DNA of 64,000 nucleotides, from positions 186,001-250,000 of the forward strand of contig JASANH010001018.1 in NCBI GenBank assembly GCA_030248295.1, in the 5' to 3' direction. Source of the stretch: Mesodorylaimus sp. YZB2_4. Its lineage: Eukaryota > Nematoda > Enoplea > Dorylaimida > Dorylaimidae. The notes under the pieces are model-generated. The model was not told where the DNA came from. It did not search any database and saw only the letters and a list, made by a program, of their open reading frames with translations. The translations under genes were made by a program, and so were the position numbers. This document shows positions 1 to 64,000 of the stretch, one piece after another; the stretch's first letter is position 1; each line of letters begins with the position of its first letter.

Positions 1-429
1 CCGAAACGATCTTTGCGTTCGCGAAGTTATGCTTTGGAAACTCTACAAATCGGTACTTTTTTCATGGATACTACTCAGTCGACGAATTCCTGTTCGAATA
101 AAATCAGATTTTATTTCGTTCAAAAGTAAGACTTTTATTCTTTTTTTCCAAAAAAATTGTTTAAGATTTGGAAAAATTTTGTTAGGCAAGTGATTTACGA
201 TTTCGAATTTGAATTTTGGGCGAATCCGGAAGGACCGAATAAATTTTTGGCGGCAATTTGTATTCCATTTGATTCTATAACGGGAATTTGTTGCAACAGT
301 AAGGAGCTGTATATCCAAGTCAACAAACCGCCTCGATTGGTGATTGGCTCGAACGGGTCTCATTCGGTCCCGCCGCCCATCGATATCGATATCACCAATG
401 GACAACTGCAGCAAGTGACCGTGCACAAG
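1..429 (+). CDS. Partial coding exons of an unidentified gene, possibly RdRP-like N-terminus
   Basis: Two open stretches join cleanly: 1-125 (open from the window edge, donor GTAAGA at 126) and 186-429 (acceptor TTAG at 184-185, donor GTGGGC at 430), with a 60-nt intron like others in this window. The join is in frame. The product has a SLRSRSYALETLQIGTFF segment, alternating hydrophobic strands, and later ELYIQVNKPPRL. The order 'LQIG ... strand-rich core ... IPFDSITGI ... PPRL' loosely recalls the N-terminal region of cellular RNA-dependent RNA polymerases, which occur in some invertebrates. That is memory-based resemblance, not a domain hit. No polymerase catalytic motif is visible, and the region right of 430 fills with repeats, so this is either a broken copy or the end of a gene lying mostly left of the window. 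Coding status is fairly likely; the family is uncertain. Confidence 0.4.
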
Positions 430-2421
430 GTGGGCAGGGGACGAGGTTAGGAAATCGGAAATGCTCATTTTCCCAGCCTATACTTTCGCCCTTGGGGGCA
501 GGGTCTGGTGTTTTGAGAGTGCCCAACCATCGTTTGTTTGGTCTGCCGAGCGGTCGTTCTCCTCTGCGTGACCCTTGCTCTTGGTGGGCCAAGGCGAGTG
601 GGAAAGAATGTCTCCCCTGGCTGTGCGTCAACCCAGCCGCAGGTATAATCGCAAGACTTGCCTTGCTCCAGTCCCGCCACATTTTCTCCTGCGTCTGCCA
701 GGGACTTGATTGCATGGCTGTGCGGGATACTGAATCCGGGTCTCCGCGCCGCACGTCAGTCGCGATCCCCAGTGCCTTGCCTGTAGGTTGTCCGACCATG
801 AGTTCCCGTCTTGATAATGCACGGGTACAGTGTGAAGCTGGCTGGAGCGTCCATGCTCATGGTTCTATGGCGGTTTTGTGTGTCCAGTCCGTGTGACTGG
901 CCGCGTCTTTCTTCAAGTTTGTTTGTCATGAAGAATGCTTGAAAATCTGGGAATTGAGCAACGAGCTGTAATTCGAAAGAAAGAACAAAGCTGACGCAGA
1001 AAGCCATGATGAACTCATGACTGTTCATTGGAACCGTGCCACCACGCAGTGCCTGCTTTGTTCTTCCGCATCAGAGATCGAATGACAGCTCGGCGGTGGA
1101 CTGCAGGGCATTTGTCATGACTCACCAGTCTCAAGACCTGGCCCGACCAAAAGTATCTTTCATAAAAATGGACGCTCTATCCCGCGATGTGGTTCGCTGT
1201 AACTGCACCGGCGCGTTATTGACAAGCCAACTCATTGTATGACACTCCTCATATCAGGCCCATCCTTGTCAAGCCAAGTGGCCATCGTGCATTTCCATTT
1301 CCGGAGCCTAACTCAGACTTCGAAGCGGGGAAGCAAAACTGGAGCACCCAGTTGGTGTTGGCAATATGCATGATTTGGACGAAATTTGTCGCCTCACGAT
1401 TTGGAACTTTTCTCTTACTCGCACCCCCGCGTACCCGCAAGTAGAACAGAGAAATATTCTGGATATTAGGCAGGCACCGTGAGGGCGAAGTTGAGTTCAT
1501 GGATGGCTTCTTCAGTCAATGCTTCGAGTTCCCAGTGTTGATGGCAGGAAAACTGGACTTTTTAAACTATTGTCTTGAGTACCAAGCTTGTGTCCACCCG
1601 TCTGCTATGTCACACGCTCATGTTTATGTTTTACGACATCAACAAACGCAAGGTGAAGGGACTTATTACACAAAATGATTAACCTGATCGCGGGTCGAAC
1701 ACTCGAACACTCGTCCGTACCGAGCAGCTGGCGTGAGAGCCAGATGTCTAACCCACCAGGCTGATTTTCGGCATGCCTTTGATCAGGTTGCTTAGTCAAT
1801 TTGTCTGTGATGTGCCGTAGGGACCAACAGAGGATTGCCTTTCTTCGTCTGCAGTAGTCCCAAACAGGGCGCAGCCTACCAGAATTCAGAATCCTGCAAC
1901 AGCTCTCGTTTCAGATCGTGCTCTCCAGGGCTCAGGGTTTTTTGATTCGACAGCATTTGATCGCTTATGATCCCAGTTTCTCGGCTCTTTTCAAGGAGCT
2001 GAGTATTACGCCAGTGGCCAACGCTAACGATCAGCCGAGCAGCAGCTACACGCGAGACCCTGGAGCGAGGGGCGGCAAAGAACTGAGAGAAATTGTCGAT
2101 TTGGAAAAAGAAAAATCAGGACGCTAAAGAAATGATAAGTGAAGAACAGTGAGAAAAAAGGATTTTGTTTTCTTTGTGGTCGAATCAAAGTATAGTTTCT
2201 TTTTTCGATGAAAATGTAAATAGGTTTGAATTCCCGCCTTTCGGGCTACTTGATATAAGCATGACATGCCCGAGGTGTGTGCGCAGGCTCGTCACGTGCG
2301 CCCTTCTAGTGGTTTACAACATGGACATTTACCCGCTTCTTCGAAAACGCGTGCGATTAGGCGTTTCTCTTTTCACTCGTCGATATTTCTTTGATTTACA
2401 ATTTTATGGACCATTTGATAA
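430..2421. other. Intergenic, repeat-bearing
   Basis: No supportable gene. Positions about 540-690 hold one copy of a dispersed repeat (see 57541-57650). In 1000-2160 I see no conserved protein or RNA gene. An in-frame stop (2419-2421) sits immediately before the first KANSL1 ATG, so the KANSL1 reading frame does not extend into this stretch without an intron. Confidence 0.5.
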
Positions 2422-5400
2422 ATGGAAAATCAAATTGGTCCAAAATGCGTGTCGAAATTGCAACAAATTTCGTCCGCAACAATTGGTTCATCGACTCGAG
2501 CGAATATGGCCACTACGACGTCAGGAAAACGATCGAATTCAACTGCCAATGGTCCGGTGCCTCAATACGAAAATTCATGGCCGCGGCCCATTGCAAGCCT
2601 ACCACGTTCTCATCTGTCCGTTCCTCGACGATCTAGCCCCTATGGTTATGCTCAACATAATTTCTGGCCTCAACGATCTTCTCTGAGTAAATCAATATCG
2701 GTCAACGATTGGAATTTGAAAACATCGTCCGTTGATGAATCTGAAAAGAAAAATATGACGCCGCAATCGATTCCATCTTTGCATCATCAAATTAATCGAG
2801 AAAGAAACCCATCAGCTAGTGTGGAACTGAAGCAAACGCGATTGGAGCAACGCACCGTGGCAATCGCCCATCGCTTGCGCCGTCTTCAGTTCGGTCAATC
2901 GCGTGCTCATGCTGAAAATGAATTGAATTCGACCAGCGTCTCGTTACGCAGAGCTTTGGATAACGCGGCTTCAATTCGGGACACGGAAGCATTGAACGAT
3001 GTACGGGGATTGTTAAACGATCCTCTTTTGGAACAGAAATTGGACGGTTTGATTAAAGCTGGCGAATTGAGGTTGGATTTGTTGAATTGCGAGGAATTAC
3101 GTCAGGCCACGACGACGGAATTGGTTCAGTTTTTGAAAAAGTACGAGCCACTTTTTAAGAAAATGATATCATTGTCGTCTAGTATTTCGGCAAGTCAAAC
3201 TACGAGCGGTTCTACTTCGATTTCGGCATCGTCTTCGACGACTTCGCTCCCTCCGAATGTGGTTTTGGGTTCGGAGGACAGAGAACATCTCGCACGAGTG
3301 ACAAGGTCGTTACAATCTCATTTAAATGTTTTACAACGGGATTACGATTCTGATGCCACGGAATCGAGTTCGGGCGGAGAAAGTTGCGATGAAGACGAGA
3401 ATGACACGGAATTAAGCGAGTTGAAGCCATCGGGGAAGTTTAAGCATTGCGGCATGTAAGTAAATTAAATCTCATTTCTCCTCTGGCCCGCAAAAATTAA
3501 TTGCTAGTCCCTTTCTATCCAACGTGATCAAGTAATTTCAGGGAAAACCGAGCATCGTGGCAATGGTGGACTGAGCGAGCGTGGCTCGGTAGTCGATGGG
3601 CCTGGATACAATTCCAATTAGCGGATTTGGAGTACAAAATTCGACAGCACGTTGATTTGTACAAGCAATTGCGATGTCGAAAAAATAAGCAACCATCGTC
3701 ATTGGCTGCTGCTTTGAATAAGCATACCTTAGAAGGCATGAATTCGAAGATTCGAAATTCTCAGTAAGTCGGCGCGTTTTCCTAGAAACCGGTACATTTT
3801 AATAAAGGCTGTTACTTGGAGGAAAAATTGCGATGGCGAGAATCCATCGGATGCTGAGGAGACAACTGTGTTGGAAGGGTGCGCTCGAACTAGGCCCCCA
3901 GAAGTTTCTCTCGCAAATCGTCGTATCATTCGTACTGCAGGAATGTTCAGGTAATTTATCTTTTTAAATCAGTTGCTTGAAATTTTTTTAAATGTTGTAT
4001 TTAGGTGGAATCGAAAAACTTTGGTTCGATCGACAATAAATTGCGGATGTTTCCCACCGTACAATCCTTGCGTGGCGTGCAGTGGTCGAGCTGATAACGT
4101 CGAACCAGTTAGCGCAAAATTGCAGACGAGGTCCGTCCGTAACTCTATTTTGGAACCTGCTTATCATCCCGTCTTATCGATCCCATATCGTGGGAGAGGT
4201 ATGTCAGCAGGGCATCGCGTTTCGATAGTTGTGTCATGAAAAAGTTTTTTTAGGCATTGGTCTCGAACGGAAGTTGCAAACTTTTTTGGATGCCTCAAAG
4301 CCTCTAATGCGAGGGTATGGAATGATGAAGTGTGTGCTTTCTGAATTTTCCAATAAGTTTCGTTTTTAGCATAAGTTGGTTCCCTCAGCAAAGAGCAATC
4401 GTAACTCTTCTTCCGAAGAATCGAAGTAATCAGGAAACATTAACCAAGGATAGTCCATCGACCGAAGATAGTCCGGATAAATCTCGGCGCAGAAAGAAGT
4501 CGGGTGCCGTTTTGCCAAAAAGAAGTTATTCAACAGCGAATAGACAACATGGAATAGCGAAATTGAGACGAGCGAAGAAGTTCAAACGTGAACGAGCTCG
4601 ATCCGACTCCCTGACGGGCAGTTTTATTTCGTCGACGGCATTACAAGAAGACGGTGGATCAAATCCTGGAAAATTGGGCAGTCGACGAGCGACCGAAAGA
4701 CATTCCACGTTCGATATTGATAATATTGTGGTCGATCCTCGGGTGGCGGCCGTGACTCGCGTGGAGAAGATACAATATAAGGAGATACAGACACCGGAGT
4801 AAGTCCAGCCGCGATTTGATGCAAGCGAGCGTGTCCAACGGGCTGCATCTTTCTTTAGATGGCGAATATTGGAATTCCCTGAACTTAGTTTGGCGATGCT
4901 TGCGCAGGATCACGAGGTAAGGTGTCTCTTACTGTCAGGCAGGGTCCTGCACCGGTATGAAAATCGTACCCGGCGTACCTTACCCATAGGCGTACCTGTA
5001 ATTTTTCAAAAAATCTACCCGTACCCGGTTTTTCGATAAATGTTCGAATAGAGTACTAAAACAGAAAAGTAATCAATTCCTGAAAATAATTACAGAAAAT
5101 CAGAGTTTTCAACGAAACTCGCTCGATCAATTTTCCTTCAAAAGTTTATTCACTATCGCAGATAAAAGACTTTCTTAAATCAGTAATCTGAGCCGAATGC
5201 TTTAGCGCTACAAGCCTGGATAATGTATATTTTGAGTAATGTTTTGGTTTTCTTGCTCCTTTGGAAATAGACGTCTCAATTTAAACTTAAAAACCTAAAG
5301 ATGACAACGACCCGGCAATCTAAAACTCTGAATGAAACTGCATTCATGTTGGAGAGAGTAACGAAGTTAAACTTGAGAAGAGGTGCCTTTTAAAAATTTT

Positions 5401-8400
5401 TAGCTCAAGGCATTTTTGGCAGTTATGGCTGGCCTTATGACCCAAAGGTGACCAATGCATACAGTCTACCAGGAATGAGCAGCTGCCCTATGATACCTAG
5501 ATTTGTGACACTGCTAGCAAACGCGCTAGTGTAGCTTGTGTGCTGCAGCAGCCAGTTTCATAATTAGATGAGACGTGTCTGATCGTGAGTCGCAGGGCAT
5601 GCATACAAGAAAGTCCTATCCTACATCAAAGTGCCACTGCTTTCCTAATATAAGGAACCTGACCCAATCGTAAGAGTGGAAGTGACTTGGGTCCTGAAAA
5701 AGGGTCAAGGTTGCTGCACTGGTGCACATCTGTCCTGTACAAGTATGGACTCCTCCTAGCGCCACACCCTAATTTTCCCTCGGCCCCTCTTAGAAGCGAA
5801 GAAATACTTGTTTTTTTTCTTCTTCCTTGTTTCAAAGTTTCTAACTGAAGATGCTCTATATTGTAGTTTTATCCCCCAGAAATTTTTACTCAAATTTAGC
5901 TTTTTATAACATCATTTTATCTTTGCTTTTGAAAATTTTTTTTGCTGCTTCGATAGGAGCTTAGGCAGTCAGTCAGTCGTGTCGTGTCATGTGACACCCA
6001 CCACTGGTGTCTTGAGGTCCTCCACGGATGGCGCCATAGCGACATGAACCAGGTTTTTTTGCAGTAAAGAAAACATTTTCGAATCTAAAAAAGCTTAAAT
6101 ATCCATATCTTTTTATCAATATCTTGGCTGTGAAAAAATATAATATATAACCTGTTTTCTTTGAGAATATACACGCTCTTCACTTGCTGCATAGTACCGC
6201 GTGTACATTCCCAAAGAAAACAGATGGTACAAAATAGACATGGATATCCCAAAAGATATGGATTTCGATATCGATACGTCAAAGGAGATGGATATCGATT
6301 AGATATAGATATGGATATGGACATTAAAAGTAGTCACAACTAGCCTCGAAGTAGCAGACATCAGAACTGTTTCGAAAAAATCAGTCATAAAATGCATAAG
6401 ATTTAAATTTGCAGCGCTGTTATAAATATGAATAAAAATAAATTAAATAAGAACGAGCACCCATACCCGTACCTGGCGACCCTTACCCAAACCCGCACCC
6501 ATACCCGCCAGGTACGGGTGGGTACGGGTATGGGTATCCATATAGGACTCCGCTGTCAGGGGCTGGGCAGGAGGGTCGATTTGTGGAACCATGGCATGTA
6601 AAGGATTCGTGTGATGGGGGATTGAGGATGTGCACAATAGCGTTCGACTGGTGGCCTGACCCTGAAAAATGCTGCAATTGAGTGCCTCAGTGCTACAGTC
6701 TGCGGGAAATTGGTCGGGATTATGCCTGGGCGATGATGCCGGCACAGTGTCAGGCAGTGTTGGCGTTGCTTGCCATTCTTCAGCAGGGACAAACTGCTAT
6801 TATCTTCTAAATATTAGCTTTTGCATTTTAGTGGGAGGCTGGTAATTTGTGCTCTAAATCTATGCATCTTCGGGGGCAGGCTTAGCCTAAGTTTGGGGAA
6901 GGTTCTTTTCAAAAACTGGCCAATTTTTCCCAAACTGAGCGAGTAACTTTAATACAAAACGGCCGCTTGACCGCCCAGTGGCCACATACGCGACCCCCCC
7001 CCCCCAGCAAGTTTCGGATGGTGGCGAGGAATAGATTGTAGGATTTCAAGGAGTCTGACCCAGGTAATATGTGAAGAAGTGGTGGGGCTTTGTGTCCTAC
7101 AGTTCTACTGACAAGAGAACATCTCCAACCGGCAATTCGACATAATCAGTGATTGTAATTTGCTCCTAGGTAAGATAGAAAACTCTCTGCAAAATATTGG
7201 ACTCCTCTGGCCTAAACCCTGACCATCTGGTACATGTTTTATCAGCCGCACATCGCACACTGTATGTCGCCTATGTCCTGCTCCAAGCCACGTGCGGGCG
7301 GGGGTAGAATGATTTGAGGTTTTGCAACTTTTCCCATTTTTATGTTTTTTTTTGGCGGAACTTTACTTCTAGCTGCGTTTTCACAGAGAACACGTGTAAT
7401 TCTAAATCCATCAGGGGTAAGGGTAAATGTGCTTTTTCATTTTTTTACCTGTAGGGTTAGGGTCATTTCGATGAAACTCGAGGGATATGGGTCAAACGTA
7501 CGCGGGCACCTGACAGCTTTTTAGCCTGTTAAGCCCGTGGGTTTGACCACCTCATGCTCATCGTCAGATGCACCTTGGGATATAAGCGATGGGTGGATAC
7601 TTGGCTGATCAGATGTCTCTTATTGGCATCATGTGGGAGCCGAGATGGCAGTTCCATTCAATAAGCAGCCGCAATTAGTGTTCCGTGCAGACCTTAAAAG
7701 TCACTCCATATTCTGTCTGACCCACTTTGCTGTCTCAACATCAGTTGACCCGCTAGCATTCCATTTTTCAAGGTTTGAACAGTAGGTGCTGTTGATGGAT
7801 GGAGACGAAACGACATGTCTTGGAGGCCCGTAACTTTTCAGTCGACCCTAGGGTTTGGGCCCCTCCACGCCACAATGCCAATACACCGCGGGCTTTAAAC
7901 GATGGACACTGAAAGCCACCTTGGTCGAACGCTAGTTCAGGGAAAGTGGAGCCAGCAGCGACCAACCTGCTGATCCCGGGTTGGATGTGTTTTGGGGGGG
8001 GCCGACCCAAGCTGTGGGTCGGCCGGGTCGAAATTTTGAACTCCCGCCCAAATATCTTTCTACAATCCTAACCCCTCCTGACTGCGGGTGATTTAGCAAT
8101 GAAAGAAAGTACATCACGCCAGAGAACTAATATACAGCGAACGGTGGCCTCACACCCGGGTCGGTCCATGCTGGGAGATCGGGCATGATGGTGTCCTTGT
8201 TGTTTAGATTGAAGACCTGTCGGATGGTGCGATTACTGCCAGGCATAATATCAAAGAGTCGGAGGAGAGGAAGCGGTTCATCCCCATTCTGTTTCGTGAT
8301 TTACATTCGTCGGCTAGACGGGCCCAAATCTTGAGTCACTCCTCGTCCCTGGATAGTAATGGCAGCAGTGGCGTGCCGTGTACCTTGGCCGTGTCACCGA

Positions 8401-8594
8401 TGACATCGGTGGCGTCAGCACCAGCTGGCTTGGGTTCACTGCCGAATGATAAGGTGGCCGATACGCAGGCCGTGATGGAGTTGGGTTACGAGCCTTTTGC
8501 GCCGCGTCACTTCCCTTTGGACGAAGATGAAGTGGGCGAATTCTGCAATGGAAACGGGGACATTGTAAACGACAAGTCCGACTATGATTTCTGA
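2422..8594 (+). CDS. KANSL1: KAT8 regulatory NSL complex subunit 1 (KANSL1/NSL1 homologue, PEHE domain)
   Basis: Nuclear scaffold of the NSL complex, which binds the MOF/KAT8 histone acetyltransferase through its PEHE domain. Exons: 2422-3455, 3542-3763, 3822-3950, 4005-4198, 4254-4329, 4370-4798, 4859-4916, 8208-8594; all junctions GT-AG and phase-consistent; 842 aa. ATG 2422 follows an in-frame stop directly; ATG 2506 is an alternative start. Family landmarks: SRWAWIQFQLADLEYKIRQ near residues 362-380; CARTRP; a Cys-rich CGCFPPYNPCVACSG near 475; a basic stretch (about 555-650); then the PEHE domain with FDIDNIVV, VEKIQYKEIQTPEW and IEDLSDGAITARH. The PEHE domain is split by a 3.3-kb intron (4917-8207) although other introns are 40-86 nt. 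The C-terminus is shorter than in vertebrates. AATAAA at 8657-8662. Identity is very likely. Confidence 0.93.
4950..6540. repeat. Intronic insertion bracketed by TACCCG-rich patches
   Basis: Inside the long KANSL1 intron, degenerate TACCCG/GTACC runs occur at 4950-5035 and 6457-6540. The right one is a fold-back: ACCCATACCCGTACC on one side and GGTACGGGTATGGGTA on the other. Between them lies non-coding DNA including a GATATCGAT-like simple repeat (about 6240-6320). The paired patches suggest the ends of an inserted element; no transposase ORF is visible. Confidence 0.4.
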
Positions 8595-9081
8595 GTGCGG
8601 TCAGTGGTTTAGTAGTTTCCTGTTCCTCTTTTTCGATTTCATTCTAACGACATGAAAATAAATTGGCTTTGCGTTAGATAACCAAACGAATGAACTGTAG
8701 ATTTTCATGTTAGGTTTTATTGTCATGTAATAAAATGTAATTTCAAATTTGGCGCCATCACGGTAGGGGCGCACCAGTGTCGCAGGTGCGTGGCGTCACG
8801 AGGGCGGGCGCGGCCATGCTGCATCCTTGCGCACTACGTCGCCTCTACGCGTTGCAAGGGCGGCCATAGCTGTGTGTGAAAAGCGCGCGTAGAGTTGCAA
8901 GTGAATATTATGAATTTGATCGAATGTTGGAATAAAAGTTGGTCATTGGGAAGTTGTTCAGAAATTGTGTGCCTGGTTATTGCTTACGAACAGTCGTATT
9001 GATGATTAGGAGGACGATTCATTTATTTTGAAGGCGTAAAGGGGCGGCGCCTGCGCAGTTACTGCGTTGGAGGACCGCAAA

Positions 9082-12000
9082 ATGAGCAAATTATCATTCC
9101 GTGCTCGAGCCGTCGATACTAGCAAGCAAATGCCCGTATTTTTAGCCGAGGAGTTACCGGATTTATCAGAATATGCTAGCATCAATCGCGCCGTACCGCA
9201 GATGCCGACCGGCATGGAAAAGGAGGAGGAAATGGTAAGTTGCGAAAATCCAAGATGGCCGCCGATGCGGCGCACAGTCGCCAGATGGCGCGCGCCACGC
9301 TATGGTCGTGTATCGATCGATAATAGATAGGAACCTGGAAGTTGGTGTCTTGGCGCTTGTTCCCGGGTCGTTGAGTAAGATCGCTGATGATCAGGTCCTG
9401 CTAATCGATAAGTCAAGGGTAACCCGACCGAAGTTAGTCGCGCTGCCTCTATGTGTGGGAGCCGCGTATCATGGGCCTGATATGGTGGACTAGGTTGCGA
9501 TGTGGTCATCATTGGTGCCCTGTTGGCGCAGCTTTTATTCCGTTAGTCCCACTCGCACTTCCCGCTTGAGCCATTTCCCATTCGAAACGCCTTTTGACAC
9601 AGTTGGCTGCAGGGTTGTTCACCGTCTTTGTGGACTGGCATTGATTATCAAGGACACTTCGAGCCAGAAGGAATTCTCTAGCAACCAGCAGGGTGTTTTC
9701 TCCGGGCGATGACATGAGATACATACGTATTCTGCTCAGGGGGTATATGGCAGGTGGATCCCATCATCTATGCTTTGCCGGGAAGCGTCATTTGGCGTTT
9801 TGCCGTCTGGCTGCGTTATCACTTCCGATACAAAGTCCGCGGCGCTTGCTGTCGCCATCTTGGTGAAGCACGATGTGGGTCTGACGATGAGCGAGAGATG
9901 TTTGATCATTATTTTATTTTCCTAATGTCTGTTGGCTTGTCTTACGCGTTCACATTTTCCTCCCCCGTCAGAGGGCTGTCTTAAATTAAAATGAGGTGTG
10001 TTGGGCTTTCATCTAACTGCGAATAAAAAATGTTTTGAAGCTTGAAAGAAAATTTTTCAAGCAATGCTCACTCGGTGACGTTGCTGTCAGACATTGCCAG
10101 CCTTGCTCTATAGTATGTCTTAATTAATCCATGTATTGCCGATCGACTTGAGGATTCTGTTTTTCCTTTGGTTTGAATTCAGTTATAGCACGGCCTGTAG
10201 GGGCTTTGCTCGAATCCATAGCAAGCTTCTCCAATTGCCGACTAGTTTTTCACAATAGCTCTATAGTCGAATGAATCATATTCACTCACATTCAGCTCAG
10301 CAGATTGACTATGCAGCCAGCAAGGCAGGTTATCAAAGTGGGTCGACGGTATCAATCAGACATTAAATATAATCTGCTGGCAATAACGTAGTTTGCGTAG
10401 GTACTCTGTTTGCAGAGCGTTTGTCAGCTTAACCTGAAGGAACTGGAAATGATTAAAAGATAAACTTGATGTCGGTTTGTTGTGATAGGAGAAGAAGTGG
10501 GCGTTTTCCCGCCGTGAAAGTGGGCATTCGCGCTTTGAACGTGGGGACGTGGCTTTCTTGCGCGGTGATGAGGCGATATCAGAATGCTTTGCTGCACCAT
10601 GGTTCGGTTGGACTTTGTGTGCACCGGACAGGACAACTGTTTCCCATTCGACGTTAGCTTGCATTCTTGGCTGTGTCTCGAGTGGCAACATTGTCGCCGT
10701 TGCCTCTTCACCAAAGTGCTTTAGTCGTCTGATGCGCAGGTCGGTTTTTCCGTTTTGACGAAAAACAGTCACAGCATTCGCCGCCTGACGGCTCTCATCG
10801 TAAAGCATGCCAATTTTGCGTTCTTTCTTTTGCCCCCGTATCACCAGACGGCTGCCAATTGGCTGTTCGCGTCGGCATCATGAAAAATCCATTTACTGGT
10901 ATCGTTTCCCTTCTGGCCGCGTCGAGTAGAACACTTAGGCATCTGCTGTCAAACGTACGCAAGTAGAATTAACTCGTTACCCGAGGGACCGTGTAAGACG
11001 CAATAAATTTTTTACTGGGACAACGCTTTTAGGAGCACGTTTTTTTTATTTTGTCTCATCGATCCAACATATGAGGCCATTAAACGTGCTCTGCGTTGGC
11101 TCTTGATAGGACTCGGGCGATCGATAGCTGCTGGCAAAGCATTAGGAGCCCATTGTGGCCGGACTAGGAAACGCAATAGGAACCAGCACTCGCCTGCAAG
11201 AGGATGTGATTATCTCGATGTTGGAGGGATTTTCTCGAATTTCCTTTTCTGTTGTTGGTAATAATCGTTGGTCCGGGGCCTAGTTCTCAGCACTTATACT
11301 TTCGGTCTCTCAGCATTTCAGCATTGTAAAAATTCCGGAGCTGCCCCTGCTTTGTGTTTCCTGATAAATCGCGGCAAACCTATTGCGGGCTGTTATAACC
11401 TCGAATGTCAGGTTGATTTAGTGTGGGTTTTGTTTTTTAGGAGTTGCATTTGCAACAGGCAATATCGGCTCAGCAGCGTTCATCAACGGGAGCGGCGGTC
11501 GCAAGCGACAATGCCATCATACCAATTCCGAAGGTTACGTCCGATGTTAAATATTACGAACGATTATACCCGTCTGATTACAAACTTCCAAAGCAACTTA
11601 TCAAGGTTCAAGGTAAGGTTCGGATGTCTAGTTGGGTAAAAGTAGGGACAAGGATTTATGACTTGAAGTTTTTGGGGGGCCGTCTCCTGTTGAGCGTCAA
11701 ACATTATGCTTATTGTCAAATTTTGAAAGTGCTGGTCTTGAGTGATATGACCTTGAGCCATTTCATATTGCTGGGCTGTATTTAGGCATAGAAGGTAGGC
11801 AAAGTAAGAAGAAAGAGCAATATATCTTTATGGAAAGATGAAACTCGTTCTTTTCTACGTATTTCAGCCGCCTTGAATTTAGAACCAGAAATACCGGATT
11901 ACGATCTAGATGGCGAGGACGAAAGGTGGCTGTTGACGCACGGGAAAAAAATGGATGTCTCGCCTTTACAATTCGAACGTATTATGGACACGTTAGAAAA

Positions 12001-15000
12001 GCAAAGCGAATTCAAGGTAACGAGGAAGGGGGCTGTATAAAAATGGAAACCGGATTTGCACCGGATTGTACAAAACACAAACAAAAAACATTCAAATTTT
12101 TTAGGTGATTACTCCATCGGAGGCGAAGTTGCTTTTACAAGAGGACGATGACATGTTGCTAGCAGTTTACGATTATTGGCTAACAAAACGATACATGGCC
12201 GCTGTGAGTTTGGGATCGGGCATGGGGTGGGGGACTTATGGTCGACTTGATAATTCACCACGCACCACCGATTGTGAGAGTTCCCTTGCTTTAACAGCAG
12301 TGCAATAGGAAACTCTTCGAGGGGGTTGCAGCCCATCGTGACAGCCTTGTGTCACTTAGAGTTTACATCTGTCTTAGGATCCTTCTTGTTTTTTTAGTCT
12401 CAGGGGAAAAATTTGATTCCACGGGTAAAAACGGAGAAACGAGACGGTACGGGCGCCAAACACAATCCGTATGTAGCTTTTCGTCGTCGGGCTGAGAAAA
12501 TGCAAACGCGCAAGAATCGTCGTAACGATGAAGAATCATACGAGAAAATCCTCAAATTACGTCATGATCTTCAGAAGGCTGTGTAAGTCGAATATGATCC
12601 TGATGAGGAGCTTAGGTGCATTTAGTGCGCAGTAACGTACATCGTCTTTGGTTGTTTTTGTAGGACTTTAGCGGAAATGGTGAAACGGCGGGAAAAAAGC
12701 AAACGCGAAATGATAAACCTCACATTGGACATTGTTGAAAAACGATTCGTTTTGGAAGATTTTCGAGACGAATTATTCTCGCACATATGCAACGAAGCTA
12801 AACCGTCGTTTCGATTCAGCAAGGTATGGCAAGTTTGAAGTGACCTACGTGGGAGTCGATTTGGAACGGGGGTTATGCTTGCTTTTAGCAGGAAGTGGCC
12901 CCTCCGATTGTCAATAATAATAACAAAAAGTCGCCTCCAGTTGCTGCCAAGAAGCGAAAGACACCCTTGGCTTCAAAAGAAGACAAAGGACTGGTTAGCC
13001 GAGAATGGCTATTGCAGAATGCTGAAGAGTGGAATCGACCGCCGGCCTCGTTTTTACAATCTCCGAAAGCGATGGCAACAACGTCGGATAGCCCGTCGGT
13101 AATGGCTCGTCTGTTGCTGATTATGCTTTTGTGTGGATTCTTTTCAGTTTAGCTGAAAGCTGTGCCAAGAAGATGAACTGTTTCTTTCCTTTATTGATTT
13201 TTCGACGCCTCGAGAGTTTTTTGTGCTCTTGTAGGTTTGCCCGATCGAGAAAAGTTTCGAAGAACCCGACGGAAGATACGCTTTCAAGCGTCGCCGAGGG
13301 TGTCGTTATTATTCGGTAATTAGGGCGTATGGACGTGGTTTAGACGGTTTGTTAACTGACATTCGAACATTTTTAAGCCGCTGTCATCCTCGAATGAGTC
13401 GGATGTTGCTCCGTGTTGGCCGTGGGAACAGCCACGTGATCGGGTCTGTTATTTTCCAACCTACCTGCACTCGAGGTACGCCTCGGCATCCGCAGCGAAT
13501 GCTAGCGGCATGAACGGCTTGCGTTTCGTTGGACTGAGCAGGCGACGCGTGGGCAGGGGTGGAAGGTAAGACGTCTGATTAGCTGGCTGTTGCAGTTTGT
13601 TTTGACAAAATAGGGGCGGCATAATATGGACGAGGAGAAAATGAACTTGATTTGTGGGCTTTGTCTGGTTATAACGATGATCGTTTTGTTTTAGGATTGT
13701 ATTCGACCGATCATCATGGTTAGCGCAGTCTGGAGAACAGAAGCAGACTTCATGCGGTGATTTTCCATCCACATCGGCGGAAATGGTGGTCCATCGGCAT
13801 GGCGGGGACTTTGATAAAAAGGACTCGTAAGCGATTTTGGGATATTTTTTTCGATGATGATGTCTGAGTCTTTTCGTTTTAGCGTTTCTTTCCGCCCGGC
13901 CAGCCCACTTTTGTTAAACGAGCTTGACGAGGACGAATACGAGGTTGGATCGGCTAGCGTATCAAACTCGTCGTCAGCATCGCTGGGAGTCGGGTCTCAA
14001 GGCGTGCCATTCGCAACCGTAGTTGGTCCGCAGGGTATCCTCAGGTTGCCCTTGACTATCGGTTTGTTAACACCAGCGCCCGAAGAGCATCATCGAAATT
14101 CTCCGACTCCCTCGTCGATCGCGTCTCGATATCAGAAAGGTTCGACGATTGACATTACGAATTCTGTGCAAAAACAGTTGTCGTCGCTTGATACGAGTCG
14201 AGTTGGTGATAAGGCCGGCGGCAACGCAGATTCTAGAGCGACGCCGACTAAAAATCGAAAGCGTTCGACGATTGTGTCCGCAGCGCCGGCTCCCGTATTT
14301 GCCCAACCGGCCGCACCCGAGTCGTCGAATACGAACTTGGCGTACTTGAATTCGAGAAGTGAGAATAACGGCGGCATTGAGAGAGCTGCAAATTTGAACG
14401 ACTCGAAGTTGGGGGACCCGAGCGGCGGTCTGAGTCAGTGGCGGAAGCAGCATGATTTCGGTGCGACAACTGCTTTGTTGATGCGACCTCCAGTTCGCTT
14501 GCCCATCAGTGGGAATCAGAACATTGACTCGCCGAGGCAGCAGCAACAGCGGGAGGCGCGATCGAGCATAAATCGACCAGCTCAAGTGCACGGTATCGCC
14601 GCATCGCCGACGACAGTGGCAACGTCGAACAGCAATAATTTCACGTTGGTCACTACGTTGAAGGGCGGGCAGGACATGATCGGTTCGGGGAATAACGGCA
14701 AGTTCGGGCTGGGCATGGTTGCTGCCAATGCCATTGGAAAAGCGGGTTCGCCTCATCCGCCGACCAGCGCTCATACTTACGCATTGCCGCCGGCCGATTT
14801 TTATGGAAGACAGACGACACCGACTCAGCAAGTACAAACTTTACAAAGAGCGTCGTCCTCGGGTACGCTGATGGCCGCCGATACTCAGTACGAGTCGGGG
14901 CAAGGCGGAGTTGAGCAGGCGTTATCGAACGGACCCGCTGTCGAGAGGTCGCCACGGAGGAGGCCGTACGGCGGAAGGACGCAACAGTCGATGACGGCGC

Positions 15001-15865
15001 AAGCAGGGTCGGCGTCGGGTGGGGCGGCAAAAATGAACGCGTCTACTCCCGTAGTACCCTCGCCACCAGCTAATTTGCCCCTAGATCATGGTAGTTACCA
15101 CGCGAGTGGATTCATGCCGCCTCCGGTGGCCGCTGTATCAGCGCCGAGTATCTCAAACGTCGGGACACCTATTGCGTCAGCAGCGCCCTCAGTCACTTTG
15201 GCCAATGGGTCCAAGGAAGAGCAAACTGGCGTTGGAGCCGCGATAACTGCTCAACGTGAGTTCCGTTGCTTCCTTACGCGCGTGTCCTGTTTTTCCCAAG
15301 AAATATTTGATAGAATGGCGGCCTCATGTACGGGCAAAGTTTGGGTGTTCTGATAGGTTGCAAACTTATGCAAACGTTCTGGCCTTTTTTGGTGTAGAAC
15401 TTCCTCGCTCATTTTGCCTGTGCTTGCGATAACCGTTTTTGGAACCGATCATCGTACATGTAGGATTAAGGCGTGCGCAGAGGGGACCCTGGGCAACTGT
15501 TTAGCTGAGCGGGGGCGTGGTCATGAAATGAGGTGACTTATGTTTCAGATAATGGCCAACGTACGTTTCGTGAAAACGCGGTTTCGGCGAATGCGTCCCC
15601 TTCGTCATCGAGTGGCGTGATTGAGTTGACTCACCCGTTGCCGACGCCCTCACCGTCTCCGAATGCTCGGTTTCTGAACATCACTGATGCAGGTGAGTGG
15701 TCGTGGACGTGAGCTTTGGTCGCGTGCTCGTTCCTAAGGTCCCATTGTATTGTAGGTGGAGTCATTGCACCCAAATTCGATGATCTGCACGTGAAGGCGT
15801 CGGTGGTGGGTCGTCTGACACCGACCATGTTGGGTGGAAAGACTCGGAAGAGCGCGGATGAATGA
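9082..15865 (+). CDS. EPC1: Enhancer of Polycomb homologue (NuA4/TIP60 complex scaffold)
   Basis: Chromatin scaffold that holds the catalytic module of the NuA4/TIP60 acetyltransferase complex. Exons: 9082-9234, 11441-11612, 11868-12016, 12105-12203, 12398-12582, 12664-12823, 12892-13098, 13235-13315, 13378-13565, 13695-13826, 13883-15255, 15549-15692, 15756-15865; 1,050 aa. The start MSKLSFRARA is the family's invariant N-terminus, so ATG 9082 is secure. The EPcA region (about residues 1-290) shows ASINRAVPQMPTGMEKEEE, LHLQQAISAQQ, YKLPKQLIKVQ, PDYDLDGEDE, EAKLLLQEDDD and AFRRRAEKMQTRKNRRND. Further on are FKRRRGCRYYS and RRRVGRGGR (near 456-464), both diagnostic. Residues about 510-965 are Ser/Ala/Pro/Gln-rich and probably disordered. 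Intron 1 is 2.2 kb. An acceptor at 12888 instead of 12891 would add one Gln. EPC1 versus EPC2 has no meaning in an invertebrate single copy. Confidence 0.96.
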
Positions 15866-18800
15866 TTGTTGTTCTTGTTTTTGTTTGTTCCTTTGTGTAA
15901 TCAGATAGCTACTGAATCTTGTATGTATGTAAAATATAGTGACGTCTCGTGTACGTATGCGTTGCCGTACGTGTAGAAATACTGTATACGCGTTTTGGGA
16001 GTATGACCTTGTTCGTGTGTTACGACTGGCCATTGGTTCGAGAAAATAGATCAGGAGGAAATTGCAGAGAAATTTGCATGTGTATCAAGTGTTATTGCAC
16101 TTGCCTAATGGTGTGCAAAGGAAGATGGTAAAAAAAGTTGTTTGGTGTGGCGGCTGTGGGCGGGGTAGTCTGCGAGTTCAGAAACTTGTAGGCTGCGATC
16201 GCGTGCGCCTCAAAGTGAGTGGTGTGCTGGGCCGTCGGGATGTTACTGCGAACGAATTGACACTGAGGGCATCCCCTTGGCTGAGGAAAAGGTCAGGCTG
16301 GAAGAGGCCGAAGGCAGAGATTGAACGAGTTCAGCTACGGATGTAACTGCAAGAAGAGAAGCAAAGAACGAGGTGGATGTGGGGACAGTTGTGCGTGAGG
16401 GTATCGACCGAGGCTCGTATCAGGATGCAGCCTACGGGCAATGAAGCTGGTACCTCTGGGTCAAAACCGTGGTGTTGGCCAAATCCTGATACCCGAGTAG
16501 TGAAATTCAGTGGCGATCAAGCCCTTCTGGGACGCGTTCAATGCCTGCCCCGCCTACTGTATCACGAAAATGGCCCATCTGGCGGCTCAGCCAACTGGCG
16601 ATGCCAAATGGCGGTTGATGGGTCCAGGGTGCCTGTGTTTATGCTCATGCTTTTACATCACCAAGCGCTGGTAGGCGCACTCGAGTGTGAAATAATACTT
16701 CTCACGTGATTTACCCCCCCCCCCCCCCCCGCTCGCTGGTAAATAGGCAACTGGTGTAAGAGGTAGACGCGTAATCAAGGCCACTGGCCAGTCCTATTTC
16801 TGTTGTCTCCACTCGGAAGCTGCCGTTTGTCCAGTCCACAAAGGCCGTGGAGCAAGCACATGTTCAGCGGACTGATGACTGCAGTTGTGTGGGCCTACTT
16901 CCAGCTGATGACTATCGATGTGTTCTGTGCGGTCTGCTGCTGCCTTGCAACGCCCCCCCCCCCCCCGATACCAGCCTCCCACTGATAACCACTAGATTTT
17001 GTAATTTCATTTCATCCGTCGCTTGCAGATACGTTCGTGTCCAATATCTGTTATGAAAACTTGCGGGGGGGGGGGCGGTAATACGAAATAGCTCGATCCA
17101 CTGAGATGTGACGTTTCTCCCACTAATTTTGCGCCTGATGTGCAGGTGCAGATGGCAAAAGGCAGTGTTTCAAAAGTGATGACACCCTGTATTACGACTG
17201 GGTCCGTATTACTGAAGGGAGTGACCGGTGAAGATTTTGCACTGCGCCAAAAACCCAGGGCAAGTAACCAAGTCCACAACTGAAACATCGCCCTGACGGG
17301 TAACGCTTTCAGCTGCTGACTCCGTAAAGAGTATCGATTGTCAGTCGAGCTTCTACAAATGGTTGCAGACCCAAAAATACGCCACCAACTTGCACATGTA
17401 TTGTATAAAGTATACAGTAGACAAGATTGTAGATGGGCCCCGCTTGTGATGCAATGTGGGGCCAGATTTTCTGCTCATAGTCAGTCCCTGCCTGCAAGCT
17501 GCAATGTTCGAGTAAGAAAATTCTGAACGAACATGAAAAACTGATGCAGGAGGCCTGTGTTACCTCCAGCAAAACCTGACACAGTGTTGTAATTAAAGAA
17601 AGCCCATTCAAAATCGTTGTGTTATACCATAACGTGAACAGAGAAATCGGCCAGGTTTGAGTAGTTTTTTCACTGTCTCGCCAGAAAATCCCGTTGGTTC
17701 TACCGCTGCACTGAAAAACCTTATCGTATACCAATCAGCCACCAATATACTGTATGTAGTGTTTTACGGTACGTGATCCAAGCAATACTGTAAGCTGTCA
17801 CAGTGAGAGACTCCGACCAACCAACCAAGGCAGTCCTGCCTGGCCGACTTGTGTTTCAGTGTCGTTTTAGAAAAGAATGCGAAAGGTCGCTCGGCTGTGA
17901 TTCTTTTTGACAAGTTTTGCTTTTATTACAAGTCAGCAACGTAAACGTACTTGCACCCGATCCCCTCATTCCCATTCTTCACATTGCTCTGGCTTCTACT
18001 AAACCGAGCTCGGTGTCACTCGGTTATTGCACGGTCATCACCTGCGGAATTCGCACCATCTCAGATTTCAACCTTTTGAATAACAACGTCAAAGAGGCCT
18101 ATTTAAGAAAGAGAAGAAGGAACAGAATAAAACTTCTCTCATCCGTTTTTCTAATACGCAGCTGTTCTTCTTAACAAACAGGCTTGTATTTCGAAGTAAG
18201 CAAGATGGCACTATTTTTTTCAAACACGTGTATTCTTTAGGCGCTATGTCGAGGAGGGTGCAAAGAGAGGTGCCAGCCCGAGGCACATTCTAGCTTATTT
18301 GTAGGACGGTGAAAGAATCAAAAGGCCTGAAAGTAAAAGTGCAGAAAAGTGTTGTGTTGGCGTTTTTGAAAAGAAGACGATTTATCAATGATCGTCGATA
18401 GGATTTTGATGCGATACTATGGAATAAACTGATTAGAGACTGGTCGATGGACGAGACGGAAAGGTATGGAAATTTGGTCAATGTTGAAATATCCTAGACC
18501 TAGTTTGTGGTATCTCAAAAAGAAATATTTTTTGGCTCTTGAATTACCAAATTTATAGGCCTTATTTTTGTTTTTGTAAAATCTGCCCCTCCCGCTGGCC
18601 CGCGCACGATTGCTGTTTTGGAATGGTCACTCGCTGTCCATTGGTTGAAATACACAGACTCCACCCCCTGCAAGCCCCCCTGCAAGCAAAGTGAGCGCGT
18701 ACCTGCTAGTGTGTGCAAAAGATTAAAATTTATGCGTTTCCGCTCAGATTATCAGGCAGAAATATACGATAGATCTGTCATGACCATGAATTTAGGCTTT

Positions 18801-21620
18801 GACAACCCCTATTTCTTCTGAATCGTTCAAGAATCCTACGCAGCGAAAATAGCCTTCCATTAAGATTTTCCCGATATTTTTACTTCCTTCTTCAAAACTG
18901 CTTTTCATCCCCGCTTCCCAAACATTGTCCTAAACGTTACTTTTTTTCTCCACTAGACTCCTCAGACATATTTGCAGAAATGTTGTCTGAGTATTCAAGG
19001 CGTTCCGCTCTTGTCTTTGAGAAAGCATTAGATTGGCGAAATCTTGGTTTTCAATCAGCCTTCAACGTCATGTGCTTCGCTTTATCAATTTCTATTCGAC
19101 CGAATCCAACCTGGGCCTCTTACCACCCTCTAACACAATCTTATACGTCAATCTTTCAATTGGCAGGCAATGTAGCAATTTGCTAAAAACACTTTTAAGC
19201 GTGATTTGTAAGCGCAGATGGCGGAATTCCGTTTCGTTTAGAACTTAATCGAATGAAAATAGTGGACTTTGGGGAGTGCAAGATTTCCAGTATTGATCAC
19301 TAGGGTGTCTGGAAAATATTCGAAGAAAACAGGCTACCCTTCTCCTTTTTACATTTCAAAAAATCATCAAGTTTTTATTGTGACGAAGAAAAAGTAACAT
19401 TTGACTCATTAGACAGGCTCCTCGAGTGTGAAACAAGTATTTGACATTCTCCTCGCCAATATCGACTTTTCACTAACGTGCGCAATTTTCCCATCCTTTT
19501 TCTTTGGCTTTAGTTTTTCTCAGAGACCAGACGGAAACACTAATCCTTACATAAAATCTTTCTTTTTTGAGAAAAACTCAATTATTCTCTCTAATCCAAG
19601 GACAGCCAAGGAAAAAATGCTCATTTCTTGTTGGGGAGTGGGCATTGGTCCATTCGAGGGGGCTATAATTCGACCCCTGTCCCTGAGCTAGGTCGAAGGA
19701 GGGGAGTTGAGCAGCTTCAAACGATTAGTCTTTCGAGTTCTCCTCTTTCTTATTCACTCAAGCCCCGGGGCGGGGTGGAAGGAGCGCGCCACCCCTGTCT
19801 TTGTTTTCAACGTCATCCACTTTTACAGATGTACTAGCTGGTTGAACGGAAGTTGGCCAGCTTTCTCGTCTCTTCGACTTGAAATACAGGAATGGGCCGG
19901 GCAATCTTTCTTTCGGCCTTTCGGCTCGTTCCAGCCCCTCAGGTCCATAGCTAGGTTTAAAATTTCCCAAGGAGTGTTTATACGATGCATGCGAGACTAC
20001 TAGAAGAAATTGATCAGGCAATTACGTCATCAGCTTTTCTTATTTACGCATTCCCAAATGTTCGAGCCGACCGCTCGCATCGCTCCAACGTATCTGGTCC
20101 AAAAGAGGGCGATTGCACTTTTTGAATGCGTTCATTCGAGAAATATGCCTACTTCTTCCTTACATAGACCTTAACTATGTACTATCTGCACGCGTTAGCC
20201 GACTCATAAATCTCGTTTCCCTCCGAGCGAAATGACTCTCGACGCGTTTCGTTAGCCACGCTACATCCCCAATGCCAAATACGGCCATGTCCTACCCGCC
20301 GACTACCTAGTCGAAGAGGAGAAGGCTAAGTTGGGGCCTCGAGAGGCTGCAATTACTGCCCCCCCTCCTTGCCCGTCTCGAATAATCTAGTCGAGCAACC
20401 AAATTGAAGCCATGATGAAGAATTCGAGCAGACACCGCTCCCCTTCCGCTACCATCTTCCCAATCGACTATCTTCCGCTCGAGAGAATCGTTTAAGCTTT
20501 TTTACGCTTAAATCTACTCGGATGTAGTCGAATCGTGCTTTTAGACTCGATCCAATCAAATGGCTCTTCCACTTCCCCCTCGTTACTGTACCTCGCTAGT
20601 ATGGGAATTGCTGACTACTCTGGTTTTGGTCCCTTTGAATCGATCATAACACAACGAGTCTTAGACTGTGCGTGCCAAAATGTCTTTCGTGCAGTGAAAA
20701 ATGTGCGAAGTTCATTCTTCTTTCATCTTCGATCAAATATAAGTGTTCAATTGTTCGCGTGAGTCCCGAACGCCTGAGCGATTGTCATTCTAGAAATCTT
20801 TTTTGATCGATGTTCGGCTTTTGTCCACCGATGAGAAAACGGCCAGCCGGCTTGATAAACATCATGCGCAACATAAATGACTGTGGCGAAAAACTTACGC
20901 CAACTTTTGTGTGACATAACTTCAATAATCTATTCATTCGCTTCACACACTCCTACGCGCCCATCTTTTGCTGCCTCGCTTTTCGGAGAGAGAATCGAGT
21001 TCTTACTGCACCAGCCTCCAATGACACTATCGAGCAGTTTTTTCCACCACATCCCATCCATCACGTGTCCAAGTCGGCCATATTTTTTGCTTTAGTGCAT
21101 TCAAGTTTATCCAAAAAGCGCGTTATCCAGTCGTGTTCTGAGTCCAGTCACAAAGTGCGGGTAGAAGTCTGGCGGAAGGAACTGACGCTTGCTACTGACT
21201 CATTAAGAAACCATACCTGAATGGTGGATGGTGGGACCCTAATCTTGGTCATCATCCTTTTCCTCGGGGCAGGGTCCCCTTTCCCTTACCTAGGTTCCAC
21301 ACATTCATGGGCGTGAGGTAGGCAGGCCCCATCTTAATCCTCAATAACAGTCGGGTGCAGGCCACTCCCTTCGGGCCTCTTTGAGGTGCAGAGTGCGATT
21401 AGGTCCGTAGCTTACTGTGATGGTGGCCGAACTTACTAGCACATTAGCCACGCCACTGATCAATGGATGCTTATGTTTCACAGTTCACATTTTTTACGTG
21501 ATTTTAGTGCCCTATCGTCCAATTATCATCGCCGAGTGATTGTTTTCATTTGAGCGCCCTTTGATCGGTGGTGCCCGTCCTTTCTCTCGCAATTGGCGAT
21601 TGGTGTGGTGAAGAAGAAAA
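15866..21620. other. Intergenic, no gene recognised; poly-C/G tracts and a dispersed repeat
   Basis: No ORF here carries a recognisable domain or a convincing splice chain. Homopolymer tracts: C at 16714-16730 and 16953-16966, G at 17065-17075. A dispersed repeat copy lies at 17190-17371. The part 18800-21100 is pyrimidine-rich on the plus strand. This stretch should contain the promoter of the receptor gene that starts at 21621, but I see no clear core element. Confidence 0.5.
17190..17371 (+). repeat. Dispersed repeat family A, copy 1
   Basis: Shares ATTACGACTGGGTCCGTATT, then GGGAGTGACCGG, CCTGACGGGTAACGC, and GAGTATCGATTG.CAGTCGAGC in order with 41629-41815, at roughly 80-85% similarity by eye. 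Non-coding. Confidence 0.75.
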
Positions 21621-24600
21621 ATGTTCAAATATGCCCTGCTTGCTCAATGGTTACGAAATTTCATATTATACTTTTGTGTGGCGTACCATTTTTCGGTGGC
21701 TGATAAAACGGAATTAGATGAGTATGGGTAAGTTGGTCCTGCTGTCGCCCACCTTGACTGCGAGTGTGGTCTGTCCAGCATTCATACCCAGCCGAGCACT
21801 TCGAACTTCACCTGGCAAACACCCTACTGCCACGCTTAGCACCTTCAGCTGTTAACTTTAGGCCAATGGGTGTAAACTTTTACGATCCATTACTGGCATC
21901 TGCTTCGGGCACAGATAGCATTTTATGACCGCCACTTCTGGTTCCGTTTACGAGAAACTTAGCACTTGGCATTTTGGACTCATCAGAAAACAGATCTGCA
22001 GCTGGAGCACTTTCTCGAAAGAAAACTAAAACAGCTTTTAAAATTTATCTCTACAGTAAACTGAGGTGAGTTCAGAATAGGAAGCATAACTGAAACAGTG
22101 TTGACGTAGGTAATAAACAGTTTTTAACGAGGGGTGTGCGCATGATTAATTATTGCCACTTCGCCTAGACACCAGGCCAGCTAGCGAAGAAGAATAAGTC
22201 AAGTTGGAGTATTCAAAGAGGGCCAAACGTTCTGGTGACAAATGCTCGAATAAGTCTTCGTCAAGTGTTCAAAAGTCGCAGCGGAAACACTTGTCCAACG
22301 CCCCTCCAGCTTGTAGACAAGCCGTAAAACAGGCAGCTAGTGTCTGCCAAATACATAAAAAGGCTCCCTCAGCTTTAAAACTATGATGCATCTTGAATGG
22401 AAATGCGAAAAACAGAATGTAATGCACTGATGAATTAGACTCGAAGAAGTGCGTCAGTCAGGAGATTTGAATGGTTTGGGAGCTCGGGGGGGGGGGGGGA
22501 TATATCTGACGATGAGAAACCCAGTTCGCCAGGTGGATTAGGCTTAGGACTAGGATTGCGCTTCATACTGATCTATGCAGTTTAATTAGAACACGTGTAA
22601 AGTGGAGCAACCATGAACAGCCCTGGTGTACTGCGTGGCCGACTTGATTAGGTGTCTGCCTCTAACCGGGTGCGTACTTGCGTTCGAATCTCGGAGGGGA
22701 GGGAAATCCTTTCTCGTGAGGTGCCCTTCCACCTTCGAGTGTGCGTACTTGTACAGTGCTTTTTTTGATGATGTGCTAGGACATTCTTGATTTCCGTCAA
22801 AGTCTTGGTGTTATCCCATCCAAAGTCGGGACGCCTACATCTGACCACTGATGCCCATGCAACATCCCAGTTCATCAGCATTTATCGCATGTCATCCCGG
22901 TTTGCATTTCAGGCGCACCCCGCTCTCGAGGAACATCACAGCTATTCTGGATCGCCTTGTCAACAAGTCCACCTATGACAAACGACTCCGGCCTAATTAT
23001 GGAGGTTCGTTTCCGGCTCCTTGAATTTGCTATTTTCCAGCACCTTTGTCTTCCACTCAGGTGAACCGGTGGAGGTTGGCATCACCATATTCGTGTCTAG
23101 CATCAGTGCCGTGTCTGAAGTGGAGATGGTAAGCTTATTGCCTGGCGCGATATATCGACCTTTCCTTTATCGAATTCGGGTCTTGACATTTGCACATTCT
23201 CATATTTGGATGACATATGATGGCAGTTGCCCTTTCCTAGTCCAGACCTTTCGTTCAGATTTCGTTGGTTCCGTGCCGATCTGGCGCGGCCGTGCGGTGA
23301 CTGGTGGCTAATAGACGAAATTGAGAGTCTCATCTCGTCGGATTGGTATCGATCGTAGCGCAAGTGGCTCTCGGGCCACTCGCCCATGGAGAATCTCATT
23401 TTACTCAAACTTCTTACACTCTCCATCTTCTTCGAGCAAAGAGACCGGTCTTGAGAAAGAGCTTTTTTTATGCGGATGTTCGATGAAACGAATGAAGCAG
23501 CCAGAGGATATTGGCCTAAGCGTTTTCGTACAAGCAATTTCTGGCCGTGTTTCCTCGCCCAATAATGGAATGGGATGGTAGAAAAGGAGAAAATGCCAAG
23601 ACTAAATGAAATTTTCTTCGTTCCCTTACTTTTTACATTTCTCCAAGAAAAACCTAGACTGCTTATCAGTGAGACTTGGCTGGGCCCGTTTTGTAACGTC
23701 CAATTAACACATCCTGTTCATTTAGCCTCTTTCTTTTTTTTCGGCCCACGCATCTGCGTCAAAGCCTAAGGAAATCGGCGTGCTGATGTAAGGCGTTTTA
23801 GAGAAAGAAAATTGACTTGAAAGGAGGTCCGTTTTTTGCACAATTTACTTTCACAGATTTCTTCGAAGGTTATTCGATGAAAAATATGCCCACTTGCATT
23901 TTAGTGAGGCGCGAAATCGAAATCATGCAAGGAAGCAGAATAAGTTGAAAAACTGTGACTGATTGTGAGTGGCTCCCTGTGGTTATATTATGCATGCATG
24001 TGTTGCCTTGAGACGGAAGAGGTTCGGAATGCACAGTTTGAGTGGGCGCGAAAGTGCCATTTTTGCTGACAGGAACCGTGCAAGAACACGTGCGAAAAAT
24101 CGCTCGAGCTGACAGGGATTTGAACCTGTCACACAACTTTGAAATCCATGAGAACTACAGCAGGCTAAGGCTCGCATAAGACAAGGTCTTTTTGAGCTGA
24201 GGAGATAAAATGTTTTGGTTAGAGAGCGGGCTTTTCGTGACATATCTGCTGTTGTCTGCTCCAAAATGGAGGCGTTGTGCTGAAGGCATATGCATGTTTC
24301 AAATTACACAGTACACGGAAATAGTGTTTGTCTCAACCAGTATTCGCCAATAAGAAAGACAGTGTTCAAATTGTGGACTCTGCGTTATAGCTATCACGAT
24401 GCCCTACAAAACCCTGTTTTGACTTATGCAAGTGTTCTAGGCAGTCAAATTTCAATTTTGACATGACATTCAAGGGGATTGTAAATTTTAAACTCCGTTG
24501 CTTGTTACGTGAAAATGTAGCCAGACCCACTAAAAACATGATGTTGCAGTGACCCCGTGATCCTAAATCTTTGTCGTTTTGCTCATTTTCAGGTTAGTGC

Positions 24601-27600
24601 TGTGTGCATTAAATTCAGACTTGCACAGATTTGAACGCGCCAGTTTAGCATTTCTAGTCCGTTTTGGTTTCCTGGCGAACAGGCTACGCTCAGGCAGTGC
24701 CGTAAACACTCGTTTGTCTCCCCGGTGTAGTGTGGGTGCTGATGTACTTCGACCGTATGTGGTATAGTCCACCCGCGCACACCTCGCCATGATGGTTTGA
24801 GGGTAAACAAGGTGAAAAAGTGTGCTCATTGAGTGAATTCCATTGATTTGAAGGGTGTTCGGGAATAGACCATCATTTATTTGGGACTATCATGCCAAAA
24901 TGTGTTGTAAACTTGAATTCCCCACCTGGGACCCATTTGAATATTCGGTCATGCAAAGATTTGTGTCTATACATTTACTTCTTCATCCTCCAGTCCTGTA
25001 ATTAGGGCAGAAAGAGCTAAAAGCGCACCGCGCGAATTTCAAATTTTTGGCTTCCTGGTGAAGCGAACGTTATCGGAGAACGTACTGTACGAGCACCATT
25101 TCAGGACTACACCTTGGACATTTACCTTCGTCAAATGTGGTCTGACAGGCGTCTGGCCTTTAACTCGTCCATACCTAGCATAACGATTGACGTTGAATAT
25201 ATGAAATCGATTTGGGTGCCGGACACGTTCTTTCCAAACGAGAAGAAAAGTCTAATACACACGGCCACAACGCATAATAGTTTCTTACGCATTACAACAG
25301 CCGGCAATGTAACAACGAGTCAAAGGTAGGATGATTAGTGCTCTTTATATTCTAGGATTATACGGTGGATTTTTATTTGCGACAAATGTGGAAAGACCCA
25401 CGTTTAGCCTTCTCACGTCTGAACAGCACTGAAATAAAAACACTAACTGTCGGCTGGGACTATACATCGCATATTTGGCTCCCTGATACTTTCTTCCCAA
25501 ATGAAAAGAAATCAACATTTCATACAGCAACCACGCACAATAGCTTTCTTCGAATCAGCGCTGATGGAGAAATTTTGACTAGTCAGAGGTAACATGCGCC
25601 TCCTAATTCAATAAAAAGGAGGTTCTTTCAAAAAGTCGTCGTCAGTCCGTCCGTTTGCCGTGGTGCTTTTTGTGCCTTGCCTGGCTTTATTAGTGTGCAT
25701 GCTTGGACGACGCCGACTTCTTTCGATGCCAAAGGCAGCTTTTCTTGTTTCTTTGATTGACACCTTCCCAGTAAGGAAAAGCTCAGTTTTGAGAAGGATT
25801 ACTCTATGTTCCTTGTGGTTGAATTCAGCTTCATCCCGAAACCAAGAGCGAGTTTTTTTTGTTCAAATACCTTTTATTTCCGCTTTTGTGGTGAAATTTA
25901 TCCCAGCGGGCTTTCTTTCACAAAATCCCTTTTCCCCCGGCCACCCATTGATCCGTAATTTTTTGCTGCATGTCCTGAACTGCCTTTGGCATCTCCCCAT
26001 TGCGCCTCTATAAAAACTTTACACAGCTTTCTGTAGCCGTCATTCACTTTACATTCTTACGCTTTCTGCAGTGGACAATGATCGGGTTTTGAATCCGTCG
26101 ATTGCACTAACTCTGCTTACACCATGTAATGCCTGGGTGTAAGTGTGACTGATATCACGTCAACACACAATCTAGGGCTGTCATTTTCTAACTGTGGCTT
26201 AAACAAATAAATGTTGCTTTACACTCGAAGTTTAGACTGAATGTTGCCTGGCCAGTGCTCTGCCCATGGTACATAAGTCTGCTATGTTTCAGGTTAACAG
26301 TGACGGCTGCTTGCGCCATGGACTTACTACTTTTCCCTTTGGTAGGCCGTTACTTTTTGGGACATGGGTCATGCAAACATTTGACATCTTATTTCAGGAC
26401 AGTCAAGAATGTACTTTGGAAATTGAATCATGTAAGTCATTGAATTGTGTCTGTCACTTATGAGCAATCGTGTCCAACGATGGGGTGCACCAGCAGCTTC
26501 CAAAAATTTGTGTTTTCAAATCGAGTCATCCCTCCGATAGTATAAAAAGTGTGTCCTTATTGTGGCGTGTATTGGCATGTGTCCTTGATGCCTATCGTAA
26601 AGAATGCCACATGTTTATGGATTATCGACAGCGTAAAAGTATCGAAGGGCGTATTTTTGTGGGCGAGGTAATTTGTAACGTGTCACTTTTCCTTTTTTGG
26701 GCATCCTGCTGACTTTCGCTTTGGCTGTTTTTTTGCATGAACATTTTTTGCAACTTTACATTATCCGCATGATGCGAGTATGTATTTTGCAAAACTGTTG
26801 AACCCTTTACTGTCGACAATGCTGTTTATGGACACTGTTCTATTGTGTAACACGGTCGTGGCTGGGCGTCTGCACATCCAGCCTGCATGTACATACTTAC
26901 ACTTTCAAGGGGTCGCTCTTGTGGGTCCATATGGAGCCTGTGATAATCTGAGACTAACTGTAGAATGTTTTTCTAAGTCTTAAACTTTTCTAAAACTGCA
27001 ATGCTTTCCGCTTCACTTGGCCGCCTAACAGTCTGTCTTTTACACTGCATGGTATTGGTCTAAAGAAGGCCATCTCGCTGTCTGCTCTTCTAATTTTAGA
27101 TGGTTATTCATCGGCCGACATAAAGTATGTGTGGTCGATAGGGCAGGACTCTGTGACCAAAGAGGCTGTCAATTTGCCACAGTTTTTGGTCAAGGAACAC
27201 AAAATCGATATCAAGGAGACTGTGCTGTCGACAGGTTAGTAGACATGTGCTGAGAAATAGGTTTGTGATGTACTGTACGTGAACGTGGAGGTAAGGGTTC
27301 TATTCCCGGCTAGGACTTAAGTTTTAGATCAGTTGTCTTGTTTATTCTTGCCTCATACAAAGTCTGTAACCCTTCTGCCTGGAGATTTATGGCTACTGGG
27401 AGAGAGTTATTGATCTCCCCTGGTCAGGAGACGTCAACCCCTCGAGTTGGTGTTTCAGCCGCTCGGAGTCGGAGTTTTTGTCCTGCCTGCAAGACTTGGT
27501 GACATGTCCTCCCGATCTGTGACCTAATCCCTTTCATATTCGAGGGTGAGTGCCCATCATCCAGCCTCTCATTTCAGGTTCCTACTCCCGACTGATCTGT

Positions 27601-30600
27601 CGATTCCTTTTCCTGCGAAGCATCGGTTTCTACATGATCCAGATCTACTTGCCATCCAGTCTCATAGTCATCATATCGTGGGTCAGTTTCTGGTTGTCAC
27701 GTGACGCCACTCCAGCTCGGGTACCTGCAGTGAGTCCGCCTCGGTTCCTGAACTAAGCGAAGTAACCATTTTAGGTGGCCCTGGGTGTCACTACTGTGCT
27801 GACTATGACCACTCTTATGACGACCACCAATGCAGCCATGCCCAAAGTGTCATATATCAAATCAATTGACGTGTATTTGGGGACATGTTTTCTTATGGTA
27901 AGTGGTCTGTCTGAATTAGGGATTGTCTCTGTGAGGTCTGGTCTGTGGTCTGAATGCACTGCATTTTTCTCGTCCGGGTACACTCATACTGCATGCTCGT
28001 CATTTCAGGTCTTTTCATCCCTGCTGGAGTATGCAGCCGTTGGATATTTGAACAAACGATTGAAAATGCGACGAGAACTCGAGGCTAGACGGCAAAATCA
28101 GATGATCCAGCCGACGTCGCCAGCACCGCCCTCTGCAGAGACCCAACTTGGAAGCAGCAGTAAGCAACTGGACATAATCAAAGACCAGGCTGTTGGAACC
28201 AATAACAAGGTGATCATGGCAAAGAATGTGGTAAGGCCTTACAAGAACACCTTTCCAAACGAATTAGCCGTCTTTTGCGACCATAGGTCACTCCAGCACG
28301 ATCGGCAGATTATGGAAGCATAAAATTCTCGGCTGGCCCTCCCTACGGCGCGTTCTCGTCCAGACCGTACGATTACGCCGAAGATATTCGTCTGCCCATG
28401 CAGGCGCCCCAACAGTTCTCATATCCTCATTATCACCAAATCCAATCACCACTCACGCTGGCCCCGCAAACAGTCCCCTTGAACTACAGTTTGAGACGTC
28501 GTCGATCGAGCGAGTGCGATTGCGATTTGAAGGCTGCACTGGCGGCATCCATTCAATACCCACCGCAATCAGTGGCTCAGAACGTACAATCGGCGAGTGT
28601 CTCATCGACCAAGGCCATCAAATTGATCCCTTTGTCAGTTTCGAAAAAGAGAAAATCCAAGGAATTGAGTTCGATTAAGAAAAGGCGATGGGACACGATT
28701 AATCCCAGTTCTATCGACAAATATTCCCGAGTCATCTTTCCGTTGGCGTTCACCATATTCAATTTGATCTACTGGCTGGTCTACATGCGCATTAGTCAAA
28801 AAGAGCTCTAAACTGATCACTGAACAATCTTTCTTATCGACACTTTCTGTGTTATCGTAGCATATCCTTACCCTTATCAGCTTATCACTGTCCTATCTCT
28901 CCATGCCTACCATCAGTAGATGCTCTCCAGTTCTCCATTTCTTACCCGACTTTCCGCATCTTTCTTGACTTGTTCGTTCGTGTCTCCACGACCGACAATT
29001 TCATATTTGGTCGTGTTTTAAATCGATTTTGTGGTAAGGCCTAATGTAGACCATTTTGGTGGACTTTGTGCCCGTATGACTCTCATACTGTGTCCCTTTA
29101 GAACACATCCCTTTTATCATTTTTTGACTTCCTTCGTTGGCCATTGTGCGGTGCACCCCAGTCGTGTCTGTGTGTCCAGCTTGCCGTGCAGCCATGCATG
29201 TTTTTGTATTTCCAGACCTAAATAACATACTTTTAGACGGATATTCAACTCGCGACATCAGCTATCGATGGAAGGGCGCATCACCAGTCAGCGTCGACAG
29301 CGATGCGCAGACCTTGCCGCAGTTCCAGGTCAGGAATTATACAACTAATCAAAGGATTATTACATTGAGCACGGGTAAGCGAGTTCGAGTCCCACCCAGT
29401 CCGACAGTTTTGGGTTAGAGTCATTTTTCAGGCGATTACTCGAGGTTGAATGTCCGTTTCATATTTGTGCGCAGTATGGGGTTTTATCTGATGCAGATCT
29501 ATTTGCCGTCCAACCTTATCGTTATCATATCATGGGTCAGCTTCTGGTTGCACAGAGACGCATCGCCAGCAAGAGTAAGCCTTTTACAGTTATTCGGGTT
29601 TTGTACTTCTCTATCCGAACCCTTGTTCAGGTTGCGTTGGGAGTTACCACAGTGCTGACTATGACCACGTTGATGACGACGACCAATGCCCAGCTGCCCA
29701 AAGTGTCCTATGTGAAATCGATAGACATCTACTTGGGCATATGTTTCGTCATGGTCTTCGCCTCCCTGCTAGAATACGCGGCGGTTAGTTATCTGAATAA
29801 GAAAATGAAAATGAAACGGGAACGAAAAAAACAACAGGAAGCGTCTCAAGTGCAAGAATTCCCAATGATGCCCTCAACAAGCACCACCTCGAAAACACCC
29901 CAGACTGCGTTCACCATGGTGAGTGATGGGTGACTGGATAGGAGTGCAGGGCGCGCACTCAGGATTGTGACACGCCTGTGCACCCGGGATACAGTCAGCA
30001 GCCCCCCAGGGTGGGTATGGCGGTACAGTAACCAATATCCATTTCAGGAATCATCGGCCTCAGCCTTCTATCCATTTCCGAGTGGGGTGCAGTCGGCGGA
30101 TTACCAGCAGCTGTTGCCGGGCACATTGAACCCGCCCCCGTTCGCTCATTTGGAATGTGACTGTGATCTCGGCGCTCGTCCAGTGCCCCTGAAAATATCA
30201 AGACCACGACTTCGGAGACGTCGTATTCGAGGTGTGACGCCGAGTACGATCGATAAGTATTCTCGACTCCTATTCCCCGTCGCCTTCGCTGGCTTCAACG
30301 CCGTCTACTCCATCGCTTATTATTTTGTTAGTCGCAAAGAAAGACACGATCGAGGAGTCATCGATTGATCACTCCTACATTCACAATTTTTTGATTTTGT
30401 ACAAAACAGGTTCCTGAAATCGAATGAAATTTTCTATTCTTGCCTTGTTCCTCCGGTTTGCATAGGCGTTTGGGTAGACAAGGTTGTACACATTATATTG
30501 CAATACGGTCTATGCCCGATTTGGCAAGTGTGCCTGTTTCTTTTTTGTTCTGTGTAACTTTTTCTGTATGGCTTGTTGCTTGGGGGAATACGTATGTGGG

Positions 30601-32469
30601 CTATTCTTAGTCATACGTGTTGCCATGGTGTTCAGGAATTCGGTGCTCCTCCAAACTTGGCTAACCACACGTGAGCGAGCAGTTTGGACTGTTTTCGTGA
30701 GCCCTGGCCTCCTGGCTGCTGGTGCACCCTAACCGTGTATACTAGTGCGTGCTACGCGTAGTCCTCTGCTATCCTATATCTTAGACTGTTTATTATTTGA
30801 AATACATTTTAGATGGTTATTCCACCGATGATATTAAATTAATTTGGGCCAAAGGAGCCAAGAATTCGACCGATGTCGATGACGAGGTCAAGCATTTGCC
30901 CACGTTCGAAATGGTGGCCTACTGGGGATCGGACACGATGGCCTCGCTTAGTACTGGTAGGCGTACGTAGACTGCGTGGGTGGGTGTGCGAGGATAGGGT
31001 CAGTGGTGACAGCGGTGGCAATGTTCATTGTATCGGCATTCGATTTTTGACAAAGCTGCACTGTTTTTAGGTAACTATTCGCGCTTGCTGTGTACATTTC
31101 GGTTCGATCGCAATATTGGCTTTTATTGGATTCAAATTTATCAGCCGTCGATTATGGTATGTTCTGCTCAAGCTTAACTTGGATGAGTACCAATTATGAG
31201 GGCGAGGTTATCAGTGACATATAATGGCCAAGTAGCCATGGGGGACCTGCAGTATTGTGTAGGAGTACTGTAATGCAGCCCGTGACGAGGCCCTCATGGC
31301 AACCTCATGCCGTTGCTAAAACGTGTGCTGCATGCTCGGACTCTGTTCAGACGAGCTGCAGCAGGATTAGGCCGTCCTATTTTCGACCTTCCATTTGTAG
31401 GTTGTAATAATTAGCTGGGTGGCATTTTGGATCAACCGAGATTCAGCACCAGCCCGGGTCACCCTGGGTATCATGACTGTGCTGACCATGACCACCCTCA
31501 TGACCACAACCAACCGTCAAATGCCCAAAGTCAGTTACATCAAAGCGGTCGATATCTATCTGGGTGCCTGCTACGTCATGGTATTCGCCGCCCTCTTGGA
31601 ATACGCGGCAGTCAGTTATTCGAATAAGAAAATGCAAGATCGCAAAAAGAAGAAACAAAGCGCGCAAGCGGCAGTGGCGGCCACAGCTACCACAACACTG
31701 GCCCACACTGCAGCCAGTACTCCAGCACCCGCCGCCCCTTCCACGTCCTCAGCGATGACTTACCAACAACCGACCACCACCGCCTTCGGCCCCGCTTTCC
31801 AGGCGGCAGATGATACACGACTGAGGGCTCCCTATTGGGGGGATCGATCCCCGCAGCCCGACCTGGTTGACCACATGGTGAGTGTATGTGAGTGTATGGC
31901 AATCCTGTGAGCCTCGAATTGGTCCGTCAGGTCAATGGACCAGTGATGGTGCAGATTCATCAAGGTAATTGAAGGTCCCTCTTTCTTCAACTGTCAATTT
32001 TACTGCATACACGCCTACGGCACGGTCGAGTTCGCTAGTGAAACCGCGTTGGACGCCAAAAAGATTTCAGTAAAACGAAATTGCTACCCAAAAACCCAAA
32101 AGCACACCCAAAGATGTTAGCTATTGCACGACACACTCTTGCAGTCCTAAACTATCCACTCTCACCGAGTCAACACATTTGTTCTAATTTTAGCACGCGA
32201 CACGGGCACGGGTAGTCATCAGCCCCGAACCCCCTTTGCACCTCGATCACCCAATAACATACTCGCCGCTGCGATCACGTTTCACCTTTAATCCCTTCAA
32301 ACGATTTTTCGTCCGCAAACAAGTCAACAATGCCAACGTGTCCGATAAGAAACTTCAAATGGTAGCCAGTGGTATCGATAAATATTCTAGGGCCATGTTC
32401 CCTTTGGTCTTCGGCGCCTTCAACTTAATTTATTGGTCAGTCTTCTTAAAACAGAGTGGCAAGATCTAG
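21621..32469 (+). CDS. Rdl: Cys-loop GABA-gated chloride channel, RDL-like, with alternative exons and three C-terminal cassettes
   Basis: Ligand-gated chloride channel subunit of the neuronal plasma membrane. Common exons: 21621-21727 (signal peptide), 22913-23004, 23061-23128, then 25105-25325 OR 25356-25588, then 26293-26341 and 26398-26431 (phase 1 end). Each of three cassettes can follow: 27100-28811, 29237-30368 or 30813-32469, giving 572, 486 or 517 aa with the first LBD exon (4 more with the second). Family marks: [32 protein letters not shown], loop D YLRQMW, loop A WVPDTFF, the Cys-loop C-x13-C ([15 protein letters not shown]), EIESYGYS, loop C TG.YSRL, TM2 [12 protein letters not shown], and a terminal IDKYSR...FP...TM4. 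The putative GABA-contacting Arg of loop D and Tyr of loop C are kept. Closest to insect RDL. Whether all cassettes are really used from one promoter is inference. Confidence 0.9.
22629..22700 (+). repeat. tRNA-derived SINE-like head
   Basis: Contains GTGGCCGACTTGATTAGGTG (A-box-like), GTCTGCCTCTAACCGGGTGCG and GCGTTCGAATCTC (B-box-like). The same layout occurs on the minus strand at 61597-61676. The acceptor stem does not pair, so this is not a working tRNA. Lies in intron 1 of the receptor gene. Confidence 0.5.
25105..25325 (+). other. Mutually exclusive ligand-binding exon, version A
   Basis: Phase 0 to phase 2 exon of 221 nt encoding loop D to the loop E region ([12 protein letters not shown] ... 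WVPDTFF ... [12 protein letters not shown]). Acceptor TTTCAG at 25099-25104, donor GTAGGA at 25326. It is a paralogue of the next exon: [13 protein letters not shown] and [12 protein letters not shown] are nearly identical, but the loop between RLAF and the WxPDTFF motif differs and is 4 residues shorter. Confidence 0.85.
25356..25588 (+). other. Mutually exclusive ligand-binding exon, version B
   Basis: 233-nt exon, also phase 0 to 2, with acceptor TTCTAG at 25350-25355 and donor GTAACA at 25589. The intron between A and B is 30 nt (25326-25355), shorter than any other intron I can define here (minimum about 40). Including both exons, or neither, breaks the frame, so exactly one must be used per transcript. 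Confidence 0.85.
27100..28811 (+). other. GABA receptor C-terminal cassette 1
   Basis: Exons 27100-27234, 27578-27720, 27775-27897, 28009-28230, 28287-28811. Encodes [12 protein letters not shown], loop [12 protein letters not shown]1, TM2 with [12 protein letters not shown] (2' Ala, 6' Thr), TM3 [19 protein letters not shown], a long intracellular loop of about 215 residues with a CDCD motif, and [15 protein letters not shown]4. The TM1-TM2 junction uses donor GTACCT at 27721; a GTGAGT donor 9 nt later would insert Val-Pro-Ala at the base of TM2. No AATAAA or ATTAAA occurs before cassette 2. Confidence 0.85.
27391..27460 (+). repeat. Dispersed repeat family B, copy in receptor intron
   Basis: CTGGGAGAGAGTTATTGATCTCCCCTGG followed by GAGACGTCAACCCCTCGAG and TTTCAGCC matches 57541-57650 closely. 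It lies in the intron between 27234 and 27578. Confidence 0.6.
29237..30368 (+). other. GABA receptor C-terminal cassette 2
   Basis: Exons 29237-29374, 29432-29574, 29631-29918, 30048-30368, all open and phase-matched to the common exon ending at 26431. Encodes [23 protein letters not shown]1 with [21 protein letters not shown]2 [14 protein letters not shown]3, a shorter intracellular loop (also with a CDCD motif), and [15 protein letters not shown]4. The intron inside TM3 found in cassette 1 is absent. There is no upstream ligand-binding N-terminus in the 425 bp after cassette 1. Confidence 0.85.
30813..32469 (+). other. GABA receptor C-terminal cassette 3 (altered pore)
   Basis: Exons 30813-30956, 31071-31156, 31401-31877, 32194-32469. 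Encodes [23 protein letters not shown]1 split by an intron after IYQPSIM, and a TM1-TM2 exon without the intron of the other cassettes. TM2 reads [17 protein letters not shown], with Thr at 2' and Met at 6' where the other cassettes have Ala and Thr. The intracellular loop is rich in Ala/Thr/Pro; TM4 follows [19 protein letters not shown] at 32688-32693 is the only canonical polyadenylation signal I find downstream of any cassette. Confidence 0.85.
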
Positions 32470-34045
32470 GGCCTAGTTGATTGTAGTGGACCTCCTCGTA
32501 TCAGTATTCTGTTGTGACAGGTTGTGGTGCACATGTGTGGCTGGTCCCTCGGCTACCTTCTATTTTATGATCTGTCCTTTATCATGTCCCCGATCTCAAA
32601 ATATCCAAATTTTGACCTGTGGTTTCCCGTTGGCATCTGGGTTGCAGCCAAAGGTGTCACGCCATGTCCTACTTCGTCAGATTATGTAATAAACTATGCC
32701 AAACCATACAACAGACCCCTTGCACTGCCCCTCCCTCCGTGGCGTATCGGATCGATGACAATGTTCCTCACCCTTCGAGTAACTAGAAGGAAATTGCACC
32801 GCTCCCTGTTGCCATGCAAAAACAGGCAAATGTTAGCCACGGGCGCGTGATATAATGACAGTCTCAGGAAACGGACAATTTGCTTGATTGCCACTTTTAT
32901 CATCTGTTTTTCAAACCTGTGCAGTTCGAACGCGGTCAAACAGGATGTTGTTCTTCCCGTAGGTAGGATGCCTGATGAGTATGTGCGCGGGGGTGGGTGG
33001 CGTGCTGTGGACTGCGACGATAGGAATGACGACTTGCTGATCATCAGCGGAAGGACAAACACAACAGCAGCAGTTTAGATTCTTTGCAGTCAAAGGGCTA
33101 CAAAGCCATAAAAGCTGAGTTGAGCGAAGAGGAATGACGAAATCAGGATTAGGTTTCTTGAGCTGTGATTTGGTTTCGTGATTTTATATCTCAGTTCCTG
33201 CGCCTGTGATTCTGCTGTCACGCCTTCATAAATCATGCTATCACATCTCTCTGGTTTTTGCTTTTATCCGAAGAGCGACAGGTCACATCTTACATATTTA
33301 AAAAAAATGAATTCCCGCGCTTACATAGATTCTTATGACATGTTAAAATGGCGAGAGTATGCTATTAAGCTTTTATGTTCTATGATATAAAAAAGATGGT
33401 TGCGAGTATTTTATTTTGGAGAAATGTGTCAAAACGTACTAGCCTCGTCATTATGCTCGTCTTGGTTGTTTTTCTCGGATGTTGACTTGTGCTTCCATAC
33501 CATCGAAGACCTGCTGTTCCTTCAGCCTCGAATGGGATGGACCTGCGTTTAGGCATGGTAAAGCATGGACATGAACAAAGACACGTTTTGCACCGCTTGG
33601 TTTAGTCTTGGGTGAGGAAACAAAAGAAGTTTGAAAATCGTATCTTCCCCCCCCCCCCCACCTTCAGAATCGGGATGAACGATCTGGGGTGTGGCCACTG
33701 GTGTAATCAGAAACCTTCGTTTTGATTGCTTGACCTTTTCCTCGCACCTCCTATCTGCAAACAGCCTCTTTAGACTAGCATATCCTGCAATCGAGCTGCT
33801 TTAAGTAAAAATGCATGAGAATTCGTCAAAAGACGTCTCATTTTTATTTCACCTACCGCTTTCAAGTCTCTCATGAACTTCCAGATAGAGACCAACCTGG
33901 TCATGCACCCTTCTCGTTCCTATCCAATAAGTTACAGCATGCACGAAATTAGAATTAGGTGCGCATACCGTACCAGCGGCCCTGAACACGATCACGTAAT
34001 GCACCTTATCATATACCATATTGCTTATCCGCTATCGCTCAAGGT
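32470..34045. other. Intergenic, no gene recognised
   Basis: Holds the AATAAA at 32688-32693 probably serving the receptor gene, and a poly-C tract near 33650. No coding signal on either strand. Confidence 0.5.
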
Positions 34046-34477
34046 CTAACCGTACAATCCACCGCTGTATGGAACACCGCCGCGCTTGCCGTACATGCCA
34101 CCACTCATGGGAACGGCCCGGGATAAGCGATCGTAGGATGGCCATTGGTCGAGTTTGGGAGGAGTCCATTTGATGCCACGGTCAATGCCGGCCACATTCC
34201 ACCTCTTGCCGTACAGACCACCACTCAGGGGCACGCCCCGTTTGCCGTATATGGAACCACCCATGGGGAGAGCACGCTTCGGATAGGGCTCCTCGACGTT
34301 AGCACCCTCGCCTCCGTATTGCACTTCGCGGGCGCCCAATATTTTGCGTAACCATTGGGCTACTTGTTCGTTCCGTTCACTGTCTTCTTCCTTTGTCTCG
34401 CCAAAAGCTGATGTTGGACCAAAAAAGCATACGAACGCGAAGATGGCCATTAGAGCTAATCCAGCTCGTTGGTGCAT
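34046..34477 (-). CDS. Neuropeptide precursor with repeated GG-x-Tyr-amide peptides
   Basis: A 143-aa secreted precursor processed into short amidated peptides in the regulated secretory pathway. From the ATG at 34477: a hydrophobic signal peptide (LALMAIFAFVCFFGPTSA, about residues 5-23), an acidic spacer, a PYPKR cleavage site, then ALPMGGSIYGKR and GVPLSGGLYGKR back to back. A 29-residue spacer and AVPMSGGMYGKR follow, and last GGVPYSGGLYG at the C-terminus, where the terminal Gly serves as amide donor without needing KR. Predicted products end in GG(L/M)Y-amide or GSIY-amide. A splice acceptor (TTTTTCAG on the minus strand) lies about 40 nt upstream of the ATG, so a 5' UTR exon is likely. 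I do not recognise a named family; the Tyr-amide ending weakly recalls MTYamide of insect NPLP1. Confidence 0.85.
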   Translation of the reverse strand: MHQRAGLALMAIFAFVCFFGPTSAFGETKEEDSERNEQVAQWLRKILGAREVQYGGEGANVEEPYPKRALPMGGSIYGKRGVPLSGGLYGKRWNVAGIDRGIKWTPPKLDQWPSYDRLSRAVPMSGGMYGKRGGVPYSGGLYG

Positions 34478-37400
34478 GATGGGTTTCGATTCGGGCAGCC
34501 GAGGCCGATACACAATCTGAAAAAGTGCGAACTATGTATTCAGCCAAAGGTGATGAGGCCACCAAGGACGCACTCGACCGAGTCGTCGATAGTGAGTAAG
34601 GAGGTTGACTAGCGGAAAAAATAACAATTACTAGATTCATCACAAAAATGCCAAGAATTTCTTCTTGAACGCCTCCTCGCTTTCGGCCATAACATAGCCA
34701 AACACTCGAAAAAGCGCCACGGGACACTCGTCATGCAGAGCACGGGCAGAGGTCTCGCTCCTCAATCACTACTAATGAAGCTAAATCAGACCAAAACCTT
34801 GACACCCTCCGTGCCCTAACGGCAATCGGGTCTCCTCCAAGGACGCCTTCGCACTCGACTATCGCATTTTCATTGACACTGTTCCTCGATTAAGCACGCA
34901 TCCGGCCTGAACAACCGCGAAAAGATGCAACATAACATTTGCACACTTTTATGCTAACTAAGCTTAAGACCGATGGCGATGGAGAGGACAATCCTTGCGA
35001 GCAGGTACACGGCGAGGAGAGCATAGCCAGAGTATTGACGCCCGCCCGACACTCTATCAATCAGACCGACCATATCGGGCCACTCATTAACCAGGACGTT
35101 GATGGAGTGCTAACTTCCCAAGAATCCAGACCAAGTGTGCTCAGCCAGAATAAGAATTTGCTTGGGCGTAAATGAGAAAAAAAGAAACTGTTCTTGGGGG
35201 AGAATTCAGAAGCCGCAAAAAACGCAGGCTGAAATCCGTCTGACGAGTCGAGTTCAATAAAAGTGACCAATGAAAAGAAAATTGTGAATGAAAAAAGTGG
35301 AAAACTGCTTGTAATTTTGCCAGAATATAGCCACCTATTTCTCTTTTCTATTGCCTCATTCCAGATGAAAAAAGCTGGTTGTTTCGACTAATTAAAGCGT
35401 GGATGGCTCATTTTCGACAGCTGTTTTGAGAAAACAGTATGCCCTGAAGAAGAGCACTGGTAGCTAGGCCTAAGAAGTTTCTGAGTACAGTAAGGTAAGG
35501 TCATGTCCATATGCTGTGTTGTCCAGGTTTGGCGTGAGCACTAAAAGCTGACTCGAAACAAAGCTGTTTTGCCGTCAAGAAAATAATGCCATGTTCTGCC
35601 CTTTGAGTCTCCATCTACTAAACAAGCAGTACCTGCCTCTGGGTGAGCAAAACAGGACAAGCCTCCTCCTCTCGTTCGGGTTAGTTCAGCCCTCAAATCC
35701 ACGTGCATATGCACTTATAGATATCCAAAAATGGACAACTCTCCATCATACTCTGTTCGCACTCGACTAGTTAACCGATTCGTTATTCGAAGGTGTCCGT
35801 TCAAGAAACTGTGTCCAAAAGTAGGCAGGAAACACCCTCGCCACAGTCCTCTCTTCACTCATTCGAAGGAAGCTTTTCAGTTCATCGATGCTCGTTAATA
35901 GCCTGAAAACCACGTCCTTCGTGCCACGGGCGCCGCATATATACTAACAAAGTGCCCCCTAGACCCGTCCCACGCGCAGTACGGGACGCAGCTTCTGTAC
36001 CGAAAAGCTCAATCAAGATAACAAAACCAATAGCCAAAGTTAATTAGATAATAACTACAATCATTAAAGACCACCAGCTGAGTACTGTATGGGAGACAAG
36101 TATGGCCAGTCATGTCTGAGCGAGCATCGCAGTCGAGCACTTGGGCGATTAATGCCTACGCTTTTCGTGTTCATCGACTGTAAGTAAAGTAATGAGGCCA
36201 ATCTCTTTTTTCCAGAAACCCCTAGTTAAAATCTTTCCCAACAAACGAGTCCATGGCCGCTTGAAAACTGGCATTCGCCCCGGAGGAGTAAGCACAACCG
36301 TCGATGCTTCCTTCCATACTTACTAAAATAAATGATGCTCGGAGGGGCGAATCTGAACCAATAAGCTCAATTTCAAAATCCTGCTCAATGGCTCGAATAA
36401 AATGCAGGCAAAGACCCTTCGACTATCATAGCTTACTGTACATATCTCCCTGAGCTCGTTGAAATTTGAAACTGTCCGAAGTAAATAAAAATTAATTTTT
36501 TCCCCTCTCCTCCTTATCTTTTCCTTTTCCATCATTGCTAGTCCTCGATTCTTCTCGCATGCGAGCTCAGCCCTCCAACCGATAGGCCGTGCCACTGAGA
36601 CATCTGGGCACCAATCAAATATACGTTTGGAATGCTAGGCGCAGCAATAAAACTCATTTTTGCCATTTCACTGTTCATGTGCATGCAGAAAGGGACATTT
36701 CGAGGAAATGCCTTCGTGTTCTTGGGCCTGAGGTATGGCAAGTAGAAGTTGGGGAAAGGGCTCGATCAAATTCATGAAAGCAGCAATGGATTGTTGACGG
36801 TGTGAGGACCGTTCTGCACGATGGAAAGCTAAAATTAAAAGCATGTTTACACGCTGACAAACGAGTCTTCCATATTAACTCCAATCAAGAAAGCCTCTCA
36901 CAATTTTCTGCAAGTAAAAATTTGAGTTCGCATTTTTTGTTTAACATATTGACATAAGAAGTTTAAGATTAGGCAATAGTATCTATCGTAAAGCACGGGC
37001 CCATATGGATCCTCTGATCTTATGGTGGTACCGCGAGCACGTGCGTGGAAAGGTTATGGATCTATGAGCCACGTGGTTCCGTGTAATTCTCGCACGTGGA
37101 ACCATTACGGCCTGTAAATGGTTTCCATGCGGACCAACGAGGGACTGCTCGAACCAATTTTTCATTGGATACAGCAAAAGCGGCTGCAAAAGGATGATTG
37201 CTGACGAGTTCAGCCATCTTGTTGAGCTCACGGTCAGTTGGCTGAGCACAGTTTGGCATCCGAGTTGGGCCGAGGAAAAATTTGGGTTTGCCCCTTCGTC
37301 GTTGAGCACATACGGGCCACATCACAGAATTCATTCAATGAGGATAATACGGCATTGCACCACACGATATCGCATATGAGATGGGGAAAGCTCGCTCATC

Positions 37401-38180
37401 TGCGCACATGCGTGGCTGCTGATGGAGGACAACGCATATGAGGTGTGGTTGTCTATGTGACAGCCATCAAAGACACTTTCACGGAATCCTCTTCCCGGCC
37501 CATGCCACTGGCCAGTGCCATTTTGTTAGACGAGAGTGTAAAGTGCAAGGAGTGGGGGCAAAGCATTGATAATCGATACCTACAGTACGCACCGGATTTA
37601 ATGAGAACTGTCTCAAATGGGGGAGATACAAGCGAGGATTTACCCCTCCATCCCTACAGATAAAGGAAACTCTTGCCCAGTAACCTAAAACATTTTTTGA
37701 CCCATCCTGGTAGGCTCATGGGACTCTCAATTCTTGGCCCTTGACCCGCGGACTAGGGGGCTTGTCATTCGACCCTATCTTGCCATCGACTAGGGTCAAT
37801 CCAGGATGCATGCTGGGCAAGGGTGCGTGTTAGTCGCTACCCTTCGATGTCGGCGGTTACCCCCAGCCCGCGCCCCACGAGGGACCCGTAATCGAGTGCC
37901 ACCCGCCCCACAAGGCCTCTCCTGGAGCCTAAAACCTAAAACATGCTCACGGTATGTTTAGACCGCGAAGACGATCCTATACAAAATAGGCGCCGTCAGC
38001 CATATTTTAAAGGGGCTTCAAAACTCCCGCCATTTGCAGGTCTGTTAAACTTACCTGCGAATCATTCGAACGGTAGGGTGCGTCACTAATAAATTCCGCG
38101 CATTTGATGGTTTCTCCTCATTTTATTTAAACTGAAGATTCAATTGGAACAGAAGTTGAGATTCTCGCAATCAAAATAAA
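34478..38180. other. Intergenic, no gene recognised
   Basis: Several short ORFs occur on both strands but none has a family motif or a splice-compatible neighbour. The first 500 bp on the right side of the peptide gene should hold its 5' UTR exon and promoter. Confidence 0.45.
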
Positions 38181-41100
38181 ATGGCGAGTTCAGTGGTGTA
38201 CAGTTCTTCGGACGAGGATGACATGAGTCTTCAATCGGTAATCAAGGTTGGTTCAGTTATTTTTAGTTTTTGGCTGCGGGTCCTAGGCCTGCCCTTTTTA
38301 TATGCCTCATGTGCCTGTATAAAAGTTTTCTGTTGGATAGATCAACTCCGCAGCTTTCCTTTCTGCTTTTTTTTGTGTTCGGCTTTTCGTTTGACTTACT
38401 GTAGATGGAGACGCTGATTGCTGTGACTTTGACGACTGCGATGGCTGTGACATTATAGGAAATCGGTGGCATGCCGGGACAGAAACATCGGTCCAAGTAT
38501 TCATGGCTTATACCTGGTGAAGAGCCCAAAGTCAAAGGTAGCCTGAGTGCATAACGCGTTATTAAGGTGTGCCTGTATATTGGAGTTTTCAAGGTATTGT
38601 TTTTTCAGAATCTCATATCGGCTATTTATCTCCTGTGGGGAAAATTGTGGGAACGTTGACGATAACAAATTATCGCTTATTTTTTCATGGCAAGAGTCGA
38701 GTAAGTTGCTTTGCTCTTCGGTGTATGGATGTGACATGGTGGAATTATCGTTTGATTGCAGGAGTGCGAACTGAACGTACCTTTGGGAGTGATAAGCCGG
38801 GTTGAAAAAGTTGGTTATTCGACGATGAGCCGAGGCGAGGATTCGTACGGACTGGAAATTGTATGCAAGGTAAGTCCCGCAATGGCGATCGCGATCATAC
38901 TCTGGTGTATGTACATCCCGGACCATGCACCTGCAAGTGTTGTATGATTTCCTTAGATGGGTAGACTGTGCAGTAAAATATTATGTGACCTCTGCAGCGT
39001 TTTTATTTGTAGGATATGAGAAACCTAAAATTTTCCAGTCGACAAGAAAATCATTCTCGGCGACCAGTTTTTGAATGTTTGCAAAAATACGCCTTTCCGA
39101 TCTCGAATAAGCTGGTAATGATAATGGCTTCTGGGGCCATGGGTTTTTACTCTAACGAGTTTTCCGTCTAGACATTCTTCGCTTTCGAGAACCAAGAGCG
39201 CTTTTCTGTGGATGGCTGGGGCGTTTATGATGCTGCCAAGGAATACAAACGGCTGGTAAGCGAGTCCCTGGAACTAGGCTACTGGTCAGTGAGGATTACG
39301 TTGTAACCACCGCACCGCCGCAGTGGGAGACCACAAACTCCGACTTGAGCAGGGCCTATCTTACTGCTACACATGCAGCTGAAATATCAACAAAGAGTTG
39401 ACCCTCCCCAGCAGGGAAGAGTATCGATCTGCCAACCGCCAGAAATCAAGTGGAAAGCCTCGGATCAGTTCATCAGGGTCTTAGACTTCTTAATTTCAGG
39501 GAATCCCGAACGATTCTTGGCGATTGACGAAAATAAACAGCCGATACGAATTCTCTGACACGTACCCAGGCCTGGTATGTTTGACTTATCAATTTTTGAT
39601 CAATCCGATTGAATCGTTTTCTTGCAGCTGTGCGTTCCTGCCCAAGCCACCGACGAGGATGTTTACAAAGTGGGCAACTTTCGCAGCCGAGCTAGAATCC
39701 CAGTAAGTAGCTTATGCCTATGCTAGCATCACAATTTTTATGGTCTTTCTCATTCAGGCATTGTCGTGGTTGCATCCGGAGAGTCAGGCGAGTTTGACCC
39801 GTTGCTCGCAACCCTCAGTTGGCGTTACGGCTCGTCGTAGTCCCGACGATGAACGATTTTTGCAAATGGTAATCGAGGCGAATGCACAATCGCCAAAGTT
39901 GTACGTGATGGACGCTCGGCCGGAAGTCAATGCTAAAGTCAATAAGGTCTGACAATTTTGTTTTATTGCTCTTTTACAATTTTGCAACTGTGTAGTCTCT
40001 TTTTTGTTTAGGCCAAAGGTGGTGGATTCGAAAGCGAAGAAAATTATCGCAATGCCGAGCTTGTGTTTTTGGACATTCAAAACATTCATGTCATGCGGGA
40101 GAGGTAGGCTAATTGAAGGTTTTTGTAATGGAATTTAAGAAATCAAGGGTTTCAGTTTGCGGAAGTTGAAAGACATTTGCTTTCCCCGAGTGGACGATAA
40201 AACTTGGCTAGGCGCTTTGGATGAAACGCGTTGGTTGGAGCATATTCGAGTAAGGCAGTTCATTTTATGTTTTGAAAAGTCATTCGAAAAAATTTTTGTT
40301 TTCAGCTAATTTTGTGCGGTGCAGCTCGCATAGTGGACAAAATCGAGAACCACAAGACCTCGGTGCTGGTTCATTGCAGTGACGGATGGGATCGCACTGC
40401 TCAGGTAAGAAATCTTGTATTTTTTGTCCTGTTAATTAGATCGAGAGTTTTTCTTTCTTAAGCTAACCTCGTTATCGATGCTTTTGTTGGATCCGTACTA
40501 TCGCACGTTGAAAGGATTCGAAGTTTTGGTCGAGAAGGAATGGTGTAGTTTTGGTCATAAGTTCGGCCAGGTATGCGTGACTTATTGGTTTTTTATGCGT
40601 TAGTGCAGTTCATTTTTTAGAGAGTTGGTCACGGCGAAGAGAAACACTCTGATGCGGAAAGGTCGCCCGTGTTTTTGCAGTTTATTGATTGCGTTTGGCA
40701 ACTGACCCAGCAGGTATGCTTTGCTGTAGTTGAGGATCTGTGTCAGGATTAATATTGTGCCGTTCCAGTTTCAAACGTCGTTCGAATTCAATTCCATATT
40801 TCTGATCACTGTGCTCGATCATCTATACAGTTGTCGATTCGGCACCTTTCTATACAATTGCGAGTCGCAGAGAGTCAAAGAAGTAGCGGCATTTGGGTAA
40901 CTGGTTCTAACTATAACTGAATAGAAATGGTTTTCAGGGGGTTCGTGAAAAGACCCAGTCGCTGTGGTCGTTCGTCAATAGCAATTTCGAGTCTTACCTG
41001 AACCCGCTGTACAATCGCGCAACGTCTCTTCACGCCCTCATTCCGTGCTGTTCAAGTCGGAAAGTGAAGCTGTGGAATGAGTACTATCTGCGATGGAATC

Positions 41101-41347
41101 CACAGGACAACTCGTTGCAGAAACAAGTAGGGGTGTCTCATGGGACAAGTGAACAACCATTGCATATTTTGTGTATATTTAGGAAGACCTGCAATATATT
41201 TATCGACGAATTATGCGAGTTCTGCAAGCTTCGCACGAGGAACTGCATCGTCTGCGATTAGAGCAGATGTCGCATCGGAGTGGTGGCAATCCCGCTATGG
41301 TGGCTAGTGCAAGTGGGAATAATCACGAATGGACGTCGGATGTGTGA
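38181..41347 (+). CDS. MTMR2: Myotubularin-related phosphoinositide 3-phosphatase (MTMR2 type)
   Basis: Lipid phosphatase that removes the 3-phosphate from PI3P and PI(3,5)P2 on endosomal membranes. Seventeen exons: 38181-38237, 38459-38537, 38609-38700, 38762-38869, 39013-39114, 39172-39255, 39500-39574, 39628-39702, 39758-39946, 40012-40103, 40156-40249, 40306-40404, 40463-40570, 40621-40713, 40769-40882, 40938-41126, 41183-41347; 604 aa. The PH-GRAM domain covers about residues 45-160 ([22 protein letters not shown]). The phosphatase domain includes [39 protein letters not shown] and the intact catalytic loop HCSDGWDRT (Cys373, Arg379), so an active enzyme rather than a pseudophosphatase is expected. 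A coiled-coil segment ([19 protein letters not shown]) and a C-terminal SDV, a possible PDZ ligand as in MTMR2, end the protein. The exon 9 donor GTCTGA is weak. Confidence 0.95.
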
Positions 41348-42308
41348 TAGATTCGTCGGATTGCGGTTGGAGCCTGTGCGTGTTACTTCTCCTGTGTAAC
41401 ACTTCTGACTGACTCGTAAGCTGTGGATGCAAATTAGGCTGTTGAAGGGAGATGGTCTAGTTTATTGTGCTTTCTTGACTGGTTTTATGTCCATAAATTC
41501 ATGTATCGTGCAAGGATATTGTAGGAAGGCCATATGATTTCCATCCATCTCGATTGGTCGGGTCCCCACTGGCTGATATGCATGCCCCTGAGTAAAAGTC
41601 GCTATTCGTAATCGGCGTGTAATACGACTGGGTCCGTATTACTGGAGGGAGTGACCGGTGGAGCTTTTGCACCACGCCTAAAACCCAGGGCAGCGTACTA
41701 AGTCCTCCGACCTAGTACATGGCTGAAACGTCACCCTGACGGGTGACGCTCCCAGCTGCCGGCTCCGTGCAGAGTATCGATTGCCAGTCGAGCCTCTACA
41801 GGCGGTGCGATTGCCCTTGGAGCAACAATGATCCAGTTAGGAACCAAGATGCGTGTCTTTTCTTATAAGGCACCCTAACTCTGGAAGGATCAAAGGCGTG
41901 TGCCCTCTAACTAGCTTAAGGAACTTGTTGGTTTGGGAGGGCGGGCTGTATCGTAGATCACTAATCGTAAGTTCTTCCAAACGAGTATGCACCTTCAGGC
42001 CTGTGAGCAAGGTCGTGGGTATGATCAACCACACGGCAGCTGACTCACTAAATCGTCCACATGACGGCACAAAACGTAATTATTGACTTCTAAACAACAA
42101 AGTCCCATTCCTGTACTTGCATCCCAACTCTGCTGCTCTCACGGTCAGTTCTGCCTGTCAACAAAAATGCCTACTGTTTGGGCTCACACCAGGGTCTGAT
42201 AAACACTTTTGTGCAGGGACATGTGCAGTAGGCCAGACCACAGGATAAGCTGCTTCAGAGCCAACCAGGACTAAGTATTGTTGTTTTTTGGCAAATTTAA
42301 TTCACTGA
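41348..42308. other. Intergenic with a dispersed repeat
   Basis: Apart from repeat family A at 41629-41815 I see no gene. Confidence 0.5.
41629..41815 (+). repeat. Dispersed repeat family A, copy 2
   Basis: Second copy of the element at 17190-17371, with the same ordered blocks (AATACGACTGGGTCCGTATT, GGGAGTGACCGGTGGAG, CCTGACGGGTGACGC, GAGTATCGATTGCCAGTCG). Slightly longer because of an extra GTACTAAGTCCTCCGACC-type insertion. Confidence 0.75.
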
Positions 42309-43041
42309 TCATGTCGTCGATTTTTCCACTCGAACGGGATTGTATTTTAGGCTTTTCTCGATTCTTGCACCCAGCTCATTGTAGGATGAGGTCAACCGCT
42401 GAATCATGCAGCTTGACAAAGAAGGTGCAAGAAGACGGCACTGCCCCTTTTCCATGCACTGAACAAATAAATCCATATCCGTATATGGCATGTCATATTT
42501 GGTTAATACTTCCAAAGAAAATAATGCACCCCCGTATGCACTTCCCAGAATAATAGCTGCGAAAAGCCAGAAACGGTTCAGTCGTCGAACCGACACAATA
42601 CTCCTCTCTGATTCTTGTGTATTGCTCATGATAAACAAAAAACACACTTTCAGGCATGAATGCACCTTTGGAAAATTATCAGATGCCGACGAGTCAATAG
42701 AAATCCTATTAATCAAATACATAGATCCAAAAGCTAAGTAAGCCAAAGGCGACCACGAAACAAGCCCAGATTGACCATTTAAATGCCTGTAGAACACTTA
42801 AATCCATGCCCCGGTCTAAAATTGGAAGCGCCCTAGTCATAGCGATGATATCAACGCTTCCATATATCCTACTAAAATCCACAGCTTTTACTCGATTGTA
42901 AGTCGGTGTCACAAGGAGCATAGATGCCTCGAGTCCGCCACGCTGTATTGCCCCGACTAATCCCGATCCAATGCCTTCCTGACTAGCATCTCCGAAATCA
43001 CTTCCATTGTACCATCCGAAAGAGCAATTTAGCTTCCACAT
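42309..43041 (-). pseudogene. Ionotropic (glutamate-like) receptor pseudogene
   Basis: Paralogue of the intact IR at 62883-64000. From high to low coordinate: KLNCSFGWYNGSDFGD, LVTPTYNRVKAVDFSRIYG (ligand-binding S1), then a first membrane segment SIWACFVVAFGLLSFWIYVF. There the frame breaks (about 42710-42740), and the sequence continues in another frame with NRFWLFAAIILGSAYGGALFSL, YTDMDLFVQCMEKGQCRLLA and SSYNELGARIEKSLKYNPVRVEKS before a stop. The intact copy has about 150 further residues including the last membrane helix; here they are absent. The 15-nt GT...AG that would bridge the break is far too short for an intron. A sequencing indel could explain the frameshift but not the missing C-terminus. 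Confidence 0.75.
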
Positions 43042-44220
43042 CGAACAGACAATACGTGTGGCATCAATTTAATAGCCACGTCTGCCGCAGCTAGCGTTGA
43101 GAGCGCAGTGTGTAACGGAAGGATAGGCGCATATAACACCAAATTTCAAAGCCATTTTGTGGACTTTACATGACAAACTAAAATATGATGGGAGAGGGGC
43201 AGAGGGTATCGGTTGATTGAGCCACCACCCAGCTTAGTTCACACATATGGTCGATTCCGAACTGCCTTTGGACCTTTGGTGACTACGAGTAACTGTTTTG
43301 ACACGAAAGGTCATTTATGTATAATTATACATAAATATGCCATAAATAAGCAAACAACGAAAGAGCCGATTAAGACTAGAATCACTCGCTCAGAATCATG
43401 TTTCAGCGAGGTGTGTATAAAAGGGTGACCGGATATGACCATGTTGAATAGGAAGCATGAGAATAATGAAAGTCATAATGCAGATACATTGTATGTTGTA
43501 CATATTCAAACAAAGAGCTATTTCAATAGATTTTTCTCGACGACGGCTCCATTTTCAAGTGCACACTACGTACGATACCGTAGTATCCGTTACGATAAGC
43601 TTTGACATGTTCATCGCATTATCATATTATGCAGCAGTGCCGAAGAACAATGACGCCATTGGTCAACGCTACAAAAGGGAATAGAAACATTGCCTCGGCT
43701 CCTGCAGCTTTACAGTACAAGAAGCAACAAATATTTACAAATAAAATCCCTGTAAAAGCTTTGTGATTCGGAAAAGGCCGTTGAAACAGCATGAAAAAAA
43801 AGGTCCCAGCGGCAACCGAGCACGCACTCCTGAGATCGATTAACAGTTTTTGCCAGCTTAAACTTTTAAATTTCCTGCGGACGTCTCTACACGCGCGGGG
43901 GTATGACACTTTATAGCACGTTAACCCCTCTGCTCATTGTCCCTCGTGTTTCATTTCCAATGAAAACTGAGCGGACGAAACGCGCGCAGGACATCGAGAA
44001 CATATTTATGAAATTATGTACTCTATAAGCGCAAAACGATTGCCTCCTCTTTCCAAATTTCGAATTGGCCAACGTTAGTGCTGGTGGCCGTATGCTGCGG
44101 TGTGTTGGCACGCCGTCAAGTGCAGGCGGACTGCATCGTGTTGCCCAGTCTGTGCGAGAACTTATGTAAGCGAGATGGGTCCTGGTTGAATGGATCAAAA
44201 TAAAAAAAAACTACCATCAG
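43042..44220. other. Intergenic, no gene recognised
   Basis: AT-rich, with short antisense ORFs lacking domains. An in-frame stop upstream of the IR pseudogene suggests its N-terminal exons, if any, are also lost. Confidence 0.45.
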
Positions 44221-45233
44221 CAGATGCGAAAACCCTGGCGCACAATCACATTTAAGAATTTTCTACAATGCAAACTTTTTGACATTCAAAAAACTCAAAA
44301 GAATTTGCGGGTATGATTTTTATAGCAAAAGCTGTGCGCTGTAAGAAACGCGAGTTATCCATTCCAGTCATGGACGCTGCATGAGCAAATGTGGGCTCAC
44401 AGCTTTAAGCATATGGCCCTGCAGCAAAAAGTCACTCGGAACATACTATGAAATGACAAAAACATTATATCGCACACTTGGAAAATTTTATTCGATGAAA
44501 AACCCATTTGCAGACGAATTGCCAATGGAATGCCACTGGCCTTTTTAGCCTTTATGACCATGCCTTAAAAATGCCTTGCGCCTAAATATGCCTCAAAAAA
44601 TAATGTCGGCTAGAATAAAGGTCGGGAGGAAATAAAGTCGAGTAAACTTGTGAGTTCAAGAGACAGCGCGAGGTCAGGCAAGGCGTAAGCTAGGCTCCTC
44701 GTGCAGGGCACGGATTCTGGCTTACAGCCATCATCATTTACCAGTAAAATGAAAAGCAAAAGGACCTTCAAGACCTTCCGTACGAGTCTCGCTCGTATAA
44801 GTCAGTCGTCTGAGTCTTCTCAAACTTTTTCTTAGAAGTTATAAGATCACGAAGCGGGCAGTTCTTGCAAGGTGTCACTTGAGCATCAGGATGTGATGGT
44901 TGAACTTACGTCGGTGAAACGCACACCTGTAGCTTGACAAAATCTGGTCCAACAGTCAGGTACTAGCACAACCGTTTTCTTGATAGACTCGTTTCTTATC
45001 AACTTTCAAAAATTTTCTTCAAAATTCTAGGCGAAGTATGATCTAAAAATCGTGAGCAAAGTTCTAGCTGAATTTTGAAATTTCCTAAAGCTGACTGTTC
45101 GTGGGAAGCATGTCTGCTTACTCATAGGGTTAAGCTATCAAACTGGACAAAATGTGGCGTGATCTGAACTAGTTTGGGTCTACTATACAAGCTATTCCAT
45201 GAAAAAAAGCTAATCAACAAAATGTCTAATCAA
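44221..45233 (+). repeat. Long direct repeat, left copy (1,013 bp)
   Basis: Matches 52493-53505 over its full length with a constant offset of 8,272 bp. I count about 20 mismatches, so roughly 98% identity. Begins CAGATGCGAA and ends AATGTCTAATCAA in both copies. No coding potential. The ends are not TG...CA and no reverse transcriptase lies between, so it is not an ordinary LTR. Confidence 0.9.
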
Positions 45234-45446
45234 ATTCTAATCTTATCAAAACGTAAATGACTGACCTTTTCACCAGTGAGCGAAGAAATTGATTTTTAAT
45301 GGTGATCATTACGATAAAATGAAATTTACCCATGATGACTAGATAGCAAGATTTAAAAAAGGATCAACAACGCACTTATTATTAGTTCACTGGCACGGCC
45401 AGACAGCAAACCGCTTGCTTTTATCATTGATACAACGACCGCTGCC

Positions 45447-48400
45447 ATGGCGCGGTCTCTGATGACATTTTTCACAGTACTCTGCATGTTTGGTGCAGGT
45501 AGGTGCTTGTACTGACTTTTGTCCCGAGGCGGGGTCATACGGTAAGTCCCCGCTTGTTAGTACGTACAGTAGCCACGGGATTTTAAAGGGTCCGACCCGG
45601 AGGATTCCTGAGGAGGACATTTAGGAACGGCTAAACCAAGGGTCGAATCGACATCCCTGCGCTAGCCTCAGCGTTCAACTGATTTGTCCCGTCGAACTTA
45701 CATGAGCTATCTCGAGCCACGCTAGAAGGACCAAGCATTGTTGTTCACATTTGTCCTGCAAATGCAGCATAGCAATTCCAGACAGCTACCGCTATCGAAA
45801 GGATACAACATTTAATTGATGTTTTTTTAAAAGAGTTTGTGGGTTGGGCCCCAGTTTTCCCATGATGGCATTCCAACCCGTTTTTGCCGATACCCGGCCT
45901 GCAGTCATTCTATGATAAGCGATGTGATGTGAACAGCCTCCTTCTTACCTTTAGAACAGAAGCGAGGGTCTTCGTATTTCGGTTGACTCGATCCTGTTAC
46001 AGTTTTACTGAGTCGATTGCTTGTTGCGCAGGCTTGAATGGCGCCTGCTTTTTCGGTGTCCTACTTGCCTTCGGACCAATGTGTCAGTTCAGTGGTCTGG
46101 TGTGCAGGCCTAGCCAGCAATATCTTTGAGTCTTCTTTCGTTCTTCCGCTGTGGCAACATGTTCGTTTTAATTCGGTATTTATTACGATAGCCCGCTGTA
46201 TGTTTCTAAGCAAGAGACCAATTATCAGACCCTCATGAGACTTCCTTCAGAGATGGTAAAAAACATGGGAGGACAAACTTGTAGAAAAACAAAGCAAAAA
46301 GAAAAATATCAGGATCCTTTAGAAGTGCCGTCCCTTCCGGAGATAAAGCTATTCACGAATGGATGACGAATAATTCTGAGCTGAAACAGCAATGTGTCTG
46401 TGCGCAGCTCCCCGTTGGCTTGAGGCCAGCATCGACCGAATCACCGAACCGAATCACCGAACCGAACCACCGGATTAACGATACCGAACCTAACCGAACC
46501 GGCTTTTTTTTACCGAACCACCGAAGCGAACAAAAAATTTTGGATTTCCTCTTTTATTGGTGAAAACGCGGTTATTTTGCTTGAAATTTCGTGTTAGCTA
46601 TAAATTTCTCTATCCCTTTTTCTAAATTATCTGGTCCTTTCTTCATTACCTTCAAAATTTCAATTCAAAAAAGGTTAAAAGAGATTGACTTCCAAATATT
46701 TCAAAAGTATCGGGTGCGCGACAAGGAATGACGCTCACAGAAATGGCTAGTTTTCTCGAGAAGCAGTCGCGTTGTGAACTTTACACTAACACAGGCAGAT
46801 ACAGCAGAGCAGTCGATCCAACATCAGGCAGTCTATTTAGTGCCCATCATATTCTACAGTTGCTTGTACAATGAAATGAATAGTCAAGACCTCAGAAATT
46901 TGGTTACACCGCTAGTCATTTTAAGTGAAGGTACAGTCAGCCATTCCGTTTATATGGAAATGGATCTTTACGATTCGATTGCAAGTAGCCAAGAAATATG
47001 GAAGAAAGCTATGTACGAACAGCTCGATCTTACAGCAGGATGGTGCGAACCAGCATCGACCGAACACGGTTTTTGCACCTAGCCGAACCTTACCGAACTT
47101 TTTCTCAAATCTCACCGTTTTGTTAAGACGTCACCTTTTTAAAACTGCTTGCAAAAGATAGTCGTGTTTTCAGGTAACTTGCAAAACCCTGACGGCGACT
47201 CACTGTTCTGCTACGAAGTAATTAGGCATGGTTACACTCCGCTTTGCCTGGCAGCCACCAGCACTGACATAATTGACGAACAAGCCCGATTACGCAAGTC
47301 TGGCGAAGCGTTTCTTGTTCCATGCAATTCGCAGCCATTCGAGAGCCTTTGGGTGGTGAGCACTGACGATGATCACACCACTCTAAGATTGAAACACGAC
47401 CCCGACCAATGCTTATCAATCCACGACACCCCTCCTGTCGCCAGGCTCAGTCGATGCAACGTCGCACATGTTCCCGAACAAAGCATAAAGTTTATTCTGC
47501 ATGATAATTCAAATTTGGATGTTCGCAGTCGGAGCACGGGTACCTATTTGAACTACGACATTTGGCGGGATGAATTGAACAAAGGCAGCGACGCCAAACC
47601 CAATGCTGTGCAGTGTTATCGTTGGTATTGGGTTTCCGAACAGATAAAGAAAGCTGACGCTATCCGAGGAACTTCGTACGTTTTTCCCGTCAAAAATACG
47701 ACGCATAATAATTTAACGAAGCAATATGTTCTTGGATATTTCGATCAGTTACTTACCGAGGAACTGTATCCGCCCATCAAGTATGATAAACAGCTGTGTG
47801 CTTCTACTGGACAATCAGAGTGTGACTCGTATGAGGACTGGTTCCCTATTGATTACAATTTGGCCCACCTCGACTCGACTGTAGTTACACTTGATCTGAG
47901 CATGAAGGCTGGTGGTGTTGGATACGACAGATTTTCGAACATCAACCGCGTTCTGACTGGAATGTATGCAAAACCTGGAGAGGCGGTTATCATTGCGACA
48001 GAAGAGTATGATACGAGCAAGGCTTCGATCATTGCCTCCTTGTTTCTTCACGGCAATCCTAATGGTGAGTCCATCTTCTACTGGTTCTAGGTAAGCACAA
48101 ATAATTGCCTTCCCTACGTGAACTTTAAATTTTTACTCGCATCAAAGCTTCGGGTATTTCTAAATGTTACTTTCCATGCCTCTAGAAAATTCTTATTCCG
48201 GTTTCACGCTTTGCTAAATTAGTCATAATCCTTTTTTCTAGAATTCGACTTGTGGCGCCCAGGCCTAATAACTGTCAAACAGGTATTGAAGCCTGGTATG
48301 AACAGGATTTGGTCACCTTACGGAGGTCCGATATCGCTGCAAGTCTTTGGAACTGATCCTTCCAGTCCCCTTGTCCACGTTCGCATATCCAATGCGGCCC

Positions 48401-50497
48401 CGATGACCACATTCATCCTCGGGCAAACAACCGCTGATGATTGGATTGCGGAGTTGGAGAAGGAGCCGCGATGGATAGCTGCCCAAGGCGAGTACATACA
48501 GTGGTTTGACATCAAGATTCCTTACACGACTGTCAACTACGAACAAATGAAAGCAGCAGTCAAGAAAATGGATCTTTTATTAAAAAATACATTTTTGCTG
48601 AGTGGATACGATTTCGACGCTGAACCAGGAACGCTACATGCAGTGCCCGAGGGCTGGCAATGGGTAGTCAGAGACTCAGCCTATTCTGCTTTGTATGCTG
48701 GCAATCCAGTCAAAATGGCTTTGTTCAAAACGGTCAGAGATTTCATGGTTAGAAATGGGGTTGATACAAGGTACGACATCGTCCTAGAGGTCTACTATAT
48801 TGTAAGGTCAGCAAGCAGCCAGGCTTGTTCCGGACTCGATCCTCAGTGCCTGAGGTCGTTCTACTCATAAACAAGAACTCATTTAGCTCCTCATTTTTGT
48901 GGGTGACTTACGCAGTACCATCGAGGTGCTGCGAGTGGAGAGACAGAAGCCGGACGAGGAGACTTTCTCAGCTATCGAATAGACGGGGCTCAATCACAGC
49001 CCACGTGCCATTGTGCGAGGAGGTCTGCGTCCAGTTCAGGATGCCCACGTGGGAAGATATCTACTCCTCGAGGAGAAGTACAGAGGGGCTATGCTGTGTG
49101 GGTTGGTCCCCGCACAGACTTGCGTAGGAGGTGTCATTGTTATATGCGAAGGCAAAGCAGGTTTAGGCCGAAAAATTTAAAAATGAGACAGAAATCATTC
49201 TTTGTTCCAGTATTCTTGTTAGCCACAAGTTCTAAAACTTAGCGCCAGAGGTTCAGTGTCACTTCTTTCTTAGCGTGTTCCCGCACGCTTTAAAAACCGT
49301 GGCTTCTGGGAAATTCATTTCTTGACATTGGCAAGTTTAATGCAATGATAAAATCACCCTGCTGGCTAAAGATCACTAAGGATGAAGCGAAAAAGTCAGT
49401 CCCTGTAGGAGTGGATCAGATAAGTTCTTTGATAGATTTAGTGCCTTTTATGGGCTAAGCCAATGTCGCGAGATATAGATATGAAGAGAGGCGACAATGC
49501 TTCGAGTTTGGTGCTTTACAGTAATCAAGAGAAGCGAGATGAACAGACCGTTGAGGTCAACAGAGAAAACGCACACCTGGGCATGAACGATACCAAATCA
49601 CATATCGCCTTTAAGTGTAAAGTGCTTCATTTTCGGGCATTGTGCAATAGCCGCCGCTTCCTCCGTACAGTACATATTTCTTACACTCGCCGCTTCCGAG
49701 TGCAGGAAATATGTGCTGTACGAAAGTGTATATCAGATCCAACTCCTTGTTTCACTGCTCTGCTGACGGAAATCGTTTCATAAAAAACGATGTTCTGGAT
49801 GGTTAAGAGTAAAACAATAAGCCTTTTACAAATGAATATTTTTAGCACTTGGGGATTCGCTCATGAATTTGGACATAATTTCCAAACCATTTGTTTCTCG
49901 TTCGCATTTCATAGCGGTGAGGTTACAAACAACGTGTACAGTGCCTTCCAATCAGCCTATTTTTGCAACGATGGCAAGCACAAAGTACATTGCAAGCGTC
50001 AAAACCATCCAGTGATTGACTTTCTCCACGACATGGCAGAAACCAAGGCGGAATTGGCGAAGGGGAAAATCTACGGAGATGGAAACAGAACGACTTATAT
50101 CGGAAATCGAGGTAGCTTCCTTTTTTGGATGCAAATTTACGCCACCTACGGTTTCATGCCATTGCGTGAAATGAATCGTCGTTTTCGCGAAAGATTTATC
50201 GACCCTGCAGATCCGATGTGCCGGGGCGACGATCAAGGCAAATTCGACGCCGTCTACGAGACATTGAGTGATATAATAGGAGTAGATTTGACCAAGCATT
50301 TTGACACTTACCATGCTCCACCCTCACCAAGAGCTCGCGAACGGGTAGCGGCAATGGGCTACCCAAAACCAGAAATCGAATTGCCCGATGTGGAAATACC
50401 GCCAGGCACACCGTTCAGGTGGAATCCCCCTGGCCAAGAAGAACCTGATTTCGCCCTCCCACCTTTAAAAAGTTTTCAGTTCCCTCCTTTGGACTAG
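45447..50497 (+). CDS. Secreted M60 (enhancin-like) zinc metallopeptidase with N-terminal lectin-like domain
   Basis: Predicted extracellular metallopeptidase; M60 enzymes typically cleave mucin-type glycoproteins. Exons 45447-45498, 47174-48064, 48242-48770, 49846-50497; 707 aa, all junctions in phase. Exon 1 is just a signal peptide (MARSLMTFFTVLCMFGAG). Residues about 25-180 carry Cys-containing repeats with CLSIHD, LVPCN and SLWVV, resembling a ricin-type beta-trefoil. The M60 core follows: WSPYGGPISLQVFG, GYDF, WQWVVRDSAYSALYAGNPVKM (the family's 'Asp ... Ala-Gly-Tyr-Pro' block) and the zinc site HEFGHNFQ (His497, Glu498, His501) with GEVTNN (Glu516) downstream. The C-terminus is Pro-rich. 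I chose donor 48770 (AAG|GTACGA) over 48801 because only it keeps phase with the HEFGH exon. The gene sits between two long direct repeats. Single-copy here; horizontal origin is possible but untested. Confidence 0.88.
46426..47110. repeat. CCGAA-rich patches flanking an intronic segment
   Basis: Runs of ACCGAA/CCGAACC at 46426-46530 and 47050-47100 in M60 intron 1 both begin with the identical 15-mer CCAGCATCGACCGAA (46426-46440, 47050-47064). The layout parallels the TACCCG-bracketed segment in the KANSL1 intron. Confidence 0.45.
49664..49722. repeat. 59-nt near-perfect hairpin in M60 intron 3
   Basis: Arms 49664-49688 and 49698-49722 pair over 25 positions with one mismatch and two G-U pairs when read as plus-strand RNA; the loop is 9 nt. 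Could be a small fold-back element or a processed hairpin RNA; flanks do not extend the stem visibly. Confidence 0.6.
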
Positions 50498-52492
50498 GGA
50501 GAGAAGTACTCGTCTGTGAAGTAATTAATGGAATTGCTTTGTGGGGCTTATGATTTTGACAACTTATTCATTTTATGATTAATTTTATGCTTTAATTGGC
50601 TCGAAGACAGGACTTACAGTGTGTATTTCTCAAAATACAATACTATTTAGCTGGGCAAAACAGCTCATTGATTTTTTTCCTCACATAAAGCTTTTCCTGA
50701 AAAAGTTTAAAACAGGAACGTCAACAATGAGCGAGACAACACAAGATTTTCAAAATGATTAATAAAGGAAAAACATTGTGCACATTACGCCCGTCGTATT
50801 ATGGAAATATTTACGTAAACACGTTTACGTTTACGTAAACAGCATCGTGGAGTAAGCTTGTGTTTCTCGCAAGTCATTCCAGTGGTGCTCATGCGTGGCG
50901 CCAGTGCCAAGCGCGGCTGTTTTAAGAAACCCCCTTACAGCATAAATCTGACTGGGTCCCGTGAGAAACTTTCCTTGAACCCAATAATTTGAAGCGAGGT
51001 CATAGAGATGACTTGAAAAATGGATTCTATGTTTAGCTCTGCGCCGTGGTTTCTTCAAGAACTGCTCTGACATTGCTGCACGGCTTAGAATATTTGTGAG
51101 TTGCTTCATTCCTGCCCTGACCTGACCGCACGACCAGCAGAACGCAACGGTCAAGAATATCTGGCGAGGCTGTCTATAGTTGCTGAAACCTTAGCTACAG
51201 TATGAAGGCGAGGCGCAGCGTGAGCGCTCGCAAATAGGGAGCGCACTCACATAATTTTGTAGCCACATGATGCCTCGCAAAACTAAAACACCCAGGCGTG
51301 CCCTTTGTATATGCGACCAACATACTGTATATTCAACTGGTATAGATACCCTTGCTCCCCTTATTTCAGAGCCGGATCAAAACTTTCTAAAGGCTGCAAC
51401 CCAAAACTGCAAAAATAGACCTGGCATCACATGGGCACATGAATCCATGTAGACCCATAGATGTTCAAGGTAGCGTTAGACAGGAATTCCAACTTTCTGA
51501 TTTCTAACTTTTCTGCCCCATCTCATGACCAAAATGCCCTGGCGATTGTTCATGTCATTGCAACAGTACCACAAGCCTTTTCCATGGCTGCTGCCCGGAC
51601 TGGATCCATGTGTTTCCAATAGAGTTCCAACTCACTAGATATCTTGTGGTGTTTATGTGTCTTGCTAAAGTCCGTGCTACTTATACTTCCTGCAAATTTA
51701 CATACAATGTCCTGAATGAGACTGTTTATGTACTTATCAACTCTGATTTTTCTCACCAGCATCTAGTCGCCTGGATAAATATTTTCTTTTCCCATGTAAA
51801 TTTAAACTACAACAGTGCTATTATCAGTCTATCGTATTGCCCTGACGGCGATTTGAAAACCATTGTGAGCCAATGAAACATATTAGCAATAGCCTGCGAG
51901 GCGCAAAATTTCCCCAGAGGCGCAGAATCGCCCAGCATACGCATTCTTGATAGATGGCTATTGCAGCAGCATTAAATTAATTTATTTCATGCTCCTTCTT
52001 GTTCTTTCGCTCGGTAAGTCGTGAACTGCTCATACAGTACAGACCTACAAAGTTTTAATTTTTAGCACTATCGGTAAGCAAGCGGAATACCGCGAAAGAA
52101 CGAATCGATTTAGCTGCCACCATCATTAATGCAATCGCGTCCTTGGCTAATTCAAATGATGCTTCATACAAATGCGCATACGGTGTCCGACTTATACTGT
52201 TCGAGTACTTATCAACACTTTCTCTGATTTTCCGCACCAATACCTGGTCGTCTGGATAAATAAGTTCTTTTCCCATGCAAGTTTAAACTACAACAATACT
52301 ATTCGAAGCCTATCGTATTGCCCTGACGGCGACCTGAAAACCATTGTGAGCGAACTGATTGAGCCCATGAAATATATTAGCAGTGACCACAAAGGTAGAT
52401 TAATACTGTCACAAAAATTTGGTAACAGTAATGTGGATGCGGTTTGTATTTTATTCAGCTAGGCCGGCCTCTGAACAATGCAAAAAGCTGAA
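50498..52492. other. Intergenic with locally duplicated segment
   Basis: AATAAA at 50761-50766 may end the M60 transcript. The 12-bp palindrome GTTTACGTAAAC occurs in a cluster at 50810-50840. Segments 51720-51870 and 52200-52350 are similar (both include TATCGTATTGCCCTGACGGCGA and AAAACCATTGTGAGC), a local direct duplication about 480 bp apart. Short ORFs on both strands there have no family I recognise. Confidence 0.5.
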
Positions 52493-53505
52493 CAGATGCG
52501 AATACCCTGGCGCAGAATCACATTTAAGAATTTTATACAATGCAAACTTTTTGACATTCAAAAAACTCAAAAGAATTTGCGGGTATGATTTTTATAGCAA
52601 AAGCTGTGCGCTGTAAGAAACGCGCGTTATCCATTCCAGTCATGGACGCTGCATGAGCAAATGTGGGCTCACAGCTTTAAGCATATGGCCCTGCAGCAAA
52701 AAGTCACTCGGAACATACTATGAAATGACAAAAACATTATATCGCACACTTGGAAAATTTTATTCGATGAAAAACCCATTTGCAGACGAATTGCCAATGG
52801 AATGCCACTGGCCTTTTTAGCCTTTATGACCATGCCTTAAAAATGCCTTGCGCCTAAATATGCCTCAAAAAATAATGTCGGCTAGAATAAAGGTCGGGTG
52901 GAAATAAAGTCGAGTAAACTTGTGAGTTCAAGAGACAGCGCGAGGTCAGGCAAGGCGTAAGCTAGGCTCCTCGTGCAGGGCACGGATTCTGGCTTACAGC
53001 CATCATCATTTACCTGTAAAATGAAAAGCAAAAGGACCTTCAAGACCTTCCGTACGAGTCTCGCTCGTATAAGTCAGTCGTCTGAATCTTCTCCCACTTT
53101 TCCTTAGAAGTTATGAGATCATGAAGCGGGCAGTTCTTGCAAGGTGTCACTTGAGCATCAGGATGTGATGGTTCAACTTACGTCGGTCAAACGCACACCT
53201 GTAGCTTGACAAAATCTGGTCCAACAGTCAGGTACTAGCACAACCGTTTTCTTGTTAGACTCGTTTCTTATCAACTTTCAAAAATTTTCTTCAAAATTCT
53301 AGGCGAAGTATGATCTAAAAATCGTGAGCAAAGTTCTAACTGAATTTTTTGATTTCCTAAAGCTGACTGTTCGTGGGAAGCATGTCTGCTTACTCATAGG
53401 GTTAAGCTATCAAACTGGACAAAATGTGGCGTGATCTGAACTAGTTTGGGTCTACTATACAAGCTATTCCATGAAAAAAAGCTAATCAATAAAATGTCTA
53501 ATCAA
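52493..53505 (+). repeat. Long direct repeat, right copy (1,013 bp)
   Basis: Right partner of 44221-45233. Differences are scattered single-base changes; both copies have equal length. Sequence to the right (53506 on) is unrelated to what follows the left copy. Confidence 0.9.
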
Positions 53506-54642
53506 CCATAGTAGGCCTTAGATGTGTTCAGAAAGTCTTACTTGAACAAAACTTCACAGCGCAGGAGCGAGAACAAATGACACGGGGCAATGACATTTCT
53601 GTTGACATGGGTAATCGCAGTGTAAAGTAGTCTGGATGTCGTTTCTGGGGCGGGAAAGTCGCCACTTGATTTATATTCGCACATTCATTGAGATGTGGGA
53701 ATAAAATTCAGGCATTTTGCTTGATTTATTTAAAGAACGCATTGGAATTTATTGGCGGACTACCTTCTTACAGCAATCGGGACATCCTTCATTGAAAAAA
53801 AATCATTTTAACGTTTAAAATTTCAAATTTGTGGCGCCGCGCTGGACATACATGTATTCACTCATGCATTCCCTCGAAAATTCCACTAAGAAAACTAAAA
53901 CCTGTTTTAAATATGCGCCACGATCCCAGGTAACTCATGGGCACATTAAATTTTGTCAGAGATGCCTAATTCGGTAGCAATTAACAAAATTAGAAAATCA
54001 ACATTTTCATCGCTCCTTACTCAACTGGGAAGTTCAGTCAACTGTCGCTTAGAGGCCAAGTGCAACTTTTCGAGCTCCTTCACTTGAGCTCATCCTCATC
54101 GAAATTCGATGCGTAGTTATCAATATATTCCATGATTGGACAAATTGAGGACTGCATTTCTTGCACTTTACGCTGTCGTCTAACAAATGCACTGGCCAAT
54201 CATCATCTCGAGTGGGGAAAAGGCTAAGACAGTCGGCCTTTGATGGATTTGGGTTTTGTATTCATTTCTTTACCGCCACAGGGGCTGCATATGCATATGT
54301 ACATTGGGGAATGTTCAATGTGATTTTGACACAGTGGCTTGTCTGGCTTGTGTCTTGCATGACAAGGGGCAGTTTTGTTCACGACAGGAAGGAATTCGGT
54401 TCATTTACTACTCGCCATTTCGCACGGATAATGTGCCAGCGCACGATGATAAGCTGTCTAAAATTGCACTATCCAGGGCGAAGAAAGCATTCTATCAGCA
54501 AGGATGTTAGCTGTTTGCGCTGATACGATATTTGCCTTCTCTTTACCGCGTTGTTGTTTGGTGAGTGACTGAAGCCCTTATATAGTATCACACTTCATTA
54601 CAGTCCGCTCCTAACCGAAGGTCTCGTAATTCAGGAACTGAA
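53506..54642. other. Intergenic, upstream of P450
   Basis: No gene recognised. An acceptor-like TAATTCAG about 10 nt before the P450 ATG suggests a 5' UTR exon somewhere in this stretch. Confidence 0.45.
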
Positions 54643-56201
54643 ATGCTTTCATCCATTCTTTCAGTGGTTATTCTGATAATCCTTGTCAAAGTGTGTATCA
54701 CCAAAACTCGATTCTTACCTCCTGGTCCCACTCCGATACCCATATTTGGAAATTACTTCTGTTTCCCACCTGCCTTGTACAGATATGCCCACGATCTCTC
54801 CACCACTTACGGTCCAGTCATTCGTCTCCGCTTTGGAATATCTGATGTTATCGTCCTGAACACCTTCGAGGTGATCCACGATACCGCATCCAAGTCAGCC
54901 TTCGCCAGCCGGCCAGATTGGTTGTCCATGACTTTGCAAAGCGAATTTCAAGCTTCTTTCGCTTTTCGACAGCACGGTGCCCAATGGCGATTCTTACGCA
55001 AGACCTCGGTCAAGGCTTTGACAATCCTGAAAACACAAGCTTCCAAAAATGTGGAAACACGTTGTCAACGAGTTTTTGATCGACTGATCACCGAATTAGT
55101 TTCGAGTCCAAAAAAGTATGAATGGACACAGCCCATTGATCCAGCAAAAGCCTTATTTCGTTGCATTTGTACGATCATGAGCGAAACGTGTTTCGGTCGT
55201 CATTTCGACCCCGACGACCCAGAATTATGGTCCATCCTGGAGTCAGCCCAGGATACGAGTAAACTAACAAAAGTAGGGTCGCTGACTGATTGTTTCCCGT
55301 GGGCACAATTTTTATTCCGTCCATTAATTGAGCAAATGCGACACGATGATTTGGTATTCAAAGGCTACGTGGTGGGCAAGTTGGATCAGTGCGCAAATAG
55401 TGCAAAAGAGAACGACACTGAAATATATGATTTGACTGATGCCTTGCGAATGGTGGCTGCTAAAAGTGAGTTTGAATTTTCTAGACAGCATACAGTATGT
55501 GATTTGTTTTGAAAATACGCTGACTGATTACAGGCGAGAAGGAGCTACCTGAAAATGAGCAAAAGCTAATTCGCTATTCAGCCGTCGACCTATTCGGAGG
55601 TGGTGTTTTCACCACGTTGACCACCCTCGAGTGGGCACTTCTCATCCTGGCTAAACACGAAGACGTGAGAAGGGAAATGCGACGCGAAATAAATACGATC
55701 TGCGGCGATAAGCAGTTTGTGTCCTTGGACGACAAGCCGAGGCTCATTTTAGTGGAAGCCACGATCACCGAAATTTTACGTTTCGCAAGTACCCTGCCTT
55801 TCGGTGTGCCTCGTTGCACTGTGGACTACGCTACCGTGCAGGGCTATCAGCTAGCGCCTAATACGCCAGTATTGTGCAACCTGTGGGCTGTTCATCACGA
55901 TCCCGACACCTTTCCCAACCCCTTCGATTTCGATCCATATCGATTTTTGAACAGGTCGGACGAGGGGATGCTAGAATTAAGACAAGACTTGGTCGCTAGG
56001 GTCATCCCGTTCTCCACTGGCATTCGTCGATGCCCGGGCGAGCATCTGGCGAGACAGAATTTATTCCTCGTTTTATGCAATGTCGTTAAGAAACTGGATT
56101 TTATATTGGCAACTGATTATGATGATTTGAACTTGGCAGAAGAAAATTTTTCAAGGAAACCAAGGTCTTACAAGTTGAGATTTCAAGTGGTCGAGTGCTA
56201 G
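54643..56201 (+). CDS. Cytochrome P450, CYP2 clan, atypical I-helix
   Basis: Membrane-anchored ER haem-thiolate protein. Exons 54643-55465 and 55534-56201; 496 aa, normal for the family. An N-terminal anchor helix (ILSVVILIILVKVCI) leads to the Pro-rich hinge PPGPTPIPIFGN. The C-helix WRFLRK is present, as are the ExxR motif EILR (about 353), PxRF-like YRFLN, and the haem loop FSTGIRRCPGEHLAR with Cys at about 441. The I-helix reads DLFGGGVFTTLTTLEWA: the family consensus has an acid (Asp/Glu) before the Thr, but here it is Phe. That acid normally takes part in proton delivery for O2 activation, so a monooxygenase reaction may be impaired or the enzyme may do peroxide- or isomerase-type chemistry. 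Substrate unknown. Confidence 0.95.
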
Positions 56202-57088
56202 ATAGGAAAAATTTTGTTTGAAGTCAGTGCATTTTTGGGGACTCGTGATTTAGTGGCCTTTCAATGAGGGTTTAATTATGCATATGTATTTACTTCAGCA
56301 TGTCACAAAAGCAAGTTTTAGTTTGCGCTGATGAATTTTAATTTCCAATAATTTGAAGCAATGTAAACATTTTCGTATTGCACTGTAATTTATTGCTTTG
56401 AGACGCGATGGTAATGTGTTTCTGAGTTTTTCTGTCGTTGGCTCCATCTAAAATATAGCATGTTTGAAATAACACATGCTTCAGCTGTTTTTTTGTTATC
56501 ATCAGAAAAGTAATGTTCGCATCGAGTCGACAGCATCATACTGACACTGATAAGAATAACGGTCGACATGATTGCAACTCATTTATAGTATGTCCAGTGA
56601 TTTCTACTCATGCGACGTTGTACCACATTTTAGCCAATCGAAACGTTTGGCGTAATGATTCACTGCAACCTATTTTACACTATGCACGTATGTCACCTCA
56701 CATCGGTTTGAATGACGACTGCGGAAGAGTCACTCTTCAAGCTCACCGGTAGACGCGATCATGGATCATAAAGAAATGCATCCTTCCAACCCAACTTCGC
56801 CACGCTCGATGTGCAGTCATTGCATGCAGTGCAATGTGAAACGTATGATGGCCAGTTCGAATTTTCAAACGATTACTCAACGACTCGGAGTATCGGCTTC
56901 GCCAATCGCACCTTGGAGACTGTGCAGCAGTTTACTGTCACGGCGACCACTTCGGCGCAAGAAGTGCAGTAGCCATGTCAGGGTTCGAAGCACATGAAAA
57001 TAGGGTTATGTTAGTGTAACTATTGCAAAAAAATTGAGGCTACACACGCATCAATAGGGGGACGGGGAGAGCCAATGAAAGAAGTCTT

Positions 57089-57281
57089 ACAAGGAATCTG
57101 CAGATCGCTAAAAGTTTTTGGAAGCATCGAGACAAGTGCTAAAATGTAGGCCGGGCCAAGGAGAAGCTGTTAGCCGGGACAAGGGAAACTTTAAAAAACA
57201 GCTTCTTCTTGTCTTGTTCCGGCCCACATTTTAGATGTCTCAATGCTTCCAAAAACTGCTAGCGATCTGCAGATTCCTTGT
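57089..57281. repeat. Fold-back (MITE-like) element, 193 bp
   Basis: ACAAGGAATCTGCAGATCGC at the left end is the exact reverse complement of the right end, and pairing continues inward with few mismatches (left AAAATGTAGGCCGGGCC, right GGCCCACATTTTAGATG). Arms are about 80 bp around a short centre. No TA or other target duplication is clear. Confidence 0.7.
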
Positions 57282-57540
57282 TAGAGCAGTCAACATCACA
57301 TCATAAACTAGGCTTACCCACGCCCAAACCACCAAGGACATCGGTGACTATCGCAAACGCGGAAACGAGCACGTGACCAACACGATGGAACAATCGACGA
57401 GTGTCAAATTAGAGCAACCGACGAAGAACAGCCCCATGTTAAACCTTCGGCCCACCAAATGAGCCAAAATGAAACGAAGCCCCAACATAAGCAGCAGGAG
57501 GCGTCCAAAAACACCGCTCGAACGTTCCGCTGCCAGTGTA

Positions 57541-57650
57541 ACCCTCGTGCTTGGTAGGCCATGGCGAGTGGGAGAGAGTAATCGATACTCTCCCCTGGCT
57601 ATGAGACGTCAACCCCTCGGGTTGATGTTTCAGCCGTAGGTATATGCCTG
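57541..57650 (+). repeat. Dispersed repeat family B
   Basis: Best copy: CCATGGCGAGTGGGAGAGAG, CTCTCCCCTGGC, GAGACGTCAACCCCTCGGG, TTGATGTTTCAGCC. Related copies: about 570-660, 27391-27460, and a rearranged one at 61850-62055 with part in inverted orientation. The core forms an internal palindrome (GGGAGAG...CTCTCCC). Confidence 0.65.
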
Positions 57651-58287
57651 CTTCAGTCGCAATTTGTGTCCCGCCGACTTCGGTTGGCCACCCCCTCCTA
57701 CGCCTGCCAGGCTTGGGTAAACCAGTTTGTCGCGCAGGCGCAGTGGAAATGGGTTCGGGGGTAGCAACAGGCGGAGGTCCAGATATTCGGAGACGAGCAC
57801 GCGGTCGATGGTCAATAACTCAAGCTGTGTGGGCGCAGCGGTTTTACGGATACAATAGTGTAGTTACACACGTTACGAGAGTGGACTCAGCTTAACCTAC
57901 AAACGATGTTACGACGAACCTAGGGCACTCTTCCACTTCCTCGACTCAACTCAGGCAACGCGGCACAAACAACAGGTTTCAAGACAAGATCACCGGCCTC
58001 ACGGCACCAGTAAGATATGCTCCTTGTCCTGTCACGAGTCCGACGGTACCATGTACCAACACCGTCAGACCAGCGCCATTCTCTACCTGCAGCCACTAAC
58101 ATCAAATAAACTTGTTCCTAACAACGAGTAACTCGAGACCGCTCGACACTGACTGAAATTTGAGTCATTGGGGAGCTTGAAAGGGAAAGAGTGCCGCTGC
58201 ACCAACATGGCTTCACTGTGTTCTGCACATACTCGTCTGTTAATCCACCATCATATCTCAAAACATCAAGTAATCACACGCCCAGCA

Positions 58288-59470
58288 CTACGCCAATTGA
58301 ATGGGTTCGACCGTGTTCTTCTCTCGTTTCCTGTCCTCCATTTCCTTCAGCATCATTTCGTCCACACCTGCCTCCTTGTACGCTTTCTCGTCCATCATTT
58401 CCAGGTCGCTGGACAACTGGGCAATGCAGATGGCCTTCAACTGCTTCAGGTCGAACATGTCCGCCACGACCAACTGGCGTCGACGTTGCTCGTCCGTGTC
58501 GTAGCCGACGATCATGCTCGACTCGCACCACGCCTTGAGCCCGCCCGAGATTTGGTACTTCTCGGCCACGTTCAACAAACGGCACACGGCGTCCAGATCG
58601 ACTTTAAACTGCTCGTATTCCCGGCCCACCTCGCCGCAGTACATGTAACGCAACAAGGCGAGCATGGTCGACCGATCCACGTCCTCGGACACGTCGATTA
58701 CGCGTTCAACGGACTCGGCAAAGTCGCTCTTCTCCAACATTCGACTGAACACGACCGAGTGCGAACACAGCACGTAGCGATGGCAGCTAATGGCCTCCTT
58801 CGTTTCGTGATTCGCCGCGTCCTCGTTGTTGGCCCTGTCCTTGCCCACCAACACCTGCAAGTCGGAGAAGGGCGGCGAGCCATGGCCGGAGTTTTCGATG
58901 GCTCGGAACTGGGATCGTAGTATTTCCATGCGGCTCTGGTAGGTCAGTGGATATTCTGCATTGGCCAAGAAGTAGGGCTTCCCTGAAAACAAAGGACAGT
59001 GGTTTACAAGGGGATGTCGAACACCACTGCACCAACTTACCGAAGAAGTTCCTGTCGTGGGGTATATCGATCAACAGGAAAGCAGTCAGGGGCAGGCTCA
59101 GTTGGTGAATTCGAAGCTCGATTGTCAGCCAGTTTTCGATGGCGAACCCGCACCCGCTCGATCCTCCGCAGAACGTAAAGAAACACGATCGGTTCATCAT
59201 CGTTTCACCTTTTCCATCGCAAAGGATTATTCGGAAGGTCATCGGTATCAGTACGGGCGAATCCTTGCAGCTTAGGCCGATCGTCGTTTGGCCCTTCTTG
59301 GCCACGACCATTGTCCACTTGGCCCCGGCGCAGCCCGGAATCGAGAACTGTCGACTTTGGTTGCGATAGCTTAACGTCTCTACTGACCACTTGAACGACG
59401 TGAACCGGAAGCCTTTGTCGAAATTGATCGACGAGATTGCTTCGAAGGCGCGCGACTCCGTACCAGCCAT
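58288..59470 (-). CDS. MATH-BTB protein (SPOP/roadkill-type CUL3 adaptor)
   Basis: Substrate adaptor for CUL3 ubiquitin ligases. Exons on the minus strand: 59470-59041 and 58982-58288, with a 58-nt intron and phase 1 junction; 374 aa, the usual SPOP size. The MATH domain (about residues 15-150) begins FRFTSFKWSVETL and holds the beta-sandwich strands WTMVVAKKG and NWLTIELRIHQLSLPLTAFL. The BTB domain (about 185-300) shows FSDLQVLVG, CHRYVLCSHSVVFSRMLEKS and MLALLRYMYCGEV. A 3-box/BACK-like tail includes VADMFDLKQLKAICIAQLSSDLEMM. The MATH half is divergent and I cannot see the substrate-binding residues clearly. ATG at 59470 is the first that leaves an intact MATH start; ORF extension upstream is unlike the family. 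The terminus ends in a charged segment (MEDRKREK). Confidence 0.9.
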
Positions 59471-59875
59471 ACAAGCGCGCGTGGAGAAAAGATCGAGCAC
59501 TCGCAACGACTGCACTCGATTGCAGCAGAAAGCGATAAGGAACTCTTTTAATCGACAGTCGCTTGGTCGCTGATAGTGTACAGTCACATATTGCAGTTCC
59601 GCACGCCAGTGTTCGTCATGGAGAACAAGCAGACAAAAAAGAGTGGAATTCGACAATTTGAACGCAACTTTATAATGAAACTGCATTTGGCGGATGCTGT
59701 AAGATTATGGCAGCTACATTTTCTTAACATCAGAAACTGATCGTGAGTCAGTGCTACCATAATAAAGGTGCATGTCTGCATAATCTTATGCAAAGGCTGT
59801 CCATTTATTGTCGACTAAATATCAGAGGACTCAGCAATCGAAACGGCTTATCCAGCGCGCTAATTTATACGGAAA
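59471..59875. other. Intergenic between MATH-BTB and Kv genes
   Basis: Nothing recognised; should contain the MATH-BTB promoter and the Kv 3' UTR, as both genes are on the minus strand. Confidence 0.45.
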
Positions 59876-62657
59876 TCACAGCTTAATCTCAGAGATACTA
59901 TGATCATCTGCCAAGCTACCAGGTACGACTGCTGAATTGGTTTCTTGGTGAACCACTCCTCTTCGCCTTCCTTGGACCTTGTGTGCGTCATAGGTGGATC
60001 GGAATGTATCCGTGATAATCGATACAGGAAACGTAATGATCAATATTCCACTGATGCAGGCGATGCCTGCAATGATCCGACCGATCGTCGTAGTCGGTGT
60101 CACGTCCCCGTAGCCCACCTAAACAGCAAGGAATGCAGATAGGGAGGACATGGATAACCAGTGACTGGTCGTAAACATACCGTGGAAAAGGTGACAACGC
60201 ACCACCAGAAGGCAGCAGGTATGCTCGTGTAGGCCGTGTTCTTTTCGTCTTTTTCGGCATAGTATATGAGACAAGAAAAGATTAGAGTGCCGACAGCTGA
60301 AACAAAGAAAACTCACAATCAGTTGGTCACTACGGAGGGCTTACTAAGCGGTCATAGCCCGGGTGCATAATATTGGTGTTGACGGGACCCATATCACTGG
60401 CCACCTCTTCCTCAAGGCACTTACACAAAAAGAGTAATAGCAAACCAAAATCCGCGCGACTGTTCCAAGCTAAGGCGCACAATAACTGAAAGCTGTTGAT
60501 GTAACGAGCCAGGCGGAAACTCCTGACCACACGAACAATCCGCAGCACCCTCATTAGTATCAACAATGCTGACACGACCCCGCTGTCCCGGCTGTTGATG
60601 TATCGATGCCCACCGACGGCAGCGTAGGCCACCATTTCCACGCAGAACGGAATTGTGGCCAAAAAATCGATAATATTCAGCGGTGATCTTACGAAGACGG
60701 CCTTGTGGGGGCAAGAAATAAACCGAAGGAAGAATTCCAATGTGAACCAGATCGTGCACACCGATTCGACTATATCGAACCACTTGTCATTGGTGGCTCT
60801 GTGACAAGATAGCGAGCTGGTTACTGTTTGATTGCCCACGTCGACACAAAATGATCGAAGTGAAGGCTCGGTTGAGGCAACGAAATTGACGATGGATATT
60901 AGAATAAAGAAGACACATAATGCATTGATCACCTGCAACAAACAGTACCATGTCTGCCTGAGTGCTTAGAGCCTATATATGTACAGTATGTAAGTAACTA
61001 TGCCCCAAGGTCATATACACACGAGTATTGCAATAAGGAGCCGAGCTTTCTTGAACTACTGTGACAGAATTTTTTCCCCCAGTTTTTGTTAAAGCATTCA
61101 TCCGGGATGCCTGGGTAAGTACATGCACAGATCGAGACCGATTGATTGTGGGGGCATGTCCAGTTCTGTACCCAATCTGGAGGACCAGCTTATTCGAGAG
61201 CACTTTTGCACAGAAACCGTTTTTTAATGTGTACCCTTTTGCTTATCTCCTAGAAACAAGTAAAAAAAAGACTCTTCATTAGAGAGAAAAGTCAATTCAT
61301 AATTATTATCTCAATTCTCGATATCTGAGTCTACGAGGGTGTCCTCTGACACTAAAGCAGTTACAACCTCGTCATGAAGGGCTCTTCGAAGGGGTCCGAC
61401 CGAACATTTATTGCTTACATAATACTGTAAGCATGCCTGGCGGTCCACTGGACAAAACGGAGTCTTGCGACTATATACATACCTGCGGCGGTTGGAACAT
61501 CATGTCATCATGTCATGTCATACTTTATCCATAGCCAAGCACCATAAGGCGCACTCAAGGGCTAAGGAACACATAATTGACAATCACTTTGTACCGAGGC
61601 GGGAGTCGAACCCTCCCCTGTAAGTGCGCACCCAGCGTGAGAGGCAGACGCCTTAACCCGCTAGGCCACGACCCCGGTCATCAACACCAGGGCTTGATGT
61701 TTCTTGGTGTAGTATAGGTGTGTTTGGCCTGTGGAGAAGGTAGAGTATATGGCTGCCTTAACCGGCCGCCTTATACACGGAGCAGTATGTGGTTGCCTTG
61801 ACTGGCCGCCGCATACAGCGTATCAGATGCCTTGGTGGCCGCTCCATACGCTCCTCCAGGCGTGGCTGAACCCCGTCGGGTTGGTGTCTCAGGCACCTTC
61901 GACTACTGCAGGTGACCTGTGGAGGGGTTTTAAGTCTATCCGCTCCTCGCGGATCTTCTTCATTGTAGGGATCCCGCCTATTACACTGGCTCGGGATGTC
62001 CCCCCCCCCATCGATTACTCTCCCCCATTCGCCATGGCCTACAGGCACGAGGCTCACACAGTCAGAAACTCCCTCGAACACTCCCTGAAGGGTCAAATTC
62101 GGATTTAATTTCTGAGGATGTATCCGAGGATATGCTGGGCGGATAAGGACCACATATTGCCTACTGCATTGTATACTGTATCTTACCATGGCCAGCCCGG
62201 ACGAACGTGGGTATTCAAATAAGTGCCATATCCTGGCCATGCATTCCGAGGTTCTATGGAACTCGGCATTGGTGTTCTCTACAACCAAAGATTTCGACAT
62301 TGTCTTCCTCTCTCCATCATCGAATCTGAGCCCCCAAAATCGTAGCTCTTCTTTCAGCGCATACTCACAAACGTGGCTTGGACACTGAACTCGATCGTTC
62401 TGAGCATACTGCAGCACCAGGTCGAACATAAGAGGTGATCGTTCCACGAAGTATTCGCCAGTTTCTTTGATGATAAAAACCGACTTCCGCGTCTCAATCG
62501 CAAGGTGCATTCCATTTTTCGTGGCCAATGCTGCCAAGAGAGATTGAGGATGCCGTACGGCCGTTGATACGCTGACTAAATATGGTTTCCCTCCAACAGT
62601 CAAACGTAGTATCGACTTGTCATCATTGCGGTACTGATCGTACAAATAATTGCTCAT
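59876..62657 (-). CDS. Voltage-gated K+ channel alpha subunit (Kv), S6 PxP motif altered
   Basis: Plasma-membrane potassium channel subunit. Minus-strand exons: 62657-62187 (T1), 60932-60425 (S1 to S5), 60296-60181 (S5 end to pore helix), 60118-59876 (filter, S6, tail); 445 aa. The T1 tetramerisation domain starts ILRLTVGGKPYLV; the linker ARIWHLFEYPRSSGLAM leads to S1. S2 has WFTLEFFLRFISCPHK, S3 NIIDFLATIPF, and S4 carries six arginines at three-residue spacing (RVLRIVRVVRSFRLAR, 285-300). The selectivity filter is TVGYGD, split by an intron after Thr. S6 reads ILIITFPVSIITDTF: the second Pro of the PxP kink is Ser, as in modulatory ('silent') Kv subunits. The cytoplasmic tail is short. The T1-S1 intron (1.25 kb) holds a SINE-like element. 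Subfamily not assigned (Kv2/Kv3-like). Confidence 0.92.
61597..61676 (-). repeat. tRNA-derived SINE-like head
   Basis: On the minus strand: GTGGCCTAGCGGGTTAAGGC (D-arm/A box), GTCTGCCTCTCACGCTGG (anticodon-arm-like) and GGGAGGGTTCGACTCCC (paired T-arm/B box). The acceptor stem is unpaired and the variable region too long for a standard tRNA. Same layout as 22629-22700. A CATCATGTCATG simple repeat (about 61500) lies beyond its 3' side. Confidence 0.6.
61850..62055. repeat. Rearranged copy of repeat family B
   Basis: 61850-61895 matches the 'CCCCGTCGGGTTGGTGTCTCAGGC' part in plus orientation; 62005-62055 matches the 'CATGGCGA.TGGG..AGAGTAATCGAT' part in minus orientation. Within the Kv T1-S1 intron. 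Confidence 0.5.
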
Positions 62658-62882
62658 TTTGCAGCAGCGCAATATGTAGCCTCGAGCAACTGATTAGGTA
62701 CCTGGTGCGTATGGCTGTGCAAGCGGTAGCACACTTAAAACTTTGTAAACTAGAATTGCACCTGCTTGATCGTAAACAGAAGCGCACACTTGTTGAGTCA
62801 GAATCGGCTACTTTGATGCTAAAACCTTCCCGATAATACACTGAAAGAAGAGAAACGAGCCCGACACACAAGATTTATTCAG

Positions 62883-64000
62883 CTAGTGCTCTTTTCGAGT
62901 CGTCAGTCGTGCTATGCCTATTTCGCCAATCGACACCATGCAGCATATCACAAGCGCTACACCATTCCACACGAGCACCCTCCGCAGAGAGGACAATTCA
63001 ATAAATCTATTTTCACTTTTGCTGACATCGCAGGACTTGATTCGTTTTTCGTATCTGGACCTGATCACACTGTATATATCGCTCTCCACGTACCACATAG
63101 CTAATTGATTGAACATCAACAGAAGCGGTGAATTTTTTCGAAAAGGAGATGTGGAAAATGTGAAGTAAGGAGGGTCGATCCAGTGGAAATCGCAATCACT
63201 ATAAGTTTGAATGTTGTAGAAAAAAGTGGTGCTACTGACGGCCCAAACCAGATAATATTTCTTCTCTCCCAAAATCCTCTTTGGTATTTGTTCTTCTGGC
63301 TTCACTTCGATGAGGCGAGCACTCAAAATTTTCTTTACTTGTGGTCCTAGCTTCTCGGATGCCATCAGCAGCTGTAAAAAGCTGGTCGATTTCGCGGATG
63401 CCATCATTCTGCATCTGTCCTGCTCCAAGCAGTCGACCAAGGTCTCCAAATCGGTGAATGGGGGCTTGGGGCGATTGGCCAGGTTGAGGGAACATAGCAG
63501 TCCTGTGGACGAGGACATCAACACGATGGACGCCAATGCCCACGCTCCTATGGGTAATCTTATGGAAAGGTACCGCGGGCACCTGGCGCCGCCACCATTG
63601 CGCTTGACCAAATCGAGTACCTTATCGATTACTATTCTTGTCGCCAAATCAGGACAAATTTTTCGAACATAAAAAGCAGTCAGAAGGGCAGTGGTGAGCA
63701 GTGTGATGAGTAGGGTGGACCAAACTGGCCATTGGAATGCAAAAAGGACATTCAAATCGAAGTCATTTCTGTGTGCGATGGGCGCACGAGTAGCTACCGC
63801 AAAACCGACAAAGTTGTACGGTTGACTAAAATCCACAGCTCTAGCTCGACGATAAGCCGGCGTAAGATTGGGCAGAGCTGTATCGCAATGACCATCATAA
63901 ACTGCGCCAAGGAGGCCAGTTGCTTTTCCTGTGCTATCGTCGTAATCTCCGTATTCAGTGCCGTTGTACCAGTGGAATGTACAATTAAGGTTCAACGCCT
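62883..64000 (-). CDS. Ionotropic receptor (IR/iGluR-like), 5' end beyond window
   Basis: Divergent ionotropic glutamate-receptor-family protein, a probable chemosensory IR; the reading frame is open to the window edge and ends at 62883. Visible (about 370 residues): S1 ligand lobe with CTFHWYNGTEYGDYDD and LTPAYRRARAVDFSQPYNF; M1 (WSTLLITLLTTALLTAFYV); a basic linker; M3 (WALASIVLMSSSTGLLCSL), which lacks the classical SYTANLAAF but keeps the position; S2 with FTDLETLVDCLEQDRCRMM and SPLLLMFNQLAMWYVESDIY; and M4 (VLVWNGVALVICCMVSIGEI). The whole visible part is one exon. The pseudogene at 42309-43041 is a paralogue. The N-terminal domain and signal peptide are outside the window. Confidence 0.85.
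   Translation of the reverse strand, partial: ALNLNCTFHWYNGTEYGDYDDSTGKATGLLGAVYDGHCDTALPNLTPAYRRARAVDFSQPYNFVGFAVATRAPIAHRNDFDLNVLFAFQWPVWSTLLITLLTTALLTAFYVRKICPDLATRIVIDKVLDLVKRNGGGARCPRYLSIRLPIGAWALASIVLMSSSTGLLCSLNLANRPKPPFTDLETLVDCLEQDRCRMMASAKSTSFLQLLMASEKLGPQVKKILSARLIEVKPEEQIPKRILGEKKYYLVWAVSSTTFFYNIQTYSDCDFHWIDPPYFTFSTSPFRKNSPLLLMFNQLAMWYVESDIYSVIRSRYEKRIKSCDVSKSENRFIELSSLRRVLVWNGVALVICCMVSIGEIGIARLTTRKEH

Follow-up and report, generated by a model that had tools for sequence, protein, structure and literature searches.

An unc-49 gene with three tandem channel tails and a predicted pair of alternative ligand-domain exons

The window, as we call the whole 64,000-nucleotide stretch of Mesodorylaimus sp. 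YZB2_4 DNA that was analysed, contains an unc-49 gene with a single head, in which a predicted choice of exon 4a or 4b is likely followed by the joining of one of three channel tails, giving 2 x 3 = six subunits. The probability that we attach to this reading is about 85%. The further proposal, that 4a and 4b are chosen independently of the tails, so that the ligand site and the pore could be selected separately in the six subunits, and that a second locus of the same genome (on contig C6) repeats the arrangement with tails B and C, is considered somewhat more likely than not. In the proposed mechanism, one pre-mRNA would start at the head, and splicing would pick either 4a or 4b. The phase-1 donor of exon 6, at 26431, would then pair with one acceptor, at 27100, 29237, or 30813, and each tail would end translation at its own stop codon. 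Because each tail carries its own stop, it is the tail that would determine the intracellular loop, the chloride pore, and loops B and C of the ligand site; loops D, A, and E of that site would depend on which exon 4 is used and could vary without any change of the pore. In C. elegans, inhibition of the body muscle is mediated by UNC-49 receptors, and by analogy with that species the products of the window gene would form GABA-gated chloride channels in muscle.

Gene model and tail cassettes

Modelling of the gene under splice-site constraints gave a single head with three tails, all on the plus strand (Table 1). The introns of this model are GT-AG, and tails A, B, and C are each open to their own stop codon. 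At some tail donors an alternative in-frame site lies 6 nt away, and the site that keeps the conserved residues was chosen. From its hydrophobic N-terminus, the head block (21621-26431, plus strand) continues through the ligand-binding domain and the Cys-loop to an end in phase 1. Each of the three tails completes the same Tyr codon (in the motif YGYS) and continues through loops B and C and TM1-TM4 to its stop, with the phases 1, 1, 0, and 0 at the first four tail boundaries in all of them. A preliminary description of this DNA had proposed one GABA-receptor N-terminus followed by three complete tail cassettes, each starting at YGYS in phase 1 and running intact through TM1-TM4 to a stop codon. 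The splice-constrained model and Pfam bear this out, with the cassettes at the coordinates given in that description.

The predicted proteins are 572 (A), 486 (B), and 517 (C) amino acids long when exon 4a is used, and 576 (A), 490 (B), and 521 (C) when exon 4b is used. The Pfam domains Neur_chan_LBD and Neur_chan_memb were found in all three predicted 4a proteins, which were the isoforms scanned, with E-values of 3e-43 or better. The best PDB match of isoforms 4aB and 4aC is chain 9she, named as GABA receptor subunit beta. Rfam gave no match at its gathering thresholds. A PAR motif is present ahead of TM2 in the tails, and a chloride channel is predicted; Met at position 6' of TM2 is common to window tail C and C. 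elegans UNC-49C.

Table 1. Exons, tails, and associated elements of the unc-49 gene (positions of the window)
Feature	Position	Strand	Remarks
Head exon 1	21621..21727	+	Start codon, hydrophobic N-terminus; gene model
Head exon 2	22913..23004	+	Start of ligand-binding domain; homologous exon in C6 paralogue
Head exon 3	23061..23128	+	68 nt; equal length in C6 paralogue
Alternative exon 4a	25105..25325	+	221 nt; loops D, A, E by position; GT-AG ends
4a-4b gap	25326..25355	+	30 nt; GT at start, AG at end
Alternative exon 4b	25356..25588	+	233 nt; groups with exon 4 of Trichinella and Trichuris
Head exon 5	26293..26341	+	First half of Cys-loop; gene model
Head exon 6	26398..26431	+	Last part of Cys-loop; phase-1 donor, predicted partner of each tail acceptor
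Tail A	27100..28811	+	5 exons: 27100-27234, 27578-27720, 27775-27897, 28009-28230, 28287-28811
Tail B	29237..30368	+	4 exons: 29237-29374, 29432-29574, 29631-29918, 30048-30368
Tail C	30813..32469	+	4 exons: 30813-30956, 31071-31156, 31401-31877, 32194-32469
AATAAA	32688..32693	+	Poly(A)-signal-like; 219 nt past tail C stop

When head and tail pieces were compared with the whole window by tblastn (E up to 0.1), the head was found once, and two far-off matches were at chance level (E of 0.095 and 0.059). The same search gave no head homology in the gaps between tails A and B (425 bp) and between tails B and C (444 bp), as had been noted earlier for gaps of about 430 bp said to hold no N-terminal exons. 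It could be assumed that tails B and C are separate transcripts, with upstream exons of their own that went unrecognised or with trans-spliced starts; however, the gaps without head homology argue against this, as does the fact that the tails start in the middle of a domain, in phase 1, with an acceptor that fits the head donor. The same head is, moreover, joined to tail B in relatives: P0061 (488 aa, on a 1700-base contig) and P0049 (513 aa, on 2699 bases), each from another nematode, encode head and tail B unbroken on short contigs, which would fit with spliced mRNA. Separate transcripts are therefore considered extremely unlikely. Concerning the 3' ends of the messages, none of the 12 poly(A) hexamers looked for occurs in the gap between tails A and B (425 nt), and after tail B only the variant hexamers AATGAA (30423) and AATACA (30801) are found. 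With no clear poly(A) signal after tails A and B, separate 3' ends for them would be hypothetical, which counts against the proposed mechanism.

Other candidate genes were noticed elsewhere in the window. An ORF at 34049-34531 (minus strand) with repeated GG(I/L/M)YGKR motifs has no Pfam match; presumably it resembles a nematode neuropeptide precursor of the NLP-10 type. Two ORFs on the minus strand, 42312-42797 and 62886-63998, are similar to ionotropic glutamate receptors, with Lig_chan below the cut-off in both and Lig_chan-Glu_bd above it in the latter. Ion_trans and BTB_2 occur in neighbouring minus-strand ORFs (60333-60965 and 61761-62693), as in a voltage-gated potassium channel. There are also a Peptidase M60 (49784-50494, plus strand), a cytochrome P450 across two reading frames (54586-56198, plus strand), and a BTB-domain protein (58291-59070, minus strand).

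Orthology of the tails and the second unc-49 locus

The three top homologues in the first search were C. brenneri UNC-49, a Trichinella receptor, and a Trichuris receptor. The maximum-likelihood tree of tails comprised 69 rows: 64 hand-chosen segments, taken from 47 out of 232 retrieved proteins, and five tails from the genome itself (three from the window and two from the second locus). Window tail A is placed in the UNC-49A clade (18 rows, support 96/89), window tail B in the UNC-49B clade (27 rows, with a moderate support of 91/75), and window tail C in the UNC-49C clade (13 rows, support 100/99), whose long branches were flagged by a warning of the tree program. Judged from their sequences, the window tails are 1:1:1 orthologues of UNC-49A, UNC-49B, and UNC-49C, and the locus is the orthologue of unc-49. 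The same order of tails in related genomes, which the preliminary description had named as a check, was found: A-B-C is also the order in the merged three-tail gene models P0001 and P0006 (C. brenneri and Parastrongyloides). The gene models used for Trichinella, Trichuris, and Soboliphyme contain tails B and C only. With every tail of the window placed in a different UNC-49 clade, and in the order A-B-C, the tandem tails represent an old nematode design and no local accident.

One might also consider that the three tails arose by amplification within this lineage and that their likeness to unc-49 is a matter of convergence, as the tail cores of the window are 59-69% identical to each other. 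However, forcing the five own-genome tails into one clade gave a log-likelihood 108 lower and a p-AU of 3e-92, and each window tail is found inside the clade of its namesake. Local amplification is rejected under the tree model used, and we regard it as hardly credible.

It is also worth describing how such genes are annotated in databases. The unc-49 models P0001, P0002, P0003, P0006, P0007, P0008, P0010, and P0013 fuse two or three tails (730-890 aa). The 934-aa model P0159 (named as Aphelenchoides besseyi) has two tails, both in the UNC-49B clade, being either a duplicated tail B or fused genes. Where a database model spans about 640-930 aa and contains two or three membrane domains, as P0001, P0002, P0006, P0159, and others do, the tandem layout has likely produced an artefact.

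In the genome-wide family searches, the best candidates were scored, among the matches listed. A second unc-49 locus is situated on contig C6 at 932400-939290 (plus strand; loci L018-L019), where exons 2, 3, 4a (221 nt), 4b (118 + 115 nt), 5, and 6, as well as tails B and C, were modelled. Exon 4b is split there by an extra intron, and exon 2 has a GC donor. The 20 kb retrieved for this locus gave no tail A. A blastn comparison of the two genes, which bears on the conserved intronic elements expected of a Dscam-like choice by paired RNA, matched strongly at exons and their borders, and intron-only matches are short and weak. The protein identity between the window and C6 is 89% for 4a and 84% for 4b, with dN/dS of about 0.05 and 0.065, respectively, values that are rough with dS near or at saturation. 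Tail B is 82% identical (291 codons) and the core of tail C 87% (160 codons), with pN of 0.13 and 0.095 at a saturated pS of about 0.82. Amino-acid changes between the two loci are thus few compared with silent ones in 4a, 4b, tail B, and tail C. The second unc-49 locus is adjoined, in tail-to-tail orientation, by another GABA-receptor-like gene at C6:939931-943207 (L019), recognised by minus-strand tblastn matches.

These comparisons bear on the possibility, raised already in the preliminary description, of a partial tandem duplication, with a single tail and a single exon 4 in use beside dead copies. It would agree with the lack of clear poly(A) signals downstream of tails A and B. Nevertheless, all three tails are open and have GT-AG introns, tails B and C have a low pN and 4a and 4b a low dN/dS relative to the C6 paralogue, and orthologues of each tail are found across nematodes, the intact tail A being placed in the UNC-49A clade. 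Dead copies are therefore disfavoured, and we consider them very unlikely.

The exon pair 4a/4b

The pair 4a/4b lies within the coordinates covered by the preliminary description and is absent from it. The two exons are homologous and adjacent, with the same phase and 64% protein identity over 73 codons. The lengths of both are 2 mod 3, so either exon alone keeps the reading frame, and including both or neither shifts it. The shortest of the 26 modelled introns (window locus and C6 paralogue) is 54 nt long versus 30 nt for the gap between 4a and 4b, which at this length could probably not be spliced out as an intron; when the gap is read as coding, it meets stops and shifts the frame. Because both exons or neither would shift the frame, and because the gap is likely too short, we infer that 4a and 4b are mutually exclusive. 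In the C6 paralogue the gap is 48 nt, close to the shortest modelled introns. The length of the gap alone may not enforce the exclusion there, and the frame rule still would.

The relationships of exon 4 were analysed in a tree of 31 hand-chosen segments from 30 of the 232 proteins, to which four from the genome itself were added. Both 4a copies group with two exons of Romanomermis culicivorax (95/90). In a second group (94/86), both 4b copies and the other copy from Romanomermis are united with the exon 4 of Trichinella and Trichuris, which is single there. A tree constrained to unite the seven mermithid-type exons (4a and 4b) is not rejected, with a p-AU of 0.099, so that 4a may have arisen either in mermithids or before them. 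In the Romanomermis gene model P0121, available as a protein only, 4a is followed by 4b in one protein, eight residues apart, and its protein similarity to the window exon 4a is 78%, a likeness that would place the source of the window close to the mermithids; in the partial predicted protein P0146 of R. culicivorax, a 4a-type exon is joined to tail C. As read from the sequences, the 4a/4b pair is older than the split of the window and C6 loci, and it is likely common to mermithids.

The positions of contact with GABA were also considered. The excerpt of PMC3927061 names seven RDL positions mutated for GABA: Tyr109, Arg111, Phe146, Ser176, Glu204, Phe206, and Tyr254. Four of the seven (Tyr109, Arg111, Phe146, and Ser176) map to exon 4 and are kept in both 4a and 4b. 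Of the other three, Glu204 belongs to exon 6, Phe206 has its codon split by the head-tail junction, and Tyr254 maps to the tail, where the site was read off alignments for tails B and C and off the translation for tail A (STGSYSRL). All the positions are kept in both exon 4 copies and the three tails, with Phe206 as Tyr. As the contact positions are kept in 4a, 4b, and all tails, all six predicted products could bind GABA.

The debatable issue is whether the choice of tail is real and 4a and 4b are nevertheless not exclusive, one of them being an unused remnant or both being included with a compensating splice. The Romanomermis model that joins 4a and 4b, the 48-nt gap at C6, and the lack of a report of such a pair for C. 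elegans in the parts of the literature found would speak for this. On the other side, the two copies agree in phase, show proper splice sites, and keep the contact positions that fall in the exon, they have changed little between the window and C6, where the lengths of 221 and 233 nt are kept exactly, and the window gap read as coding is interrupted and out of frame. Non-exclusive use is thus regarded as unlikely, and mutually exclusive inclusion is preferred. No report of a pair of the 4a/4b type in unc-49 was found in a limited literature search, mostly of titles and abstracts, and the available part of PMC5697891 describes none. As far as this search reaches, neither the tandem ligand-domain exons nor their predicted combination with three tails seem to have been described before.

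Comparison with known receptor genes

The C. elegans gene unc-49, with its products UNC-49A, UNC-49B, and UNC-49C, was reportedly described by Bamber et al. in 1999. According to the excerpts available, a common N-terminal block is spliced to one of three C-terminal blocks, giving UNC-49A, UNC-49B, and UNC-49C (PMC6920096; PMC11296113); UNC-49A is scarcely detected, and UNC-49B and UNC-49C make up the receptor of the adult (PMC11296113; PMC3990606). The window gene resembles this system in having one head and three alternative C-terminal blocks, in the order A-B-C and with tails orthologous 1:1:1. It differs from C. elegans unc-49, as described in the literature found, by the tandem ligand-domain pair 4a/4b, and the genome differs by the second unc-49 locus, with no tail A within the 20 kb fetched. 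The preliminary description knew of no case in which the whole membrane domain is swapped, which is mistaken: unc-49 does so, and avr-14 does so with two tails (PMC3144221, in excerpt). Its proposal of a common head with alternative channel bodies remains the best reading, given the layout of unc-49 and the 1:1:1 orthologues, and the comparison with protocadherins or Dscam that accompanied it is unneeded. In the protocadherin cluster, each variable exon has its own promoter. In the window gene, the variable part follows the common head.

The nematode glutamate-gated chloride channel gene avr-14 encodes, in the available parts of its descriptions, one ligand-binding domain with two alternative channel and intracellular tails, AVR-14A and AVR-14B (PMC3144221; PMC4095040). 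The likeness to the window lies in one ligand-binding domain with alternative channel tails, although avr-14 is a glutamate receptor with two tails. A locus of the same genome at C3:915600-919998 (minus strand; L022) is glutamate-gated-chloride-channel-like, with two tandem channel tails after one shared loop-C exon, and looks like avr-14. Its tails appear to diverge later than those of the window, past loop C.

Tandem alternatives that alter ligand-binding loops are known from insects: exons 3 and 6 of Rdl, exon 3 of GluCl, exon 4 of nAChR alpha4, and exons 3 and 8 of alpha6, with all six combinations of alternate exons detected for each of Tribolium RDL and alpha6 (PMC2064938, in excerpt). 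The same excerpt places the changes of Rdl exon 3 near loop D and those of exon 6 near loop F (PMC2064938). Exons 4a and 4b hold loop D itself together with loops A and E. The insect alternatives are single exons, whereas the window combines an exon pair with alternatives for the whole tail. We take RDL exon 3 to be the exon preceding the counterpart of window exon 4. A further close system is that of R. culicivorax, with tandem 4a/4b (P0121) and a 4a-type exon with tail C (P0146), known there from partial predicted proteins.

The A-B-C order of the window and its 1:1:1 orthologous tails place the origin of the three-tail design of unc-49 earlier than the split of the C. elegans line from the line of Romanomermis, Trichinella, and Trichuris (Mermithida belonging to Enoplea). 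The pair 4a/4b would add to this old design a second splice choice, located in the ligand-binding domain and independent of the tails, which, if true, would raise the number of subunits encoded by the gene from three to six.
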